Assembly (NCBI GenBank): GCA_030622545.1 | Contig: JAUXGA010000007.1 | Location: 1 to 64,000, forward strand | Direction: 5' to 3' | Length of the DNA stretch: 64,000 nucleotides | DNA from: a bacterium | GTDB lineage: Bacteria > Electryoneota > RPQS01 > DYHQ01 | Shown: piece after piece, positions 1-64,000 of the stretch | Layout: each line of letters opens with the position of its first letter | How positions within the stretch are numbered: the first letter of the stretch is position 1 | Translations under genes and position numbers: made by a program | The notes under the pieces: generated by a model | Databases searched by the model: none | What the model was told of the DNA's origin: nothing | What the model saw: only the letters and a program-made list of their open reading frames with translations

Positions 1-96
1 AGTAATTTAAGTAATCAGTGAATCACCACTTCGTGAGTAGATCTGCACCTCATTGAGTGAAAGTTCTGCGATTCGCAAGTGGCCAGAAATAGACAA

Positions 97-127
97 GGGG
101 CTGACTTCGTACTTATGAGTCAGCCCC
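97..127 (-). terminator. Rho-independent-type terminator downstream of the C25 protease gene
   Basis: A 10-bp perfect stem (GGGGCTGACT against AGTCAGCCCC) with a short loop lies just past the stop codon of the minus-strand protease gene. On the minus strand it is followed by a T-rich stretch (TTGTCTATTT). I see no gene between position 1 and this hairpin. Confidence 0.7.
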
Positions 128-160
128 GTTTCTTATTATTCTTCTGATGTCCAGTATCTG

Positions 161-3100
161 TTAGTTCACCGCAACAATCACATAGAACGCTTTTGTTTCA
201 GTCAACAGGACATTCTCATCAGTGTAGGCGGGGCTCGTGGGAGTGCCGATCAGGTCGCCGGGAGTTGGTGTCGCGAACGGGTCGGAAATGCGATACACGT
301 TGTAACTCGTCGCGCCTACCGGAGCTGTCCAGTAAAGTTCGATATCTGTTCCATTCACCAGCGCTGTAACGTCCGTGACCGGTTCAGGAGGTTGCGGATT
401 GGATCCAAAGAGGCAGACATCATCCACAGCAACATCGACAACGGAGCCGGGATCTTCATCGGATGCCACCACTCGCAACTGAACCTGACTGGTCAACGCG
501 ATATAGTCATCCAGGAAGAAGAAGTCTTTACGCCAGTATTCCCAGTCATTATTCGTCGTCAATACATTGACCCAGTCTGTTCCGCCGTTCGACGAGACGT
601 CCATGACGAAATAATCCCCGGCTTCCGTGCCTTCGTCGTTGGAATACCATGACCAAAGTTCAACCGCTGCATTCGCGTAGCCGGAAAGGTCCCAAATCGG
701 CGAGAACAGCGTGGTTTTGCCGCCGTCAATATCGTATGTCCCTATGCCGGTTCCCGCTCGGCCATCGGTTACCCAGCAATTCACACCCGGCGAGTCTGAG
801 TGGTCGTCTTCCGGTTGTACCGGGCGATCACTATTCCATGTTCCTTCAGGATTCGTGCGCTCCCAGAGACCTGTGCTGGCATCATCATCCGGCGCTCCCA
901 TTGTCCAACCCTGATCACCGCTTTCAAAATCGTAGCAATTCACGATGGGAAGCTCAGGTGCTGCGGCAACAGACGGAAAGACGATATAATCCACCCACGC
1001 GCAGTCGTTGCCGCTGAGGGTGTTCCCGTCCTTCGTATATCTCCATGCAAAAGTATGATTGCCGGTTGTCACCGCAAAACTGGCCTGTGCCCAGCCGGCT
1101 TCGCCTGACCAATAACTCTTCTGCACTCCATCGATGTAGAACTTGAGAAAGTCATAGCCGATTTCTGAAGATACCTTGTAGTAAAAACTAATGGAACCAT
1201 CCGCCACGACGTCAAGATTGACCGACATCTCAGAATAGCCGTTGTCGGAAATAGTTCCGGATTTCGCGCAATAAGTTCCTTCATAGGCTCCAGTTGAAAC
1301 GATGGTCCACGGTGCATGACCGTACAGATTCCATGGATAGTTCGTGAAAGCTCCCGTTTCGAAATCTTCGAGAGAGAGGCCGATGGTGAGACTGAACTGG
1401 TCCATAGTCGAGTAGTTATCGCCGGTGATGTCCACATCGAAGTCGACCGAATGTCCCTCGGGCGTTTCACTGTCCGTGGTGACATTGAAGGTGACGACGC
1501 CGGATGCATCCGCTCCCAGAGAAGTCAAGTTGTCGCTGTTCACATTGATCGCAATATAGGAGTCCAGCGTGGAAAGAACCGCCAGAACATTAGCGACGTC
1601 TGCACTGCCGCCATTGTGGAGCGTCACATCCAAATCGGTCGTTTCATTCGCATCCAGCCTGCCGTTATCTCCATCCATGACATCGACCTGCTCAATGGTT
1701 ACATCCGGTGCGTGAGCCGTGATTGTGAAATTGTTCGTCCAGATTGAATCTCCATCGGTCGCGGTCAGCGTGAAAGAAATAATATGCAAATCCGGGATGG
1801 TGTTAACGACAGATATTTCGAAGCCGTCGGTAATGGCCTTCTTGGCACTTGCAAGAATGTCGCCATAATAGCAGGTGTCATCGAGAATGGATGTATAGGC
1901 ATCACTTGTGTAAATGGAACACTGCACACCCAACGCCGTTTCATTGCCGACATTCTCTATCGTAATGTTCAATTTCACCGTCTCCGCAAAGTCAAGCAAG
2001 CCGTCATTATTGCCTGCCAAATCATTGATGATAAGGGTGTCGTAGACAACATAAGGTCCCGAAGGAGAGATAACGGATACGGTGCCGGAGTGTTCAAGAT
2101 AGTTGTGCGCCGTAATGACGACTTCCATGTCGCCCGTTTCCGTCGGGTCGGGGTCGAGAGTAATTGTTACATTGCCGGTGACATTAGTGTAGCCGCGACC
2201 GATTAATTCGCCGCCGAAATTGCAGGCGACTAGCGCGCCTTCTACACCCGCATCTACATCGAACGTGCCGGTGCCGATGACATAGGCGGGATCATAACTG
2301 GGTGAAAGCGTTGTCGGTTCTGCCGTCCAGATGTCCAGCTCCGGATCTCCGAAAACATTCAGCTCTAAAGCGCACCAACGGTTGGCCATATCATCGCTGG
2401 TAATCCACGGCAGACAATCCTCCTTCGAATCGTCGTTGGCGTAGGAAATGTGATAGATGTCCTCGCCGTACATCGCATCCACAAATTCACGGTGGAAATA
2501 ATTGGATGAGCCGCGTGTAGATTCATGATACCCCCACCCATAACGGGAGTTGCACACAATCGCCACCGCACCGTGTGCAATGCCGCCGGTCCAGTTCTCG
2601 GCGATGCAGTCGTTGTATTCAAACGAACCCGGTAAACATCCCTGACTGTAAATCACATAGAAGTTGTGAGTGATTCCATCGTTGGTCAGGTTGGCGTCGG
2701 TGATATCCGAATTGTAAAACCGAGTCATATAGGTCTCATTGCAGTGCCCCAGATGATTGAGGAAATTGCAACCCGCATTCAGCTTGGGCTTCAGATTCCC
2801 GTTTCCTGACCATTCACCGGGATAAAACGTGTATTGATCATAGAGCGTATCGGCGGTGGCCGGGTTGTCCATGCCCACCGTGGTGTAGCCGTGATTCGAT
2901 GACCCCCAACGCACCTCTTCGATATATTGCCGCCCGAACGTCCAGTCACCGGGATCGTCCCAAAGAAGTTCGCCTGCAAAGAGCACATCATCACAGTCAT
3001 TCACGACCGGGGATTGCTGATACATGATCTGCTTGTTGACGAAATAACCTGCTTCCGTCGCATTGTCCACGGACGCACGGCCAATATGCACCTCCGCAAT

Positions 3101-4159
3101 GAAATCGGCTTCTTCGGGGACTTCCTCGCCGTATTGACCATCCCCGTCCGAATTCCAGTTGCCGTCAAGGCCGCCGTAGTAAAGGTCGCATGGCAGGTTG
3201 TAATCCGTTTCGTCTCCGCCACCATAGTGACTGGCGGCATAGACACCGCGATGCGGGATAATCAGGCTGCCGCCGCTCGCGTCTCCATCACCGCCCAAAA
3301 GCGCGTACTGGATGCCCCAGTTGTTGTAGGCATCTATGATGTAATTACGAATTTTATCCTGATTGTCCGTGCCTGTATAATTGGCATAAATCCATTCGGT
3401 CGTTTCGATGCGCGTGCGAATTCCTCGCCGATTTTTGAAATCCTCCAAAACTTGGAAGCTGGACTCCAGTGCTGCATTGGTGATAATCACCATGTCCCAC
3501 TCTTCATCCCTGTCTTGGATTACTGCTGGATAAAGGCCGGCGATTTCAATGTTGTCCACCCACTGCTCGAGGTTCTTCAGAATACGCGCGTTTGTCCGGT
3601 AGAGGGTCTGCAGCCTTGTAGCCGCTTCGGGTTCAGGAGCCGTTTCGAGCTCCACCCGCAGCGACGGATACCACCAAACTTCTCCGGTGACCGGGTTGTA
3701 GCTGACCGGGCTAATGGTCGTATATGCAATCGTATGTCCGCAATAGCCTTGCGTGAACGGACGAGTGTTCATCTCATAGGGATAGGCGCGGTTCGCGCCG
3801 TAAATCGCTGGATCAGCCGGGATTTCCTCGAATGTTCCTGAAAAACTCAGCGGCACTTGAGCCTGATTCGGCGGAATTTGATAACCGGTGCCCAAAGACT
3901 GGTGTTCTCCGGGGATAATCCGCACAGACGCCACTCCTTCACCGGGGGGCAACAACAATCGAACACCGTACGAAGGTAATACCGGTGTCCCCGGAATGCC
4001 ACCGGGGCGGCAATCTTTCACTGCAATCCAATGCTCACCATCAATTTCGGTGATGACCGGCGACTCGAAAACATAATCCTGCGAAATCATTGCTGATATC
4101 GCCAACGGCAAATTTGCGATTAGTATCACAAGTAACCCAAAAAGAAATCTGCTTTTCAT
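161..4159 (-). CDS. Secreted C25-family (gingipain-like) cysteine protease with C-terminal adhesin/Fn3 domains
   Basis: Large exported peptidase of 1332 residues. The ATG at 4159 is chosen because it is preceded by GGAGAACGTT and begins a clear signal peptide (MKSRFLFGLLVILIANLP); the upstream in-frame extension has neither. A C25 propeptide-like region precedes the catalytic domain. The likely dyad is His472 (in NHLGHCNE) and Cys508 (in YSQGCLPGSF), spaced as in gingipains. The C-terminal half holds CARDB/Ig-like segments, two concanavalin-like 'cleaved adhesin' stretches (one with the motif FESGDQGWTMG) and a final Fn3 domain. The protein ends in this Fn3 domain without a T9SS type A sorting tail, which is odd for a C25 protein in a genome with PorU/PorV; it may use another anchor or have lost the tail. 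It stands alone, between its own promoter and terminator. The family is clear; the substrate is unknown. Confidence 0.88.
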   Translation of the reverse strand: MKSRFLFGLLVILIANLPLAISAMISQDYVFESPVITEIDGEHWIAVKDCRPGGIPGTPVLPSYGVRLLLPPGEGVASVRIIPGEHQSLGTGYQIPPNQAQVPLSFSGTFEEIPADPAIYGANRAYPYEMNTRPFTQGYCGHTIAYTTISPVSYNPVTGEVWWYPSLRVELETAPEPEAATRLQTLYRTNARILKNLEQWVDNIEIAGLYPAVIQDRDEEWDMVIITNAALESSFQVLEDFKNRRGIRTRIETTEWIYANYTGTDNQDKIRNYIIDAYNNWGIQYALLGGDGDASGGSLIIPHRGVYAASHYGGGDETDYNLPCDLYYGGLDGNWNSDGDGQYGEEVPEEADFIAEVHIGRASVDNATEAGYFVNKQIMYQQSPVVNDCDDVLFAGELLWDDPGDWTFGRQYIEEVRWGSSNHGYTTVGMDNPATADTLYDQYTFYPGEWSGNGNLKPKLNAGCNFLNHLGHCNETYMTRFYNSDITDANLTNDGITHNFYVIYSQGCLPGSFEYNDCIAENWTGGIAHGAVAIVCNSRYGWGYHESTRGSSNYFHREFVDAMYGEDIYHISYANDDSKEDCLPWITSDDMANRWCALELNVFGDPELDIWTAEPTTLSPSYDPAYVIGTGTFDVDAGVEGALVACNFGGELIGRGYTNVTGNVTITLDPDPTETGDMEVVITAHNYLEHSGTVSVISPSGPYVVYDTLIINDLAGNNDGLLDFAETVKLNITIENVGNETALGVQCSIYTSDAYTSILDDTCYYGDILASAKKAITDGFEISVVNTIPDLHIISFTLTATDGDSIWTNNFTITAHAPDVTIEQVDVMDGDNGRLDANETTDLDVTLHNGGSADVANVLAVLSTLDSYIAINVNSDNLTSLGADASGVVTFNVTTDSETPEGHSVDFDVDITGDNYSTMDQFSLTIGLSLEDFETGAFTNYPWNLYGHAPWTIVSTGAYEGTYCAKSGTISDNGYSEMSVNLDVVADGSISFYYKVSSEIGYDFLKFYIDGVQKSYWSGEAGWAQASFAVTTGNHTFAWRYTKDGNTLSGNDCAWVDYIVFPSVAAAPELPIVNCYDFESGDQGWTMGAPDDDASTGLWERTNPEGTWNSDRPVQPEDDHSDSPGVNCWVTDGRAGTGIGTYDIDGGKTTLFSPIWDLSGYANAAVELWSWYSNDEGTEAGDYFVMDVSSNGGTDWVNVLTTNNDWEYWRKDFFFLDDYIALTSQVQLRVVASDEDPGSVVDVAVDDVCLFGSNPQPPEPVTDVTALVNGTDIELYWTAPVGATSYNVYRISDPFATPTPGDLIGTPTSPAYTDENVLLTETKAFYVIVAVN

Positions 4160-4298
4160 AACGTTCTCCACTGTTTTCTTCTCGAAGTATTTCTGACCAA
4201 AAACATAATCCCTTTTCAAGACCTCTTGGGTCTGGAATCTCTTTCTGCTGAAAAGACACAATAAAACAAGCACTTACAATTACAACAACAGACAATTC

Positions 4299-4327
4299 AA
4301 TATAGGAGCTTTTCTTTAGCTTGTCAA
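4299..4327 (-). promoter_or_regulatory. Sigma70-type promoter of the C25 protease gene
   Basis: On the minus strand TTGACA is followed by exactly 17 nt and then TATATT. The predicted start of transcription leaves a leader of about 130 nt before the ATG at 4159. Confidence 0.75.
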
Positions 4328-4403
4328 GACATCTTTTCCCTTCCTCCCAATTTCTGGGGTGATACCATTGTACGCACAACCGTCCGTCTTGGAAAAGCCT
4401 ACC

Positions 4404-4433
4404 GACCCAAGTGCGCGGCCGTGCAGTACGACC
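4404..4433. repeat. Interspersed palindromic repeat, family A (copy 1)
   Basis: This intergenic 30-mer begins GACCCAAG, ends near ACC and carries a core like GGCCGTGC. It aligns with the intergenic stretch at 16296-16325 at most positions with at most a 1-nt gap. It is partly self-complementary. No gene is seen in the rest of 4328-4460. Confidence 0.4.
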
Positions 4434-4464
4434 AAATCTAACATTGAGTCATAGAATTAAGAAG

Positions 4465-4492
4465 AAGGGCGCCCTTTCTCAAGAGCGCCCTT
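4465..4492 (-). terminator. Terminator of the sigma54-driven lipoprotein gene
   Basis: An 8-bp stem (AAGGGCGC/GCGCCCTT) about 35 nt beyond the stop codon at 4527, followed on the minus strand by CTTCTTAATTCT. Confidence 0.65.
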
Positions 4493-4526
4493 TCGGTTAG
4501 TCATTCAGGAGGTTTATTGGTCGTCA

Positions 4527-5150
4527 CTATGCGATGATGTAGCGCGAAAAATGATCGGTCCTGAACATTAAGGCATTCATAACAGGGTCATAGGTACTTG
4601 GATACACCTCATATTCGCCTGTTTCCCCATTATAATAGTAGATGTTGAGTGGTACTATCTCTATAGGTCCTTTCGAACCGCCGACGGGTATTCCCCTGAT
4701 ACCTGTTCCATTCAGAGACATTACAATCCAGATTTCCCTTTGGAGTTGAAGTGGATGAGGCCCGAAATCCACGATAGCATAACCTTCCCTGGGAAGCGTC
4801 ACTGTGATTAATGTGTCCTGCGGAAGAGCTTCAGGTGCAATCATACAACCACTGCCCTGACCGGTGAATACGTCGCCGCCCCTATCTCGCAACATCCAAC
4901 CTTCAGCACAGTCCCAGTTCTCAACGCCCATTGTGTTCGGGGGCCGTTCAATAGTTAGAACTGGATGCCCAGGCTCAGGGCCATTTAAGAGAAATTCTTC
5001 GGTGATTGGCGGATAGCTTGAACTATTACCTGCCGGGGAATCTGCATGATTACTGCCCAAAGGCGAAAGATTGGAACAACCCGTTGTGATGACGAACAAC
5101 ACCATCAAACTTAGCGTAAGAATACTCCAGTAATTCTTTCCTGACCTCAT
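4527..5150 (-). CDS. Exported lipoprotein with a ZU5-like C-terminal domain
   Basis: A 207-residue protein. The start at 5150 (MRSGKNYWS) is chosen over the longer frame because it follows AGAAGGAGAAGG and leads into a hydrophobic segment ending in the lipobox-like VITTGC, so Cys25 is the probable lipidated residue. The C-terminal ~120 residues contain APEALPQDTLITVTLP and end in FRTDHFSRYIIA, the pattern of ZU5/GAIN-like beta domains in bacterial surface proteins. The function is unknown. The gene is monocistronic and preceded by an almost perfect sigma54 promoter. It is divergent from the gene for a sigma54 activator, which makes it the most likely direct target of that regulator. Confidence 0.7.
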   Translation of the reverse strand: MRSGKNYWSILTLSLMVLFVITTGCSNLSPLGSNHADSPAGNSSSYPPITEEFLLNGPEPGHPVLTIERPPNTMGVENWDCAEGWMLRDRGGDVFTGQGSGCMIAPEALPQDTLITVTLPREGYAIVDFGPHPLQLQREIWIVMSLNGTGIRGIPVGGSKGPIEIVPLNIYYYNGETGEYEVYPSTYDPVMNALMFRTDHFSRYIIA

Positions 5151-5227
5151 GATACCTTCTCCTTCTAACATATCTAAATCATCTGAATCTGCAAAACCTA
5201 CTAACCGTATTTCGGTCACTCATTAGG

Positions 5228-5242
5228 GCAAGCCCCGTGCCA
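5228..5242 (-). promoter_or_regulatory. Sigma54 (-24/-12) promoter of the lipoprotein gene
   Basis: The minus strand reads TGGCACGGGGCTTGC, matching the TGGCACG-N4-TTGC consensus at all eleven defined positions, with GG and GC ten bases apart. Transcription would start near 5217, about 65 nt upstream of the ATG at 5150. Confidence 0.85.
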
Positions 5243-5317
5243 AAGTATAGTTTTCCTAATTTTAACGCATATCTATTCGATATTTGGAAGGTTTGATTCG
5301 TGACCCTCGTTCCTGCG

Positions 5318-5396
5318 CTTCGTCGGTTTTAGCGAAGAGTGGTTTATTTGAACCTGAGATTCCGGCTCAAGGTCGTGGAAACTCCGCAACACGCGG
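5318..5396. promoter_or_regulatory. Candidate enhancer region between two divergent sigma54 promoters
   Basis: Three dyads lie in the 300-nt gap between the divergent sigma54 promoters: CTTCG-N10-CGAAG (5318-5337), TGAG-N7-CTCA (5355-5369) and CCGC-N5-GCGG (5384-5396). They sit 75-170 nt upstream of each promoter, the usual place for NtrC-type binding sites. They do not share one obvious consensus, so which of them is bound, if any, is a guess. Confidence 0.3.
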
Positions 5397-5546
5397 GGCT
5401 ATCCGGCAAAATCGGGAACAAGTGGGGATTTTTCTCCTATCGGTGGAAAAAAACCAACGGAGAATTCATATCTTCAACTTATTGATTCATGAACGTTTCG
5501 ATGAGATAGAAGAGCCTCTCGTGGGAATTGCTTTACATCTTTTAAC

Positions 5547-5561
5547 TGGCTTGGAGTTTGC
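5547..5561 (+). promoter_or_regulatory. Sigma54 promoter in front of the response-regulator operon
   Basis: TGGCTTGGAGTTTGC keeps TGGC, G7 and TTGC of the consensus with correct GG-N10-GC spacing. Transcription would start near 5573, about 50 nt before the GTG start at 5622. The sigma54 activator would then control its own operon. Confidence 0.65.
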
Positions 5562-5621
5562 TAAATCAATAATGTATGTAGAAGGTATTTTTACATTTAC
5601 AGATAGAAGAAGGGATAGCTC

Positions 5622-7055
5622 GTGGCCCAAATTGTACAGGTTGTTGATGATGATCCCGATGTTCGGCATCTAATTGCCGAAACCCTTCGACATCATCATC
5701 TTAATGTAATAGAAGCCGAGGATGCGGCATCAGGATGGCAACAGTTTCAATCGGAACAACCGACTCTCTCTATTGTGGACATCGGCTTGCCCGGTAAAGA
5801 GAATGGCATTGATCTGCTAAGGCGAATTCATCAAGTCCACAAAGAACATCCGGTGTTAATTGTTTCCGGCGAGGCGTCTCCGCAGCAGGCGGTCGAAGCG
5901 ATGAAACTGGGCGCTTATGATTATCTGGGCAAACCGGTCAATTTTGAAAAACTAAAACTGCTTGTTGACCGTGGACTCGAAACGGTACGCCGCCATCGTT
6001 CCATCGAACGCATGAGAGCCACCTTACAAACAGAATACGGTTTCGAACAGCTTTTGGGCAGCAGCTCTATCTTCCAGGAACTTATTGTGGCGGCAAAGCG
6101 CGTGGCTGAAGTTCCGGCGGCATCAGTTCTGTTGACGGGTGAATCGGGAACCGGGAAAGAGCTTTTCGCCCGCGCGATTCACTGCTCAAGTTTGCTCGCA
6201 CACGAAGCTTTTGTTGAAATCAACTGCGCCGCGGTTCCGGAAACCTTGCTGGAAGCAGAACTGTTCGGCTATGAAAAAGGCGCTTTCACGGACGCCAAGC
6301 AGCGCAAATCCGGATTGCTCGAGGAAGCCAATAGAGGTACTTTGTTCTTGGATGAGATTGGAGATATTCCCTTCAGTCTTCAGGCGAAATTCCTGCACGT
6401 TCTTGAAGAACGTTCTTTCCGTCGGCTCGGAGGAACGCAAGTGATTCATGTCCAGTTTCGGCTCGTCGTCGCTACAAATGCCAACCTCGAAAAACTGGTC
6501 GCTGCGAAGAAATTCAGGGAGGATCTCTATTATCGATTGAATGTTATTCACCTCCACCTGCCGCCTTTGCGCGAGCGTGGAAATGACGTGATTGAAATCG
6601 CGCACTGTTTCCTGAAAGACATCGGCCAAGATTTCGGTCGCGCAGATTTAACGCTCACTCCCTCGGGGGAACAAGTCCTGCTCAGTCACTCTTGGCCGGG
6701 CAACGTCCGCGAACTGAAAAATATTCTGCAGCGCGCCGTTATTCTCGCCGATGGAAATACCATCGAAGATACGCATCTGGCTTCGTCGCTACATCTCGTC
6801 CATACGAACGAGCAGCAAGAACCCGCGCTGCTTTCGCCCGCCACGGCGATGATCATTCCTCCGGAAGGGATGTCGATGGATGAGATGGAATGTATGTTGA
6901 TTCAATCGGCGTTGCGCCAGACGAAAGGGAACGTGACCGCCGCCGCGCGCCTTCTGAAAATGAGCCGCGAAAAGCTACGTTATCGCATTCGGAAATTCGG
7001 TCTGCGTGTGATGGAACTCTCCCAAGACCTAAAGGAGAATTCTGACGATGCCTGA
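5622..7055 (+). CDS. NtrC-family sigma54-dependent response regulator
   Basis: A 477-residue activator. The GTG start at 5622 is supported by AGAAGAAGGG upstream. The receiver domain (1-120) has the acidic pocket D9-D11, phosphoacceptor D53, S82 and K104. The AAA+ domain (about 143-370) has Walker A GESGTGKE (173-180), Walker B LFLDEIGD and the sigma54-contact loop as GAFTDA (220-225) in place of the usual GAFTGA. A Fis-type helix-turn-helix lies at about 425-465. It overlaps the downstream kinase gene by 8 bp, and the histidine kinase gene follows, so the three probably act in one circuit. Sigma54 promoters in front of this gene and of the divergent lipoprotein gene suggest autoregulation and one nearby target. 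Confidence 0.93.
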   Translation: MAQIVQVVDDDPDVRHLIAETLRHHHLNVIEAEDAASGWQQFQSEQPTLSIVDIGLPGKENGIDLLRRIHQVHKEHPVLIVSGEASPQQAVEAMKLGAYDYLGKPVNFEKLKLLVDRGLETVRRHRSIERMRATLQTEYGFEQLLGSSSIFQELIVAAKRVAEVPAASVLLTGESGTGKELFARAIHCSSLLAHEAFVEINCAAVPETLLEAELFGYEKGAFTDAKQRKSGLLEEANRGTLFLDEIGDIPFSLQAKFLHVLEERSFRRLGGTQVIHVQFRLVVATNANLEKLVAAKKFREDLYYRLNVIHLHLPPLRERGNDVIEIAHCFLKDIGQDFGRADLTLTPSGEQVLLSHSWPGNVRELKNILQRAVILADGNTIEDTHLASSLHLVHTNEQQEPALLSPATAMIIPPEGMSMDEMECMLIQSALRQTKGNVTAAARLLKMSREKLRYRIRKFGLRVMELSQDLKENSDDA

Positions 7056-10000
7056 TTGGAAAGCGGGAGACTACATCGGAGGGTCGTACCGACTCGAACG
7101 ACTCTTGGGCCAAGGGGGAATGGGAGAAGTCTGGCTGGCTCAGAAGGACACGCCGAACGCACCCTTTGTCGCTTTGAAAATCGTTCCCGCGAACCAGTCG
7201 CATGCCGCCCAGCAGCTTCGAAGCGAATACGATGCGCTCAAACAGCTTGTTCATCCGCATCTACCGCGAGTTTACGAACAGGGACAGGTGGACGGCGACG
7301 GCGGAGCATCGTATCTTGCGATGGAATATCTGCAGGGCGAAGAGCTCCATTCAGATATTCTCGCGAACCCGCTTGAAGATATTATTGATGTGATGGTGCA
7401 GCTTTCGCGAGCTCTCGCTTTTCTTCATACGCACCGTATTATTCATGGGGATTTGAAGCCTCAGAATATCGTGGTGTCTCAGCGACAGCCGCTTCATCTG
7501 AAACTCATCGACTTTGGTTTGGCGACTGTTGCGAGCGAAACGAGCGGCAACCAACTGCGAGGGACGGTTCCCTATATAGCGCCGGAGCAGCTCCGAGGAG
7601 AAAAACCGGGCCCGGCTTCCGACCTCTATGCGACAGGTGTGATTGTCTTTCGGCTTCTGACCGGTCGTTTTCCATTTGAAGCGGAATCGGAAGCGCTGAC
7701 CCTGCGCGCCCGGTTGGAGCAGGAAGCTCCGTCGCTTCTGAAATATGCGCCGCGCGTTTCCGTGAGTCTGGCGGATATTGTCGCGCGGCTTCTTCGCCGC
7801 AATCCCGATGAACGACCGGGCAACGCTCGGGAAGTCATTGCACTTATCAACGAAAAATTGGGGCGCGTTTATCCGTACGAAACTCCGCAGAGTCGCGTCG
7901 CATATCTGAACTCATCGGCTTATCATCCATACATAGCGATTCAGGAAAAAATTGATGTCTCGTTCGGCAAGCCTGTGGTCATCACCGCAGAACCGCGCAT
8001 GGGTCTCCGTTCTTTCCTAAACGATACGAAAAATTATTTCGAAAAACGCGGCATTCCCGTACAGCGCTTTTCGGGTGATGAATGGAAGCAAGCGAATCCT
8101 TCGCAGGGAACCGTCTGGGTGGTCGGTCCTTTCGAAGCGATGCCTGCCCAGCTGCCGGAAGCGGCGAGTTTGATTGTCGGCATCGAAACGGAAGAACCGA
8201 ATGATTCGGCGACTTTTCGATTGCCGCACCTTGACATCCGCGACACCGAAGACATGCTTCAGGCCATCTTCGGACAACATCGCTTTCCGAAAGATTTTGT
8301 AAAACATCTGTGGCTAAGAACACTGGGACATGTGGATGCGGCAGACGAAATTCTGCAGGAACTTCTGAATCGCGAACTGATTGATGTCGGAATCGAAGGA
8401 TGGGAATGGTACGGTTCCGAAACGGATTGGCCGGTTCCCGAATCGCTTCTTCGATTGTGGCAGATGCGTTTTCAGAAACTTGATTCGTCACATCGGCGAG
8501 CGCTCGCGTTTCTTGCCTTTGCTTTCAACCATACTCTTGCGAAAGATATCTGGGATAAACTCTGCGACACCTCTTCGGAAGAACAAGCGGTGCTCGCGGA
8601 TTCGCTGCAAAAGCAGGGTTGGATTCATATCGGTGAAACCGTCGCTCTTCGAAGTCCCATCCATACGTCGGCTATTTGCAGCAGTCTTCCGATAATGGAA
8701 GCGCGCGAAATACATGAACGTCTGAGCGAACTTCCTCCGCCCTTGCATGAAGCCATTGCGGAAATGACGCACTATGTTGGCCATCAACTCCTGTCATCCG
8801 CACCGAAGCTGAATCCCGGAGAAGCATTTGCAAAGCTCCGGCAGTCTATCAGACAAGGACAAGCGAAAACGGTGAGTGAGCTTTCCACGGAAGCGATGGA
8901 AATGATACCCAACATTTCCGCCGCATGGAAAGCCGTGCTTCTCCTGCTTTCCGCTGAATCCACCGCGTTAGCGGGTTCGCTGTCTCGAGCACAGGAAGCA
9001 GCGCAACGCGCGGTTGATGTCGCCAGAGAAGCGACGCTGCCCGGTGACGCAGCGGAAGGGCGGCTTGTGCTGGCGCATATCCTCGAGCGACAGGGAGAAT
9101 GGGACGAAGCTGAGAAATATTTAAGCGACTGCTATGAGAAAGCTCCTTTCCTGCCCAAGGATCGCATGATGATTCTGCTGTCAACTTGGGCCTGGATCCG
9201 ATTTCGAAAAGGAGATATTGACGAAGCGAGTCGTCTTGCCGAACAGGCGCTTGCGCAAGGAGGGGAAGCGGCTAAAAAAAATGGGCGGCTTCGGCAGACG
9301 CTTGGTAATTTGGCTTACTACCGGGGGGATTTGGATTCGGCGGCGCGAGAATGGGAAGCCGCATTGGACGACTACGAGAAGCACGACGACGCGCGTGGGA
9401 AATCCGATATCTATAATAATCTGGGTGTCATCGCCGCTCGCTGGGGGAAAGCGCAGCGCGCTCGAGAACACTGGGAAATGTGCAAGAAACTCAGTGAAGA
9501 AACCGGGAATCAAGCTCGTGTGGCGGGGCTTTTAAATAACCTCGCGATTTCAGCATTTGAAGAAGGGGATTTCCGCCTGGCGGAAAAGAATTATGAAGAA
9601 GCTTTGCGGATTTACCGCAGGCTGGACGCTCCGCGCGAGCACATCGAAATCCTGAACAACTTGGGAGAGCTCAGTTTTTACAGGGCGAACTACCCCCGCG
9701 CTCGCGCTTTCTGGAACGAAGCGCTGTCTGACGCGGAAGCTCTTGGCGATGTCGAGGCGCAGATAGAACCGCTGATTTACCTTGGGAAATTATCCTCGGC
9801 TATCGGCGCTTCGGAGGAGAGTCAACGTTTCTTCGAGCAGGCAATTTCAACATCTCGTGAAGCCGGCAATGAACCCGGACTCGCCCGCGCACTTGGAGAA
9901 TTCGCACTTCACCAGATGCTGTTCTCTGATTTAGAAAAAGCAAACCAGCTTTTGGATGAAGCGGATAACTATGTGCAGGACGATACGGATCCGGCGCTGA

Positions 10001-10404
10001 AATTGAATCTCTTCTATGCACGCTCGCAGCTTTTACTTGCGGCTGAAGAAAATGAAAAGGCCGCAGACCTGTACGAATCCGTGAGAACTCTTCCTGAAGC
10101 GACGAGCACATTTGTCGCTCGCGCTCATCTTGGGCTTTTTGCGTTAGCACATGGGAAGACACCTCCGGATGATTCCTGGTTTGCCGATATTCGTGAATTT
10201 CCCGAGTTTTCATGGCGCGCGTCGTGGTATCAAGCGCAGAAATTCCTGACAAATCAGGACCGGAAGTCAATGCTGCGTGAAGTGGAAAAAGCTGCGGCGC
10301 GGTTGCGCATGATTGCGGAGCAACTATCGGAGAAGGAACGCGGGAGCTATTTGCAATCCAGCGATGTCGTCCGCTTTCAGAAGTGGGTAAAGGAAGCTGT
10401 TTAG
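7048..10404 (+). CDS. Ser/Thr protein kinase fused to a degenerate ATPase-like region and TPR array
   Basis: A 1118-residue cytoplasmic protein with no membrane segment. The kinase domain (about 14-275) has the glycine loop GQGGMGEVW (21-29), Lys44, the catalytic loop HGDLKPQN (133-140, HGD in place of HRD), DFG (155-157) and APE. Residues ~300-560 resemble the ATPase part of PknK/MalT-like STAND proteins. The expected P-loop reads AEPRMGLRS and lacks the GxxGxGK[ST] lysine, so this part is probably non-hydrolytic. The C-terminal half is a long run of TPR motifs (for example around ALDDYEKHDDARGKSDIYNN). The ATG overlaps the regulator stop by 8 bp, implying translational coupling. It may phosphorylate or scaffold the adjacent two-component pair; the substrate is unknown. 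Confidence 0.88.
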   Translation: MPDWKAGDYIGGSYRLERLLGQGGMGEVWLAQKDTPNAPFVALKIVPANQSHAAQQLRSEYDALKQLVHPHLPRVYEQGQVDGDGGASYLAMEYLQGEELHSDILANPLEDIIDVMVQLSRALAFLHTHRIIHGDLKPQNIVVSQRQPLHLKLIDFGLATVASETSGNQLRGTVPYIAPEQLRGEKPGPASDLYATGVIVFRLLTGRFPFEAESEALTLRARLEQEAPSLLKYAPRVSVSLADIVARLLRRNPDERPGNAREVIALINEKLGRVYPYETPQSRVAYLNSSAYHPYIAIQEKIDVSFGKPVVITAEPRMGLRSFLNDTKNYFEKRGIPVQRFSGDEWKQANPSQGTVWVVGPFEAMPAQLPEAASLIVGIETEEPNDSATFRLPHLDIRDTEDMLQAIFGQHRFPKDFVKHLWLRTLGHVDAADEILQELLNRELIDVGIEGWEWYGSETDWPVPESLLRLWQMRFQKLDSSHRRALAFLAFAFNHTLAKDIWDKLCDTSSEEQAVLADSLQKQGWIHIGETVALRSPIHTSAICSSLPIMEAREIHERLSELPPPLHEAIAEMTHYVGHQLLSSAPKLNPGEAFAKLRQSIRQGQAKTVSELSTEAMEMIPNISAAWKAVLLLLSAESTALAGSLSRAQEAAQRAVDVAREATLPGDAAEGRLVLAHILERQGEWDEAEKYLSDCYEKAPFLPKDRMMILLSTWAWIRFRKGDIDEASRLAEQALAQGGEAAKKNGRLRQTLGNLAYYRGDLDSAAREWEAALDDYEKHDDARGKSDIYNNLGVIAARWGKAQRAREHWEMCKKLSEETGNQARVAGLLNNLAISAFEEGDFRLAEKNYEEALRIYRRLDAPREHIEILNNLGELSFYRANYPRARAFWNEALSDAEALGDVEAQIEPLIYLGKLSSAIGASEESQRFFEQAISTSREAGNEPGLARALGEFALHQMLFSDLEKANQLLDEADNYVQDDTDPALKLNLFYARSQLLLAAEENEKAADLYESVRTLPEATSTFVARAHLGLFALAHGKTPPDDSWFADIREFPEFSWRASWYQAQKFLTNQDRKSMLREVEKAAARLRMIAEQLSEKERGSYLQSSDVVRFQKWVKEAV

Positions 10405-10586
10405 TTTTTCGGTTAGCTTGGTTCGCCGAGTCGGGTTCAGCGCTCCTTCCCGTATGCCAAACGATAAAATTATCGCGCGTAACCTGGCCGGAATTCATTG
10501 GTCGCGGATGAACCTGCAAGCATTTTTATACACGATGATAAAAGGACACTATTTCTTTCAAGCAACAGTAGTACTGGACAACACCT

Positions 10587-12284
10587 ATGGCCGATGATTT
10601 TTTCGACAATCTGGTAAATCTTTCGACACCGCCTTCCGGTGACGGCGATGGAACTCCGAGCCACCGCCTCGAAAGTGGTATCCGGCGACTCACGGTGCTT
10701 TTGGATGACTTGAACAGCGAGCTTCGGTTAAAGACGCTTCTCGACCGGACGATGGACGCCGCCATTCAGCTCACCGGCGCCGAACGAGGTTTTCTCGTTC
10801 TGCAGGATGAGAACGGCGAGCTCGATTACCGTGTCGCCAGCAACGATGCCAGTCAAAATATTCCTGACGCGGAACGAGCCGCTTCCCGCACGATTATTCA
10901 TAAGGTGCTGGATGGAGGCGAACCGATTCTGGTTAATGACATCGGGGACCAGGCGGATTTGAAAGCGCAGCGAAGCATCGCCGAATTGCAGGTTCATTCC
11001 GTCATGGGAGCGCCGCTGCGCGTTAAAGATCGTTTGCTTGGAGCGGCGTATGTGGATACGACTCGCCCCGAAACGATTTTCACGCCGGAAGATTTACTTC
11101 TCTTTCAAAGCTTTGTTCACTTAGCGGCGATTGCTCTCGAGAACGCGCGGCTGTTGGAAGCTGAACGCGACGCCCGGCATCATGTGCAGTCGCTGCAAGC
11201 CGAACTCCGGAATATTCTCGAATCTCTGCCGCTCGGTGTCGTCTTGATTGACAGCCATTCGCAAATCCAATTCATGAACCGTAGCGCGCTGGATATTCTA
11301 TCGCAGGTTGGCCTCGCGGTCGGTGACAATCTCATTTCAGAAGAAGATGCCGAACACTCATGGCGCTTGAAGATTTTCAATCATCTGGTCGATTGGCTGG
11401 AGGGAAGAAATCCGCCTGAGAGTGAATTTGAGTTGGAAGGTCGAATCCTCAATTATTCCTTCTTCGAGGTGCTTCGGGAGGGGAGTGATATTACTCAGAT
11501 TGGTCTGCTTTTGGAGGACGTGACGGAGAACCGAGCGCTGCAGCGGAAACTTATCGAATCCGAAAAATGGTCCACGGTGAATCTGCTCGCAGGCGGGATT
11601 GCTCACGAAATCAAAAATTCGCTCCAACCCATTTGCAGCGGAACCGATATTCTTCAAATGAAACTGGACACGACAAAAATTCCAGACGCCGCTACGTTGC
11701 GCCATCTCGAAACCATCCAAAACGCCGCCGCGCGCATCCAGCACATTGTCACCGACCTGAACCGTTTGACCAAACCAGCCAGTCCCGATTTAGTTCCGGT
11801 TGAGCTGACTCAAATCGTGCAGTCCACGGTGAGCCTGATGGAAACGACCACAGGAAAATTGAAACATTTTGCGCGCGACGATAAAAGCGCGCAATTCCAA
11901 TTGCAGATGGATTTGCCGTCGGAGCTTCCCGCGGTCAACGGAAACAGCAACGCCATCGAAGGCGCTGTCATCAATCTGCTGCTGAATGCTGCGGATGCCG
12001 TACGGGAGAAAGGTCATGGCTGTATTCGATTGAACGTCGGGCAGGTGAAAAAAGACTGGGTGACCGTTCAGGTCGAAGATACGGGAGTCGGGATTTCTCC
12101 ACGGAATTTAAAACGCGTCCTCGAACCTTACTTCACGACGAAGTCCGAGGGGGGCACCGGCCTCGGACTTTCTATTGTGCGTAATACGATGGAAGTGCAT
12201 GGCGGGAAGGTCGAGATTCATTCCACACCCGGCGAAGGAACATCGATTGCCCTGCATTTTCCTCTGCCGCCCTCTTCCAATTAA
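10587..12284 (+). CDS. Cytoplasmic NtrB-type sensor histidine kinase (GAF-PAS-HisKA-HATPase)
   Basis: A 565-residue protein without membrane segments. The order is a GAF domain (~45-190), a PAS domain (~205-315), a dimerisation/phosphoacceptor helix with His340 in GGIAHEIKNSLQPI, and an ATPase domain with N-box (NLLLNAADAV), G1 (EDTGVGI) and G2 (GGTGLGLSI). The HEIKN(P/S)L H-box is typical of kinases that pair with NtrC-type regulators, so the regulator at 5622 is the likely partner. It lies 182 nt downstream of the TPR kinase gene on the same strand, with GGACAACACCT before its ATG. No strong separate promoter was seen in the gap. The input ligand cannot be inferred. Confidence 0.9.
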   Translation: MADDFFDNLVNLSTPPSGDGDGTPSHRLESGIRRLTVLLDDLNSELRLKTLLDRTMDAAIQLTGAERGFLVLQDENGELDYRVASNDASQNIPDAERAASRTIIHKVLDGGEPILVNDIGDQADLKAQRSIAELQVHSVMGAPLRVKDRLLGAAYVDTTRPETIFTPEDLLLFQSFVHLAAIALENARLLEAERDARHHVQSLQAELRNILESLPLGVVLIDSHSQIQFMNRSALDILSQVGLAVGDNLISEEDAEHSWRLKIFNHLVDWLEGRNPPESEFELEGRILNYSFFEVLREGSDITQIGLLLEDVTENRALQRKLIESEKWSTVNLLAGGIAHEIKNSLQPICSGTDILQMKLDTTKIPDAATLRHLETIQNAAARIQHIVTDLNRLTKPASPDLVPVELTQIVQSTVSLMETTTGKLKHFARDDKSAQFQLQMDLPSELPAVNGNSNAIEGAVINLLLNAADAVREKGHGCIRLNVGQVKKDWVTVQVEDTGVGISPRNLKRVLEPYFTTKSEGGTGLGLSIVRNTMEVHGGKVEIHSTPGEGTSIALHFPLPPSSN

Positions 12285-12289
12285 ATAAA

Positions 12290-12853
12290 TTACTGCGCCC
12301 GTGATATTATCGCGGTCAATTTCTCTTTGTCTAATTCCTCAACTGTAAAAGAATTTATCGGTCGACGGAAAGGCTGCAGCCACGCGCGAACCTGTTCCAA
12401 AAGTTGTTCACGCACGACGAGAATCAGTTTTGCATCGCTTTCCTGCAGCAACTTTTTAACAGCCTCAGCCCAACCTCCGCCAGCAAGCTCCAATGGTCCG
12501 AATTCGTCTATGACGACAACTTCAGCCATCGCAGATTCTCTCAACACTCGGCGGCCTCGCGCAAGCGCGTCATCCGAAAAAATAAAAGGACCAATCTTTT
12601 CGAGACCGGCCCCTCTTTTACGCGCAAGTGTTATTCGCTCGTCTTCTCCGATAATCTGTAAATCATAACCTACAAGTTGTTCTCCCTCGAAAACACGATG
12701 CGCTAAAATCCCGCGTACATCTCTACCGGATTCTCGCCAGTCGCGAACAAGTTTTTTTAATGCTGTCGTCTTCCCAGCACCAACAGCCCCCGTTAATAAA
12801 ATAACCGGAACACTTTCCCCCCGCCTGCGGGGGGACATAGGGGGGTCATTCAC
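12290..12853 (-). CDS. P-loop NTPase of the THEP1/NTPase_1 type
   Basis: A 187-residue protein with Walker A GAVGAGKTT near residue 22 and Walker B VVVIDEFGPLEL, the arrangement of the THEP1-like nucleoside-triphosphatase family; the cellular role of bacterial members is poorly known. The first 14 residues (MNDPPMSPRRRGES) are encoded by a GC-rich palindrome rather than by family sequence. Either the gene gained its start from an inserted repeat or translation begins later, for example at the GTG just before PVILLTG. It is the last gene of the minus-strand amidohydrolase/carbamoyltransferase cluster, 131 nt behind ygeW, and ends 5 nt from the convergent histidine kinase stop. Confidence 0.75.
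   Translation of the reverse strand: MNDPPMSPRRRGESVPVILLTGAVGAGKTTALKKLVRDWRESGRDVRGILAHRVFEGEQLVGYDLQIIGEDERITLARKRGAGLEKIGPFIFSDDALARGRRVLRESAMAEVVVIDEFGPLELAGGGWAEAVKKLLQESDAKLILVVREQLLEQVRAWLQPFRRPINSFTVEELDKEKLTAIISRAQ
12817..12845. repeat. G/C-homopolymer palindrome inside the NTPase 5' end
   Basis: CCCCCCGC-CT-GCGGGGGG followed by ACATA and another six-G run. It is a perfect 8-bp inverted repeat that encodes the arginine-rich N-terminal residues of the NTPase and looks like a mobile short repeat captured by the coding frame. Confidence 0.5.
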
Positions 12854-12868
12854 ATTATTGTCCTATCA

Positions 12869-12970
12869 TCATAGCTCAGGATGTTTTTCCTCGTCCTGCA
12901 AAGCGCGTTGAATTTGCTCGGCTTGGCGATTAGAAATAATCTCGAAATTACCTTCTCCGATTTGATCTAC
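12869..12970 (-). pseudogene. 33-codon open frame between ygeW and the NTPase gene, possibly a gene remnant
   Basis: The minus strand holds a stop-bounded frame of 33 codons, rich in Glu, Gln and Asn and ending EEKHPEL. It has protein-like codon use but no ATG, GTG or TTG at its beginning. It ends 15 nt before the NTPase start and begins 14 nt after the ygeW stop. It could be the tail of a deleted cluster gene or chance. I do not recognise the sequence. Confidence 0.25.
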
Positions 12971-12984
12971 TCATTGGCAGCATC

Positions 12985-13977
12985 TTACATCGTCAGCGCC
13001 ATAATCGCTTTCGCGGTGTGCAGGCGATTCTCCGCTTCCGGATAAACTCTCGACTGTGGTCCGTCAATCACCTCATCCGTTACTTCGCTGCCTCGGTCAG
13101 CGGGCAGGCAGTGCATATAGATGGCTTCCTTTTTTGCCAATGACATCTTCTTCGCGTCACAAATCCATGACTTGTAATTCTTCGCAATCGCAAGCGCTTC
13201 TTCGGGCTTTCCGAATAAATCCAAAATCCCCCAGCTTTTGGGGTAAACGACATCGGCGTTTTCGAAAGCGGCGTCCATCGAATCCACGATATCGAAACGA
13301 CCGCCGTGAGCTTTCGCATTCACTTCCGCCTGCTTAATCATCTCCGGCATCAGCTTGAATTCCGGTGGATGAGCCAGTGTGACTTCCATCCCAAAACGCG
13401 TCATGAGCGAAATCAATCCTTGCGGCACGGAAACCGGTTTCGCATATGACGGCGCGTACGCCCACGAAACCGCGATCTTCCGTCCGCGCAAATCATCGCC
13501 GAATTCTTCGCGCAGCGTCATTAAATCCGCAAACATCTGAAACGGATGATCAATATCGCACTGCATGTTCATCACGGGTACTTCCGCATGCTGGGCTACT
13601 TCGCGCATGTAAGCGTTGCCTTCGCCGGGTACGAGGTCATGGCGAATCGCGATACCGTGCCCGTAAGATGCTAAGATAATCCCCATGTCTTTCGGGCTCT
13701 CGCCGTGCGCGACCTGCGATGTCTCCGCGGAAATGAAATGCGCGTGACCGCCGAGCTGCGTCATACCCGCTTCCATCGAATTGCGCGTCCGCGTGGATTT
13801 GTCGAAGAAAAACAGGAAGAGCGTCTTGTCCGGCAGGTAGCGATGCGGTTTGTTTTCTTTCTTGAGCTTTTTCAGATGAACGGCCGTCTCTATCGCATGG
13901 TTGATTTCTTCGCGACTCCACTCCTGCGTCGTGATGAAATCACGGCCTTTGAGAGAAGACATTTCAGATAAATTCAC
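12985..13977 (-). CDS. ygeW: YgeW-type knotted carbamoyltransferase
   Basis: A 330-residue aspartate/ornithine-transcarbamoylase-fold enzyme. The carbamoyl-phosphate motif STRTRNS is near residue 60 and the catalytic HCLP motif is in YMHCLPADRG. Long stretches match Escherichia coli YgeW in pattern: GNAYMREV, MQCDIDHPFQMFADL, AYAPSYAKPVSVPQG and SLMTRFGMEVTLAHP. YgeW belongs to gene sets linked to anaerobic purine/urate breakdown, where it is thought to act on a carbamoylated intermediate; its exact substrate is not settled. The gene starts 3 nt after the ygeY stop and is clearly co-transcribed with it. Confidence 0.9.
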   Translation of the reverse strand: MNLSEMSSLKGRDFITTQEWSREEINHAIETAVHLKKLKKENKPHRYLPDKTLFLFFFDKSTRTRNSMEAGMTQLGGHAHFISAETSQVAHGESPKDMGIILASYGHGIAIRHDLVPGEGNAYMREVAQHAEVPVMNMQCDIDHPFQMFADLMTLREEFGDDLRGRKIAVSWAYAPSYAKPVSVPQGLISLMTRFGMEVTLAHPPEFKLMPEMIKQAEVNAKAHGGRFDIVDSMDAAFENADVVYPKSWGILDLFGKPEEALAIAKNYKSWICDAKKMSLAKKEAIYMHCLPADRGSEVTDEVIDGPQSRVYPEAENRLHTAKAIMALTM

Positions 13978-13980
13978 GAT

Positions 13981-15192
13981 TTATTCTCCTGACATTGAAA
14001 TATATACCTCGGGATAAACCATATAAAAAGCAATCGCTCGCGGCAGATGCCGGATGGGAAGCTGGTCGGTCGGCGCGTGCGCGTGCGTTTCGCTTGCGGG
14101 GCCGAAACCAATCGATGGAATTCCTAACAAACCTGCTGTAGCAACGCCGTTCGTTGAAAAACCCCAGCGACCGACTCGCACAGGTTCACCGAAGAGCTTT
14201 TCATGCGCAGTGCAACCGGCGCGCACTGCTGGCGAATCTTCGTCCATCACCCACGCAGGAAAATAGCTCTCGGTCGGATACACCGTCCCGCGCCACGTCG
14301 GCTCGCGGTACTCTAACAGACGAACATCCGCTTTGTGCTTTTTTACAGATGGTAATGCTTTAATCTCATTCAGTGCTGTCTCTTTCGTTTCACCTTTGGT
14401 CAGACGCCTATCGAGATGAATCGTACACCCGTCAGCCACTGCGCAAAGCGACGGTGATGTCGAACGAATCTCGCTGATGGTCACTGTGCCTTTGCCCAAA
14501 AACGCATCCGTGGCGAGGCGTTCGTTTAGTTGCGCAATTTCCTGAACGATGGGAGCCATTTTGTATATCGCATTATCGCCTCGTTCAGGCGCGCTGCCAT
14601 GACACGAAACACCGGATGTGCTGACTTCGATTTCCATCCGCCCTCGATGACCGCGATACAATGAAACCTCGGTCGGCTCCGTCAGAACGACAACTTCCGG
14701 TTTAACGACGCCTTCGCGCACAAGATATTGCCAGCATAAACCGTCGCAATCTTCTTCCGAAACCGAACCGACAATCACCACCTGCCAGTCACCTTCGAGC
14801 GCCAACTCTTTGATACCTTTCCCCGCATAGACGAGCGCCGCCATGCCGCCTTTCTGGTCCGACGCACCGCGCCCGTAGAGAATCCCGTTTTCAATGCGCG
14901 CTTCGAAAGGATCGCGTCCTTCCCAGAGTTCCGCCGCGCCGACGTCCACTGTGTCTATATGCGCATCGAACGCAATCACATGGCTGCCTTTTCCGATACG
15001 ACCAATGACATTACCAAAATCGTCTATCTCGACTGAATCAAATTTAGCGGCTTTCATCTCCTCGGCGATGCGTTGAACAACTTTGCCTTCATCTCTCGAA
15101 ATCGAAGGAATCGAAACGATGTCGGCCAGAAATTTCGCGCAGGCGTCTTGCTGGAATTCCGCCCATTTAGTGATGCGCTGATAATCAAACAT
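13981..15192 (-). CDS. ygeY: YgeY-family M20-type metallohydrolase
   Basis: A 403-residue dinuclear-metal amidohydrolase/peptidase of the M20 fold. Metal-binding motifs include AFDAHIDTVDVG and SEEDCDGLCWQYL. Segments such as YRGHRGRMEIEV, VSCHGSAPERGDNAI and GKGTVTISEI follow E. coli YgeY closely. The start is placed at 15192 because that ATG overlaps the upstream stop in ATGTTTGA, giving translational coupling; the longer frame runs into the preceding gene. YgeY members are usually annotated as selenium-metabolism-linked hydrolases and occur in urate-degradation gene sets. Here it sits between the CysK-like enzyme and ygeW. Substrate not determined. Confidence 0.9.
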   Translation of the reverse strand: MFDYQRITKWAEFQQDACAKFLADIVSIPSISRDEGKVVQRIAEEMKAAKFDSVEIDDFGNVIGRIGKGSHVIAFDAHIDTVDVGAAELWEGRDPFEARIENGILYGRGASDQKGGMAALVYAGKGIKELALEGDWQVVIVGSVSEEDCDGLCWQYLVREGVVKPEVVVLTEPTEVSLYRGHRGRMEIEVSTSGVSCHGSAPERGDNAIYKMAPIVQEIAQLNERLATDAFLGKGTVTISEIRSTSPSLCAVADGCTIHLDRRLTKGETKETALNEIKALPSVKKHKADVRLLEYREPTWRGTVYPTESYFPAWVMDEDSPAVRAGCTAHEKLFGEPVRVGRWGFSTNGVATAGLLGIPSIGFGPASETHAHAPTDQLPIRHLPRAIAFYMVYPEVYISMSGE

Positions 15193-16234
15193 CAATAATT
15201 TCCCATCCACTCTGGTACTCATCAAGTTCCGCAATCGTGTAGTCATCCATCGGATGTTCGCGGTCAGGTACTTCAAATTCTTTCTTGGCTCCGCACAGCG
15301 GCGTCGTGAAATAGCGCTGGCCGTTATCGTTTATCATCGTGACGATGCGTTTCATTTCCGGGTGACGCTTCGAAAGTTCGATAGCCGCCAACACATTCGA
15401 ACCGGATGAAATGCCGCAAAATATCGCTTCTTCTCGCGCGAGTTTCTGTGCCATCTTGACGGCATCATCGGTCGTCGTGGTGATAACGCCGGTCAGGATA
15501 CTCACGTCCAAATCTCGCGGCACAAAACCGTCGCCGATGCCTTCGATGCCGTGCGGCCCCCACACGCGGCGAGAAAGCAGCGGGCACTCCGCAGGCTCGA
15601 TGGCGTAAAGTTTGACATCCGGTTCGCGTTCTCGCACATAACGACCGACACCCGTAATCGTGCCGCCGGTTCCTTGAGTCGCGATGAAACATTCGACATG
15701 CCCGTCGCACTGCTCCCAGAGTTCCGGGCCGGTGGTCAGGTAATGTGCCTCGACATTATCGGGATTTGAAAACTGCCCCGGTTCCCAGTATTTGCCCGGT
15801 TCGGTTGCTTTGATTTCCTGCACCTTTTGAAGCGCCAAGTCCACATCCGATTCGCCGCCCGGCGTTTCGACAAGTTTCGCGCCATAGGCGATGTCGGTTT
15901 TCTTGCGTTCTTCACTCATGCCGGTCGGCATCACGATAATACACGGATACCCCATCGCCGCCGCCATGAACGAACAGCTTATCCCCGCGTTGCCGGTCGA
16001 ACATTCGAGTACGGTCATGCCGGGTTTGAGTTCTCCTCGTTCAATCGCTCGCTTGAACATGTTGTAGTAGATACGATCTTTCAAACTGCCCGATGGACTA
16101 AAATAATCGAGCTTACCGAGGATTTCTGCGTTGATTCCTTCTGCTTTGGTAATCTTCGAAAGCCGAAGCAGGGGTGAATATCCAATTGTGTCAAAAATCG
16201 AATTCGTAATTTGCTTGTTTCGTGCCCAGTTCAA
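15185..16234 (-). CDS. Cysteine synthase/CBS-like PLP enzyme (fold type II) in the ygeWY cluster
   Basis: A 349-residue protein of the tryptophan-synthase-beta fold. The PLP lysine is K52 in SPSGSLKDR, the carboxylate loop is STGNAGIS and the phosphate loop is TQGTGGTITGVG. It lacks the CBS pair and haem motif of eukaryotic cystathionine beta-synthase. By sequence alone it would be called cysteine synthase. Its 8-bp overlap with ygeY and position beside ygeW suggest a beta-elimination or beta-replacement step on a diamino acid such as 2,3-diaminopropionate, the job done by YgeX in the E. coli locus. That role is inference. Confidence 0.8.
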   Translation of the reverse strand: MNWARNKQITNSIFDTIGYSPLLRLSKITKAEGINAEILGKLDYFSPSGSLKDRIYYNMFKRAIERGELKPGMTVLECSTGNAGISCSFMAAAMGYPCIIVMPTGMSEERKKTDIAYGAKLVETPGGESDVDLALQKVQEIKATEPGKYWEPGQFSNPDNVEAHYLTTGPELWEQCDGHVECFIATQGTGGTITGVGRYVREREPDVKLYAIEPAECPLLSRRVWGPHGIEGIGDGFVPRDLDVSILTGVITTTTDDAVKMAQKLAREEAIFCGISSGSNVLAAIELSKRHPEMKRIVTMINDNGQRYFTTPLCGAKKEFEVPDREHPMDDYTIAELDEYQSGWEIIDV

Positions 16235-16254
16235 TGAAATACTCCTTATTTTTG

Positions 16255-16286
16255 TCGCCGAGGCAGATCCCCTGATCTGCCCGGAA
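16255..16286. repeat. Interspersed palindromic repeat, family C (copy 1)
   Basis: A 32-mer beginning TCGCCGAGGC and ending CCCGGAA, with internal arms GGCAGATC and GATCTGCC that form a hairpin. It matches 25632-25663 at 25 of 32 positions without gaps. It lies between the two PLP-enzyme genes. Confidence 0.5.
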
Positions 16287-16295
16287 TGTTATTAT

Positions 16296-16325
16296 GACCC
16301 AAGCGCACTGCCGTGCGGCACTACC
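16296..16325. repeat. Interspersed palindromic repeat, family A (copy 2)
   Basis: Begins GACCCAAGCGCACTGCCGTG and is partly self-complementary (GTGCCGCACGGCAGTGC on the other strand). It aligns with 4404-4433. Confidence 0.4.
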
Positions 16326-16342
16326 GGGTGTGGTGAATTCGC

Positions 16343-17584
16343 TTAAAAATCAATAACCTTTTCCACTGCCTCAATTGTCGGTTCTACAGCATCGGGCGCA
16401 AGTGGCGCGGCCGACATCGCACCTTTGACATCTTTCAAGCCGTGTCCGGTGACGAGCACGAGCGCGGATTCTTCTTCACGCACGAGTTCCTTTTGCCGCG
16501 CTTCAATCAGTCCCGCCATAGCCGCCGCGCCTGCCGGTTCCGCAAAGATACCGCTTTTCTGCGCCAATAAAATCATCGCACGGCGAATCGCGTCGTCGGA
16601 AACAGCTATCCAAGCTCCGCCGGTTTCTTTGACAGCGCGCAGAGCTTTCACTTGATCCCGCGGCAGGCCGACGCGAATAGAATCGGCGAATGTTTCGATG
16701 TTTTCCGTCTGTACAGGAAGTGTTCCTTCCCGAGCGTTTACCAGAGGCGCCGCTCCTTGCGCCTGCACACCGATAAGCCGAGGCATTCGCTCAATGAGTC
16801 CGGCGGCTTGAAGGTCGCATAACCCCTTGTGTACAGCGCCTAAAATACATCCATCACCCACAGGCACAAACACAACATCCGGCGCTTCGCCTATCTGATG
16901 AACGGATTCCAAAATGACGGTTTTCTTTCCTTCGGTGAGGAAAGGATTCGTTGCGGTGTTCCGGGAATACCAGCCGTGCTTTTGGCAGACCTTTGCGCAA
17001 AGCTCGAACGCATCGTCGTAGGCGCCTTTGATGCGAATGACTCGCGCGCCATGCAGTAAAAGCTGAGCGAGTTTCGCTTCCGGTGCAGTTTCCGGAACGA
17101 AGAGAACTGTCGGCATCCCGCATGACGCGGCGAGCGTTGCCAGTGACGACGCAGCGTTTCCGGTGGACGCGGCCGCAATGATTTGCGCATTGATGCCAAT
17201 CGCATGAGCAAGAGCAACAATTGACGCGCGATCTTTCAGCGAACCCGATGGATTCAGCCTGTCATCCTTAAGCCAGACGCGACGAACACCGATGTCGCTT
17301 GCTAAAGTATCGGCGGAAATAAGCGGAGTCGCTCCCACACGCAGAAGACGCACGCTTTCGGGCGGCTCGATTGGCAGGAAATCTTTCCAATCCCACAGGT
17401 CTCGATGTAAAATAGTAGCAGGTGGGCGCGGTTTGCTTTTTTGGAAGTCATAGATAAAATCGATCGTACCCAGCAGCGAACCGCAATCCGGACACGTGAA
17501 AGGAATGTCATTCGGCATCCATTCGCGCCGGCAACTGACACAGCGCGCACCTTGAAAGCGCGGATTAAACAGAGCGGCGGACAT
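16343..17584 (-). CDS. Threonine synthase-like PLP enzyme with N-terminal zinc ribbon
   Basis: A 413-residue fold-type II PLP protein. A CxxC...CxxC zinc ribbon (Cys15, 18, 31, 34) precedes the catalytic domain; the PLP lysine is K117 in NPSGSLKDR, followed by the loop STGNAASS. This architecture is that of archaeal-type threonine synthases, and the enzyme could make threonine from O-phosphohomoserine. However, no other threonine-pathway gene is near, and its first 20 nt overlap the end of the SsnA-like amidohydrolase gene. A catabolic ammonia-lyase role in the cluster is an alternative. The specificity cannot be decided from sequence. Confidence 0.78.
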   Translation of the reverse strand: MSAALFNPRFQGARCVSCRREWMPNDIPFTCPDCGSLLGTIDFIYDFQKSKPRPPATILHRDLWDWKDFLPIEPPESVRLLRVGATPLISADTLASDIGVRRVWLKDDRLNPSGSLKDRASIVALAHAIGINAQIIAAASTGNAASSLATLAASCGMPTVLFVPETAPEAKLAQLLLHGARVIRIKGAYDDAFELCAKVCQKHGWYSRNTATNPFLTEGKKTVILESVHQIGEAPDVVFVPVGDGCILGAVHKGLCDLQAAGLIERMPRLIGVQAQGAAPLVNAREGTLPVQTENIETFADSIRVGLPRDQVKALRAVKETGGAWIAVSDDAIRRAMILLAQKSGIFAEPAGAAAMAGLIEARQKELVREEESALVLVTGHGLKDVKGAMSAAPLAPDAVEPTIEAVEKVIDF

Positions 17585-18908
17585 GAAAACCTCGCAGTGA
17601 ACGTTGTTGCCATACCTTTTGAAAAACCTGCCGCGCTTCCTCCGTTAAGCTCCCCGGATGAAACCCGACCGGCGCTCCATCGCGAAGCCGAATCTGTCCG
17701 TTCACGATGACGTCTCGCGCGGGAACGTTTCCGAAACCGAAAAGATAATGTCCGAAGTAATTCGATTTATTGAGCAGAGACGGAGGATGATAGGGAAAGA
17801 CAGCGATGTCAGCCGCAGCTCCCGGCGCGATAATTCCCAGCGTTTTTTTCAAATGCCGCCCGGCGATGTCAGGATTATTCACAAAAAGAATCCTGCTCAG
17901 AAGTTCCCATCCAAAACTCGGGTCGCGGGCGCTTGTCGAAAAAGCGCCAAGCGCTGTTTGCGCTTCCGCGGCCAGACTGGCTCCGAAACCGTCATTACCC
18001 AGCGCCAAACGAACTCCCGCCGCTTCGAGGGCTTTTATGTTCGGCAGGCCGACAGCGTTGTTCAAATTGGAGCGCGGATTGATTGCCAACGTAGCTCCCG
18101 ATTCAGCAAGCATTTCAATTTCCGCTGCGCGCAAGTCAATCCCGTGAACGAAAATGGATTTTTCATTCAACAAACCAAAGCGGCGGTAGCGGCGCACAGG
18201 TGATTTTCCCGAAAGCTGCCGGTCGGTTTTCTCTTCGCAGAGATGAACATGCACTCCCACATCGAGCTCTTCGGCGAAATTGGCAACTCGACTTAACGTC
18301 CGGTCTGACAGCGTGAACGAAGCGTGCAAACCGATGAACGGCGCTAAATCAAAGCGCTGAGCTGTCTCTCGAATGAAATGTCGATTCTCGTCGATTGCTG
18401 ATTGTGCAGTTTTCACGCCGCATCGGTCGGAGATTTCGAAACAGGTGGAACCGCGTAGTCCGACATCATTGAAAGCGGAAGCAATCTCATTCAAGCTTCC
18501 GTGGGTAGCACCATAGCTTGCGTGGTGGTCAAAGGCGCAGGTGATGCCCGTGCGCAACAATTCCCACAGATAGAGCTGAGCGGAAAGTCTGACAGCTTGG
18601 AGTGTCAAAGCTCGGTCGAGCGGCCACCATACACGGCGCAATACGTCGAGAAAAGTTCGCGGCAGCGCGCCCAAAGGCGGCATCCCTCGCGCAGGGTACC
18701 CGTAAAAATGTGTATGCAGCAGCACTTGTCCGGGAAAGACGACGCAACCGGACGCATCGATGATTTCCGCGCTGTCTGAGAGCATTTCTCCGTTGTCGGC
18801 TTCCACCCGCGCAATCTTGTCGCCTTCGACAAGCACGCGCCCCGGCGAGAAAATTTGTGGCTTCTTGCCGGGAGAAATTACAAGTCCGTTTCGAATCCAA
18901 ATTGCCAT
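17565..18908 (-). CDS. ssnA: SsnA-like metal-dependent amidohydrolase (guanine deaminase/chlorohydrolase superfamily)
   Basis: A 447-residue TIM-barrel amidohydrolase. The ATG at 18908 (MAIWIRNGLVISPG) is chosen because the promoter and spacer lie just upstream and the longer frame has no family match. Metal motifs are HTHFYG near residue 66, a His in VHVHLCEE, VHGIDL and the Asp of LGNDGFG. Family-specific stretches are WWPLDRAL, CAFDHHAS, and GLRGSTCFEISDR, as in E. coli SsnA (CFETTDR, DHHAS). SsnA proteins occur in gene sets for anaerobic purine use, where hydrolytic deamination or ring opening is suspected. First gene of a five- or six-gene minus-strand operon. Confidence 0.85.
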   Translation of the reverse strand: MAIWIRNGLVISPGKKPQIFSPGRVLVEGDKIARVEADNGEMLSDSAEIIDASGCVVFPGQVLLHTHFYGYPARGMPPLGALPRTFLDVLRRVWWPLDRALTLQAVRLSAQLYLWELLRTGITCAFDHHASYGATHGSLNEIASAFNDVGLRGSTCFEISDRCGVKTAQSAIDENRHFIRETAQRFDLAPFIGLHASFTLSDRTLSRVANFAEELDVGVHVHLCEEKTDRQLSGKSPVRRYRRFGLLNEKSIFVHGIDLRAAEIEMLAESGATLAINPRSNLNNAVGLPNIKALEAAGVRLALGNDGFGASLAAEAQTALGAFSTSARDPSFGWELLSRILFVNNPDIAGRHLKKTLGIIAPGAAADIAVFPYHPPSLLNKSNYFGHYLFGFGNVPARDVIVNGQIRLRDGAPVGFHPGSLTEEARQVFQKVWQQRSLRGFHVRRSV

Positions 18909-18936
18909 GATGCTATCTAATAAAAAGTATCTTTTA

Positions 18937-18965
18937 ATAATACCAAAAAAATCTCTATTTTTCAA
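18937..18965 (-). promoter_or_regulatory. Sigma70-type promoter of the ssnA-ygeW cluster
   Basis: TTGAAA, 17 nt, TATTAT on the minus strand, placed between the ftsK terminator and the ssnA-like ATG. The leader is about 20 nt. No operator-like dyad is obvious. Confidence 0.7.
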
Positions 18966-18972
18966 GAGAAAA

Positions 18973-18992
18973 AAGGCGGCTCGTGCCGCCTT
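18973..18992 (-). terminator. Rho-independent terminator after ftsK
   Basis: A perfect 8-bp stem AAGGCGGC/GCCGCCTT with a 4-nt loop, followed on the minus strand by TTTTCTCTT. It separates the envelope operon from the amidohydrolase operon. Confidence 0.9.
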
Positions 18993-19024
18993 CACAACAA
19001 AAAAAACGGTCAGGTGGGTTATTT

Positions 19025-21274
19025 CTATTCGGCGATATTATCGAAGTAATGTTCATCGACAAGAACAGCGCGCGCTTTAGAGCCGTCGAAGGAGCCGACG
19101 ATGCCCGCCTGTTCGAGCTGGTCGATGAGCCGCGCGGCGCGGCTGTAGCCGACTTTCAAACGACGCTGGAGAATAGACACGGAACCCTGACCGGTGCGCA
19201 CGACGATTTTGGCCGCTTCGAGAAAAAATGGGTCGCGATCTCCATTCAAAACACCCATCTCCACGCCTTCACTATCAGGTTCGAGGGGCAACGTCAGCTT
19301 GGCTTGAGGCGTCGGTTGTTTACGGATGTGGGCAATCATGCGGTCGATTTCCTGCCGGGTGAGAAGCGCTCCCTGAAGCCGCACAGGATTCGGTTCCTCG
19401 GCATGTTGAAACAGCATATCGCCTCTGCCCAAAAGCGTCTCCGCGCCGTTCGTATCAAGAATCGTTCGCGAATCCACTTTCATCGCCACGCGAAAAGCGA
19501 TACGTGCAGGGAAATTCGCTTTGATGACGCCCGTGATGACATCCACCGATGGCCGCTGCGTCGCCAGCACCAGATGAATGCCGACCGCGCGAGCAAGCTG
19601 CGCCAGGCGGGCAATCGGTTCTTCGACTTCCTTGGCTGCTATGAGCATGAGGTCGGCCAGTTCGTCAATCACAACAATTAGATAGGGCAGTCGCTGCACA
19701 CCTTCTTCACTGCTGCGTGCTATTTCCTCGTTGTATTCGTCAATATGGCGTGACCCTTTTTCGACCAGCAAATCATAGCGGCGTTCCATTTCGAGTAATA
19801 CCGAGCGCAGCGCTTTCACGGCTTCGTCAGGCCGCGTCAAAACATATTCATCAAGGTCAGGGCGGTGAGTCAGGTGATGATTGCGCAGCTCATTATAGGG
19901 AGCAAGTTCGAGCTTCTTGGGATCAATCAGGAGGAATTGAACTTCATCAGGCGCGGCGCGAAGCAGAATCGAAGCGATGAGTGTATTGACGCAGACGGAT
20001 TTCCCGGCTCCGGTGGTTCCGGCGATAAGCAGATGCGGCATGCGCGCCAAATCCGTCACGAAAACTTCGCCGGATGTCGTGCGACCCAGAGCGAAGCTGA
20101 GTTTCGAGGACGAATCCTGAAACGCATCCGATTCCACGATTTCCCGGAAAGTGACTGTGGCGGGTTTGGGATTTGCGATTTCGATTCCCACAGCGGCTTC
20201 GCCGGGAATCGGCGCTAAAATCCGCAGACCACGTGCGCGCAGTGCGAGCGCTAAATCATCGGCCAACGCTTCGATGCGGCTGACTTTGACACCGGCGGCG
20301 GGTTCTAAATCATAGCGGGTAATCACGGGTCCGGGATGCACCTGAACCACCCGAGCGGACACACCGAACTGCGCGAGACTTTCCTCTAAGAGCTGAGAAT
20401 TCTCGTCGATTTCCTCTGCGGTTATCGTTATCGAGGAATCCGAATCGGGAGCATTGAAAAGCTCGGTGGGAGGATATACATAACCCGCGAGGCTTGGACT
20501 GGACTGTTCCGGAAACGGCTCTGAGTTTTCAGCAGTGTTTTTTTTACGCGCCGTACGTTTTTTTTCTTTCTTTCGAGCGAGCTTTTCGGGAGGAAGTTCT
20601 TTAGCGGCCTTTACCTTTTTTTTTAGTTTGGGAACTTTCGGAACCTTTACCCGGAGATTGGTCACACTGTCCGCTGCGGTGTCCAGTCCGCTCTGAAACC
20701 ATTGTGCAAAGCGCGCCACCGACAACGTGAGTCCCGCAAGAAAGAGAACGACGAGGACAATCGCCAGACCTGTGCCACCCAGCCAATAGCTGCCGGTTGC
20801 TGACATCCAGAGACCGAAGAGACCGGCAATATCGCCGTAGTCGGCTTGAGTCCAACCCGGCCAGAGCGAACAGGCGAGTCCGAATGCGGTGCTCACCCAG
20901 AGCGTGAGCAACGTTACCCAAAGTGTTATCCATAGAGGACGCTGCCAGTCGCTTCGCAGCAGCAGTGTCCATCCCCAAACGCCCAAGAGAACAACAAATC
21001 CAAAGGCTGCCCAGCGACCGACGAGCATCGGCCCAAGTGCCCACGCAAACCAAGCGCCGATGCCGCCAATCCAATTTGAAATCGGCCGGTCAACAGGTCC
21101 CATCGGCCAGTCCGCAGGATCATAGCTTATCAACGCCAGCAAAATCAGCAGCGCCAGCGCCAGTAGAAAAAGCCCGACTACCAGCGACGTTGCGGAGGGT
21201 TTATCCATTCTTGGAGAGACTTGTCTTGATTTCGAATGTATGGGTTTGGCCATCATAGATTTAAGCTTATCCAC
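19025..21274 (-). CDS. ftsK: FtsK/SpoIIIE-family DNA translocase
   Basis: A septal DNA pump that moves chromosome termini apart at division. About 749 residues with four N-terminal membrane segments (for example VVGLFLLALALLILLALI), a basic linker rich in Lys/Arg, and the motor domain with Walker A GTTGAGKSVCVN and Walker B LIVVIDELADLM. The C-terminal winged-helix gamma domain (QGSVSILQRRLKVGYSRAAR) reads KOPS-like sites. The start is uncertain: the first frame begins with GTG, ATGs follow at 21256/21253 and 21208, and none has a good Shine-Dalgarno. It is the last gene of the lpxH-PBP-coiled-coil-ftsK run. Confidence 0.93.
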   Translation of the reverse strand: MDKLKSMMAKPIHSKSRQVSPRMDKPSATSLVVGLFLLALALLILLALISYDPADWPMGPVDRPISNWIGGIGAWFAWALGPMLVGRWAAFGFVVLLGVWGWTLLLRSDWQRPLWITLWVTLLTLWVSTAFGLACSLWPGWTQADYGDIAGLFGLWMSATGSYWLGGTGLAIVLVVLFLAGLTLSVARFAQWFQSGLDTAADSVTNLRVKVPKVPKLKKKVKAAKELPPEKLARKKEKKRTARKKNTAENSEPFPEQSSPSLAGYVYPPTELFNAPDSDSSITITAEEIDENSQLLEESLAQFGVSARVVQVHPGPVITRYDLEPAAGVKVSRIEALADDLALALRARGLRILAPIPGEAAVGIEIANPKPATVTFREIVESDAFQDSSSKLSFALGRTTSGEVFVTDLARMPHLLIAGTTGAGKSVCVNTLIASILLRAAPDEVQFLLIDPKKLELAPYNELRNHHLTHRPDLDEYVLTRPDEAVKALRSVLLEMERRYDLLVEKGSRHIDEYNEEIARSSEEGVQRLPYLIVVIDELADLMLIAAKEVEEPIARLAQLARAVGIHLVLATQRPSVDVITGVIKANFPARIAFRVAMKVDSRTILDTNGAETLLGRGDMLFQHAEEPNPVRLQGALLTRQEIDRMIAHIRKQPTPQAKLTLPLEPDSEGVEMGVLNGDRDPFFLEAAKIVVRTGQGSVSILQRRLKVGYSRAARLIDQLEQAGIVGSFDGSKARAVLVDEHYFDNIAE

Positions 21275-21280
21275 GTTGTA

Positions 21281-21310
21281 CCGGGCACGCGGGACGCATG
21301 CCGCGGCGAG
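21281..21310. repeat. Interspersed repeat, family B (copy 1)
   Basis: CCGGGCACGC, seven variable bases, then ATGCCGCGGCGAG. The same 10-nt and 13-nt blocks at the same spacing occur at 53156-53185. Intergenic, directly upstream of ftsK. Confidence 0.5.
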
Positions 21311-21318
21311 TTATGTAT

Positions 21319-21337
21319 CCGCGACCGGAGGTCGCGG
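21319..21337. repeat. GC-rich hairpin upstream of ftsK
   Basis: A perfect 8-bp inverted repeat CCGCGACC-GGA-GGTCGCGG in the 91-nt gap between the coiled-coil gene and ftsK. It has no U-run, so it is more likely part of the interspersed repeat or an mRNA structure than a terminator. Confidence 0.45.
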
Positions 21338-21365
21338 GTAGTAACTTTAAAAAATCACGCCGCGC

Positions 21366-22541
21366 TCAATTCACGGCAACGGCGATTTTTGCAAATTGGA
21401 AACGGTTGGGTTTCAAAAGCACTAACTTACCTGATTTTTTATCCGGCGCAATTTCTATCCGGTAATCCGTGCCTTCGATGAAGTAACGCGGAAAAACGAG
21501 CGCCTTCGAAATCTTTGTAAGGCCGGCTTCTCCCGATAGAAAAATAATTTCCCGAGTCTGGCGCAAATCAGCCGACTTCGTGTTCGTCATCTTGTCGAGT
21601 TCAGCCGTCCGCCATTTCCCCAGAGCGCGTTTGCGAAGTACGCCTTGTTTCTGGAAATTCGAAAAGGTGCCGACACGATAAATCACCGAGTTCAGTTGAC
21701 TGGCGAGCTCCACATTCTCTTCGGAGAGCTTATTTAATTGCTTCAGCGCTTCCGTCCGCTCCAGGTCAAGTTTTTCGACCTGCTGCTGCAGTTCGGCTCG
21801 CCGTGCTTCAAGATCCGCCACCTCTTCTCGAGCGCGATCCCGCGCTGCCGTGAGCGTGCGGCGTTCCCGGTCAATCTTCCGTTTGGTTATGCGCATAAGC
21901 TCATTCGGGCTGGTCTTCGCAGAGCCTTGCGTCACAAACGTTCCGAAGACACTTTCCCCCCAGTAATTCCAGATTTCAAAACCCGGCAGCAACTCCGGAA
22001 AGAGCGCTTCTCGCTCGATAAGCCGCAACGCTTCTTCCTCCTCGATGCCGATTTCTCCACTCAGGAAATTCATAGCGACCTGAAAATGAGTCTCGCCTTT
22101 CTGGACGACATACGGAGGCCGGAGTCGTCCCCGGATTTCCTGCATTTCCTGACTGATTTCCGTCACTTCCTGAGTGAGGTCGATGACTTCCTGCAGAAGA
22201 GAGCGATAGGACATGTCCTTTTCCTGGGCAATACGTCTCGCCAGAACTTCCGCCTGCTCGGGTGTCATACCAAATCTGCCGAGGCCGGTCGTATCGATGG
22301 CTTCGTCAGGATGCGCTTCGTTGTAACGGCGTACTAAACCACCTATTCTGTCTTCCCTTGATGCAATCTGGTTGTTCAACTTATCAATCTTCTGCACGAG
22401 TTGCTGAAAATTCTGCATGCCTTCCGGAGTCCGGCGCGATGTAAAATGAAGCAGAAGCACCACGCCGATAACCACTACCACCACAATAGCGACAATGATG
22501 GCGATACCGCCACGTTGTCTGGAGCGCTTATTGGGAATCAT
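21366..22541 (-). CDS. Membrane-anchored coiled-coil protein with a LysM-like segment
   Basis: A 391-residue protein not assigned to a named family. Residues ~12-32 are one strong transmembrane helix (IAIIVAIVVVVVIGVVLLL) after a basic N-terminus, so most of the protein should be periplasmic. Coiled-coil stretches lie at about 40-150 and 215-290. Between them YVVQKGETHFQVAMNFL followed by LLPGFEIWNYW resembles a peptidoglycan-binding LysM motif. It lies 13 nt downstream of the PBP1A gene in the same operon, which fits a role in cell-wall assembly or division. A divisome scaffold is a guess. Confidence 0.6.
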   Translation of the reverse strand: MIPNKRSRQRGGIAIIVAIVVVVVIGVVLLLHFTSRRTPEGMQNFQQLVQKIDKLNNQIASREDRIGGLVRRYNEAHPDEAIDTTGLGRFGMTPEQAEVLARRIAQEKDMSYRSLLQEVIDLTQEVTEISQEMQEIRGRLRPPYVVQKGETHFQVAMNFLSGEIGIEEEEALRLIEREALFPELLPGFEIWNYWGESVFGTFVTQGSAKTSPNELMRITKRKIDRERRTLTAARDRAREEVADLEARRAELQQQVEKLDLERTEALKQLNKLSEENVELASQLNSVIYRVGTFSNFQKQGVLRKRALGKWRTAELDKMTNTKSADLRQTREIIFLSGEAGLTKISKALVFPRYFIEGTDYRIEIAPDKKSGKLVLLKPNRFQFAKIAVAVN

Positions 22542-22554
22542 AATTCCTCCCAGA

Positions 22555-24708
22555 TTATAGAATGCTCGGCCACTTTCTATCGGGCAGCGTTGAGCCGATA
22601 TGCAGTGGACAAAATTCTTCCAAAGGGTACTTTCGATTGAAATATTCTATGTAAACATCCGGACAACCTTCGCGAGCCAGCTTTCCACTTTCACGACATA
22701 CCTTAGCTGTGACAATCCCGTCCGGCGGAACAAACGGTTTATCCATGTAGCCCATCGTATCATAAGCCATTTTCACAAATCTCGCCCAGATGGGCAGCGC
22801 CGCATGCGCCCCCTCCTGATCTTCTCCGAGGGTTTTAGACGGATCGTCCAAACCCACCCACACCGCCACGGCAAGATGAGGCGTAAACCCCACAAACCAT
22901 GCGTCGGTAAAATCATCAGTCGTGCCGGTTTTCCCGGCGGCAGTTGAATCAAAATGAAATCTCGTCCGCAAACCAATCCCCGTACCCCCAAACTCTGTCA
23001 CGGATTCCAAAAGACTGGTCATCAGAAAAGCGGTCTCCTCCGAGAGCACCGCGGAGCGCTGGGGGGAGTATTCGGCGATGGTCTGGCCAAACTCATCGAG
23101 AATTCGCGTAATATACATCGGCCTTGCCAGAACTCCGCCGGTTTGAAACACACCATAAGCGCTGACCAATTCCAGAGGAATCATCCCGGATGTTCCCAGC
23201 GCCAGAGCGTCCACCGCATCAATCCGAGTCGTGACTCCGAGACGACGCGCCATCAGGACGACATCCTTCGGTGTCGTGTAATCTCGCAGGAGCCGGACAC
23301 TGACGAGATTCAGGGATTTCTTCAGCGCTTTACGCAGACTTACATCGCCCCCGACCGACGAATCAAAATTCTGCGGAGCCCATATCTCTCCATTAAACAA
23401 CTCGACCACCACGGGCTCGTTCGGGACACGTACGGAAAGCGGCAATCCTTTATCAACAAGCTCGGCAAAAAGGATAGGCTTGAAAGCAGACCCCGGCTGA
23501 CGAACCATTTGCGTGGCTCGGTTCCATTTCGTCAGAGCAAAATCCCGGCCTCCCACCATCGCCAGAATCCCTCCCGTCGCGGGATCAATCGCAATTAAAG
23601 CTACCTGCACTTCCATTTCCGCTTGAAGAAGCGAATCGACCAGCTCCTTGTTCCGGGCGAGTTTCCGGAGCTGGGAAGATGTGGCATCCGGATGCAATTC
23701 TCGCAGCAAATCATACAGCTCAGAGCGAGGATAAGCCTTGCTCACTTGTCGCTGTAGCTCAGGCATCCATTCCGCGACCGCCGAATCAGCGCAAGCCTGC
23801 AAGCGCGCATCGAGTGTCGTTTCAATCGTCAGGCCATCATGATACGGATCAAATCCCAAATCGGCGGCTTTTCGACTTAATATCTGGCGCACATTCTCGG
23901 TGAAATACGGAGCGATGCCCTCGCCGGCTTCTTCCGTTTCCGGCGGGAGCAATTCAAGCTCGCTTGCTATGGTTTCCCGGTAAACCGCTTCATTGATGTA
24001 GCCTAACTTCCGCATGCGCCACAACACAAGATTGCGGCGTTTCTTTGCCCGTTCGGGATGCCGCAGCGGATCATACCCGGAAGGCGAACGCGGCAGACCG
24101 GCGATGAGCGCGGCTTGTGTCAGTGTGAGCTGTGCCGGTGATGTGGAAAAAAATATCTTCGCGGCTGCACCGACACCATAAGCCCCATGACCGAAATAGC
24201 TCTGCGTCAGGTACATCTCGAGGATTTCATCCTTCGAGTAGTGGCGTTCGATTAGAATCGCGGTCAGTTGCTCGCGCAGTTTGCGGACAATCGTTCGCTC
24301 GCGGGAGAGGTAGAGCATGCGAGCTAACTGTTGTGTAATAGTTGACGCTCCGCGCGGGCGAAACCGGAATTTCGCAACATCCTTCACCAGAACAGCGGCC
24401 AAAGCTTCCGGACGAATTCCCCAGTGGTAATAGAATTTATGATCCTCGATGGCGAGCAGTGCGCGAACCATCACCGGAGATATGTCCGCGAGCGGCGCAT
24501 AGAAACGGCGCTGCGTATAGAGTTCTTTAATGACCTCGCCGTTGCGGTCTAAGATGCGCGTGGACAGCTTGGGATCATAGCTTTCCAATTGCTCGAGGGA
24601 GGGCATTTCCGAAAGCAGGAAACGATAATAACGGATTCCCCCCGCGAGAATCAGCAATCCAATTCCCACGCTAATTGAAATAACAAACCAGCGTTTCTTT
24701 TTCGCCAT
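22555..24708 (-). CDS. mrcA: Class A penicillin-binding protein (PBP1A type)
   Basis: A bifunctional peptidoglycan polymerase of 717 residues anchored by one N-terminal helix (ISVGIGLLILAGGI). The glycosyltransferase domain has the catalytic EDHKFYYHWG and RGASTITQQLARM motifs. The transpeptidase domain has SxxK in PGSAFKPI and KTGT in GKTGTTDDFTDAWF, and is preceded by a long OB-like insert (about 250-340). It begins 3 nt after the lpxH stop and is followed after 13 nt by the coiled-coil gene, so it is tightly co-transcribed. Confidence 0.95.
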   Translation of the reverse strand: MAKKKRWFVISISVGIGLLILAGGIRYYRFLLSEMPSLEQLESYDPKLSTRILDRNGEVIKELYTQRRFYAPLADISPVMVRALLAIEDHKFYYHWGIRPEALAAVLVKDVAKFRFRPRGASTITQQLARMLYLSRERTIVRKLREQLTAILIERHYSKDEILEMYLTQSYFGHGAYGVGAAAKIFFSTSPAQLTLTQAALIAGLPRSPSGYDPLRHPERAKKRRNLVLWRMRKLGYINEAVYRETIASELELLPPETEEAGEGIAPYFTENVRQILSRKAADLGFDPYHDGLTIETTLDARLQACADSAVAEWMPELQRQVSKAYPRSELYDLLRELHPDATSSQLRKLARNKELVDSLLQAEMEVQVALIAIDPATGGILAMVGGRDFALTKWNRATQMVRQPGSAFKPILFAELVDKGLPLSVRVPNEPVVVELFNGEIWAPQNFDSSVGGDVSLRKALKKSLNLVSVRLLRDYTTPKDVVLMARRLGVTTRIDAVDALALGTSGMIPLELVSAYGVFQTGGVLARPMYITRILDEFGQTIAEYSPQRSAVLSEETAFLMTSLLESVTEFGGTGIGLRTRFHFDSTAAGKTGTTDDFTDAWFVGFTPHLAVAVWVGLDDPSKTLGEDQEGAHAALPIWARFVKMAYDTMGYMDKPFVPPDGIVTAKVCRESGKLAREGCPDVYIEYFNRKYPLEEFCPLHIGSTLPDRKWPSIL

Positions 24709-24711
24709 ACG

Positions 24712-25485
24712 TTAATTCGATGCCTTCTGTGCGCTTTCGGAATCCCGCCAATGGTGCAATGTCAATCGCTCGCCGTTATGAACCGCATAGCTGAAATGTT
24801 CAATCCAGTCTCCGAGATTGACGTAGATTCCTTCAGGAAGTTCGAGAAACCGCGGATGATGACTATGCCCCAACACGACCGCTTGAAATCCGCGGGCAAA
24901 ACGGCCTCGTGCGAACGCTTCATATTCGTCTTCATCATCTTCGAGGTAGCGCTCGTTCGTGCGGCTTTCCTTACTGGTTACACGAGCCAGAGCCATCCCA
25001 AGGTCCGGATGCAGCCACGAAAACAGCCGCTGGTTGATGCGACTTCGCAAAACACGTTTCAGAAACCGGTAGCCGCTGTCCCGGCCGAGAATTCCATCAC
25101 CGTGATAGACATAGATTTTCTGCTCACCGATCTGAAATTCGGCGTCATCTCTATGAGTCACCATCCCGATTTCGCTCTCCAGGAAACCCTGCAAGCGAAA
25201 ATCGTGATTACCCGGTAAATAATGAACCGCAAGCCCGGCGTGTGTCAACTCTCGAAAACGGCAAAGCAAATGAAAATGTTCCTTTGGAATAACCGAAGCC
25301 CATTCATACCAGAAATCGAAAATATCCCCCACGAGGACAAGCGAGCGAGCGCGAGCCTCAATTCCCTGAAGAAAGGCATGTAATTTCAGAAGTTTAGCTG
25401 CCTCTTCCTCTGGAGTTGCCGCGCCGAGATGGGCATCTGACAGGAAATATACCGGCGAATCCAATCTAATCAAAAACCACTCCAA
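24712..25485 (-). CDS. lpxH: UDP-2,3-diacylglucosamine diphosphatase (lipid A synthesis)
   Basis: A calcineurin-fold enzyme making lipid X, about 257 residues. All metal-binding motifs are present: SDAHLG, GDIFDFW, LPGNHD, YHGDG and LGHSHHP. The frame can open at a TTG at 25485; a second TTG at 25473 is preceded by GGAG with 6-nt spacing and is an equally good start (MIRLDSPVYFLSD). Its presence implies lipid A and a Gram-negative outer membrane. First gene of the envelope operon. Confidence 0.9.
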   Translation of the reverse strand: MEWFLIRLDSPVYFLSDAHLGAATPEEEAAKLLKLHAFLQGIEARARSLVLVGDIFDFWYEWASVIPKEHFHLLCRFRELTHAGLAVHYLPGNHDFRLQGFLESEIGMVTHRDDAEFQIGEQKIYVYHGDGILGRDSGYRFLKRVLRSRINQRLFSWLHPDLGMALARVTSKESRTNERYLEDDEDEYEAFARGRFARGFQAVVLGHSHHPRFLELPEGIYVNLGDWIEHFSYAVHNGERLTLHHWRDSESAQKASN

Positions 25486-25500
25486 AATGCTATGAACATA

Positions 25501-25529
25501 AATATACCGACTTTCATAGCCAAATGCAA
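25501..25529 (-). promoter_or_regulatory. Promoter of the lpxH-PBP1A-ftsK operon
   Basis: TTGCAT, 17 nt, TATATT on the minus strand, just upstream of lpxH. Confidence 0.6.
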
Positions 25530-25568
25530 TGAATTTTATAAATCCTTGCCATCAAACCCTGTTTTTGC

Positions 25569-25597
25569 TTGACAAAGAACCGCTGTGTGCTTACCTT
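25569..25597 (+). promoter_or_regulatory. Possible promoter of the small membrane-protein gene
   Basis: A perfect TTGACA with a weak -10 (TACCTT) after 17 nt. It would give a ~145-nt leader that contains repeat 25632-25663. The -10 match is poor. Confidence 0.35.
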
Positions 25598-25631
25598 ATA
25601 GACAGCCATCACCGAGCCGGAGCTGATTTTC

Positions 25632-25663
25632 TCGCCGAGGCGTATCTCCAGATGCACCCGGAA
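25632..25663. repeat. Interspersed palindromic repeat, family C (copy 2)
   Basis: TCGCCGAGGC...CCCGGAA, ungapped 25/32 match to 16255-16286, in the leader region of the small membrane-protein gene. Confidence 0.5.
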
Positions 25664-25747
25664 AAAACGTCAAACAGCAAGTAAGCCTATATCCTTAAAA
25701 CACATTAGCCTACACACTAAACAACAGCCCTAACCCTTTTATTTTCA

Positions 25748-26131
25748 ATGAATAAACATTCCTGGCGCGTCTTCTGGTTATCTTACAGAAAACCGATTAT
25801 TGTCTGGTCGCTGATTCTCATTTTCATAATTCTGGGAATGATTATCGGTGTTCAGGGCCGTGTTATTGCGGTTGCGGTCACCCTTTTCGGTCTGCTGACG
25901 CAGGCGTTCACCGGCCTTTTAGCATTGATAGCACTGATTCCGTGGATTGGGCCTCTGATTGCCAAAGCGCTATCCATCCCCCTTATCTGGTTGATGAATG
26001 CGTTAGGGTATTTCTCGGCGGTTGTGCTGGTGCGGCGGGGATATTCGAAGGATGTGTTGAATACACGGGTGGTGACAATTACGCTAATTGTGGGAATGGT
26101 TATCGGGTATATTCTGGGCAAACTTGTGTAG
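25748..26131 (+). CDS. Small integral membrane protein, unknown function
   Basis: 127 residues, almost entirely hydrophobic. Three or four helices are visible (about 17-34, 37-66, 72-92, 105-126) with a basic N-terminus (MNKHSWRVFW) and a cytosolic-looking loop VRRGYSKDVLN. I do not recognise a family. It stands alone between the divergent lpxH operon and the T9SS-exported protein. Confidence 0.6.
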   Translation: MNKHSWRVFWLSYRKPIIVWSLILIFIILGMIIGVQGRVIAVAVTLFGLLTQAFTGLLALIALIPWIGPLIAKALSIPLIWLMNALGYFSAVVLVRRGYSKDVLNTRVVTITLIVGMVIGYILGKLV

Positions 26132-26181
26132 GATTCGATGAACTTTCTGAGATTATCAAGAGATAAAGGAGACTTTTAGAC

Positions 26182-26210
26182 TTGACTCTCTATATGGAAT
26201 TTGTTATCTT
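26182..26210 (+). promoter_or_regulatory. Promoter of the T9SS-exported protein gene
   Basis: TTGACT, 17 nt, TATCTT. The leader of ~82 nt carries a hairpin AGTCCG...CGGACT (26235-26263), which may stabilise the message. Confidence 0.6.
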
Positions 26211-26299
26211 GCAAACTTCAATGAGGAAGGAATAAGTCCGGCTGCGGAAACCTAATTCGGACTGGAATTTGATTCATTAAATAATTTTGGAGGTTGCAG

Positions 26300-28729
26300 A
26301 TGAAGCGCTTGATGACACTGCTGCTGCTGCTTGTATTTGTTTTAGTTGCTCACGCCGATGAGATGTTCGAAACACCTCTATCGCATGACAACTTTGCTCA
26401 ACCGCTGACCGGAGTGAAAGCGCCGGTCAAAGCACGACACATGGACGACGTCGTGTATATCGAGGACTGGGAAAGCGGCCTGAACGGCTGGGAATCTATT
26501 GACCTGACCGCCACGCCTGGAAGTTGGCACATAGATAGCTGGATGGCATACGGTGGTGCGGGCATGTCCTGGTGTATGGGCGAGCACCCGATTTATTGCG
26601 ACACCGTCGGCTACAACAATGACTGGTACATGGTTTTGAATTCACCTTCAATTGACTTACCTGCCGGCGCAGTGACTCTCACCTTCCAAAGCCGCATCGG
26701 CTGCGAGACCCCAGGAGGCGAAGATCCTCCATGGGACGGCTGGGATGGCTGCAACCTGAGGATTTCGACAGATGGCGGAACCACTTGGATTGTCATTGGC
26801 AACGACAATGTCGATCCGGATTATGATAACTCCAGTCTGTACAGTTTCGGATTCCAGCATGGCGAAGGTCCCAACATTCCCGGCTGGACAGGACAGCATT
26901 TCAATTGGTTTCAAACAACAGCCGACCTCAGTACTTGGGCGGGACAAACGGTCTATCTGCGCTGGGCATTTGCGTCTGATCCAGCGTGGTGCACTTGCGA
27001 CGACGGAGGCAATCGATGGGCTTTCGGGTGGCAGGTAGATGATATTCTGATCATGGCTAGTGACACCGTTTTCTATAATGATGGAACGGATGACACGAAT
27101 TGGGTTAGTGGCACCAACCGACCTATCGCTGGAGACCTCTGGCGAGTGGCGGATGATTGCAGTCCACCGCCTTGCCCGCCGCCATCCGGCTCTCACTATC
27201 TGGCGTGCAACGATGCGGGCAATCTTTCTTACAATGACGATATGAACAATGAAATGATTTCCCCCTATATCGATCTGCGCGGTTTGGATTTTGGCACGCT
27301 CTTAGTTGATTTTCATATCGCGGGACTTTTGGGCAGTGATCCGAACAATTTCCCGGACTGCGATTTCTGGCACTGGGAAGTAACAGCTGACAGTGGAGCT
27401 GAATGGTGTTTTGCCTCGGATCCCTATTGCGTAGGTCTTCCCAATTATGTTCATCCCGACGCACCGGATGTATGGGCTCTCTATAGTGAAGCCTATCTGT
27501 CAGGTTTTGAAATTTCCGATTATATCGGACGCGTGATTAAGCTTAAGGTTGTCATGGAATCGAACTCCGATGATCTTGGCGGAGTGGGTCCATGTTTTGA
27601 CGATATTACCATTACGCACGCGTCCGGTTTTCCCAATGACTTCTCCTGCTATGCGCTGCAGCTCCGCTTCCCGACAAACGAAATACGGCCTACATATGGA
27701 ACCGCTTATTTCTCGAATGAAGGTTCGCTGGCTCCTCCGGGACCTGTGGCTTGCTGGTGGAAGGTGGAAGGCAGCTCGATGCAGCGCTTGATGCCGAACC
27801 TTGACATAGCGCCCGGCGCCGCCGACACGCGCAACTTTACGTGGACGCCGGCGGCGGTAGGTGATGCGTCGATTTCAGCTTGGACAGCGCTCAATGTTGA
27901 CGAAAATCTGGAAAACGACACCAGCTACTGCACCGCTATCGAGGTGCGAGGTGAGACGGCTGATCTGGAAATGGGTTATGATAACCGCACAACCCAGTAC
28001 GCATTCAACTTTGACGCCGGTAACGGCGCGATGGTGAAATTCACTCCGGAAGCAGACAGTATTTTGTTGCCGGTGCTTGTGAAGACGATTCGCGCTCAGT
28101 TTGACGGGAGTCAGCTTGCGGATGTGGACTTCACCCTGCACATCTATGCAGATGACGCCGACGCACCGGGAACTGAATTGCACACACAGACGGTTACGGT
28201 AACCACGTCTGAAGTGCTCCCGGCTTGGAAAGAAATCGTCATTAATTCCTGGCTGACAGTTGATGGAAATTTCTGGGTCTGGTTTGAGATTGAAGATGCC
28301 GGCCAGTACCCGAAGATGATTGGAGACGAAGGTGAAGCTTGGGCAGACCACGACCATTTCCATACGTGGGATGGCTCGGGTGCTCCGGACAACACAACCT
28401 ACTTCTATACTGTCCGTGCACAGGTTGCGGCAGGTGTAGCGGCGGAAATTCATGATATTTCTCCGACCAGCTACAGCCTCGCGCAGAATTATCCCAATCC
28501 GTTTAACCCGGTCACCGACATTCACTATTCCATTGCACATGCCGATAAGGTGACTCTGCGGGTATTCAACGTGTTGGGTCAGGAAGTCGCCGTGTTGGTT
28601 GACGGCTTGCAGACTGCGGGACTTCACAAAGTCTCCTTCGACGGAGCGAACTTTCCGTCAGGTGTTTACATCTACCGACTCGAAACACCGAACTTCTCGA
28701 GCTCGCGCAAGATGCTGCTCCTGAAGTAA
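26300..28729 (+). CDS. Secreted multidomain protein with T9SS type A C-terminal sorting domain
   Basis: An 809-residue exported protein. The ATG at 26300 is used because GGAGG lies 8 nt upstream and the signal peptide (MKRLMTLLLLLVFVLVAHA) begins there. The middle has jelly-roll, MAM-like or concanavalin-like segments typical of surface adhesins, with many Trp, Asp and Gly residues. The last ~80 residues contain LAQNYPNPFNPVTDI, NVLGQEVAVLVDG, FPSGVYIYRLET and a basic end SSRKMLLLK, the FlgD-like T9SS type A sorting domain. It would pass the inner membrane by Sec and the outer membrane by T9SS, with cleavage by PorU. Ligand or substrate unknown. Confidence 0.85.
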   Translation: MKRLMTLLLLLVFVLVAHADEMFETPLSHDNFAQPLTGVKAPVKARHMDDVVYIEDWESGLNGWESIDLTATPGSWHIDSWMAYGGAGMSWCMGEHPIYCDTVGYNNDWYMVLNSPSIDLPAGAVTLTFQSRIGCETPGGEDPPWDGWDGCNLRISTDGGTTWIVIGNDNVDPDYDNSSLYSFGFQHGEGPNIPGWTGQHFNWFQTTADLSTWAGQTVYLRWAFASDPAWCTCDDGGNRWAFGWQVDDILIMASDTVFYNDGTDDTNWVSGTNRPIAGDLWRVADDCSPPPCPPPSGSHYLACNDAGNLSYNDDMNNEMISPYIDLRGLDFGTLLVDFHIAGLLGSDPNNFPDCDFWHWEVTADSGAEWCFASDPYCVGLPNYVHPDAPDVWALYSEAYLSGFEISDYIGRVIKLKVVMESNSDDLGGVGPCFDDITITHASGFPNDFSCYALQLRFPTNEIRPTYGTAYFSNEGSLAPPGPVACWWKVEGSSMQRLMPNLDIAPGAADTRNFTWTPAAVGDASISAWTALNVDENLENDTSYCTAIEVRGETADLEMGYDNRTTQYAFNFDAGNGAMVKFTPEADSILLPVLVKTIRAQFDGSQLADVDFTLHIYADDADAPGTELHTQTVTVTTSEVLPAWKEIVINSWLTVDGNFWVWFEIEDAGQYPKMIGDEGEAWADHDHFHTWDGSGAPDNTTYFYTVRAQVAAGVAAEIHDISPTSYSLAQNYPNPFNPVTDIHYSIAHADKVTLRVFNVLGQEVAVLVDGLQTAGLHKVSFDGANFPSGVYIYRLETPNFSSSRKMLLLK

Positions 28730-28751
28730 TCGTTCAAACATCTAACAATCC

Positions 28752-28788
28752 AAAACCCCGGTCGGGCTTTTCCCGACCGGGGTTTTTT
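28752..28788. terminator. Bidirectional terminator between convergent genes
   Basis: An 11-bp perfect stem CCCCGGTCGGG/CCCGACCGGGG flanked by AAAA on the left and TTTTTT on the right. It serves the plus-strand T9SS-exported gene and probably also the minus-strand LptF/LptG gene. Confidence 0.9.
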
Positions 28789-28799
28789 ATGTCCGTAGA

Positions 28800-28819
28800 G
28801 GCGCACCCGTGTGTGCGCC
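28800..28819. repeat. GC-rich palindrome downstream of the LptF/LptG gene
   Basis: GGCGCAC-N6-GTGCGCC, 7-bp stem. It starts AGAGGCGCACCCG, loosely like the family C repeats at 16255 and 25632. Confidence 0.4.
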
Positions 28820-28836
28820 CGTCTATGCCCTCCGCC

Positions 28837-30015
28837 TTATCCCGCAGACTTTCGTCGGCGGAAAATTTTGGCGATTTTATCCCACGGAATCGTAAGCGCG
28901 CTTCGGGTTTGGCGCCAGATTAGAAATAGTCCCAACGCTGCGAAGAGAACATTCGGCGCCCACATCGCCACTCCGGGGCTGACATAGCCGCGCTCGGCTA
29001 AGTCTTCCCCGCTTATCAGGAAAATCCAATAGACGAGGAAGAAAACTATCGAGAAACCCGCCGAAACACCGAGCCCCCCCCGCTGCGCCATAATCCCCAA
29101 CGGAACGCCAAGAAGCGCAAAGACGATACACGCGATTGAAATGGAATATTTCTTATTGATTTCCACCCAGTAGCCCGCTAATTGCCGCCGATTTTTTTCA
29201 GGATTTTTTTCGAGCCGCCGGACTTTCGCATACATCTGGCTGAGAGTCATCTCCCGGTCACTGCGCCACTGACTGTCGGTTCGTTCCAGAAGCATTCCCG
29301 GCGCTTTCACGCGGAACATCGCACGTTTAAATTCAGTTCTATGATATTCCTGCGGTTTCAATTTGGAAGCGCGGCCAATTTCGCCATTCATCAGCGTAAA
29401 TAGAAAACCGACTTCGATCGAATCATATTCGAGAACGCCCCGTTCTGCGGTGATGGTCGTCTGCCATTCGGGATCATTTTCGTCATATAGCACAACGTTT
29501 TTCAAGCGGGATGTATTCGGATCCACCTCCCGCGCATAAAAAACATAGCCGGGAATATCAAAAAGAAAGACTCCGGCTTCAAGCATCATCGTAGGGCGTT
29601 TGCGATGGATATCCGACCGCAGAACACGGTACCGGTGATTCATCAGAGGAAGGATATGGTTCTGGAATTCGATAAGCACGCCCGCTAAAACCGTCGCCGC
29701 AATCAGAGGCGGCATCAAAAGACGAATCGACCCGACGCCGCAAGCCTTAAGCGCTGTGATTTCACGGTCTGCGGACATCCGGCCAAAAGCCGCCAGTGTC
29801 GCCACTAATACCCCCATCGGCACCGCGAGCGCAATCATCCACGCGAGGTTCAAAAAGAAGAATTCGAAGATGGTTGACATCGGCAAACCCTTTCCCGCCA
29901 CGCGCCCTAACAACTGGAAGACAAGATTTAACATGAAGATGAAGATGATAAGCCCCAGACTGAAAAAGAAAGGGGCGACCAGTTCGCGCAGGATATATCG
30001 AAAAAGCGTCTTCAT
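28837..30015 (-). CDS. LptF/LptG-family lipopolysaccharide export permease
   Basis: A 392-residue inner-membrane protein of the YjgP/YjgQ family, which with LptB forms the ABC transporter that pulls LPS towards the outer membrane. There are three N-terminal helices (from about residue 15), a periplasmic beta-jellyroll (about 130-270) and three C-terminal helices ending in ALGLFLIWR and a basic tail. Whether it is LptF or LptG cannot be decided here. A TATATT box lies only ~10 nt before the ATG, so the message may have a very short leader. Confidence 0.85.
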   Translation of the reverse strand: MKTLFRYILRELVAPFFFSLGLIIFIFMLNLVFQLLGRVAGKGLPMSTIFEFFFLNLAWMIALAVPMGVLVATLAAFGRMSADREITALKACGVGSIRLLMPPLIAATVLAGVLIEFQNHILPLMNHRYRVLRSDIHRKRPTMMLEAGVFLFDIPGYVFYAREVDPNTSRLKNVVLYDENDPEWQTTITAERGVLEYDSIEVGFLFTLMNGEIGRASKLKPQEYHRTEFKRAMFRVKAPGMLLERTDSQWRSDREMTLSQMYAKVRRLEKNPEKNRRQLAGYWVEINKKYSISIACIVFALLGVPLGIMAQRGGLGVSAGFSIVFFLVYWIFLISGEDLAERGYVSPGVAMWAPNVLFAALGLFLIWRQTRSALTIPWDKIAKIFRRRKSAG

Positions 30016-30042
30016 AGCACACCCAATATACGAAAAATGCGG

Positions 30043-30071
30043 TTGATTTTAAAATGGATTTTTCATATATT
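30043..30071 (+). promoter_or_regulatory. Promoter of tRNA-Ser(TGA)
   Basis: TTGATT, 17 nt, TATATT, ending 29 nt before the tRNA. Confidence 0.7.
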
Positions 30072-30100
30072 GATAAACTACAGGTTATTGGCCTGTATTT

Positions 30101-30186
30101 GGAGGACTAGTCCTAATTGGTAAGGCAGCGGTCTTGAAAACCGCCGGGCTTTGCGGCCCTTGGGGGTTCGAATCCCTCGTCCTCCG
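30101..30186 (+). tRNA. tRNA-Ser (anticodon TGA)
   Basis: Acceptor GGAGGAC/GTCCTCC, anticodon stem-loop GCGGT-CTTGAAA-ACCGC giving TGA, a long class II variable arm (CGGGCTTTGCGGCCC) and T-loop GGTTCGAATCC. The 3' CCA is not encoded. It forms the left edge of the restriction-modification pair. Confidence 0.95.
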
Positions 30187-30209
30187 CTAATTGCAATATA
30201 GAAATAGAC

Positions 30210-31796
30210 ATGCATACCGCAAAACAGCTACTTACAATTAGAGATGCAAGTAAATGGGCAAGCCGATTTCTCAATAGAGATATTGGCGAATCCAATATTT
30301 CCTATTTGATCCAGTACGGAAAAGTACGGAAACACAATGGTGGTAACGGTACACTTATCGATTTGACCGAGCTGAAAGACTACTACCAATCATACCATGG
30401 TAAAAGGGAAATAAATTGGAAGGAAAAATTAGGCGATGACCTCAATTGGGCACTCTCTTTTGATCACCTAAGAGAGAAGGATACGACCAAGCATGTTCAC
30501 CGCTTGCATCCCTATAAAGGAAAATTTATTCCTCAGCTCGTTGAGTATTTTATTGACTCTCACACAGATGATTTCAAAAAGGAAGTATATTTTAGAAAGG
30601 GAGATGTTATTCTTGATCCCTTTTGCGGTTCGGGCACGATGCTGGTACAAGCTGCTGAAATGGGAATCGATGCAATAGGCGTGGATATTTCACGTTTTAA
30701 TTGCATGATAGCGGAAACAAAATTACTCGATTACAATTTAGTTGCTCTTGAAAAAGAAGTCGAAAAAATAAGGGAAGCAATTGCAAATTACGAGGCCGAC
30801 AGTAAAATCACTTCTTTTGAAAACGATCTATTGCCTCGTATGGCCGATTTTAATAATAGATATTTTCCGAGTCCAGAATTCAAATATAAAATTCAAAGGG
30901 GACAAATAAATGAGAGCCAATACGCGGTAGCAAAAGAAAAGGAATTTTTAAGAATCTACAACGGTCTTGTGAGAAAATACAAAATCGAGCTTAATCATTC
31001 TGCCGGAAGCACTTTCTTGGATAAGTGGTATATCAAAAATGTCCGCAAAGAAATCGATTTTGCGTTTGAACTTGTCAAAAGGATAAAAAATACCAAGAAC
31101 AAAAAGATTTTGGCAGTGATTTTGAGCCGTACAATTCGGTCATGTCGAGCTACGACACATTCGGATTTGGCCACGCTCAAAGAGCCGCAGCTAACTACAT
31201 ACTATTGCTTCAAGCACAAGAAAATTTGCAAACCTTTGTTTTCTATAAAATCTTGGTTTGATCGCTATGCGAGGAATACAGTATATCGGCTAAAATCTTT
31301 TGCACAATTAAAGCAGGATAACCATTTCGCTGTTCTTCCAGCGGACTCGCGAACGGTTGATATTTTTACAGAAATCGAAAAACGAAATAAGAAGTTCCAT
31401 GCGTCATTGAAGAAACAAAAAATCAAAGGGATTTTTACTTCACCCCCGTATGTTGGTCAAATTGATTATCATGAACAACATGCATACGCATATGATCTTT
31501 TTGGATTTAAACGCAAAGATGATTTAGAAATAGGTCCGCTTTTTAAAGGGCAAGGGTTAGAAGCTCGCCGACCCTATGTTCAAGGGATTGTAGACGTGTT
31601 GAACAATTGTAGGCCGTATCTCAAAAAGGATTTTGATATTTTCATTGTTGCAAATGATAAATACAACCTCTATCCAGAGATTGCAGAAATGGCGAATATG
31701 AGAATAGTGAATCAATTTAAGCGTCCAGTATTGAATCGCACCGAACGGGATCGAAATCCATATTCAGAAATTATTTTTCAGCTGAAAAACAAGTAA
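30210..31796 (+). CDS. Type II DNA methyltransferase (amino-methylating, TSPPY type)
   Basis: A 528-residue methyltransferase that would protect host DNA from the adjacent nuclease. The first ~60 residues look like a helix-turn-helix DNA-binding region. Motif I is DPFCGSGTM (from D136) and motif IV is TSPPYVG (S411-Y414), with ~270 residues between them that probably hold target recognition. TSPPY favours N4-cytosine methylation, but N6-adenine is not excluded. There is no Shine-Dalgarno before the ATG, which lies 24 nt after the tRNA end. The gene is clearly more A/T-rich than its neighbours, suggesting transfer. Confidence 0.88.
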   Translation: MHTAKQLLTIRDASKWASRFLNRDIGESNISYLIQYGKVRKHNGGNGTLIDLTELKDYYQSYHGKREINWKEKLGDDLNWALSFDHLREKDTTKHVHRLHPYKGKFIPQLVEYFIDSHTDDFKKEVYFRKGDVILDPFCGSGTMLVQAAEMGIDAIGVDISRFNCMIAETKLLDYNLVALEKEVEKIREAIANYEADSKITSFENDLLPRMADFNNRYFPSPEFKYKIQRGQINESQYAVAKEKEFLRIYNGLVRKYKIELNHSAGSTFLDKWYIKNVRKEIDFAFELVKRIKNTKNKKILAVILSRTIRSCRATTHSDLATLKEPQLTTYYCFKHKKICKPLFSIKSWFDRYARNTVYRLKSFAQLKQDNHFAVLPADSRTVDIFTEIEKRNKKFHASLKKQKIKGIFTSPPYVGQIDYHEQHAYAYDLFGFKRKDDLEIGPLFKGQGLEARRPYVQGIVDVLNNCRPYLKKDFDIFIVANDKYNLYPEIAEMANMRIVNQFKRPVLNRTERDRNPYSEIIFQLKNK

Positions 31797-31800
31797 TCTT

Positions 31801-32610
31801 ATGGCATTAACACAAGATCAACACAACAGAATCAGTGAAGTTGTTAAGAAAATATTACTAAAGCGAATTGATAATTTTCCAGAATTGGGTGCACAAATTC
31901 GCAATGCCCCATTTCATAGTGCCCTTATAGATTGTTTTAGGGATCGGCTTGAGCCGTTAAACATAGAAATACCTTACCTATTTGCCATAGCAAGTTGGTT
32001 GCAAGGGTTAAACACCTCTCTTGGAACAGGATTTGAGAATATTTCTCATATTTTATCGGGCGGCTATAAACGTAGATTTACAGGAGCCTATAACTTGGTC
32101 GTTAAAACTAATCAAGCTTCTCAAATAGATAACATAATACGCGATTTAAAATTAGGCGCTTATTTGCCAGACTTAAATAGAGAGAATAATCTAATCTTTA
32201 ATTATTCAAATACGGATCAGGAAACTGAATCTCTGCCGTTTACCGTTGATACCTACATAGAAAGAGAAAATGAAATTATTGCGATAGAAATGAAATCCGT
32301 TAGACCAAATTCTGGAGAAGGACGAGGCGAAAAACAAAAGATTTTGTATGGGAAAGCCGCATTAAAATTGCAAAATCCAGAAAAAGATATTAAGTTCTTT
32401 ATGGGATTCCCTTTTGATCCGACATCAGAAACACCGACGGGACATAACAAAGAAAGATTCTTTAACTATTTAGTCGAGTTCAAAAAGTTTTTTGATCAGG
32501 AAGAGGTTCTAATCGCCGATGAGTTGTGGGACTTCCTTAGTGGCAATCGTGAAACAATGAATGATATATTGGACGTGATAGCAGAAACGGTATCGCAAGT
32601 AAGGAATTGA
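31801..32610 (+). CDS. Type II restriction endonuclease, probably TdeIII-like
   Basis: A 269-residue PD-(D/E)XK nuclease candidate. The core reads VDTYIEREN...IAIEMKSVRPN (about residues 148-170), giving Asp and Glu-X-Lys, followed by SGEGRGEKQKILYGKAAL. This pattern recalls the TdeIII family of type II enzymes, from memory only. It starts 4 nt after the methyltransferase stop and shares its A/T-rich composition, so the two form a restriction-modification operon. The recognition site cannot be read from sequence. Confidence 0.8.
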   Translation: MALTQDQHNRISEVVKKILLKRIDNFPELGAQIRNAPFHSALIDCFRDRLEPLNIEIPYLFAIASWLQGLNTSLGTGFENISHILSGGYKRRFTGAYNLVVKTNQASQIDNIIRDLKLGAYLPDLNRENNLIFNYSNTDQETESLPFTVDTYIERENEIIAIEMKSVRPNSGEGRGEKQKILYGKAALKLQNPEKDIKFFMGFPFDPTSETPTGHNKERFFNYLVEFKKFFDQEEVLIADELWDFLSGNRETMNDILDVIAETVSQVRN

Positions 32611-32646
32611 TTAAGTAAAGAATATCTGGACATAAATTTTTGACAC

Positions 32647-32737
<91 letters not shown>

Positions 32738-32741
32738 AACC

Positions 32742-32776
32742 AACCCACAAGCACTTGTTTTTTAAGCTTGTGGGTT
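32742..32776 (+). terminator. Terminator of tRNA-Ser(GCT)
   Basis: An 11-bp stem AACCCACAAGC/GCTTGTGGGTT followed by GTTTATTAT, six bases after the tRNA. Confidence 0.75.
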
Positions 32777-32817
32777 GTTTATTATGTATCAATGGTATAG
32801 CTATCGAAATTGGCTTT

Positions 32818-32934
32818 ATGAAATCACAACAGACACTCTATATCACAACCCGGGATGACTGGCAGGCATGGCTGGAAAAAAATCATGAAAAGAAGCCATC
32901 AAAATGCTGGCACAAGACAAAAAGTTGGGGATGA
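32818..32934 (+). pseudogene. N-terminal remnant of a YdeI/OmdA-family gene
   Basis: A 38-codon frame opening with ATG. Its translation starts MKSQQTLYITTRDDWQAW and continues LEKNHEKK. This is the start pattern of YdeI/OmpD-associated (bacteriocin-protection) proteins, which are normally ~190 residues. The frame then hits a stop and no more of the family follows. It overlaps the first codons of the pgeF frame. No Shine-Dalgarno is visible. It looks like debris from recombination next to the tRNA. Confidence 0.55.
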
Positions 32935-33655
32935 AATAGAGTTGTTGCCTGAATGGGACGGCGTTCTGATGGCGTTTTCCGAAAAGCGGCACGGCGGGAT
33001 GTCTTTCAATCGTCATGAGATAAGTGAAGTTGTCCGGAATCGTCGCCGCTTCTTCGCGGAATGGAATCTGGAACTTTCTGATGGTGTCTCGTGTGAGCTG
33101 GTACACGGAGCCGTGGTTGCCCGAGTCGATGCGGCGGATAAATGGCGAGGCGCGGCTTCACCTGACAACGCCATCGCAGAAACCGACGCGCTGATAACAT
33201 CAGAGCCGGGATTGATTCTGACGACCACGCATGCCGACTGCGCACCGATTTACTACTTCGATAAATCGCAGCGGATGGTGGGTTTGGCTCATGCGGGTTG
33301 GCGCGGAATTTTAGCCGGTTTGCCGGGGAACGTCGTTCGGGCATTCGGCAACCGACCTGAAGAAATAAAAATCGCCATCGGCCCGACCATCTGCGCGCAT
33401 CATTATCCGGTTGAGAAAGATGTCGCTGATGCGTTTGCCGAGCGTTTCGGCGAAGATGTACTCACGCGCAAGACAAGTCAGACTCATTTGCATCTTGCTG
33501 AGGCGATTCGTTCGGACTTAACAGCCGCCGGAGTTCCCGCTTCGAACATCGAAATGCCGAAAGCGTGTACCTATTGTGAACCTGCGCTCAGTTCTTGGCG
33601 GCGGGATAGAGATGACGTCAAGCCCATGCTTGCGCTTATTGTTTTGAGGTCTTAG
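32855..33655 (+). CDS. pgeF: PgeF/YfiH/LACC1-family multicopper-like oxidoreductase (peptidoglycan editing factor)
   Basis: Family motifs are AFSEKRHGGMS, THADCAPIYYF, GLAHAGWRG, IGPTICAHHY and CTYCEPA, carrying the His/Cys metal ligands of YfiH proteins. Members act on purine nucleosides or edit peptidoglycan precursors. The frame opens with an ATG at 32855, but its first 27 codons overlap the YdeI-like remnant in another frame and do not resemble the family. A TTG at 32942 (MLPEWDGVLMAF) fits the normal N-terminus better. The gene lies 3 nt upstream of thiN, so the pair is co-transcribed. Confidence 0.85.
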   Translation: MTGRHGWKKIMKRSHQNAGTRQKVGDEIELLPEWDGVLMAFSEKRHGGMSFNRHEISEVVRNRRRFFAEWNLELSDGVSCELVHGAVVARVDAADKWRGAASPDNAIAETDALITSEPGLILTTTHADCAPIYYFDKSQRMVGLAHAGWRGILAGLPGNVVRAFGNRPEEIKIAIGPTICAHHYPVEKDVADAFAERFGEDVLTRKTSQTHLHLAEAIRSDLTAAGVPASNIEMPKACTYCEPALSSWRRDRDDVKPMLALIVLRS

Positions 33656-33658
33656 TCG

Positions 33659-34345
33659 ATGTCTGCAAACACGAAGAATATAATTTATGACGCGTTCGTT
33701 TTAGCGAATGGCGAGCCGCCGCCGAAAGCATGCCTGCGCACATTGTGTGAAAGCTCGCGGCATGTGGTGGCGCTGGATGGCGCAACGGAGCGACTCATTG
33801 CTTTGAGAATATGGCCGGACGTGATTCTCGGAGACCTCGATTCGATTTCAACTTCCACACTGAAACAAGCAACCCGGCGAAATATAAAAATCGTACGCAT
33901 CAGCGGACAGGAGACAGCCGACTTAGAAAAGGGCTTGCGATTCTGTCAGCGACGAGGATGGAAGCGGATTATTGTTTCGGGTTTCATAGGGCCGCGACTG
34001 GACCACAGTGTAAACGCGCTCGGCGTCTTTGCGAAATTCTCAAAATTGGAACTGACGCTGATAACCTCACAGTCCATCGGAAGAGTCGTGCAGGGCAGGC
34101 GCGTTTTGACATGCTCTATGCAGCCCGGTTTGCGTGTATCTATTATGCCCCTCCCTGAAGCGCGAGGAGTCACGCTCACCGGCGTCAAATGGCCGCTGAA
34201 TAATCGCACGTTAAAACTGAGCGGTAAAGTCAGCCTCAGCAACGAAGCGACAAGCAATGTCGTAACGATGCGCCAAACTTCCGGCTGCAGCATTTTCATT
34301 TTGCACCGCCGCCGCAGTCAGATATTTCTTGACTGTGACACTTGA
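33659..34345 (+). CDS. thiN: Thiamine pyrophosphokinase
   Basis: A 228-residue enzyme transferring pyrophosphate from ATP to thiamine. Typical motifs are ALDGATERL, ILGDLDSIS, the DLEKGLRF helix, GPRLDHSVNAL and LKLSGKVSLSNEATS. It follows pgeF after 3 nt. Confidence 0.88.
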   Translation: MSANTKNIIYDAFVLANGEPPPKACLRTLCESSRHVVALDGATERLIALRIWPDVILGDLDSISTSTLKQATRRNIKIVRISGQETADLEKGLRFCQRRGWKRIIVSGFIGPRLDHSVNALGVFAKFSKLELTLITSQSIGRVVQGRRVLTCSMQPGLRVSIMPLPEARGVTLTGVKWPLNNRTLKLSGKVSLSNEATSNVVTMRQTSGCSIFILHRRRSQIFLDCDT

Positions 34346-34370
34346 CATTGGACACACATCCTTAGAAAAG

Positions 34371-34398
34371 AAAAACCCGACGAATTGCCGGGTTTTTT
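34371..34398 (+). terminator. Terminator after thiN
   Basis: Stem AACCCG/CGGGTT, extended by A-T pairs, then a TTTTTT tract. Confidence 0.75.
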
Positions 34399-34471
34399 CA
34401 TATCGTCTTGCAATTATTGTGTGTTTATGGACAGCTTGTCACAACAACATAGTTCCTGTAGGACTCGATCA

Positions 34472-34582
34472 GGTCATCACACCATCAATTTTAATGGAGC
34501 CAATCTTCCATCCGGAACCTATATCTACACGTTGCAGGCCGGCGGTCATCAAGTTACCAAAAAGATGATCCCGATGAAGTAA
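34472..34582 (+). pseudogene. Orphan C-terminal tail of a T9SS type A sorting domain
   Basis: The last 36 codons of a frame read GHHTINFNGANLPSGTYIY then TLQAGGHQVTKKMIPMK and a stop. This is the final third of a T9SS type A sorting domain (compare FPSGVYIYRLET...KMLLLK at 28640-28729). No start codon with a signal peptide or body precedes it; upstream is the thiN terminator. It is followed by its own terminator at 34660, so it is the 3' end of a deleted exported-protein gene. Confidence 0.75.
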
Positions 34583-34659
34583 TGCGTGCAGCACGCTTGA
34601 CCACCCATTTTCCTGTGGTGAAGTTAGGTCAAGAAAAACACCTTTGAACGAGAGCAACA

Positions 34660-34688
34660 AGCCCTTAGGATTTCTTCCCAAGGGCTTG
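34660..34688 (+). terminator. Terminator left over from the lost T9SS cargo gene
   Basis: AAGCCCTT/AAGGGCTT stem with a 13-nt loop, then GGTTTTTT. It lies 78 nt after the orphan sorting-domain stop. No other feature is seen between 34689 and 34835. Confidence 0.7.
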
Positions 34689-34835
34689 GTTTTTTATCGT
34701 AACGCGCACGACCTTCAAACCCGCAACCTCCAGCGTAACAGGTTAGAGTTCTAATCAACCTGATTTTTCCGAACGAATCTTCTTTTTACTCCGAACTGGT
34801 CACGATTAATCGAATTCCGCCTTTCGGCGCCTATC

Positions 34836-35015
34836 TCATGTCGATGTGAGAAGCTGTTGCGGTGGGCTTTCCACCTCAGAAACAATCTCCATGAGCTTCT
34901 CCACCTCGTTCGCCGCCTCGGACACGGCAGCAAGTTGATCTCGATCCATTTCTCGCAGCGCCTCATCCAGTTTCACAAAGACGATGCGATATTCAGCTGG
35001 GGACAAGGTAGTCAT
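34836..35015 (-). CDS. 59-residue acidic helical protein coupled to the SDH-type protease gene
   Basis: A short frame of 59 codons beginning MTTLSPAEYRIVFVKLDEAL and ending QQLLTST. Its ATG overlaps the TGA of the protease gene (ATGA), the mark of translational coupling. The product is acidic, has no Cys, and looks like two amphipathic helices. No family is recognised. It may be a partner or inhibitor of the protease. The overlap and the protein-like composition argue that it is real. Confidence 0.6.
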   Translation of the reverse strand: MTTLSPAEYRIVFVKLDEALREMDRDQLAAVSEAANEVEKLMEIVSEVESPPQQLLTST

Positions 35016-36205
35016 GGCTTTTCCTCGGGTGGTAAAATCTTCCTTTTTGTTTGCAGCTCTATTTGAAAGCGAAGTTGCGATATGTCCAATTCAGTTCCAC
35101 AGTTTGTACAACGGAACTTATTGTCGGCAGGGAACGGATTCACATCAGGCGGTAGCGAAATGCCAGAAATGAAATTTCCATGAATAATATGCTTCGCATG
35201 GCATTTGTTGCATTCAATCTCTACGCGAGCAAAATCTGCTCCACCCGGCTTGCCAGGCTGAGGCGTCAGTTGCAATTGGGCGGCTGGCGCAAAGAGTCTC
35301 ATGATCTGGGAATCTGGTGTTTCGACTATCTTGTAAACACTTGTCATTGAAAAAGTCATGAGCAGCAGTGTATGATATCGCTCTATAGCATCGAAGAGCT
35401 CCGCGTTGTCAGCATAATTAGTAATTCGTAGTCCCATGGCCATCAGATCGGATAGCATTATCGAGCGACCATGGGTCTTCCATTTCCCATGATCACAGAG
35501 CTTTTTCGCAATCTCCTTAGCACGGGCGGCTTTCTCGTCATCTGTAACAGGTTTTCCGGTACTACTGTGATTAATCCAATCTTTGAACTTGTACTTTGCC
35601 AGCCACTCCTCCACAAGATCACTGGCAAAATCGAGGGAACGTTGAGCATCTTCCAATTCGCCGAGGGAGAGTTTCTGCAGGATTGGTACGTAAGAGATAT
35701 CGAGCTTTCCGGTCTTCTTCACTTGCCTTTGGACTTTCTCAAAACCCGCGATAAACGCATGGGCTGAAAATCGCTTGCCGTCACGAAAGATCTGAGCGTC
35801 AATTGGCCCAAGTGCAGACGAAGGTCCCATCAATATCTCATCACCACTTAGAGTCATGATTGTGCCGGCACTTTTGGCTACTCCCGCTATGATAAACGCA
35901 ACGTCGTTAAATTTCTTACGAACCATTCGCACTATCTGCTCTGCCATCTCTCCGGCTCCACCCGGTGTCTCAATGAGGAGATCGAGCTTGTCTCCCGATA
36001 GATTTGCGAGCTGATCCTTGAATAGTTGAATGTCGCTATAATCGATAGAAGCCAGTTGTGCCTTGGCTGGTGTGTTCAGATCGGCGCCATAGCTGAGAAC
36101 TGCGCGTCCACCACGAAGCTGGCCAATTTTTTTTAGTTGTGCTTTGCGCTCAGCGTGAACGCCGTTGATGTCGAGCTTATCGAGGTATTCTGTGTAGATA
36201 CCCAT
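35012..36205 (-). CDS. ClpP-fold serine protease of the SDH-proteinase family with C-terminal zinc ribbon
   Basis: A 397-residue soluble protein. The crotonase/ClpP-type core has LLIETPGGAGEMAEQ and the nucleophile region IAGVAKSAGTIMTLSGDEI (Ser in KSAG) then MGPSSALGPIDAQI, as in serine dehydrogenase proteinase/S49-like families. No signal peptide or membrane helix is seen. The C-terminus has a zinc ribbon (CNKC...CTNC). It forms a two-gene unit with the 59-codon gene, has its own strong promoter, and lies beside a tRNA fragment in a recombination-prone zone. Defence or stress functions are possible but not shown. Confidence 0.75.
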   Translation of the reverse strand: MGIYTEYLDKLDINGVHAERKAQLKKIGQLRGGRAVLSYGADLNTPAKAQLASIDYSDIQLFKDQLANLSGDKLDLLIETPGGAGEMAEQIVRMVRKKFNDVAFIIAGVAKSAGTIMTLSGDEILMGPSSALGPIDAQIFRDGKRFSAHAFIAGFEKVQRQVKKTGKLDISYVPILQKLSLGELEDAQRSLDFASDLVEEWLAKYKFKDWINHSSTGKPVTDDEKAARAKEIAKKLCDHGKWKTHGRSIMLSDLMAMGLRITNYADNAELFDAIERYHTLLLMTFSMTSVYKIVETPDSQIMRLFAPAAQLQLTPQPGKPGGADFARVEIECNKCHAKHIIHGNFISGISLPPDVNPFPADNKFRCTNCGTELDISQLRFQIELQTKRKILPPEEKP

Positions 36206-36357
36206 TAGTCAATCTTACTTTCACTTATAAAGAGTTTTTCCGGAAACCATTTCACTCCTCAACGGTTGTGGACATATCGCCGCACCAGTCTTCGTTGAAT
36301 GCACATATATGGCATTACGGTGCTAATTTCATTTGCAATAGATAGAATCCCGAACAC

Positions 36358-36386
36358 AATATAACCAAAGAAAAAATCCTTGTCAA
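36358..36386 (-). promoter_or_regulatory. Strong sigma70-type promoter of the SDH-type protease unit
   Basis: TTGACA, exactly 17 nt, TATATT on the minus strand. It gives a leader of about 145 nt before the ATG at 36205; no recognisable riboswitch is seen in that leader. Confidence 0.75.
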
Positions 36387-36410
36387 GTATGAACTTAGCA
36401 AGGGCTGTTT

Positions 36411-36459
36411 GCGGGGCCGACGGTATTCGAACCCCGAACCTACGGATCAAGAGTCCGTT
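36411..36459 (-). pseudogene. Decayed 3' half of a tRNA (Lys, CTT-like)
   Basis: The minus strand carries an intact anticodon arm ACGGA-CTCTTGA-TCCGT, then GTAGGTTCGGGGTTCGAAT and CGGCCCCG, as in the 3' half of tRNA-Lys. The T stem is broken (TACCG in place of TCCCCG) and there is no D arm or 5' acceptor strand upstream. It is probably a remnant attachment site or a truncated tRNA. Confidence 0.65.
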
Positions 36460-36477
36460 ATAATGGCTAATGAATAA

Positions 36478-36513
36478 CTTGGGACGATTCGTGTAGATAT
36501 CTCGAATCCCAAG
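36478..36513 (-). terminator. Hairpin directly after cusA
   Basis: CTTGGGA/TCCCAAG arms with an inner TTCG/CGAA pairing, 14 nt past the cusA stop, followed on the minus strand by TTATTCATT. A plausible terminator, without a strong U-run. Confidence 0.45.
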
Positions 36514-36526
36514 ATGGCGTATATGG

Positions 36527-39500
36527 TTACGGAAGTTCTTCAGGCAATAGTTTTTGATGAAGTAATCCCGGTCGTTTGATGAAGTAGTAAATCGACGGGA
36601 TAATGATGAGGGTCAGAATCGTCGAAGAAATCAATCCTCCAACCATCGGAGCGGCGATACGCCTCATCACTTCGGAACCCGTGCCCGTTCCAATCATGAT
36701 CGGTAAAAGGCCAATCAATGTTGTCGAAACAGTCATCAGTTTCGGTCGAACACGTTCGACCGCGCCTTCCATAATCGCATTCTTGAGGTCTCCCACATTT
36801 CGCAAGCGTTTCTCTCGCTTGAACCGATTGTACGCTTCGTCCAGATAGACGAGCATCACCACACCCGTCTCCGCGGCGAGCCCCCCCAGCGCGATAAATC
36901 CCACAGCGACCGCGACGGATGTATTAAACCCCAGGATATACATCAGCCAGATCCCGCCCACCAGAGCAAACGGCAGCGACAACATGACCACAAGGGATTC
37001 GGTGATGTTTTTGAAATGAAAGAACAGCAAGAAAAAGATGATGAGTATCGTTAAAGGAATAAGGAGTCGCATGCGTTTGGCGACACGTTCCATGTATTCA
37101 TACTGTCCCGACCATACCAGAGAATAGCCTTCCGGAAGCTCGATATTTTGATTTAGAATATCTTTGGCTTGGTGGACATAGGTCCCAACATCCACGCCGC
37201 GGATATCGACATAAATCCACAGTGTTTTGCGCGCGTTCTCTGTCTTAATCATCGGCGGACCGTCCACAATTCTGATAGCCGACACCTGTTCCAAAGGCAC
37301 TGTAAATCCTTGCGGTGTCGGGACACGAACACGCCGGATGCTCTCTAAGTCGTCCCGCTTCTCTCGCGGATAACGAACGTTGATGGGATAACGCGCATTG
37401 CCTTCCACCGTATAGGAGACATTCATGCCACCCAAAGCGGACATGATGACATCCTGCACCTGAGCGATTCGGAGTCCGTAGCGCGCCGCTTTCTCGCGGT
37501 CGATATCGATGTCAATGTACCGTCCCCCCACGACTCGTTCCGAAAACGCGGAGACAGTTCCGGGTACTCCTTTGATGACAGCTTCAATCCGTTCTCCCAG
37601 TCGGGCGAGTTCGTTCAAATCGTCGCCCATGATTTTAATGCCGACCGGCGTTTTGATACCTGTGGACAGCATATCAATTCGCGTGCGAATGGGCATCGTC
37701 CAGGCGTTGGTCAGGCCGGGAATCTGAATCGCAGCGTCGAGCTCCTGAATCAGTTTATCCATTGTCATGCCGTTACGCCATTTTGAGCGGTCCTGGTGCA
37801 AGATAATCGTGGTCTCAATCATGGACAACGGCGCCGGATCGGTGGCGGTTTCCGCGCGTCCGATTTTCCCGAAGACGTGCTTGACTTCCGGAAATGTCTT
37901 GATGATTTTATCGGTTTGCTGCAACAGCTCGCGCGCTTTCATCGGAGAAATTCCCGGAGGAGTTGTCGGCATGTAAAGTAAATCTCCTTCATTCAACGGC
38001 GGCATGAACTCAGAACCCAGCCGACTCCACGGAAAGAACGTTATAAGAAGAACCAGCACGGCAATTCCAATGACGAAGAGCGGGTATTTCAGCGCGCCAC
38101 GAATCACCGGGCGGTAGAGCATGATGAAAAAACGGCTGAGTGGATTTTTGTTTTCAGCTCGAATTTTACCGCGAATGAAATAGAACATCAGCACCGGGAT
38201 AATCGTAATCGCGAGCAGCGCCGATGCCGCCATCGCAAACGTTTTGGTATATGCTAATGGGCTGAAAAGACGACCTTCCTGCGCCTGCAAGCTAAAAACA
38301 GGAAAGAAAGATACCGTTATAATCAGAAGGCTGTAAAAGAGAGCCGGGCCGACTTCTTTAGCGGCGCTAAGAATTATCTCCAGATGGGGTTTCTTGTCTC
38401 GATCCCGTTCGAGATGTTTGTGAGCGTTCTCCACCATCACCACTGAAGCATCCACCATGACTCCAATCGCGATAGCAATCCCGCCAAGGGACATGATGTT
38501 TGCATTAATCCCCAGAACCCTCATGGCGATGAACGCCATCAAGACGCCTGTCGGTAAAACAAGAATTGCGACAAGCGAACTCTGGAAATGCAGAAGGAAA
38601 AGGATGATGACAAGCGCTACGACGAGCATTTCCACAGTGAGTTTCTCTCGGAGCGTCGCTATCGCTCGATGGATAAGAGCCGAGCGATCATACGCCTCGA
38701 CAATCTCAACGCCTTCCGGCAGTCCGCTGCGTAAATCCTGCAATTTTTCTTTGACACGGTCAATGACCGTCAGAGCATTCTCTCCGAAGCGAATGACCGC
38801 AATCCCTCCCACGACTTCTCCCTCGCCGTTCCATTCGGCGATGCCGCGGCGCAGTTCCGGTCCCACCTGCACGTGGGCGACTTGTTTGAGGCGAATCGGT
38901 GTTCCGGAAGGTCCGGGATGGATGGGGATGTTTTCGATTTGGCGAATCCGTTCGGCATCCGATTCTCCCCGGATGTATCCTAATCCCCGGATGAAGAATT
39001 CGGTTTCTCCCATTTCGAGGAGCCGCCCGCCCACATCGTTATTCGACTCCTTGATGGCCATTTTTACATGGCCTATAGGTATCCCAAAGGAAGCTAACGC
39101 ATCCGGATCCACGACAACCTGATACTGCTTAACAAAGCCACCAACCGAAGCGACTTCCGCGATACCCGGAACCGATTGCAATTCGTATTTGATATACCAA
39201 TCCTGGATGGAACGCAACTGGGCCAGGTCGTGTTGCTTCGATTTCAGAGTCCATTCATAAACCCAGCCCAGTCCCGTTGCATCCGGCCCCAGGCGCGGCA
39301 CCACGCCTTGGGGAAGGTCTTTTTGCGCTGTATTCAAATATTCCAAGACGCGACTGCGAGCCCAGTATAAATCCGTACCATCTTCAAAAATCAGATAAAC
39401 CATTCCAAAATTAAAGAATGAATATCCGCGAACATCTTTCACGTAAGGCACCGCCAAAAGCGCGGTGGTTAAGGGATAGATGACCTGATCTTCCACGACC

Positions 39501-39676
39501 TGCGGAGCCTGCCCCGGATAATCCGCGACGATAATGACCTGAACGTCCGACAGATCCGGAATCGCATCAATGGGAATCGTCAGCAGACTGTGCACGCCAA
39601 TGGCGATGATGGCCAACGTCGCTAAAATAACCAACAGGCGATTCCGAACGGAAGCTTCTATGATTTTTTCGATCAT
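36527..39676 (-). CDS. cusA: CusA/CzcA-family heavy-metal RND efflux pump
   Basis: An inner-membrane proton antiporter of 1049 residues that moves metal ions (Cu+/Ag+ or divalent) into the CusB/TolC channel. Twelve helices in the RND arrangement and two large periplasmic loops are visible. Helix 4 has GVMVDASVVMVENAHKHLE. The central pore region includes MPPLNEGDLLYMPTTPPGIS. AAGGAA lies 11 nt before the ATG. It is the third gene of tolC-cusB-cusA. The partner adaptor gene is frame-disrupted, so the pump may not work in this genome as assembled. Cu versus Zn/Co cannot be settled by eye. Confidence 0.92.
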   Translation of the reverse strand: MIEKIIEASVRNRLLVILATLAIIAIGVHSLLTIPIDAIPDLSDVQVIIVADYPGQAPQVVEDQVIYPLTTALLAVPYVKDVRGYSFFNFGMVYLIFEDGTDLYWARSRVLEYLNTAQKDLPQGVVPRLGPDATGLGWVYEWTLKSKQHDLAQLRSIQDWYIKYELQSVPGIAEVASVGGFVKQYQVVVDPDALASFGIPIGHVKMAIKESNNDVGGRLLEMGETEFFIRGLGYIRGESDAERIRQIENIPIHPGPSGTPIRLKQVAHVQVGPELRRGIAEWNGEGEVVGGIAVIRFGENALTVIDRVKEKLQDLRSGLPEGVEIVEAYDRSALIHRAIATLREKLTVEMLVVALVIILFLLHFQSSLVAILVLPTGVLMAFIAMRVLGINANIMSLGGIAIAIGVMVDASVVMVENAHKHLERDRDKKPHLEIILSAAKEVGPALFYSLLIITVSFFPVFSLQAQEGRLFSPLAYTKTFAMAASALLAITIIPVLMFYFIRGKIRAENKNPLSRFFIMLYRPVIRGALKYPLFVIGIAVLVLLITFFPWSRLGSEFMPPLNEGDLLYMPTTPPGISPMKARELLQQTDKIIKTFPEVKHVFGKIGRAETATDPAPLSMIETTIILHQDRSKWRNGMTMDKLIQELDAAIQIPGLTNAWTMPIRTRIDMLSTGIKTPVGIKIMGDDLNELARLGERIEAVIKGVPGTVSAFSERVVGGRYIDIDIDREKAARYGLRIAQVQDVIMSALGGMNVSYTVEGNARYPINVRYPREKRDDLESIRRVRVPTPQGFTVPLEQVSAIRIVDGPPMIKTENARKTLWIYVDIRGVDVGTYVHQAKDILNQNIELPEGYSLVWSGQYEYMERVAKRMRLLIPLTILIIFFLLFFHFKNITESLVVMLSLPFALVGGIWLMYILGFNTSVAVAVGFIALGGLAAETGVVMLVYLDEAYNRFKREKRLRNVGDLKNAIMEGAVERVRPKLMTVSTTLIGLLPIMIGTGTGSEVMRRIAAPMVGGLISSTILTLIIIPSIYYFIKRPGLLHQKLLPEELP

Positions 39677-39710
39677 CGGATTCGATTCCTTCTATAACAC
39701 ACTGGAATGG

Positions 39711-40988
39711 TCATGAGCGTTCATCTTCAATTGGTTTCAAGAACATGCCGCACACAGAGCACTTCTTGTCTTTTTCACTTTCCGGGCGCACGACGGGACA
39801 CATCACACAACCGTAAGGTTCAGAATCCCGCAACACTTCTAATTCGTCCGTGGGCATCGGTTCCAAAAACATATTACAAAGCGGACAGCGCGCGTCATCG
39901 TCGGCAGTGACGATTTCATGGTGCATCGGGCACCAGTAAAGTGAATCGGAGGCGAACACGGCTTCCATCGTCACTCCGGATGCAACGTGCTCATGGGTTG
40001 TTTTTCCTTCCGTCTCTTTCTTCGAGGACTCACATGTGGAATGTTCTTTTTCTAAATGAGCATGTTCACTATGTTCTGTATGCGATTTTTTATCACCCGC
40101 TACGTTGCCATCGGAGAGCAATTTCTGCAATGCTTCCTGAAGCTGCGCCTCGGAATCGAGCAGGAATTGCGCGGAAATAACAACGTTTTCTCCTTGATTC
40201 AAACCGGTTTTCACCTCATAAAGACTGTTGTCTGCCTCAAGTCCCAATCCAACTTCACGAGGCAGGAATTTTCCGTCGCCGAGTGTTAGGAAAACGACAT
40301 CGCGTTTGCCGGAACGTACCACCGCTTCTCGTGGGATTGCGATAACATCTTCGCGCATCCGCGTTTCGATTCGAACCTGTGCATACATATCAGGTTTTAA
40401 TATACCGGCGGAATTACTTAGCGTAATTCTAATCATGGCCGTCCGCGTTTTAGGATTTAGATAAGGATAGATGTAACTCACGTTTCCCTCGAACACTCGC
40501 TCGGGGTTAAAAGCAAGATGCACGGCGGCTTCTTGCCCCGCTTGTATCCAGGGCAATTCATATTCGTAGATTTCCGCCTCAACCCAGACTTTCGATAAAT
40601 CCGCGATGTAAAAAAGATCAGTTCCGGCTTTGCTGTAACCACCTTGCACGGCATTCTTGTGAAGGACAACTCCCGAAGCAGGGCTGTATAACGTCATCAC
40701 ACGCGATACATTACCGGATGATTCCAGCGCATCGATTTGGGCGTCGCTGATATCCCAATATTTCAAACGTTCGCGGGCGGCTTTGAGCAGGTTTTCCGAA
40801 CCCGCACGAACCGGCTGTAGCGAACTGGTCGCTAAAGCGTGATACCCTTTCAGCGCGAGTAAATACTCCTCCTGCGCAGTGACCAACTCGGGACTGTAGA
40901 TGTCCAAGAGTGGTTCTCCTTTGCTGATAGATTGTCCCGTTTCGTTGACGTATAATCTTTCGATCCAGCCCGAAATCTTGGGATTCAT
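39711..40988 (-). pseudogene. cusB: C-terminal part of a split cusB (efflux membrane-fusion protein) with metal-binding tails
   Basis: This frame holds the adaptor from NPKISGWIERLYV onward: lipoyl/hairpin, beta-barrel and membrane-proximal domains, then a His-rich linker and two heavy-metal-binding modules (WCPMHHEIV...CPLCNMF and YGCVMCP...CSVCGMF). It opens at an internal ATG at 40988, exactly where the upstream frame (40711-41454) leaves the family. Compared with CusB relatives, about 6-7 residues are missing at the junction and the frame shifts, consistent with a small deletion or an assembly error. Without the N-terminal piece it would lack its export signal. Confidence 0.75.
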
Positions 40989-41454
40989 CTACGATAACGA
41001 CGCCGTTGGTTTCCACGGTTCGGGACAGGTTCCGGCGTTGAACCGTGGCAGTTCTTACACCGATATTTTGAACGACGGCCGGATCAACGGTAATCACTTT
41101 TCCCTGAACCTCATTCTCATAGACGGGAACTAAATCCATTCCCATCGGAGATTTTCCGGGTTCATCGGAAATATAATTCGGATCCATCGGAGCGCGCCAA
41201 TACAGAATATTTCTTTCACCGCTTGCAGCCGTACTTGCGGTTTTCATCGGCGTCAGGTTCATTCCGCAAATCGGACAGGTTCCCGGTCCTTCCTGAATCA
41301 CGTTGGGATGCATCCCGCAGGTGTACAATTGAGCGGATGTTTCCTCGGATGATGAGTGATGTGAAGTCGGGACTCGTGATGCCTGCCATATATTGACGGC
41401 AACGCTGACCACAAACAACACCATCAGAATAACAATAATATTTCGAGCTTTCAT
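40711..41454 (-). pseudogene. cusB: N-terminal part of a split cusB
   Basis: It carries the membrane anchor (IIVILMVLFVVSVAVNIW), two metal-binding modules (YTCGMHPNVIQEGPGTCPIC and a second one starting WRAPMDPNYISDEPGKSP), and the first strands of the adaptor (TVDPAVVQNIGVRTATVQRR...VETNGVVIVDE). After residue ~158 (near 40980) the frame is nonsense, rich in Arg and Gln, up to the stop at 40711, while the real continuation is in another frame. GGGAGATATTTAAA precedes the ATG, 24 nt after the tolC stop. Confidence 0.75.
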
Positions 41455-41478
41455 TTTAAATATCTCCCTATGGAACGC

Positions 41479-42729
41479 TTAGATAATCCGCTGTCCGGTC
41501 ATCGCTTCGATTCTCGCCCAGACAAGCTCATGCTCCAGAATTCTCTGCCGCAGCTCCAATTCATAATTCAGCAGCGCCCCTTGGCTGGAGAGCAGCGTCA
41601 AAAAATCCACTTTGCCAACCGGATAACCGGTCAGCGCAGACTGAAGTGTTTGCTCTGCGAGCGGAATAATTCCCTCGCGATACACCGTGATTTGGGCGCG
41701 AGTTCGCTTTGCCTGCGCGAGTAAATCATTCAATTGGAACTCGAGCTCATCTAAGAGCGACTGAAATTCTTCATCCACCTGCCGTTGTTCGATATGTCGC
41801 TGTTCCACTAAATGAGCCTGCCTCTTCTTCCAGTAAAGCGGAATCGCGATTTCAGCTTTAATCGAAAAGAAATCATGCCGCGTCATGCCGCTTGGGTCGT
41901 CGTCTCGCTGCGTGTATTGAGCGCCGACTTTTAAATCCGGATAAAAACTCTTCCGGGCTAAACGAAGGTTGGCTTTTGCATTCTGTTCACGCGCCCGATT
42001 TGCCTGCACTTCAGGATTGAAATCAGAAATCAGCGCATCGAGGGAATCAACGTCCAGTTCGATCCCCCGAAACTCCAATTGCAATGGAACCTCCAACGGC
42101 GCATTCGCCTCTCGACTTAGCAGCGCAGAGAGTCGAGCTTTTAGTGTCTCCTCCATTTGATGGAGTTTCAACAACCGGTCTTCGAACTTTGTTCGTTCTG
42201 TTTGCGCCCGCAGGACATCCTGCCCGAGTCCGTTTCCAACTTCATATTTCGATGTGGTAATCGCAACAAACTGATCCATCAGCGACTGATGGCTCTCCAC
42301 AAGATTGATTGATTTCCGAATAAAAGCCCAATGATAATACGTCTCTTTTATCAGGCGAATGATTCGTGCCTCTTCTCCTTTTAGAAGCGCCGCCTGTTTG
42401 TCTCGCCCACTCTCGGCAAGGTCTCTCTTCAGGCCAAGTTTCCCCGGAAAAGGTAACGTCTGACTCACTGAAATCCACTTTCCGGTCATTGGTTCCTGAT
42501 CGAAAGCAAAAGAATTGACAGGTAAATTCGCTAATCCAAAGCCAAGCATGGGTTCCGGTAGCGCGTTGGATTGAGGGATCTTTTCATCAAAAGCCTCAAC
42601 ACGTGCGATGGCAGCCTTCAGCGACAGGTTTTCCTGAAGCGCTTCATGAATATAACGTTCGAGTACAGGATCACTTCCACCGGCAAGAGCCGTCGCCGCT
42701 ATAATCAGAACGATTAAAAAGGATTTCAT
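41479..42729 (-). CDS. TolC/CusC-family outer-membrane efflux protein
   Basis: A 416-residue protein with a signal peptide (MKSFLIVLIIAATALAGGS) and two repeats of long amphipathic coiled coils separated by short strands, as in TolC trimers that form the outer-membrane exit duct. Conserved features include LPEPMLGFGLANLP and LPFPGKLGLKRDLA. It is the first gene of the metal-efflux operon, about 40 nt downstream of the predicted start of a sigma54 promoter. Confidence 0.85.
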   Translation of the reverse strand: MKSFLIVLIIAATALAGGSDPVLERYIHEALQENLSLKAAIARVEAFDEKIPQSNALPEPMLGFGLANLPVNSFAFDQEPMTGKWISVSQTLPFPGKLGLKRDLAESGRDKQAALLKGEEARIIRLIKETYYHWAFIRKSINLVESHQSLMDQFVAITTSKYEVGNGLGQDVLRAQTERTKFEDRLLKLHQMEETLKARLSALLSREANAPLEVPLQLEFRGIELDVDSLDALISDFNPEVQANRAREQNAKANLRLARKSFYPDLKVGAQYTQRDDDPSGMTRHDFFSIKAEIAIPLYWKKRQAHLVEQRHIEQRQVDEEFQSLLDELEFQLNDLLAQAKRTRAQITVYREGIIPLAEQTLQSALTGYPVGKVDFLTLLSSQGALLNYELELRQRILEHELVWARIEAMTGQRII

Positions 42730-42778
42730 TTGACAACCATGTCTTTCTTTTACTTCAAACCCTACACAGAACGAATTG

Positions 42779-42793
42779 GCAAGTGTCAGGCCA
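42779..42793 (-). promoter_or_regulatory. Sigma54 promoter of the tolC-cusB-cusA operon
   Basis: TGGCCTGACACTTGC on the minus strand: TGGC, G7 and TTGC match the -24/-12 consensus, with GG and GC ten bases apart. Transcription would start near 42768. Its matching activator gene appears lost; only the 3' end remains at 42914-43018. Confidence 0.65.
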
Positions 42794-42799
42794 TAAAAA

Positions 42800-42828
42800 A
42801 ACCACTTGGGATTTTACTCCAAGTGGTT
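42800..42828 (-). terminator. Terminator behind the regulator remnant
   Basis: AACCACTTGG/CCAAGTGGTT stem followed on the minus strand by TTTTTTATGG. It lies between the regulator remnant and the sigma54 promoter. A second hairpin, CCTTTCAATA/TATTGAAAAGG (one bulge), lies at 42886-42909. Confidence 0.75.
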
Positions 42829-42913
42829 GTCTTCTTATGTGTTAAGCTTTCGAGTTCTTAAAATAATCTCGAGCGATTGAAACGACCTTTCAATACCCTA
42901 TTGAAAAGGATTT

Positions 42914-43018
42914 TCAACGCGGTGGCAGCTTGATGTCGTAGTCCTCCATTTTCTTGCGTAGCGTCGGGCGAGTAATTCCGATTAATTTTGACATTCCTAC
43001 GACACAGACAGCCAATAG
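42914..43018 (-). pseudogene. 3' remnant of an NtrC-type sigma54 activator gene (Fis-type HTH only)
   Basis: The minus-strand frame ends GMSKLIGITRPTLRKKMEDY then DIKLPPR and a stop. This is the DNA-recognition helix pair and natural C-terminus of a ZraR/AtoC-type regulator (compare MSREKLRYRIRKFGL in the intact regulator). Upstream of about codon 34 the frame no longer resembles the AAA+ domain, and no such domain is present. It sits directly before the sigma54-driven metal-efflux operon, the normal place for its regulator gene. Confidence 0.65.
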
Positions 43019-43045
43019 ACAATAAGAAACCTCCAGCAACGAAGA

Positions 43046-43072
43046 ACGGGCTCTCTAAAGACGAGAGCCCGT
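43046..43072. terminator. Strong hairpin between the glutamate synthase gene and the regulator remnant
   Basis: A 10-bp perfect stem ACGGGCTCTC/GAGAGCCCGT followed on the plus strand by AATTTTTTTA. The U-run favours the plus strand, where no gene is left; it may also end the minus-strand glutamate synthase operon. Nothing else is recognised between 43073 and 43251. Confidence 0.55.
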
Positions 43073-43251
43073 AATTTTTTTACGAGACAGGTCAAAGTGA
43101 CTTTACAAAGCCAGCCAGAGGACCACGTTGTGACCCAGAACGAGAAAATGGGAATCGGTGCGTGTTACTGTTCGGGTTGACTCTGAATCTACACAGGCAT
43201 CAGGACCGTCTGGCATAGAGTAAGGAAAAAAATCCTAGCGCGCGCATGCTA

Positions 43252-44841
43252 TCAGCTGTTCAGGATTTCCTCAACCTCCGCTTTGTCAACATCCATAATA
43301 TATGGTATTCCACTAACCTCGGCCGCTTCATGAGTCAGAGCCGCAATATCGTTCCTTTCAATATGTTCAAGCGAGAATTTGCGGCTTCCATTCATAAGTT
43401 GTCTTAGGCCTTGTGCAAGTCGCTCGTAGTAGGTGTAAAGCCCAATTGCGCCTGTGGGCAAGTGCTCAAACTCATTTTCCCCAATTTCCCTTCGAAGTTC
43501 GCCCGCAGTAACGAAAATTTCGTCTTTTGAATTACCAAACCGTTCGATGTAAACCGGAATCTGACCTTCCTCAATCGCGCGCCCGATTGTTTTGCCGACC
43601 ATCGCGGCCGCAATCGGACTCCGAGCCATTCCAATCAATTTAACAAATGGCGCGCCCAATGCCAAGCCCTTGAATATCTGGTCTTCGAAAGTGAATCCAC
43701 CAGCGAGGACTAACGCGGGAACCTTCATTCCATTATCCGCAAGGCGTTTAGCATACTTGTAAAGCAGTGAATGCAACTCCACTCCTGGAACCCCCCATTC
43801 ATTCATCATCCGCCAAGGGCTCATACCAGTCCCTCCGCCGGCACCGTCAACAGTTAAAAGGTCAATGCCATACTTGCAAGCGAAGAGAACTGCTCGGGCA
43901 AGGTCCGCCGGTCTGTAAGCTCCGGTCTTCAGGAAGATATATTTCGCGCCAGCTTTACGTAACTCCTCAACACGCTTAGCAAAACTTTCCTCGGTCACCA
44001 TTCCGACTCGGGAATGCCGTTCAAACTCTTTGAACGAACCACGCTCAAAGGCTTTTATCACGGCGGGGTCTGTCGGGTTCGGGAGGACAACGTAGCCGCG
44101 TTCGTAAAGCATCTGGGCTTTTTCAAGGCTCTTGACTTTCACCTCGCCGCCAATATCTTTTGCGCCCTGCCCCCATTTAAGCTCTACGATTTCAACGCCC
44201 AATTTCTCAATGGCATATTCCTGAGTGCCCAGGCGTGTATCCTCGATGTTTGCCTGCACGATGATAGCGCCGTAACCATCACGTTGATAATCTTGAAAGA
44301 GTTTCACTCGGCGCTTAAGGTCAACCGTGTCAAGTACACGACCGTTCTTGATGACCGACTCCGGGTCCATACCGACAACATTCTCGCCAATGGTTAGTCC
44401 TGTACCGGCAAGCGCCGACCCAATTGCCAACCCTTCCCAGTTGTTCTTGGCAATGTCCGTCGAACCAATGCCGGGGATAATCCAGGGATAGCGGAATTTG
44501 AGACCGCCGTCATGACCGAAACGAACCTCGAGGTTAACATTGGGAAAGATAGCTTTATCACTATCCGCCTCAATGCCGTGAGCACCGACAGCAGTACCCA
44601 TAATATTGAAGTGCGAGTAATCGATAGGGTAATCTTTTTCGCTTGCCGTAGTAATAACTCCAAACGGCTGAGGGTAGATTACCTCATGCCCTCTATAGGC
44701 AGATTTGCCGATTTCACACATCCCAATGCAGCCATCGACACAGGTAACACACATCCCTGAAATTGGAGTTATGGAATCATCTGTCCTGTTTTTCGTCAAA
44801 GTAGCTGCAGAACGATTTACCGCCGAGAAGGTTGGCGACAT
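43252..44841 (-). CDS. GltB-like FMN/Fe-S glutamate synthase domain protein
   Basis: A 529-residue protein matching the central FMN-binding domain of glutamate synthase large chain, without the glutamine amidotransferase domain. FMN-domain features are WGQGAKDIGGEVK, LLTVDGAGGGTGMSPW and VLAGGFTFEDQIFKGLALGA. The N-terminus has a CxxCxxxCxxxC cluster (MCVTCVDGCIGMCEIG), likely an extra Fe-S site. It would reduce 2-oxoglutarate plus ammonia to glutamate using electrons from the neighbouring subunits; an ammonia source other than glutamine is implied by the missing amidase part. AGGAGG lies 8 nt before the ATG. Last gene of the redox cluster. Confidence 0.82.
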   Translation of the reverse strand: MSPTFSAVNRSAATLTKNRTDDSITPISGMCVTCVDGCIGMCEIGKSAYRGHEVIYPQPFGVITTASEKDYPIDYSHFNIMGTAVGAHGIEADSDKAIFPNVNLEVRFGHDGGLKFRYPWIIPGIGSTDIAKNNWEGLAIGSALAGTGLTIGENVVGMDPESVIKNGRVLDTVDLKRRVKLFQDYQRDGYGAIIVQANIEDTRLGTQEYAIEKLGVEIVELKWGQGAKDIGGEVKVKSLEKAQMLYERGYVVLPNPTDPAVIKAFERGSFKEFERHSRVGMVTEESFAKRVEELRKAGAKYIFLKTGAYRPADLARAVLFACKYGIDLLTVDGAGGGTGMSPWRMMNEWGVPGVELHSLLYKYAKRLADNGMKVPALVLAGGFTFEDQIFKGLALGAPFVKLIGMARSPIAAAMVGKTIGRAIEEGQIPVYIERFGNSKDEIFVTAGELRREIGENEFEHLPTGAIGLYTYYERLAQGLRQLMNGSRKFSLEHIERNDIAALTHEAAEVSGIPYIMDVDKAEVEEILNS

Positions 44842-44861
44842 TGTTGGACCTCCTTAAACCT

Positions 44862-45554
44862 CTATTTTTCCGAATTTTTCTTTCCGGTAATTTCACATGC
44901 TACACAGGGGTCCATGTAGCACATCATGTCATCGAACTCTTCTTTTTCGACGCATGGCGGACTCAAGTTTGCACACGCACCACAAATCGCTTTGTCGGGT
45001 TCGTTGTATGTGCATCGTAGCTGACAGGCCGGACAAACGTAGATGCAACCGCCACACAAACGGCACTGTTCCGATTTGATATCGAATGGTGTGCCAATGC
45101 TGCGGTTCTGTCCACGATTGCGGAATCCGATGGCTTTCGCCATCATCTGTTCCTCGCACATCCTCACACAAAGCCCGCACAGGATGCAGTCCTCATATTC
45201 TTGCCGAAATCGTTGCTGCCGCACGTCGTGGGCTGCCGCAAGGTCTTGAATGGTCTTCGACTGCGGACATGAGGCCAGATGAAGTTCAAGAATCATCTTG
45301 CGCGCTCGAACAACGCGCGAGGACGCCGTGCGCACCTGCAGGCCTTCCTCGGCCAGATAAGTGCAGGATGTGACCAACTTTGCTTTTGAACCTTCTCCAA
45401 TCTCGACCACACAGAGACGACAGGCACCATAGGGTGACAGTCCCTCCATATAGCATAAAGTCGGAATGGGGAATCCCAGGAATTTCGCAGCTTCGAGGAG
45501 TGTTGTCCCTTCCTCGACCATAACCGGAAGACCATTAATCTTCAAATTAATCAT
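44862..45554 (-). CDS. HoxU/NuoG-N-terminal-like iron-sulfur subunit
   Basis: A 230-residue electron-transfer protein. It has a plant-type [2Fe-2S] domain (Cys34, 45, 48, 64), the His/Cys domain of complex I-type subunits (LELHLASCPQ), and two CxxCxxC clusters (CILCGLCVRMC and CRLCGGCIYVC). A Cys-rich C-terminus (CGACA...CYMDPCVAC) could bind another cluster. It would wire electrons from the NuoF module to the glutamate synthase subunit. The ATG overlaps the stop of the NuoF-GltD gene (ATGA). Confidence 0.85.
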   Translation of the reverse strand: MINLKINGLPVMVEEGTTLLEAAKFLGFPIPTLCYMEGLSPYGACRLCVVEIGEGSKAKLVTSCTYLAEEGLQVRTASSRVVRARKMILELHLASCPQSKTIQDLAAAHDVRQQRFRQEYEDCILCGLCVRMCEEQMMAKAIGFRNRGQNRSIGTPFDIKSEQCRLCGGCIYVCPACQLRCTYNEPDKAICGACANLSPPCVEKEEFDDMMCYMDPCVACEITGKKNSEK

Positions 45555-48500
45555 GTTGAGTGTTCCACTGTTGAAGCAGTCTCGTTCTCCTGCTCCGTTA
45601 ACTCTTTCTCTTTCGGTTGAGTGAATTCAAGATCACACCGCAGGCATCTCATTGCTTCACATTTTGCGTCGTCTTCAGGAAGAGCCATCTCCACCTCGAC
45701 GAAACTGCTTGTTCGCTGTTCGATGGGTATATGAGGCGGTTCCGCGCGTCGCAATTGGCTCAACTCTTCCTCGCTTATTTCAAGAGGTTCCACATAATTC
45801 TGTGGCACCTTGGCTCGCTCAGGCTGTCGAAGTTCCTCGCCACGGATGTACCGGTCAATCATCACAGCTGCTTTCTTCCCAGCAGCAATAGCATCCACGA
45901 CTGTATTCGGCCCTGTGACGACATCACCACCGGCGAATACACCGGGACGGCTGCAACTGAGGTGATATTTATCCGCATATAGCGTTCCGTCATCCTCAAT
46001 CTTCAGCTCTGGCTCTCCGGATGGAGAAATAGAATCCACATCCGGTTGCTCACTAATGGCAACAACTAATGTGTCAAGTGGCAGGATGAATTCACTGTTG
46101 GGAATGGGAACTGGTTTTCGGCGACCGCTGTAGTCAATTTCACCCAGTTTGTTGCGAATACATTCAATACCTGTTAAACGGCCTTTATCTGTTAGAATCC
46201 GAATCGGCATCACAAGGGTTTCGAACTTAATCGCTTCTTCGCCTGCCGCATCGATTTCCTCAGAAAAGGCGGGCATTTCTTCACGCGTGCGGCGGTATAG
46301 AAGGGTCACGCTCTGGACATCTTTCTGACGCAGCGCGGTCCGTGCCGCGTCAACGGCTGAATTACCCCCTCCAACCACACCTACCCGACCTTTTGCCAGT
46401 TGTTCGCCGTTGATGTTGTAGGCCTTTAGGAACTCAATCGAGGGGAAAACACCTTCACTCTCTTCCCCTTCAAGACGGAGTCGGCGACCTTTCTGTGCTC
46501 CCACGGCTACGAAGACAGCTTTGAAACCATCTGCGAAGAGCTTTTCAATGGTAACATCTTTCCCCAATTCGTGGTTGCACTTCAGGGTCACGTTCTCATC
46601 GAGAATGGCGTCTATCTCCTTGGTCAATACCTCGCGAGGCAGCCGATAAGCCGGAATGCAACTGAACATCATACCACCGGGCTTGGAATCAGCCTCGAAG
46701 ATAGTAACTTGATACCCCAGTAGCGAGAGATAGTGAGATGCCGTTAATCCAGCTGGGCCTGCTCCGATGACAGCAACTTTGTCCGTCTTTTTCTCCAACG
46801 CTTTCGTCGGCTGGTAAATCGATGGGTCAATTTTGTCGGTGATAAAGCGTTTCAAAGCCCGGATAGCCACAGGACGGGTGCCGGTTTGTCCCAATCGGCA
46901 TCTCTCCTCGCACTTGTGGTCACAAACTCTGGCGCAAATGGAAGGAAATGGGTTCGCCTCACGGATAGCCTTATAGGCATCCTCGTATTCACCCCGCGCG
47001 ATATGAGCGACATAGCGCCATGCTTCCGTGCCAATCGGGCATGTGGATTGACAGGGCGCACCTACTAAATCTTTGCACACACCCGCCCTGCAGCGACCGT
47101 CCACGATATGCTCGATGTACTCTTCGCGGAAGTAGCGCAAGGTTGACAAGACAGGATTGGAAGCGGTCTGTCCTAAACCGCACATCGTCGTATCAGCGAC
47201 CACATGTGCAAGTTCTTCAAGTAAATCAAGTTGTTCTAATGTGCCACGCCCTTCGGATATGTCCTCCAGAATCTCATACATGCGCTGCGTGCCTTTGCGG
47301 CAGGTATAGCACTTGCCGCAGGATTCGTCACGCAGGAAATTCATATAGTATTTAGCGATATCGACCATACAGCTCTCTTCGTCCATCACGATCATGCCGC
47401 CCGATCCCATGATCGAGCCGGCTTCGGCCAAGCTGTCATAATCGATGGACAAGTCGAACTTCTCGGCAGGAATGCAGCCACCCGACGGGCCACCAGTTTG
47501 TACGGCCTTGATAGGGACTTTGCCGATAGAACCACCGCCAATGTCGTAGATGATTTCCCGGATGGTGGTGCCCATTGGAACCTCTACCAAACCCGTATTT
47601 TTAATCTTACCTACCAGGCTGAATATCTTTGTACCGCTGTTGCCGGGAACCCCTACCTTAGCATACTCATCAGCCCCTTTGCTAATGATTACGGGTATGT
47701 TGGATAGGGTTTCAACATTGTTAATGCAGGTTGGACGTCCCCACAAACCCTTTTGAACCGGATAAGGAGGTCTTTGTCTCGGCTCACCCATATGACCTTC
47801 AATGGAGCGGATGAGTGCGGTTTCCTCGCCACATACAAACGCTCCGGCGCCGCGGACAATTTCTATATCGAAATCCAGTCCGGTATTGAGGATGTTTTTC
47901 CCCATAAGACCGAGTTCACGAGCCTGGCGGATAGCAATCAGAGCGTGCTTAATTGCTAACGGATATTCACTGCGCACATAGATGAATCCCTTGGTCGCAC
48001 TGATAGCTATGGCCGCTATGAGCATACCTTCCAGAACGGCATGGGGGTTCCCCTCCAACAGACTCCTGTCCATATAAGCGCCGGGGTCGCCCTCGTCGGC
48101 ATTGCAGACGATGTATTTCTGTCCTGAACCATTTCCTGCAGCCTGGGCGGACTCCCATTTGACGCCAGTTGGGAAACCTGCACCCCCACGCCCTCTCAGA
48201 CCGGACTGCTTGACCTCTTCGACTATCCATTCAGGGTTGATATTCAGCAAAACCTTCCCTAAGGCGTGGTATCCTCCACGCCGGGTATAATCGAAAATCC
48301 TTATTGGGTCTATCTGCTCATTCTTTCCAAGAATCGTCCGTGTCTGTTTTTTGAAAAACGGGATGTCATCCTGACAGTGTTGGCATTCGTGATATTCTGA
48401 TTCTCGGTATAATAGCTCTTCGACGACCTGACCCTTCAGTGCAGATTCGATAATGCGGGGAACATCATCCATGCTAAGCCTGGGATATAAATGTTTTCCG

Positions 48501-48745
48501 GGCTCGACCAATATGAAGGGGTCTTGTTCGCAAAAACCTTGACATCCGGTTACTCGCAGCGAAACTTGCTCGTGAAGATTATGCTCCAGCGAATATCTCT
48601 TTATAATTCTTAGGATGTCGTTCGCGCCGCTGGCCTGACCACCGGTTCCGGCACAAACAACGAGACATGGTCTATCTGGCTCAGGTTCTTCAACGATTTG
48701 TCGGCGAAAACTCAAGAACTCTTCGACCGTTGCCAGTCGATACAT
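45551..48745 (-). CDS. NuoF-GltD fusion: NADH-binding FMN subunit joined to an NfnB/GltD-type FAD oxidoreductase
   Basis: A 1064-residue fusion. Residues 1-105 are a thioredoxin-like Fe-S domain. Residues ~135-540 are NuoF: the FMN/NADH motifs GLRGRGGAGFPTG and CNADEGDPGAYMDR, an SLBB part, and the N3-type [4Fe-4S] ligands CGKCYTC...TMCGLG. Residues ~550-1000 are a glutamate-synthase-small-chain-like oxidoreductase with CQSTCPIG...CDHKCEERC, FAD motif VIGAGPAGLTASHYLSLLGY and NAD(P) motif GVVGGGNSAVDAA. In domain 1 the usual CxGTGC reads CAGTGG (Cys31, Gly36), losing one ligand unless nearby Cys27 substitutes. It probably links NADH and NAD(P)H pools to glutamate synthesis. GAGGAG precedes the ATG. 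Confidence 0.9.
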   Translation of the reverse strand: MYRLATVEEFLSFRRQIVEEPEPDRPCLVVCAGTGGQASGANDILRIIKRYSLEHNLHEQVSLRVTGCQGFCEQDPFILVEPGKHLYPRLSMDDVPRIIESALKGQVVEELLYRESEYHECQHCQDDIPFFKKQTRTILGKNEQIDPIRIFDYTRRGGYHALGKVLLNINPEWIVEEVKQSGLRGRGGAGFPTGVKWESAQAAGNGSGQKYIVCNADEGDPGAYMDRSLLEGNPHAVLEGMLIAAIAISATKGFIYVRSEYPLAIKHALIAIRQARELGLMGKNILNTGLDFDIEIVRGAGAFVCGEETALIRSIEGHMGEPRQRPPYPVQKGLWGRPTCINNVETLSNIPVIISKGADEYAKVGVPGNSGTKIFSLVGKIKNTGLVEVPMGTTIREIIYDIGGGSIGKVPIKAVQTGGPSGGCIPAEKFDLSIDYDSLAEAGSIMGSGGMIVMDEESCMVDIAKYYMNFLRDESCGKCYTCRKGTQRMYEILEDISEGRGTLEQLDLLEELAHVVADTTMCGLGQTASNPVLSTLRYFREEYIEHIVDGRCRAGVCKDLVGAPCQSTCPIGTEAWRYVAHIARGEYEDAYKAIREANPFPSICARVCDHKCEERCRLGQTGTRPVAIRALKRFITDKIDPSIYQPTKALEKKTDKVAVIGAGPAGLTASHYLSLLGYQVTIFEADSKPGGMMFSCIPAYRLPREVLTKEIDAILDENVTLKCNHELGKDVTIEKLFADGFKAVFVAVGAQKGRRLRLEGEESEGVFPSIEFLKAYNINGEQLAKGRVGVVGGGNSAVDAARTALRQKDVQSVTLLYRRTREEMPAFSEEIDAAGEEAIKFETLVMPIRILTDKGRLTGIECIRNKLGEIDYSGRRKPVPIPNSEFILPLDTLVVAISEQPDVDSISPSGEPELKIEDDGTLYADKYHLSCSRPGVFAGGDVVTGPNTVVDAIAAGKKAAVMIDRYIRGEELRQPERAKVPQNYVEPLEISEEELSQLRRAEPPHIPIEQRTSSFVEVEMALPEDDAKCEAMRCLRCDLEFTQPKEKELTEQENETASTVEHST

Positions 48746-48793
48746 ATGCTACTCCTCGATCTCGTTTATTGGATAGAATTTGCTAAACTTAGA

Positions 48794-49630
48794 TTAACCT
48801 ACATCAAGTATATGACCTTTGCAACCGCGGCGTGGACAAATCTGAACAGTACCTCCGCCGCGCAGAATTAAAGGTACCATTTGAGCTCCACACTCCGGAC
48901 AGTCTGACCCGCCGATGAGTTCCGTATGGCAGTGCGGACAGAACAAGTGGAGCACTGTGTCATACGGGGTCTTGTATTCCTCTTCGATGTTATAGCTGCC
49001 ATAGAGACTGGATAATCTTAGCCATCCATGTTGTTGACCGAACGATTGAGTAATCTTGACTGATGGAAAACCATCAATGGGATGCTCGGGATCCATCAGA
49101 CTGTGGTTGCAGCGTGAACAACTTACTTCAACAGGGAAAATCCTTCGGTCAGTCTTTATTTCTATCTTGTCAAGACCCTCGCGGGTTTTCTCGATTATTT
49201 CTCGAACCTTGGACGCATTAACATGTGAAAAGTAGTGGCCGTCCACGACAACTACAGGGCCAAGAGCGCAAGCTCCAAGGCAGTTAACCGTCTCTAAGGT
49301 GAACTTCCTATCGGGAGTTGTCTCCCCAGGTTTTACATCAAGTTGTCTTTCAAATTCAGCGGCAACTCGAGGCGCTCCGCGCACGTGGCAGGCCGTTCCC
49401 ACACAGACGGAGACGAGATGTTCGCCTCGCGGTGTTAGACTGAATGCCCTGTAAAAGGTGGCAACGCCATAGATATCGACCAATGGACGCTTTGTCGTTT
49501 CTGCGACAATTGTTAAGGCGTCAGCAGGAAGGTATCCAAATTTTGCTTGTACCTCTTCCAGGATCGAGATAAGTCCCCCTTGATCATCGAGATGCCGCTC
49601 CACAATGGCAGGGATTTCATCTGTTGTCAT
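48794..49630 (-). CDS. NuoE-like [2Fe-2S] subunit with a C-terminal double zinc-ribbon extension
   Basis: A 278-residue protein. Residues 1-150 are NuoE/HydC-like with all four [2Fe-2S] ligands (Cys76, Cys81, Cys117, Cys121). The remaining ~130 residues are unusual: a CxxC...(CSRCNHSL) segment and a zinc-ribbon (CPHCHTEL...CPECGAQM) plus a terminal CPRRGCKGH. NuoE proteins normally end near residue 165. It starts the NADH-handling operon; GGTGA lies before its ATG and the next gene begins 48 nt later. Confidence 0.85.
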   Translation of the reverse strand: MTTDEIPAIVERHLDDQGGLISILEEVQAKFGYLPADALTIVAETTKRPLVDIYGVATFYRAFSLTPRGEHLVSVCVGTACHVRGAPRVAAEFERQLDVKPGETTPDRKFTLETVNCLGACALGPVVVVDGHYFSHVNASKVREIIEKTREGLDKIEIKTDRRIFPVEVSCSRCNHSLMDPEHPIDGFPSVKITQSFGQQHGWLRLSSLYGSYNIEEEYKTPYDTVLHLFCPHCHTELIGGSDCPECGAQMVPLILRGGGTVQICPRRGCKGHILDVG

Positions 49631-49995
49631 AGGTTCACCATATTGGGTAGAATCGTTTATAATGATTGTGTTTCACTTGGTAATCGTGACCATCCGGCGA
49701 GTAATGAGTATGGATAACCCGAACGCAATTCTGGTTGCAAAGTCGAGGACGATTTCTTTCTCATTAGGAAATTTATAAGAATTCTCCTCAAAAGCAAGTG
49801 AAATCCTTTGCGAATGAAGGAAGGAATGAATGGATTTGAAACCACTACTTTCTTAATGTTTCAAAAACAGGAAGTAGTTCAGAAAGAATACCCCGCTTCT
49901 TCTTTCACATCCCTTTTATCCCTCCGCCTTGGACTGTGCCCATACGACAGTGGTGATACCTACCAAATCCCTTACCTGTTTGGGCAGATGTTATC
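49631..49995. other. Intergenic region between NuoE-like and gdhA genes
   Basis: 365 nt with no supported gene. A long-loop inverted repeat ACTACTT...AAGTAGT (49844-49878) could end gdhA transcription. A convincing promoter for the NuoE-like gene was not found; the best -10-like string is TATAAA about 30 nt before its ATG. Confidence 0.4.
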
Positions 49996-51336
49996 TCACG
50001 CGTAGAGGCCTCGAAGCTCCGAGGCATGGCAAACGCGCTGTATTGAAAAGATGAAAGCAGCGGTGCGCATTGGGACTTTATTATGTAACGATGTCTCCAA
50101 AACATTCTGGAAGGCATTGTCCATGATTCTTTTCAAATCTTCTTGGATTCGCTCTTCAGACCAGTAATATCCCATACGGTTCTGAACCCACTCAAGATAA
50201 GATACAGTCACGCCTCCTGCATTACAGAGGATGTCAGGGATAATGAAGGTTTTCTTCTTCTCAAGAATGTCATCTGCTTCAGGCGTTAAGGGGCCATTGG
50301 CGCACTCTGCGATGATTTTGGCCTGCACACGAGGGGCATTTGCTTCTGTAACTTGGTTTTCCAAGGCGGCGGGGATCAACAGATCTACGGGAAGCTCCAG
50401 CAGTTTCATTGGGTCGCGCATCTTTTCGACCTTGGCGACTTTCTCAAAATCCTTCAGAGTCCCATTTTCCTTCACATGCGCAATGGCCATCTCAGGATCA
50501 ATTCCCTGTTCGCTAAAGAAAGCTCCATCAATATCAGAAATCGCCTGAATGGTGCAGCCGTCCTGATGCAGCAGCTTCGCCGCGTAGGAACCGGCGTTGC
50601 CGAACCCTTGTACGGCTACGGTAAGTTTAGAAAGATCCATGCCCAAATGCTCAACCGTACGATGCACACAATACACCATTCCCTGTGCAGTCGCTGCGGC
50701 TCTACCGGCTGATCCTCCCAACTCGATGGGTTTGCCTGTTACAACAGCAGGTAAGAACTCTTGGTGGTGCATGGAATAGGTGTCCATGAACCACGCCATA
50801 ATCTGGGGATTGGTATTGACATCCGGAGCAGGAATATCCTTGTCTGGGCCAAACAGGTCAATCATTTCGGCGAAATAGCGACGCGCCAGTCGCTCGAGTT
50901 CTCCTTGGCTCAGCTTCCGGGGATCAACGACTACCCCCCCTTTGCCGCCTCCCATAGGAATACCCACTACCGCACACTTATAGGTCATCCAAAAAGCCAG
51001 AGCCTTGACCTCCTCAACATCCACATCCGGGTGAAAACGAACTCCTCCTTTAGCAGGACCAAGGGCGACATTATGCTGCACGCGATAACCCGTAAAAACC
51101 TCTATGGAGCCATCGTCCATACGGACAGGAAGTTTAACCTCTGTAACCCTCCGCGGTTCTTTAATCACAGCCACTTGATTGGGTGCGAGTTTTAGGAGTT
51201 TGGCCGCCCGGTCAAATTGCTTCAGCGCATTGTCAAAGGCCGATGGATGGTCGGTCAGGTGTGTTTCTTTGAGGATTTTGTCATATTGCTCCTCGTTTTT
51301 CGCTTCCAACTCCCGAAGGGTTTGCCCTGTCGCCAT
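49996..51336 (-). CDS. gdhA: Glutamate dehydrogenase
   Basis: A 446-residue NAD(P)-dependent glutamate dehydrogenase that interconverts glutamate with 2-oxoglutarate and ammonia. The catalytic region is GPAKGGVRFHP...PMGGGKGG (second Lys catalytic) and the Rossmann loop is VQGFGNAGSYAAK. Length matches the hexameric ~450-residue class. AAAGGAAAG lies before its ATG. It lies directly upstream of the glutamate synthase/NuoEF cluster on the same strand, although a 365-nt gap may give it separate transcription. Together they would set the balance between ammonia assimilation and glutamate catabolism. Confidence 0.95.
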   Translation of the reverse strand: MATGQTLRELEAKNEEQYDKILKETHLTDHPSAFDNALKQFDRAAKLLKLAPNQVAVIKEPRRVTEVKLPVRMDDGSIEVFTGYRVQHNVALGPAKGGVRFHPDVDVEEVKALAFWMTYKCAVVGIPMGGGKGGVVVDPRKLSQGELERLARRYFAEMIDLFGPDKDIPAPDVNTNPQIMAWFMDTYSMHHQEFLPAVVTGKPIELGGSAGRAAATAQGMVYCVHRTVEHLGMDLSKLTVAVQGFGNAGSYAAKLLHQDGCTIQAISDIDGAFFSEQGIDPEMAIAHVKENGTLKDFEKVAKVEKMRDPMKLLELPVDLLIPAALENQVTEANAPRVQAKIIAECANGPLTPEADDILEKKKTFIIPDILCNAGGVTVSYLEWVQNRMGYYWSEERIQEDLKRIMDNAFQNVLETSLHNKVPMRTAAFIFSIQRVCHASELRGLYA

Positions 51337-51694
51337 TGCTATCTTTCCTTTCTTTGAAAATTATTGGAAGTATAATGTAGGTCATGTATGTTAGAAAGAA
51401 CCAGATGTTTTGGATTCATCGTCGTGAAAAGCAAATTCATAGGAAGGATCATTACAATTTACTGTAATCTTCTCCTAAAATCAATAGAGAACGTGCTGTC
51501 CGAATAATATAAGCCTAAGCTTCAGTCCATCCAGTCCGGATAACATCCCGATAAGAAAATCTTCCTCTCATTCAATGTCAAATTCATGTCCAATTTGCGG
51601 CGATCCAAGTTCGAAAAGGGGAATGGGGGCGCGGCGACCCTGTTGTGTAACAACCTGATTAAATTGGGATTAACCATCCCCCGGATCAGACCCT
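51337..51694. other. Intergenic region upstream of gdhA
   Basis: About 360 nt without a supported gene. A TATACT box on the minus strand near 51375 may serve gdhA, but no good -35 is visible. A small hairpin GGGAT-TAACC-ATCCC lies near 51666-51680. Confidence 0.35.
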
Positions 51695-51880
51695 TTGAAC
51701 TATAACACCCGCAATCTCCATAATAACAATCTCTTACGCCACCTCCCTATAATCACCATCCAAATCCACGCCTCCATCATCACCCCTCCCCGCAAATTAT
51801 CGCCCCTTAAAATACAGCTCTCTTATCCCCCTAATCATCCGCCCCCCCCCCCAGCCCCAGAACAGCTCCCCACCTGTCCC
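51695..51880. other. Guanine-depleted, cytosine-rich tract with G4 potential on the minus strand
   Basis: Across 51701-51853 the plus strand has only about seven G residues, while C is by far the commonest base. It includes a run of twelve or more C at ~51842-51853 and many CCCC blocks. The complementary strand therefore has numerous G-runs (GGGGAGGGG, GGGGG). It lies just downstream of the RecB-like nuclease gene stop (51914, minus), so its transcript would be G-rich. No credible protein is encoded. Confidence 0.6.
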
Positions 51881-51913
51881 AGGGCTTGCTCATTAAGTAC
51901 GTCCCCCAGCGTC

Positions 51914-52717
51914 TCACATCAGCGGATCAGCGATGCAATTCACCTTGAATGGACAGTCCACGCATTGCCAGCCGGGGTTCGGATAGAAAAGCTCCTGTCT
52001 TATGGCATCACTAATCATTAGCAACATCCGTGTGAATCGCTGGGCATCCTGATAGGTTCGCTGGGTTTCGTACTTCAGGTACAGGGGCGTCTTGTTCTTT
52101 AGTAGCACATCAAAGCGTAGGTGGACGGGTTCGTTTTTATCTGAATAAGTTTCCCGCGCCCAAAGGCTGTAGGCTGTCAGCTGTAGGTTTCGTTGCACGG
52201 AATCTTCATTGTAACGTGAACTGGCTGTTTTGTAATCCACGAATACAATATTCCCGTCATCGATTCGTTCAATCAGATCCACCTTTCCGACTAAGGGTAC
52301 GCCCAAAGTTTCTCCGGTTTCCTTGTCCGCGACATCCAGGGGAAACTTTTCCTCTACACCAAGCACATCACTGGGGGTGACATTTTTCATGAAGCAGTCT
52401 AACATGGCATGGCCTTGCTGTTGTAGTTCGATAGGATCTTTCCCGGTCTTGAATTTCATCTCCACTTTACCACAATCCCTGTAAAGCCGCGTATCAAAAA
52501 CGTCCTTCAGGTCTGTGATGGATGTTTTCTTACCACTGGAATGATCAATGTAAAATCTTTCAATCGTTGCATGGATGGCGGAACCAAGTATTAAGGCTGC
52601 TGGGATAAAGGGCCATTCTTCCCGATCGATGTATTGATAGCGATATCTAAGTGGACAGATTAAGTACGTGTTGACTTGGCTGTAGCTGATGTGGTTGGGG
52701 ATGTTTGAATAGCTCAT
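51914..52717 (-). CDS. RecB/Cas4-like PD-(D/E)XK nuclease with Fe-S cysteines
   Basis: A 267-residue single-domain nuclease. The N-terminal SYSQVNTYLICPLRYRY has the first cysteine; the core has LGSAIHATIERF (His), VGKVDLIERID (Asp) and IVFVDYKTAS (Asp-X-Lys); the C-terminus has CVDCPFKVNC. This is the PDDEXK_1/Cas4 layout with a four-Cys iron-sulfur site. No CRISPR or AddB/RecB partner is nearby. AAAGGA lies 9 nt before the ATG. A truncated gene abuts its 5' side and a skewed tract its 3' side, so it may be part of an insertion. Role in DNA repair or defence unknown. Confidence 0.82.
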   Translation of the reverse strand: MSYSNIPNHISYSQVNTYLICPLRYRYQYIDREEWPFIPAALILGSAIHATIERFYIDHSSGKKTSITDLKDVFDTRLYRDCGKVEMKFKTGKDPIELQQQGHAMLDCFMKNVTPSDVLGVEEKFPLDVADKETGETLGVPLVGKVDLIERIDDGNIVFVDYKTASSRYNEDSVQRNLQLTAYSLWARETYSDKNEPVHLRFDVLLKNKTPLYLKYETQRTYQDAQRFTRMLLMISDAIRQELFYPNPGWQCVDCPFKVNCIADPLM

Positions 52718-52737
52718 GGTGTTTTTCCTTTGGGTAA

Positions 52738-53124
52738 AAAGGGAAGCGGGATTGGCGGAACTACTTTTTGTGGGGGGCCTATAAGTTTGCGAGTGATTTC
52801 AGCGGGAGCATTCTCCGTCCGGTTCTCTGGACACTGCTTCTGACGCTGATTGCCGCTGTTATCTATGGCGTACTCCTGTATGACGGTTTTCATAATGCAA
52901 TATTGTGGCCGGATTTCGGCAAAATCTCTCAAAGCATCGTGGCCGCACTTCGTGTCGCGAGCCTCGACCGGAGTTGGTTCAGCGCCGCTGTGGACACGAG
53001 TCATATTAGCTACTTCGCCCGTATCATCCTCTCGCTCACGGCCATTATCCAGACATTACTCACGGCCATTCTTATTACCTTATTCATCTTTTCCGTCCGC
53101 CGCCGCTTCAAGCACACGGAATGA
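52738..53124 (+). pseudogene. C-terminal fragment of a pentapeptide-repeat-type membrane protein
   Basis: An open frame with no credible start: after a stop at 52735 it reads KGKRDWRNYFLWGAYKFAS and SILRPVLW, continues through helices (TLLLTLIAAVIYGVLLY, LTAIIQTLLTAILITLFIF) and ends SVRRRFKHTE. This resembles the membrane tail of pentapeptide-repeat proteins, which often end in a basic RNRFK. The repeat domain is absent. The break lies 20 nt from the nuclease start on the other strand, suggesting a rearrangement point. Confidence 0.6.
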
Positions 53125-53155
53125 TAGATGGCGCTTTTAGAGAGTGCGCTCTGTT

Positions 53156-53185
53156 CCGGGCACGCTAACGCCATGCCGCGGCGAG
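53156..53185. repeat. Interspersed repeat, family B (copy 2)
   Basis: CCGGGCACGC, seven variable bases, ATGCCGCGGCGAG, the same layout as 21281-21310. An AACGC...GCGTT hairpin overlaps it. Confidence 0.5.
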
Positions 53186-53495
53186 CGTTTACGCCATTGC
53201 GCCTCTGGAGAGACACAACGGCGCATTGGGTAAACCCGGCTCGGCGGAAAAACTGGAGGCATGAGAATGAAATTATCGCCTCAAAAAGAAGATTTTCATG
53301 GTTGAAAAGGTCAATCACTTGTTTATAAACTAATTAACCTAACCAAGAAATTTACATTGGTATAACTTTTTTCCTTGACATCGCTTGAATTATTGCCGAA
53401 ATTAGTAATGGTTCAGTGTGTAAAATAAGGACAAAAAAGGTCTTATTAACTGAAATAGGGGGACAACGCACTCACAATTTGCAAGGAGACATCTC
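53186..53495. other. Intergenic region upstream of the HEETH protein gene
   Basis: 310 nt without a supported gene. A TTGACA is present at about 53376 but the box 17 nt downstream (GAAATT) is poor. AAGGAG lies 8 nt before the ATG at 53496. Confidence 0.4.
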
Positions 53496-55274
53496 ATGAA
53501 AATCAAAAAATGGATTTGTTTTGGAGTACCCTTGATTATTGGAGTGGGGATGCTTTTAGCTTCCCAGCCCAAGGACAAGCCATTAACGCCAAAACGGGGA
53601 ATCGATTTTGATTACGACTCCAGTTGGACCGGAGTACCATTTACATCGGCGGAGAGCACGACCGTTGCTGCGGCCATTTGCAGCATTGCGACCCCGCCAC
53701 CGAAGTCCATCACCTACAAAAACGCCGCTGGCAGCACCATCACAGTCTCGTGTTCCACGCTCGCCGCGAACCTGAAGGCGCAGCTCGACAGCGGCGATAT
53801 CGAGAGGGAAACGCAGAACGACGCTGACGGAGGTGAGTACGGAGGTGAGATTAATGTCAGTCCAAGACGCATAGCGGCAGCCGGCACCAGCGATGTTGGA
53901 AAGACATTCCTTGAAGAGTTGCTGATTCACGAGGAGACACACAAAGGAGCCCATCAAGACGGGCAAACATCAGACGAAAACGAAGCTGAAGCCTATGGCG
54001 CTGAGAAGGCGTACAAGGATTCCGTCGGTCTGGATTCCGCATCGAACGGTGATTACAGAGACACCTTAGCACGGTTGAAAGCTCATTTGGCGAACCACGC
54101 AGCAGCAGAAGCAAAACGAGCCCGTGCGTTAAAAGATGCCGTTCATAAACGATGCTTCATCGATCACGGCGAAGGCCTCGATCCGGATCTATTCAAGTCG
54201 CACGGACTGCTTGGCGGTGATTATGTATACGACCTCAGTCCATTCCTGGATGCATCCGACATGATGATTCACGAGTACTACTTCATGTTTCCGCCCGAAC
54301 ACTGTCTGGCACTTATCTGCGGCGGTGAGCCTATGTTGGGTCATGCACGGATAGTAGGCTTCGATATTTTTGACGGCATGGTGCAGCCTCCTGAGCCATA
54401 TTTCCTGCAGGACTTCAGCGTCCCCCCATATGACCCTATGTACTTCTATTCTATGGCCTATTCGGAAGATATGCAGCGCTATTACCTCGTGGATACCTTG
54501 AACCAGCAGATCGTCACCATGGGGGACTATGATGGGGATCTGATTCCGGACATGGAAAACCTAACCACGTTTGCCAACGTGATGATGTTTCCTGATTTGA
54601 TGGGCATGCGAAGTGTCGAACCGACTGTGCATCGCCAGCATGGTTTCGGCCTGATTGTCAATCACGAGGATGCCCGTTATACCGATGCCATCAATCCCTA
54701 TGATGGCCGATTCTTTTTACAGGATTTGGACGGGAATGACACTGCCGACGTGTGTATTCCGGTCTCTCGGTATGAATTCGTCACTTGCAAGCCGCACATT
54801 GTTGATTCTCCTTGGGAGAATGATGTGATGGTGCAGCTTTTTGCTTCATGGGATCATCCGATCGAGGTGTGGGCAACAGACTCACTGGGACAAGCCATGT
54901 TTGAGTATCTCGGCAATACTTATATGGAGATGCCGCATATGGAATGCTGGCTTGGCCGACCTCTTGTGGCAGGTGAGTTCATTATCGCCATAGATGCGGA
55001 AAACGGGAGAAAGCTCAATCTTGCCACCAAGGTTATCGACCCAACGCCTGAGCTGGTGACGTTAGCCCTTGAAAGCGCCGCTGTGCTCACCTTGCGATGG
55101 GAAAAGGTTCCCGGGGCAGATTACTACAATGTGTATGAATCGCCAGATCCCATGGATTTCACGGGAGCAATGATCTATTTTGCAGAAACAAATGAATTCA
55201 GTCTCCCATTGCCACCGGACGGCAAGCTGTTCTACCAAGTAACAGCAGCAAAGGAAGGCGGGCCGACGCGATAA
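53496..55274 (+). CDS. Secreted putative zinc metalloprotease (HEETH motif) with C-terminal Fn3-like domain
   Basis: A 592-residue exported protein with a signal peptide (MKIKKWICFGVPLIIGVGML). Near residue 140 is FLEELLIHEETHKGAH: His145, Glu146 and His149 form a zincin-type HExxH, with a candidate third ligand in DENEAEAYGAE about 12-20 residues later. Residues ~220-500 form a beta-rich region with ACIDIC Asp-Gly loops (DYDGDLIPDMENL). The last ~70 residues resemble Fn3 (LRWEKVPGADYYNVYESPDP). There is no T9SS tail. I cannot assign a named peptidase family. Monocistronic, ended by the hairpin at 55303. Confidence 0.65.
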   Translation: MKIKKWICFGVPLIIGVGMLLASQPKDKPLTPKRGIDFDYDSSWTGVPFTSAESTTVAAAICSIATPPPKSITYKNAAGSTITVSCSTLAANLKAQLDSGDIERETQNDADGGEYGGEINVSPRRIAAAGTSDVGKTFLEELLIHEETHKGAHQDGQTSDENEAEAYGAEKAYKDSVGLDSASNGDYRDTLARLKAHLANHAAAEAKRARALKDAVHKRCFIDHGEGLDPDLFKSHGLLGGDYVYDLSPFLDASDMMIHEYYFMFPPEHCLALICGGEPMLGHARIVGFDIFDGMVQPPEPYFLQDFSVPPYDPMYFYSMAYSEDMQRYYLVDTLNQQIVTMGDYDGDLIPDMENLTTFANVMMFPDLMGMRSVEPTVHRQHGFGLIVNHEDARYTDAINPYDGRFFLQDLDGNDTADVCIPVSRYEFVTCKPHIVDSPWENDVMVQLFASWDHPIEVWATDSLGQAMFEYLGNTYMEMPHMECWLGRPLVAGEFIIAIDAENGRKLNLATKVIDPTPELVTLALESAAVLTLRWEKVPGADYYNVYESPDPMDFTGAMIYFAETNEFSLPLPPDGKLFYQVTAAKEGGPTR

Positions 55275-55302
55275 TCGGAACAAGGAAATTCTGAGAAACA
55301 AC

Positions 55303-55330
55303 AAGGCCGAGGAAAAATCTCCTCGGCCTT
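55303..55330. terminator. Bidirectional terminator
   Basis: An 11-bp perfect stem AAGGCCGAGGA/TCCTCGGCCTT followed on the plus strand by CTTCTCATCTTTC. It separates the HEETH gene from the convergent SLBB gene. Confidence 0.8.
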
Positions 55331-55365
55331 CTTCTCATCTTTCGTGAATTGACAGGAAAGAACAA

Positions 55366-55905
55366 CTACCGATTCCGACTGGCGATAAAGAACCAGTAAT
55401 AAACGTTCGCGACAATAGAAAGCTGCGAAATAACCTTAACGACATCGCCGACAAGCTGCCAGGTCGACCCCGACAGAATGATGGTATCTTCAGGTTCCAA
55501 GCTGGGAATCAGGCGCCGGTCTCCGGTTTTGATGTACTTCTTGATATTAACGATAATAATATTGGGACCATCTTCCCGGTTGCGGACAATCCGGACATTA
55601 TCCAGACGCGACTTATTTTGCGGTCCTCCAGCGACGGAAATCAGCGTGATTAAGTCTGTTGTCGAGGGAATAAAATATTGTCCCGGCCGCAGAACTCGCC
55701 CCCAGACATTGACACGAATCAACAGCTCATTGGTCGCCCCGAGGTAATACTGGGAAGCTTGCCCGATGCGCTGAATGGGAACATCCACCCGTTGCACTGG
55801 ACCCTGAGTGACCGTTTGAGCTTGCATCTGGAGAGGAAAAATGACCACGGAGATAACGGCGAAAAACGCGACTCCCAATTGCTTCCCAAAAGATACCGGC
55901 TTCAT
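55366..55905 (-). CDS. Exported SLBB-domain protein
   Basis: A 179-residue protein with a signal peptide (FFAVISVVIFPLQMQAQ). The SLBB beta-grasp domain spans about 60-140 (VNVWGRVLRPGQYFIPSTTD, LISVAGGP), as in the periplasmic parts of Wza-like polysaccharide exporters, but there is no Poly_export domain. A C-terminal hydrophobic helix (SQLSIVANVYYWFFI) could anchor it. It is the last gene of the porU operon, 28 nt behind the lipoprotein gene, with GGGAGG before the ATG. A link to T9SS glycan attachment or surface export is inferred from position only. Confidence 0.7.
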   Translation of the reverse strand: MKPVSFGKQLGVAFFAVISVVIFPLQMQAQTVTQGPVQRVDVPIQRIGQASQYYLGATNELLIRVNVWGRVLRPGQYFIPSTTDLITLISVAGGPQNKSRLDNVRIVRNREDGPNIIIVNIKKYIKTGDRRLIPSLEPEDTIILSGSTWQLVGDVVKVISQLSIVANVYYWFFIASRNR

Positions 55906-55933
55906 AAGACAAAAGCCTCCCGTTTGATTTATT

Positions 55934-56731
55934 TCAATATCGAAATTCCGTTTTCACGGCGCATCCCGCCGGAGATCGCTCCGGAGGATTGCTGTTGGCT
56001 ATCACGCTGAGTTTCCATACATAATATTGCCCCGGAACAAACGTCTCCAGAGCATTATCTTCATTTAGTAGAACGCTATGCGTGGAACTGAAATCCGTAT
56101 ATTTCGTCCACCACATCGGCTGACCCGTTTCCTTGTCCCAGATGCGAAGCATATAGTAGTCAATGAACACCTCCGGGCCGGATTGAAACGTCCAGTTAAG
56201 ATAGCGTTCCCCCGTGTGAGACGTTGTCACCGCCAGAGAGAGCGGATTGGCAATGAGACGATAATAGGCCACAGGCGAGAATTCCGAAAAATTGCCCGAT
56301 TCATCGTAGGCTCGCACCGCATAATAGTAGCCACGGGTATCCCCCGTAGACGGCTCGGGACGTAGGTTTCCTGTGTCGTAATCAATATAGAAAGGATCTT
56401 CTCCAAGGTAAAAATCTTCCCCTAAAACAACATGATCATAATGCCCTTCAGGAAAACTCTCTTCTTCCTCTCCCCGTCGATAAATAAAGTATCCCTTTAA
56501 ATCGTCCTCTGTATTGAGATACCATTCCACCCGGATCCAGTAATTCAGAACATTGAAAGCTTCCGGACGGATACCGGCTTCTTCATAGAGGCTGTCCACC
56601 GAGCGAGGCTTCAAAACCGGAGTGGTTGGAGGGGTTGCATCGGTGTCGGAACTATCCTCACCGCATCCGGCCATCAGGATAAAAAATCCCAAGATGGCCA
56701 TCAGCACAACAAGTTGTCGACACGTCAACAT
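55934..56731 (-). CDS. Fn3-like lipoprotein in the porU/porV operon
   Basis: A 265-residue predicted lipoprotein (signal MLTCRQLVVLMAILGFFILM, lipobox MAGC, Cys23). Two fibronectin III-like repeats follow (WYLNTEDDLKGYFIYRRGEE and YYYAVRAYDESGNFSEFSP). No catalytic motif is seen. It is co-transcribed with the PorV/PorQ gene (15 nt apart) and with porU, and AGGAGA precedes its ATG. It may be an accessory of the T9SS cell-surface attachment complex; that role is inferred from context. Confidence 0.7.
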   Translation of the reverse strand: MLTCRQLVVLMAILGFFILMAGCGEDSSDTDATPPTTPVLKPRSVDSLYEEAGIRPEAFNVLNYWIRVEWYLNTEDDLKGYFIYRRGEEEESFPEGHYDHVVLGEDFYLGEDPFYIDYDTGNLRPEPSTGDTRGYYYAVRAYDESGNFSEFSPVAYYRLIANPLSLAVTTSHTGERYLNWTFQSGPEVFIDYYMLRIWDKETGQPMWWTKYTDFSSTHSVLLNEDNALETFVPGQYYVWKLSVIANSNPPERSPAGCAVKTEFRY

Positions 56732-56746
56732 AGGTGACGTCTCCTG

Positions 56747-57781
56747 CTACAATTGAAGTTCCAGACTCACTCGATGGATCGTGCCCAAATCGCGCGCCCG
56801 GTAAGCGTAATCAACTTTAGCGCGCCAGAACGCAATCCCGACTCCGGCAGTCCATTCATCCCCCCACATACCGCCGCGGAGCATCAACACATCTTGGAAG
56901 CGAAATTCGCCGCCGAAATGGTGGGTTCGTTCGTATCGTCTTTCGGTATCGTAACTCAAGGTCAACCGGCTGCGCAAAGAAACAAACTCCCAGATATACG
57001 CGCCGCCCACACGGTAATTCGTCGGGATGACATCGCGAACACCTTTCCCCCAGTTAATCTGCGTTCGGGTCATATCCTGAATGTTGATTCCCAAACACAC
57101 CCAGCCCGGCATCCGTCGCCCAATCAAATCTTCGGTCCGCAATCGAAGCTGCGCTCCGACATCCACACCAATGCCTGTCGCCGATTCCGTGTCCAGTGAA
57201 TTCTGAATGATTTTCAAGTTTGCTCCAACGGGCAACTGGACAGGAATCGAAAAATAAGACCACCCTAAATCCAGAAGAAATTCATTCAGCTTGGCGAAAC
57301 TCAGGAAAATCGCGGATTCATTATCCGAAAAATAGCCGGTCGGTTCGCCATGCTGAGCCACGATGAGTTCTCGCGGATCTTCATAGGGATAAGGCAGCCC
57401 TCCCAGCGAATCTCCATAGGGGAAAAGAAAACGATTGTCATAGTCAGGGTAGCGCGGAATATCCGTTACGCCAAGGCGAATCCAGTTAACCCCCACCACT
57501 GCTCCCGGCACCTCAGCAACGAGACCGGCCACCGAATAGGTTGCCAATCCCCCAAAAAGATCCGCATACATGCCGGAGAATGTCAATCCCTTACTGTAGC
57601 CCAAACCGCAGGGATTCCAATAAAACGCCGTGGGGTCATCCGCGATAGCGGTATAAGCGCCGCCCATTCCCACCGCTCTGCCTCCAACACCGATTTCCAG
57701 AAATTCACCGGCGTAGCGCGCGGCAAACGCGGCAGGAGCAATGCTGAGCATCAGCACGATATAAACGACCCGCTTGAACAT
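56747..57781 (-). CDS. porV: PorV/PorQ-family outer-membrane protein (T9SS)
   Basis: A 344-residue beta-barrel of the PorV/PorQ (FadL-like) family. The signal peptide is RVVYIVLMLSIAPAAFA. The diagnostic N-terminal segment is FLEIGVGGRAVGMGGAYTA then ADDPTAFYWNPCGL. PorV shuttles T9SS cargo to the PorU sortase in Bacteroidota. The ATG at 57781 overlaps the porU stop (TGATG); a TTG one codon upstream is also possible. Adjacent porU supports the PorV role; PorQ is the alternative. Confidence 0.8.
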   Translation of the reverse strand: MFKRVVYIVLMLSIAPAAFAARYAGEFLEIGVGGRAVGMGGAYTAIADDPTAFYWNPCGLGYSKGLTFSGMYADLFGGLATYSVAGLVAEVPGAVVGVNWIRLGVTDIPRYPDYDNRFLFPYGDSLGGLPYPYEDPRELIVAQHGEPTGYFSDNESAIFLSFAKLNEFLLDLGWSYFSIPVQLPVGANLKIIQNSLDTESATGIGVDVGAQLRLRTEDLIGRRMPGWVCLGINIQDMTRTQINWGKGVRDVIPTNYRVGGAYIWEFVSLRSRLTLSYDTERRYERTHHFGGEFRFQDVLMLRGGMWGDEWTAGVGIAFWRAKVDYAYRARDLGTIHRVSLELQL

Positions 57782-60700
57782 CAACGCACCTTGGCCATCT
57801 TAATTGTCTTCTCGATACGTTTCCCATTCTGACTGGCGATAATACGCCCGAAATAGACTCCATTGGCCACGACATATCCTCCTTTATCGCGACCATCCCA
57901 CATCAGAGTGCGATAATTAATCACCGCTCGTTCGGTTTCCTGAAGGGTGCGAATCAGCCGCCCGGAAACCGTGTAGATTTTTACTTTGACATGTTCATCC
58001 GTTTGGCCGCTCAGAAGATAGACTATCTTTGTCTCGCTTTTAAAGGGATTCGGATAATTCAGGGCAAAGTCAATTCCGAAATCTCCGGAAACCTGAAAAC
58101 CGGCGCTGTAGGTTGTATCATTGCCGATATTGTCCGTAGCGTAAATGACGATATCGTGTTCCCCGATAGCAAAATGCGGCCGAATCAGAGCGACCTGATC
58201 ACCGGATGTCTCCAGCGTATCTGTCCAGGAAAGATCGCTGTAGGGAAGGGTATCTCCGTCCAGCACAACGTAAAAACGCCCTGAGGTGCGGTTGATTCCG
58301 CTGGGATCGGAAAGATAAAAGAACATCTGCGGATTGGCGGGCACAAACGCACCGGGCACAAAACGTTCTCCGTTGACCGCCAAGTCAATTTTCGGCGGCA
58401 GGGCGTCCGGAACTTCAAGTGTATCCGATGTCGTATCCACACGCAGCATCGCGAAAGTTCCCAGATGGTTGGTTTGCGAAGAGTATTCCAGGGTGTATAG
58501 TCGATCCCAAGTGTACTGCCAGTAGAAATTCACAGAATCTATCCCAATAGAATCCACGTCGATGAGTATGCTGTCCCTTGCGATGACTTCACCCCAGCTC
58601 GTCAGTCTCGTCCAAAAATCCGATCCCAGGCGCTTCTGAAAAATGAACTCCTGGGCTGTATCCGGTGGAGACCAAGAGGGCCAGAGCGCACCAACGGTAT
58701 CGGGATATATCACCGTATCCGATACAAACTGCTCAAGCTTGAACGAGAGAGCGACCTCTCCCCCAGGCGCCAGTCGGTCCGAGCTGTCGGAAAGCGCAAC
58801 GGTGTAAACATGCGGACGGTATTCTTGAGGAAGCGGATAAAATCCCATGTTGTTCGCCGCAAAGAGCTCTTCCGCTTGCGTCAGCGTTCGAGGAGGAGCA
58901 TAGACAAGGACGCTGCTGTCCTGAAGCAACGACCTCGGCTGAATCCGCAATTCCAGCGTATCAGATGCCCCCGCTTCCCAAAATCTGCTCCAAACCGGGA
59001 ATTCGAGCGGATTTTCATAGTAAGTTCCATAGCCTCTGGAAACCGGAAAGTGCCGCACCGGTTCTATGGAATATTGGCTCGAGTTATTATCTTCATCCGA
59101 CTCTGCGATCCAATCATCGGGATCGATGGTTATGTCGAACTGCCAGTTTCCCGATTTCACATGAATCGGAACATCAATCCAAAAACCCTTGCTTAAATCA
59201 TCAACACCGGTCAGGATTGCAGACGTACTGAAACTATCTGTCTGACCCGGCGTCGTATAGCCATTAATAGACACTGTCACGCTATCCACCGGATCTGAAA
59301 GAGGACGAATGCTCTTTTTCAGTGGCACTCGCAGGTGTGGATAGGTCTCTCCCAATATCTCGGGTGAACGCGCCGTAGAAAAAGCGATATCCGGCGGCTG
59401 CACGAGAACCATCGTAACCGGTGAGGAGACATCTATGCCTCCCGAATCGTCATAAGCGGTAAAGGTGACGCGATACGTCACTCCCGTGATATCATAGGGA
59501 CCGATTGCAAGGGGAGTGCGCCACAGGTTTGACTCTACTTCCTCCATCCACATGGTGTCTATAGCCGGAAAACCATGACCTTCCGGAGGCGAATAGACAC
59601 CACGAAAATACGCTCGATCAATCCCATTACCGTTAAACAATCTCACCTGAACATAAAATGATGAGTCGGTGGAGATAACATCACTTGGCCAGGATTCCGC
59701 ATCAAGAAACATCGTAGCGTCCTCGATCATGTCACGAGCGTAAAAAGAAACGCAGCCGACTCCATCTTCTTGAGTTCCGGGATTGTTGACATAAACGACA
59801 TACCGCCCTTCAAACGTATTCGACGAGGAATCGATCACGAGAGGGGGAGATTGAAAATTCCGCGACGTAATCGCTTCGGATATCAGAGCTGCTTCTGTGA
59901 GCCGCACCTTTCTTTCGTTGTAGGGTTCATACCAGCCTTGAGCGATGTTCTGATCAAAGGGCAGCGTGCCTGCGACGATAACCGTATCACCGGGCATCAC
60001 GATGGTTGGATTGATTTCCGGTTCAAAAATCGCTTGAGGAATAGCAATCCGCACTCCCGGATCTCCCAGAAGAATCATCACCATAAGCATGGAATATAGA
60101 GGATCCAACTGCAGCGATTCTCCTCCTGCAGCCAGATAGTACCTTGTCTTGTTGATCTGGACGATCTCTCCTATGGTTTTAGCCGGTGGGGTTGCTATGA
60201 AATCAAACAGATAACCTTGCATACTGAGACCCGTTCCCGCCCATCCGACTCCCGATGAAGCATAGACTCCGATGCCTCCGATGAGGTCATTGTTACCGGC
60301 ATTTCTCTCAAAAAGAAAAGCCTCTCCCAGAACACCCCCCTGCGAGCGTAAATCATAAACCGCACTATAGCAGGTAAAACTGGTAACAAAAGGAAACCGG
60401 CGGCGATTCAGAAGCTGCTTTGCGCCGGAAACCGTCATCAATTCATCACCAGACCAGAGCCCTCCCCCGCCGTGCCCGTTGTAGTTGACAACCACTCCTC
60501 CCTGCAAAAAAGCTTCTCGAAGCGCTCCTACTCTTTGGGCAGACAGAAGGGAATCCGAGTAGACACGGGTTGTGTTGATATAATCCGGCATTTTTTGATA
60601 AACCGGCTCACAAAAACCCTGTGCAAAGTTAAAACGGGCATCTTTTTTATCTGCGACGAAAACATAGTTTGATTTCCAGGCTTTCGCGTAATCCGGGTCA

Positions 60701-63189
60701 TCTTCATAGATCGCGATTTTCTCCACATAGGTTTCCAGTTCTTCGGGAGTTCGGCACGAGATGCGCCCCACGGCAATATCGGGAATAATATCCCATGGAG
60801 GTCCCGAAACGCATCCGAACAATCCATCCGCAGGTCCTCGCCCATATTCCAGGGTCATAGCATATATGCCGGGGATAAGACTCCCCCCATAATGACGACG
60901 ATCTTTCACATCATAGTTGCCGTCACCGATGATGCACATATGAGTGGGTCGGATCGACCAATGATCATATGCATAGATTAAAAAATCGCGAATCGCTTCC
61001 GGGTTTAAAATACCGTTGTTGAACTGCTCATAGATTTCTGTTGGGGTCACCACCTCCGCATGCCCGGAAAAGGTTGCCATCCTTCGCTGCCATAAGGATT
61101 CTATCGACGGTTCCTCCACAAAAGATTCATGGACGAGCATTATATACTCGGCTCCCGCAAGGCTGCGCAGATCCCGGGTGGAATATTCGGGAAGAATAGC
61201 CGCAGGAGTTTTGAGATAGGCTTCATCGAATGCGACCATATCATAGGCTTCGGTAGGCGTCATAAGAAAACGCACCGCCCAAGACGGCTCTTCATCGATG
61301 GGAGTTACCCAGCGAACTTCTGCATTGGTCAACCGTGCTTTTCCCAGCTTCCAAATCTCGATATGAGACGTTTGAAACCCTCGAATATCGAACTCGAACG
61401 TCTCTCCTCGCGTCGTATCGAATTCGAAACAAATCCCCCCTGTGAATGCCCTGAGCATACGTTCATAGGTAATTTCCACCCAGTTCAAGGTGACCATATC
61501 GTTCCCCCCCGCAAGGCCATCTCCTGTGGCGCTGAGTGAAATAACATTCCTGCCATGCACCAGATCCCGGTTGGTGATGCCTCCGCCCAGAGGATCCGGA
61601 ACGGTCTCGAGAATAACGGAGGTCTGGTTGCGCCATGCTGTCTGGTCATCTGCATCAGAAATTTGCCCAATCGTCAGGCCGTTGTCCGTACGATTATTGA
61701 GATAAAGAATTGCCCGGTGGTATCCCGCGTTCAAAGGCGACTCTCGACCTTTAAAAGTGATGCCCTGCAAAGCTGCGCGAACAATGACCTGATGGATACT
61801 CGCCAGAGATTGAGTATCCGGATGGGTTATGTAAATCGGAATATCTATGGTTTCAAATCCGCCGGCTCCACTCGAATAGAACCAATGATCCATGATGACT
61901 CCGTAAGGTCCTAACTCAGCTAATCGAGTGAGATAGAGCGACGCATTTGCGCCCAGAGTAAGCTGATTATAGTAATAGTCTTCCTCGAAGTGAACCGTTG
62001 TCTTAAGGAAAAGCACCGGTTGCCCGACCGACGGTTCCCATTCCGCGTTCTCTTCTCCTAATCTCAAACCATAAGGCCCGTTCCATGAAAACCAATAAAC
62101 ATTCTCATCCGACCATGGATCCTTGTAAAACGTCTCGCTGAAGTGGGAATAGGTTTGCCGATTCTCAATCCCATAAAACTCCAGATAGTCCGACGGGTCA
62201 AAGACGCCATCAGCTTCACCCTCGACAAAAATGGGAATCTCTCGCCCGCGAACTTTCAGCTTGATGGTCCGCGGATCAATTTGATTCACCGGAACTTCCG
62301 CTGACGCGAGCATTTCCTGTGTCACACGATAGACACCCTCTTCATCCACGATGATTTTGAAGCGCTCAGAGAATTCGTCCTGAACGCCCAAAATAGAACT
62401 TTCGCGGTCTTCTATTTTATGTGTCGGAAGGGCGGCGGGAGACAGGGGGCCGAGAATGCCCGAGAGAAGCGTCTGCTCATTAGGTGCGTCAAAACGCCGG
62501 TTTTGGGCTTCCGGTGTTCCTTCCCAGTCCGGCAGAAGCAAGCGAACTCGAATGTGGCGCGTCCATTTGAGGGTGTGATGAGGCGGATCTGTCTGAATCG
62601 GATAAAAGCGCAGACTCATCAGCCGATGCCCACGGAAAACCCCACCTTCGAAGAGTTCGACCGTGCGCTGCGGCCAAAGGTGAGTCCCCGCCTCAATTTG
62701 CAAACCGCCCTGACCATCCCCTTGACTTTCAGGGTCAGCATCGACATTAAAGAGGTTGTCGTAGCGAGGGTCAATGATTTGATCTTCCCCGGCAGGACGA
62801 AACGATGGGAGAGGAAGGATTTCCTCTTCACGGCTTAGTATCTGAAGCTGGACATCGCCGGGTGGACAATCCACCGGCTGCGACAGAATCGGCACAATGG
62901 GAAATCCGGGTTCCTGAAGAGGTGCGGCACCCGCGATACGGAATTCCAGCACTTCTCCCGTCTCGGAATCCTTATAAGTCTGATAAGGCGGACATTCAAA
63001 TTCAATGACGATTTCCCGAGAAGAATGCGAAATCAGCCGTATCTGGGCCTTTTGCAACTCGGCAGGTTGTATCTTTTTCTGGATAAGCACCGGATTACTT
63101 CGAGGCGCTGCCCATCCTACAACTGTTGCGAAAACCGCAAAAACAGAAATCAGAAAGATTTTACGCCAAACTGGAGTCATATTGGACAT
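57781..63189 (-). CDS. porU: PorU-like type IX secretion sortase (C25 family), extra-large
   Basis: A 1802-residue exported protein (signal KIFLISVFAVFATVVGWA). The C25 catalytic domain has His906 (VNYNGHGGGGLWSGDE) and Cys940 (SFTCYSAVYD), preceded by MCIIGDGNYDVKDRR. In Bacteroidota PorU removes T9SS sorting domains and attaches cargo to lipid-linked glycan; those proteins are near 1150 residues. Here ~500 extra residues include a CARDB-like domain (WIAESDEDNNSSQYSI), Ig-like segments and a final FlgD-like T9SS tail (LNYPNPFKSETKIVYL...GVYFGRIIAS). First gene of a four-gene operon, with a strong promoter ~165 nt upstream. Confidence 0.85.
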   Translation of the reverse strand: MSNMTPVWRKIFLISVFAVFATVVGWAAPRSNPVLIQKKIQPAELQKAQIRLISHSSREIVIEFECPPYQTYKDSETGEVLEFRIAGAAPLQEPGFPIVPILSQPVDCPPGDVQLQILSREEEILPLPSFRPAGEDQIIDPRYDNLFNVDADPESQGDGQGGLQIEAGTHLWPQRTVELFEGGVFRGHRLMSLRFYPIQTDPPHHTLKWTRHIRVRLLLPDWEGTPEAQNRRFDAPNEQTLLSGILGPLSPAALPTHKIEDRESSILGVQDEFSERFKIIVDEEGVYRVTQEMLASAEVPVNQIDPRTIKLKVRGREIPIFVEGEADGVFDPSDYLEFYGIENRQTYSHFSETFYKDPWSDENVYWFSWNGPYGLRLGEENAEWEPSVGQPVLFLKTTVHFEEDYYYNQLTLGANASLYLTRLAELGPYGVIMDHWFYSSGAGGFETIDIPIYITHPDTQSLASIHQVIVRAALQGITFKGRESPLNAGYHRAILYLNNRTDNGLTIGQISDADDQTAWRNQTSVILETVPDPLGGGITNRDLVHGRNVISLSATGDGLAGGNDMVTLNWVEITYERMLRAFTGGICFEFDTTRGETFEFDIRGFQTSHIEIWKLGKARLTNAEVRWVTPIDEEPSWAVRFLMTPTEAYDMVAFDEAYLKTPAAILPEYSTRDLRSLAGAEYIMLVHESFVEEPSIESLWQRRMATFSGHAEVVTPTEIYEQFNNGILNPEAIRDFLIYAYDHWSIRPTHMCIIGDGNYDVKDRRHYGGSLIPGIYAMTLEYGRGPADGLFGCVSGPPWDIIPDIAVGRISCRTPEELETYVEKIAIYEDDPDYAKAWKSNYVFVADKKDARFNFAQGFCEPVYQKMPDYINTTRVYSDSLLSAQRVGALREAFLQGGVVVNYNGHGGGGLWSGDELMTVSGAKQLLNRRRFPFVTSFTCYSAVYDLRSQGGVLGEAFLFERNAGNNDLIGGIGVYASSGVGWAGTGLSMQGYLFDFIATPPAKTIGEIVQINKTRYYLAAGGESLQLDPLYSMLMVMILLGDPGVRIAIPQAIFEPEINPTIVMPGDTVIVAGTLPFDQNIAQGWYEPYNERKVRLTEAALISEAITSRNFQSPPLVIDSSSNTFEGRYVVYVNNPGTQEDGVGCVSFYARDMIEDATMFLDAESWPSDVISTDSSFYVQVRLFNGNGIDRAYFRGVYSPPEGHGFPAIDTMWMEEVESNLWRTPLAIGPYDITGVTYRVTFTAYDDSGGIDVSSPVTMVLVQPPDIAFSTARSPEILGETYPHLRVPLKKSIRPLSDPVDSVTVSINGYTTPGQTDSFSTSAILTGVDDLSKGFWIDVPIHVKSGNWQFDITIDPDDWIAESDEDNNSSQYSIEPVRHFPVSRGYGTYYENPLEFPVWSRFWEAGASDTLELRIQPRSLLQDSSVLVYAPPRTLTQAEELFAANNMGFYPLPQEYRPHVYTVALSDSSDRLAPGGEVALSFKLEQFVSDTVIYPDTVGALWPSWSPPDTAQEFIFQKRLGSDFWTRLTSWGEVIARDSILIDVDSIGIDSVNFYWQYTWDRLYTLEYSSQTNHLGTFAMLRVDTTSDTLEVPDALPPKIDLAVNGERFVPGAFVPANPQMFFYLSDPSGINRTSGRFYVVLDGDTLPYSDLSWTDTLETSGDQVALIRPHFAIGEHDIVIYATDNIGNDTTYSAGFQVSGDFGIDFALNYPNPFKSETKIVYLLSGQTDEHVKVKIYTVSGRLIRTLQETERAVINYRTLMWDGRDKGGYVVANGVYFGRIIASQNGKRIEKTIKMAKVR

Positions 63190-63354
63190 ATCTTCAATAT
63201 AAACAAAAAATCGCTAAAACGCTTCGCCCTTTTCAACCCAAGAATTTGCCTCGCCGCGAATCCGGCGAGATTCCAATGCAAAACTTGTGGTTTTCGGGGC
63301 AAAAAAACGCCTTAGCGAACGGTCAAGTGGTCGCTCCATACTGTAAGTTGTAGG

Positions 63355-63383
63355 AAAATAGGAAACTTTTTCCAATTTGTCAA
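63355..63383 (-). promoter_or_regulatory. Promoter of the porU operon
   Basis: TTGACA, 17 nt, TATTTT on the minus strand. No other feature is seen in 63190-63354. Confidence 0.75.
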
Positions 63384-63483
63384 GCGGAACGTTCGCGTCA
63401 AGCGCCTTTGCATTCGGGAAATTTCCTTGAAATCCCTCTAACAAGCTTCATCTAACTGCAAGCATTGCGCCATTTTTTTTGCC

Positions 63484-63512
63484 TTGCCTCATACCATAAA
63501 CTTTCTTATATT
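63484..63512 (+). promoter_or_regulatory. Promoter of pgi
   Basis: TTGCCT, 17 nt, TATATT, 31 nt before the ATG. Confidence 0.6.
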
Positions 63513-63542
63513 AATTAAACTCTATCTGAAGAACCTGTCTAT

Positions 63543-64000
63543 ATGCACCTCAAGCTCGATATTTCGAATGCCCTCAGCCCCCCGGCGGCTCTTGACGGCA
63601 TCCCTCCGAGTACACTTACGGAATTGCAGCCAAAACTAACCGAGGCGATTGAGCGCCTCAAGCAGCAACGGCAACAAGGGAACGCTCCGTTTCTTGACCT
63701 GCCGGATGATAAGGAAACAATCGAGCTTTGTCGGAACGCCGCCACACGCTCAAAAAACTTCGAGAATTTCGTATTAGCAGGTATCGGCGGCTCTGCGCTC
63801 GGGCCATATGCTCTCTTTCGCGGACTGGCGCATCCCTTTCACAACCTGCTCGATGCGTCACGGCGTCAGGCTCCTCGCTTTTTCGTTCTGGACAATATCG
63901 ATCCCGATACGATTGACGCTCTGTTTGATTTAATAGATCCCGCGCGTACGCTCTTTAACATCATTTCGAAATCCGGCTCCACAGCTGAAACCGCGGCGGC
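63543..64000 (+). CDS. pgi: Glucose-6-phosphate isomerase (5' part, runs off the window)
   Basis: The first 152 codons of a phosphoglucose isomerase that interconverts glucose-6-phosphate and fructose-6-phosphate. The sugar-isomerase motifs VLAGIGGSALGPYAL and ISKSGSTAETAA are present. The gene is cut by the window edge. The ATG lies 31 nt after a TATATT box. Confidence 0.88.
   Translation, partial: MHLKLDISNALSPPAALDGIPPSTLTELQPKLTEAIERLKQQRQQGNAPFLDLPDDKETIELCRNAATRSKNFENFVLAGIGGSALGPYALFRGLAHPFHNLLDASRRQAPRFFVLDNIDPDTIDALFDLIDPARTLFNIISKSGSTAETAA

Follow-up and report, generated by a model that had tools for sequence, protein, structure and literature searches.

A ThrC-like and a CysK-like enzyme beside ssnA, ygeY and ygeW-type genes in a candidate variant of the reductive urate degradation cluster

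Operon structure and family assignment

The window, i.e. the whole stretch of 64,000 nucleotides that was analysed, contains one minus-strand operon at 12290-18965 with genes for SsnA-like, ThrC-like, CysK-like, YgeY, short YgeW-type and NTPase proteins. Every gene named in the initial annotation was found where it had been placed, on the minus strand. The features are:

18937..18965, minus strand: sigma-70-like promoter TTGAAA-17-TATTAT with extended -10 TG (consensus scan, 10/12 matches), upstream of the SsnA ATG (18908)
17565..18908, minus strand: SsnA-like amidohydrolase (best NCBIfam family SsnA; PF01979)
16343..17584, minus strand: ThrC-like fold-type-II PLP enzyme (TIGR00260 over cut-off)
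15185..16234, minus strand: CysK-like fold-type-II PLP enzyme (TIGR01139 below cut-off; TTG start behind AAGGAG)
13981..15192, minus strand: YgeY M20-family hydrolase (NF009555 and TIGR03526 over cut-off; ATG at 15192)
12985..13977, minus strand: short YgeW-type carbamoyltransferase (YgeW as best family, and motifs; the third OTCace protein of the genome)
12290..12853, minus strand: P-loop NTPase, NTPase_1/THEP1-like (PF03266, 86 bits), at the operon 3' end

The longest open reading frame of the SsnA-like gene reaches 18995, with an ATG at 18908. The promoter is preceded by a terminator-like hairpin (18972-18993) that follows ftsK, and together the two features support, although they do not prove, an operon start at this place. 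The overlaps reported earlier were correct: 20 nt between the ThrC-like and SsnA-like genes (17565-17584) and, provided that YgeY starts at ATG 15192, 8 nt between the CysK-like gene and ygeY. The NTPase gene is kept in a genome of the same family (G001), and L038, 61% identical, stands at the same position; the NTPase is a weak candidate for membership of the pathway.

In profile searches YgeY scored far over its cut-offs (NF009555, 543.9 bits vs 321; TIGR03526, 529.7 vs 321.5). The SsnA-like protein had SsnA as its best family but stayed below the cut-offs (PRK07203, 380 vs 444; TIGR03314, 349 vs 455.5). YgeW was likewise the best family of the carbamoyltransferase, with a score of 267 well below the curated cut-off of 453, and the protein is not of the long form; long and short YgeW forms shared a locus in 0/48 cases. 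The short protein keeps the YgeW motifs QCDIDHP, SWAYAPSYAKP.SVPQG, YPKSWG and HCLPAD together, which the other two OTCace proteins of the genome, a PyrB-like protein and an ArgF that passes its cut-off, do not, and its homologues in other phyla, 71-73% identical, adjoin YgeY. The three hallmark families thus stand side by side as proposed, YgeY above its cut-offs and the other two as best-family matches.

As the initial annotation had stated, the window has no genes for xanthine dehydrogenase, hydantoinase or carbamate kinase, but other contigs of the genome do. Xanthine dehydrogenase lies on contig C2, with an XdhMo 57% identical to that of locus L123, and C20 carries a PreT/PreA reductase together with an XDH Fe-S subunit. 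This C20 trio is in synteny with trios inside Ignavibacterial uricolytic operons, which are also its nearest matches (PreA 58-59%, FeS 58% identity), whereas its PreA is only 38% identical to that of E. coli. Hydantoinase was found on C13 (581.7 vs cut-off 393) and carbamate kinase on C11 (NF009007, 353.8 vs 266; TIGR00746, 357.9 vs 358.25). Since all these were found, we rejected the idea of an incomplete pathway. The C20 PreA also exceeds the NCBI dihydropyrimidine dehydrogenase cut-off (427 vs 335) and the hydantoinase sits together with a pyrimidine-degradation-like cluster on C13, so both proteins may serve pyrimidines.

The ThrC-like and CysK-like enzymes

By a PF00291 census no ygeX was found in the window or in the 96%-complete genome, each of its five PF00291 proteins having another assignment. 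The ThrC-like protein scored 70 on NF006058 (cut-off 276) and fell outside the YgeX clade. Census and cluster content agree with the earlier statement that YgeX is missing and that two other PLP enzymes stand in its place.

The ThrC-like protein passed TIGR00260 thrC (188.9 bits, cut-off 167.1) and carries an N-terminal, zinc-ribbon-like segment with four cysteines (C15, C18, C31, C34). In the tree, ThrC-like sequences formed a clade of their own (support 97), and conserved threonine-synthase residues were lost in 43/43 of them. KDRG has become KDRA, VGNAGN is replaced by VGDGxx, ATAI by ADSI, and NSVNPxR, whose Arg we take to bind phosphate, by xxxNPxx. A search with the AlphaFold2 model (pLDDT 89.5) returned threonine synthases first, followed by cysteate synthase, threonine deaminases and serine racemases, an order that does not decide function. 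Neither homoserine dehydrogenase nor a homoserine kinase over cut-off was found in the genome and six relatives (G000, G001, G007, G011, G017, G019, G034), in searches whose controls matched in 14/14 and 11/14; therefore the ThrC-like protein cannot be an ordinary threonine synthase. In two of these relatives (G017, G019) the genome encodes just two PF00291 proteins, both inside the uricolytic-type cluster, and in three other genomes (G049, G050, G055) an ordinary ThrC coexists with the ThrC-like protein. We concluded that the ThrC-like protein very probably works in the urate/purine pathway and not in threonine synthesis. That it would be a 2,3-diaminopropionate ammonia-lyase in the place of YgeX we hold to be slightly better than an even guess.

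The CysK-like protein scored 320 on TIGR01139 cysK, below the cut-off of 351, and a separate CysK elsewhere in the genome reached 425. Its TSGNT loop has changed to STGNA and IQGIGAG to IEGIGDG. The STGN and IEGIGD motifs, foreign to CysK, are shared with P484, a CysK-like enzyme of 450-515 aa from other uricolytic loci. P484 itself was not found in this genome or in G001. Membership of the window protein in the P484 family was rejected, as it branches with CysK/CBS (support 94), apart from P484; by this placement it is an independent recruit in the P484 slot. A single-sequence structure prediction reached a pLDDT of 35. As to its role, we suggest only tentatively a racemase or an isomer-specific partner.

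Distribution across genomes and loci

The ThrC-like clade and YgeY were found in the identical 9 of the 39 genomes of the phylum, a coincidence with a chance of 4.7e-9 if genomes were independent. P484 occurred in 6 of these 9 and nowhere else among the 39, and the two genomes of the window's family without it (this one and G001) carry the CysK-like protein instead. We further sampled 80 loci by likeness to the window's YgeY, and in the 55 with a named uricolytic context the ThrC-like protein was present in 33, together with P484 in 31, and YgeX in 8, proportions that differ from those of all uricolytic bacteria owing to this choice of loci. Within loci, the tendency of ThrC-like and YgeX to exclude each other was statistically weak (p = 0.05), and two loci (L168, L175) carry ThrC-like, P484 and YgeX all together, so a simple replacement of YgeX is not universal. 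P484 was also seen alongside YgeX in Clostridium loci (L126, L129, L150), a pairing of which the racemase idea has no need.

In relatives, the genes of the operon form part of uninterrupted xdh-ygfK-ssnA-hyuA clusters. The cluster had been proposed as a urate/purine variant in which two PLP enzymes replace YgeX; this part stood, but the arrangement is not peculiar to the window. As judged from gene content, it is widespread beside the urate pathway, in about ten bacterial phyla. Our literature searches found no description of it, and it has apparently not been recognised as a variant before.

Proposed pathway and alternative readings

The scheme builds on what the sequences themselves display, namely gene content, co-distribution, separate ancestry, the loss of ThrC residues and the absence of threonine-pathway genes, and every catalytic assignment in it is a prediction. 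We favour, with some reserve, the reading that the operon encodes the lower half of reductive (anaerobic) urate/purine degradation, ended by the ThrC-like enzyme with a CysK-like partner; the upper half would lie on other contigs. A molybdenum hydroxylase (C2/C20) would dehydroxylate urate, and the PreT/PreA-type flavo-iron-sulfur enzyme (C20) would reduce the ring. SsnA and the hydantoinase would then open the rings to give 2,3-diureidopropionate, from which the YgeW-type enzyme and carbamate kinase would take off one ureido group, conserved as ATP, and YgeY the other, leaving 2,3-diaminopropionate. In the last step, carried out by YgeX in E. coli, the ThrC-like enzyme would eliminate ammonia to yield pyruvate. 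Its CysK-like partner would most likely act, as a racemase or an isomer-specific lyase, on the stereoisomer not accepted by the ThrC-like enzyme. A different amino-acid intermediate, as initially suggested, was not shown; since the operon still encodes YgeY and the YgeW-type enzyme, 2,3-diaminopropionate is probably still the intermediate.

The CysK/CBS family is suited to beta-replacement, and the pathway could end in another amino acid. On diaminopropionate or albizziin, the CysK-like enzyme would replace the beta-amino or the ureido group: sulfide would yield cysteine, water serine, and acetate O-acetylserine. The ThrC-like enzyme would then deaminate that product. Two PLP enzymes where one would suffice, the altered loop and GIGD motif common to both CysK-like lineages, and the ability of P484 to coexist with YgeX all fit this idea. 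We nevertheless regard it as unlikely, because YgeY is kept, the enzyme that forms diaminopropionate in the pathway as characterised (PMC12507026), and because the loci show no recurring extra gene for another product. A shade less likely still is that such an exchange of side-chain nitrogen (e.g. by sulfide, to cysteine) comes first, with the ThrC-like enzyme acting on the product, in what would be a second, widespread type of anaerobic urate breakdown. Were it true, purine breakdown would feed amino-acid synthesis and there would be no single diaminopropionate lyase leading to pyruvate.

SsnA and YgeW scores under the curated cut-offs, genes split over contigs and pyrimidine-degradation-like genes in the genome would also suit a cluster that degrades some other ureido or cyclic-amide compound, with the ThrC-like protein scavenging nitrogen as a general ammonia-lyase of the serine/threonine type. 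We find this improbable, since in relatives these genes belong to unbroken xdh-ygfK-ssnA-hyuA clusters. Ordinary threonine and cysteine synthases placed in the cluster by chance (the initial annotation would have been overturned by their being the only ones of the genome) are strongly disfavoured and very improbable: the TIGR00260 score and the leading fold matches agree with them, but the substrate genes are absent, a separate CysK exceeds its cut-off, the ThrC-like clade stands apart with its residues lost and beside ordinary ThrC in three genomes, and its co-distribution with YgeY is exact.

Significance and comparison with known systems

The reductive urate pathway, of interest for gout and nitrogen cycling, was not elucidated until 2025, in work on E. 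coli and clostridia. Our results indicate that many bacteria with the urate gene set, in about ten phyla, end it by two PLP enzymes labelled threonine or cysteine synthase in databases. If this is true, a large number of proteins are wrongly annotated as ThrC, and surveys using YgeX, or PF00291 as a stand-in, miss or mislabel the carriers; one published survey counted any PF00291 gene as YgeX. The stereochemistry of the last intermediates would also become testable through the two enzymes.

In E. coli and C. difficile, the cluster for reductive uric acid degradation comprises xdhD/ygfM, ygfK or uacX, ssnA, hyuA, ygeW/yqeA or uacY, ygeY and ygeX (PMC12507026). Our operon resembles it in SsnA, the YgeW-type enzyme and YgeY, and the genome adds xdh, a PreT/PreA-type reductase, hydantoinase and carbamate kinase. 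It differs in lacking YgeX and having the ThrC-like and CysK-like pair, in its short YgeW, and in the spread of the upper genes over four other contigs. The ThrC-like enzyme is, like YgeX, a fold-type-II PLP enzyme with the same proposed place in the pathway; unlike YgeX it belongs to another clade, has the four-Cys N-terminus, and shows Thr (STGN) where YgeX has Asp120 (TDGN), presumably an active-site residue. With threonine synthase ThrC (PDB 2d1f, 2zsj, 1uim, 6cgq) it shares the fold, at 31-37% identity in the fold match, but not the motifs (KDRA, xxxNPxx, VGDGxx, ADSI) or the substrate supply. The window CysK-like protein shares ancestry with CysK and cystathionine beta-synthase (support 94), and differs from CysK in STGNA and IEGIGDG, in its score under the CysK cut-off and in the presence of another CysK in the genome.

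Gene content of the operon and its two PLP enzymes

The initial annotation had described six genes at 12290-18965, encoding an SsnA-like protein, a threonine-synthase-like (ThrC-like) and a CysK-like PLP enzyme, YgeY, a YgeW-type carbamoyltransferase and a P-loop NTPase. This gene set was confirmed and lies on the minus strand; also confirmed were the overlaps of 20 nt between the SsnA and ThrC-like genes and 8 nt between the CysK-like gene and ygeY (ATG at 15192). The ThrC-like and CysK-like genes are separated by 108 nt, and the latter starts with TTG preceded by AAGGAG. In the short carbamoyltransferase, substrate-side motifs typical of YgeW and absent from ArgF and PyrB are retained. Upstream, the sequence contains:

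18972-18993, terminator-like hairpin, 3' of ftsK
18937-18965, promoter-like site with extended -10, directly after the hairpin
18908, ATG start codon of SsnA

As the hairpin after ftsK is followed by a promoter-like site and the SsnA start, the six genes look like a single operon. Elsewhere in the window, the minus strand at 43252-51336 holds a set of genes for a NuoE-like protein, a NuoF/GltD-type fusion of 1064 aa, a hydrogenase/HoxU-like ferredoxin subunit of 230 aa and a 529-aa protein that matches no NCBIfam model at E 1e-30; the gene of an archaeal-type glutamate dehydrogenase comes next. The set may encode a glutamate synthase-like complex that is electron-bifurcating or NADH-linked.

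The genome, in which the window is C7:1-64000, measures 2.66 Mb (96% complete) and encodes five proteins of the fold-type-II PLP family PF00291:

window, ThrC-like and CysK-like proteins
contig C4, CysK, above its own cut-off
contig C12, threonine-dehydratase-like protein
contig C15, TrpB

None of the five is YgeX, the 2,3-diaminopropionate ammonia-lyase, in agreement with its annotated absence. The pair could have been the genome's only cysteine and threonine synthases, with ordinary activity, but this did not hold. A separate CysK is present, and homoserine dehydrogenase was not found, nor any above-cut-off homoserine kinase, in this genome and its relatives G001, G007, G011, G017, G019 and G034; the same searches were positive in 14/14 and, above cut-off, 11/14 control genomes, respectively. 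In G017 and G019 the sole PF00291 proteins are the two of the uricolytic cluster. We concluded that both enzymes are non-housekeeping.

A distinct ThrC-like clade and its distribution

A tree of 120 PLP enzymes, made by a quick method and with some long branches, placed the ThrC-like proteins in one clade (43 rows, support 97) next to the ordinary threonine synthases and not among them; the ordinary set included PDB ones and those from genomes with homoserine dehydrogenase. Genomes G049, G050 and G055 contain both types. In 43/43 rows the ThrC motifs KDRG, STGNT, NSVNPxRxEGQK, VGNAGN and ATAI are replaced by KDRA, S[T/S]GNA, xxxxPxxxEGKK, xGDGxx and AD[S/T]I. In Thermus ThrC the substrate phosphate is presumably bound by the NSVNPxR residues Asn, Ser and Arg, which the clade has lost. 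NCBIfam NF006050 (PRK08197, "threonine synthase", cut-off 303) scored uricolytic ThrC-like proteins at 247-324 and an ordinary ThrC (L077) at 200 (loci L043, L049, L065 and L077); judged by these scores, what the model captures seems to be the uricolytic clade, and its name may be wrong.

Profiles of the ThrC-like clade and of YgeY matched the same 9/39 genomes of the phylum and none besides (chance probability 4.7e-9 assuming independent genomes, an assumption that holds only in part). In G034, which is among the nine, the ThrC-like profile gave a further, weaker match outside the clade. P484, a CysK-like enzyme of 450-515 aa, was found in six of the nine and in no others of the phylum. The fragmented G009 lacks it, as do G001 and the window's genome, two sisters with the CysK-like gene in its place. 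Five relatives have contiguous clusters of xdh subunits, a YgfK- or UacX-like reductase, ssnA, ygeY, the ThrC-like gene, long ygeW and a 484-aa P484, without YgeX. In the ThrC-like gene of G001 (L038:10399-11778, minus strand) the catalytic lysine codon is ATA (Ile), in SLIDRAS; given an internal TGA reported in YgeY of this draft genome, this may reflect sequencing error or gene decay.

The window's CysK-like protein branched with CysK/CBS, apart from P484, yet both carry STGN instead of TSGN in the loop and the motif IEGIGD instead of IQGIGAG. By these motifs, two different lineages appear fitted to the same role.

YgeY served to pick 80 named loci, 55 of which contain a further uricolytic marker. 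Of these, 33 contain the ThrC-like gene, 40 P484 and 31 both (p = 2e-5). YgeX was present in 8/55, twice together with the ThrC-like gene; at p = 0.05 this avoidance is suggestive but unproven. Long and short YgeW (17 and 31 loci) never shared a locus (p = 5e-9). Hosts include Bacillota, Mycoplasmatota, Thermodesulfobacteriota, Synergistota, Pseudomonadota, Acidobacteriota, Ignavibacteriota, Calditrichota, Deferribacterota, Bdellovibrionota and others. In Halanaerobiales the cluster includes, beside the ThrC-like/P484 pair, a gene for a 183-185-aa helix-turn-helix/cupin protein (L147:9356-9904; L165:7832-8386) that is likely a regulator.

Remaining pathway genes in the genome

Xanthine dehydrogenase, hydantoinase and carbamate kinase genes, annotated as missing, are absent from the window but not from the genome. 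Two XDH-type molybdenum subunits are on contig C2 (one 57% identical to the copy inside the L123 operon), a D-hydantoinase on C13 (581.7 bits, cut-off 393), carbamate kinase on C11 and an XDH Fe-S/PreT/PreA trio on C20, in the gene order of L099. The C20 PreA is nearest to the copies in the Ignavibacteria uricolytic operons L099 and L123 (58-59%; E. coli PreA 38%), and the Fe-S subunit to that of L099 (58%). The urate pathway is thus present, yet scattered over contigs. Directly upstream of carbamate kinase lies a gene for a 448-aa GTPase-like protein (C11:70385-71728; L020:10385-11728); genes resembling sucD, sucC and ferredoxin oxidoreductase are close by.

C13:7363-15055 (L019:4363-12055) holds a reductive pyrimidine-degradation-like cluster (deaminase, aldehyde dehydrogenase, beta-ureidopropionase-like amidase, hydantoinase, aminotransferase) with no local PydA/PreA reductase, a place that the C20 copy may fill. 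Given this cluster and a C20 PreA that exceeds the NCBI dihydropyrimidine dehydrogenase cut-off, both PreT/PreA and the hydantoinase may act on pyrimidines in addition to, or instead of, urate.

Proposed last step and comparison with known pathways

The pathway of E. coli and C. difficile begins with reduction of urate to 2,8-dioxopurine; the ring is reduced and then opened by SsnA and HyuA, the two ureido groups are removed by YgeW/UacY and YgeY, and YgeX cleaves diaminopropionate to pyruvate and ammonia (PMC12507026; PMC12990295). YgeX accepts both isomers (PMC12507026); the stereochemistry of the pathway's final intermediates is described as open (PMC12990295).

In the variant, the ThrC-like enzyme would be the lyase for the L-isomer, and the D-isomer would fall to the CysK-like protein or P484, acting as a racemase or a lyase. 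This split is suggested by Asp120, which precedes GN of the loop in E. coli YgeX, presumably serves the D-isomer and is Thr or Ser in the ThrC-like enzymes; it would explain why two enzymes replace one. That P484 also occurs together with YgeX in Clostridium points to an additional or different role, and a beta-replacement reaction is possible.

We found no description of this variant in the searched literature, which covered few subscription papers. A published survey marks YgeX by PF00291 (PMC12507026); as this family also covers the ThrC-like and CysK-like proteins, the variant would be counted there as YgeX.

Follow-up and report, generated by a model that had tools for sequence, protein, structure and literature searches.

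The question raised by this locus is what controls a tolC-cusB-cusA metal-efflux operon when the NtrC-type regulator upstream of its sigma54-type promoter is represented by a Fis-type HTH alone. The window, that is the whole stretch of 64,000 nucleotides analysed here, carries the operon on its minus strand, and the features concerned are collected in Table 1. In the original prediction the dedicated activator had decayed and control had perhaps passed to another one, such as that encoded at 5622. We consider it more probable, at about 80%, that the pump genes are preceded by a duplicated enhancer-promoter cassette, which would still be driven in trans by an intact two-component system at another locus of the same genome (C9).

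Table 1. Features of the pump locus and of the regulator gene at 5622, in window positions.
Feature	Position	Strand	Remarks
Sigma54 -24/-12 element TGGCCTGACACTTGC	42793-42779	-	Some 50 nt ahead of the tolC ATG; same letters in the C9 copy
Intrinsic terminator	42828-42800	-	Stem AACCACTTGG/CCAAGTGGTT; T-tract in the minus direction
UAS2 TTGAAAGGTCGTTTCAA	42893-42877	-	83 bp upstream of the -24 element
UAS1 TTGAAAATCCTTTTCAA	42917-42901	-	TTGAAA-N5-TTTCAA; 107 bp upstream of the -24 element
Regulator stub, Fis-type HTH C-terminus VGMSKLIGITRPTLRKKMEDYDIKLPPR and stop	43000-42914	-	Similarity to the C9 regulator stops at about 42981
Duplicated regulatory cassette	42775-42981	-	Last 22 regulator codons, two UAS, terminator, sigma54 promoter
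Second hairpin	43046-43072		Separates the stub from the FMN-glutamate-synthase-like gene; the + strand has the better T-tract
tolC-like outer-membrane efflux protein (OEP)	41479-42729	-	416 aa
cusB N-terminal half, frame 1	40711-41454	-	Reading frame lost beyond about residue 157
cusB C-terminal part, frame 2	39711-40988	-	HlyD_D23 and HMBD
cusA-like heavy-metal RND pump	36527-39676	-	1049 aa, intact
Other sigma54 response regulator	5622-7055	+	Candidate of the original prediction; not favoured as activator

Read along the minus strand toward tolC, the region holds the HTH stub ending in GITRPTLRKKMEDYDIKLPPR and its stop codon, the terminator hairpin, the T-tract and then TGGCCTGACACTTGC, in which the GG at -24 and the GC at -12 are correctly spaced. 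The sigma54 element and the terminator separating it from the stub are both as predicted. As a bare pattern TGGCCTGACACTTGC is proof of nothing, with five TGGCN7TTGC matches in the window against 3.0 expected from shuffles, a frequency near chance, and the context must decide. It stands above chance because of its position, since a -24/-12-like element is likewise placed at C9 and in the clusters of two relatives, L132 (where the -12 box is TTGT) and L135, in each case behind a terminator and with a fixed spacing to a pair of inverted repeats. The reduction of the local regulator to its HTH was also confirmed: the receiver and AAA+ domains are absent, and a tblastn search of 42501-43400 with the regulators of nine relatives gave nothing convincing as frameshifted remains of a longer protein. 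No match was found elsewhere in the genome that could be the source of the stretch 42976-43251. The terminator is ancestrally the regulator's own.

The best 80 CusA relatives from public genomes and 13 genomes of the same order were searched, and several relatives encode an NtrC-type regulator immediately before tolC. The regulators of the stub's clade are those of L132 (genome G009, CusA 74%), L135 (G005), L018 and L019. L132 and L135 show the order kinase, regulator, terminator-like hairpin, -24/-12-like element, tolC, cusB, cusA and YHS protein, and the promoter is located on or just past the terminator T-tract as in the window. The proposed ancestral order of dedicated NtrC-type regulator, terminator, sigma54 promoter and operon is therefore found intact in these two same-order genomes, with the regulator next to the operon. 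A YHS gene is present behind cusA in G012 and G003 as well. In G009 and G005 the regulator ortholog precedes the pump genes, in G003 (L214) it is downstream of them, and in G002 it is on a different contig while the pump promoter (L134) keeps the putative enhancer site (UAS) described below. Judged from this gene order the position of the regulator is mobile, and unlinked control is not unusual in the group because of the arrangement in G002.

The cassette upstream of tolC is identical to G000:C9:127954-128160 at 185 of 207 positions (89%, ungapped, 22 differences), and no further copy was found in the genome. It starts within the HTH codons and ends four bases past the -12 box. The longest identical runs are 35 and 32 bp, one of them reaching up to and into the first arm of the terminator and the other covering the end of the second arm, the T-tract and the -24/-12 element, and the only change in the terminator stem gives T-G in place of a T-A pair. 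Five of the six differences in the shared 22 regulator codons are at third positions, a hint, from differences too few to decide the matter, that the regulator gene in the window may have stayed intact for a while before its loss.

At C9 the regulator gene is intact (G000:C9:126678-128018), and its product has the Response_reg, Sigma54_activat and HTH_8 domains of an NtrC-type protein. It is 66% identical to the regulator of L132, the next best full-length match in the genome reaching 39%, and over its last 22 residues it shares 91% identity with the window stub. It is preceded by an intact kinase (dCache-HAMP-HisKA-HATPase) and followed by the terminator/promoter segment and a YHS/TRASH gene; kinase and regulator share 52–66% identity with their counterparts immediately before tolC-cusB-cusA in L132 and L135. 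C9 thus has promoter and YHS gene without pump genes, and the window has promoter and pump genes without YHS. A gene for RpoN is present in the genome. In G009 and G005 the orthologous parts, from kinase and regulator through UAS pair, terminator and sigma54 promoter to tolC-cusB-cusA and YHS, form one contiguous cluster, whereas here the cluster is divided between two loci, each with a copy of the cassette. The activator predicted to be lost has an intact ortholog followed by the same terminator/promoter segment, and an intact regulator in the same strain, which the original prediction had itself named as evidence against it, was found, but away from the window locus.

Comparison of the upstream regions gave one common inverted repeat, TTGAAA-N5-TTTCAA. 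In a locus set enriched for cusA neighbourhoods, and allowing at most one mismatch at 40–160 bp upstream of TGGYN7TTGH, it occurs together with a sigma54-like site at seven loci (window, C9, L018, L019, L132, L134 and L135), all of them tolC-cusA clusters or the C9 regulator locus, compared with a mean of 0.1 and a maximum of one locus for 40 scrambled palindromes of the same composition. The repeat is paired, some sites having one or two mismatches, and the distances from the -24 element are 107/83 in the window and C9, 108/85 in L132 and 107/84 in L135, so that both predicted window sites fall in the range of about 80–150 bp typical of upstream activator sites. UAS1 overlaps the last sense base and the stop codon of the stub; the same overlap is seen in C9 and L132 and is absent in L135. 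A complete cassette could not be excised without part of the regulator end because UAS1 covers the stop codon, and this overlap may explain the stub. The inner pattern TTTCAAT-N4-TATTGAAAG is perfect genome-wide at the two cassette copies only, the two-mismatch sites that were inspected have no promising sigma54 element close by, and at the other RND loci of the genome no combination of UAS and promoter was found within 1.5-kb flanks. Further -24/-12-like elements are located downstream of cusA clusters at L132:587-601(-) and L018:13279-13293(+), the latter with a two-mismatch UAS 72 bp upstream, which suggests that additional regulon members may exist there.

The simplest history for the two loci would be duplication, or transposition, of the cluster with complementary losses. 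The ancestral metal-response cluster would have comprised a Cache-domain kinase, an NtrC-type regulator, a terminator, a sigma54 promoter, tolC-cusB-cusA and a YHS metal protein gene, and would have been duplicated or split in this lineage. The C9 copy would have retained kinase, regulator, promoter and YHS gene, and the window copy the pump genes and the enhancer-promoter cassette, with the regulator down to its last 22 codons. When phosphorylated, the C9 regulator should bind both cassette copies and activate both operons with RpoN; it is likely to act on both since they share the two UAS and the -24/-12 element. What we infer from the sequences is binding, activation in trans, a metal signal, and the order in which duplication and losses took place. 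It is reasonably likely that two unlinked operons have come under a single two-component system acting through near-identical cassettes, with the stub as a scar.

The handing over of control to the regulator at 5622 is very unlikely. Although only the HTH stub is left at the pump locus and the window encodes no further full sigma54 activator besides that at 5622, the intact ortholog at C9 comes with its own copy of this enhancer and promoter. The 5622 protein is 36–39% identical to the clade of the stub and C9 regulator, its HTH recognition region is AARLLKMSREKLRYRIRKFGL as opposed to KACEALGITRPTLRKKMEDYDI in that clade, and its gene adjoins one for a Ser/Thr kinase with TPR repeats; nothing favours a link between this protein and the pump promoter. 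The two genes overlap and occupy 5622-10404 on the plus strand.

A doubtful but more serious alternative is that the whole locus is a decaying remnant, with the local regulator lost, cusB frameshifted and the promoter a functionless fossil. The predicted order tolC, cusB, cusA is correct, but cusB is split into two frames in this assembly and does not encode an intact CusB-type membrane-fusion protein, which the original prediction did not mention. Compared with L017, L020 and L132 the first frame reaches about ...NGVVIVDES and the second picks up at MNPKISGW, indicating a probable deletion of about 20 nt at about 40985-40992, perhaps by microhomology between two ATGAA stretches. The break does not look like a homopolymer slip and could reflect either a genuine recent mutation or a fault of the assembly; if it is genuine, the pump is probably dead whatever the promoter does. 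The split cusB and the reduction of the regulator to its tail agree with decay. On the other side, the terminator arm, T-tract and -24/-12 element are the best conserved parts of the cassette, both UAS are retained, the break in cusB could come from the assembly, and tolC and cusA are full-length open frames, the CusA-type RND product of the latter scoring 782 bits against ACR_tran and being 58–76% identical to full-length relatives. The cusB break also counts against control in trans from C9, as the pump may be nonfunctional and the promoter preserved merely through the break being recent. An assembly chimera, artificially joining stub and promoter to the pump genes, is highly improbable: the source assembly is incomplete with 20 contigs, but the cassette copies differ at 22 of 207 positions and are therefore not one collapsed repeat, and the promoter-tolC junction matches the order in relatives. 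Least credible of all is that the stub is translated and competes with the complete regulator for the common UAS. An in-frame ATG would give a 26-residue peptide (MSKLIGITRPTLRKKMEDYDIKLPPR), but no convincing ribosome site is seen, the stub lies between two hairpins where a sigma70-type promoter was not found, and a Fis-type HTH of this length would probably neither fold nor form dimers.

Control by the C9 system, the preferred reading, resembles that of ZraSR-ZraP in E. coli, where the sigma54-dependent response regulator ZraR activates zraP (PMC7657598), in having a kinase and an NtrC-type response regulator, sigma54 promoters with upstream sites, and metal-linked targets. The description of the locus as ZraR-like holds as an analogy and no further, as the present system has a dCache sensor in its kinase, upstream sites of the form TTGAAA-N5-TTTCAA, and a YHS protein and an RND metal pump as predicted targets, with regulator and pump operon at separate loci; among the annotated neighbours no ZraP-like target was seen. 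By their genes alone the pump components are like those of the copper/silver efflux system CusCFBA, with an outer-membrane factor, a membrane-fusion protein with a metal-binding domain and a heavy-metal RND pump. The E. coli cus genes are under the control of CusRS, with an OmpR-type regulator, whereas the regulator predicted here is NtrC-type and acts with sigma54. In the literature examined on sigma54-linked metal-stress regulators (PMC7657598, PMC4641369, PMC12316311) neither the UAS TTGAAA-N5-TTTCAA nor a split-cassette arrangement is described.

The mechanism itself is ordinary sigma54 and two-component control, and what is new is the evolutionary arrangement and the regulator-site pair. 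If true, this would be a caught example of a single-cluster regulator turning multi-locus, by the concrete route of copying an enhancer-promoter cassette and keeping one regulator. It also provides a probable regulator-site pair (NtrC-type, TTGAAA-N5-TTTCAA) for metal-efflux clusters of a poorly studied, uncultured lineage, and indicates that a stub beside an operon can wrongly pass for lost regulation while the regulator is intact elsewhere.

Upstream of the stub, at 43252-48745 on the minus strand, lies a NuoF/GltD-like fusion gene followed by an FMN-glutamate-synthase-like gene; the block may be mobile because it is found in only 3 of the 13 genomes of the order (82–83% in G011 and G012). 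Just downstream of cusA, at 36410-36480 on the minus strand, is the 3' part of a tRNA-like sequence with a CTT-type anticodon arm, a damaged T arm and an acceptor strand. No complete tRNA was found there by ARAGORN or Rfam, and no full match in the genome; the fragment may be the trace of a former integration boundary. Two tRNA-Ser genes flank a typical hotspot for insertions at 30101-32737 on the plus strand, where a DNA methylase and a TdeIII-type restriction endonuclease are encoded.
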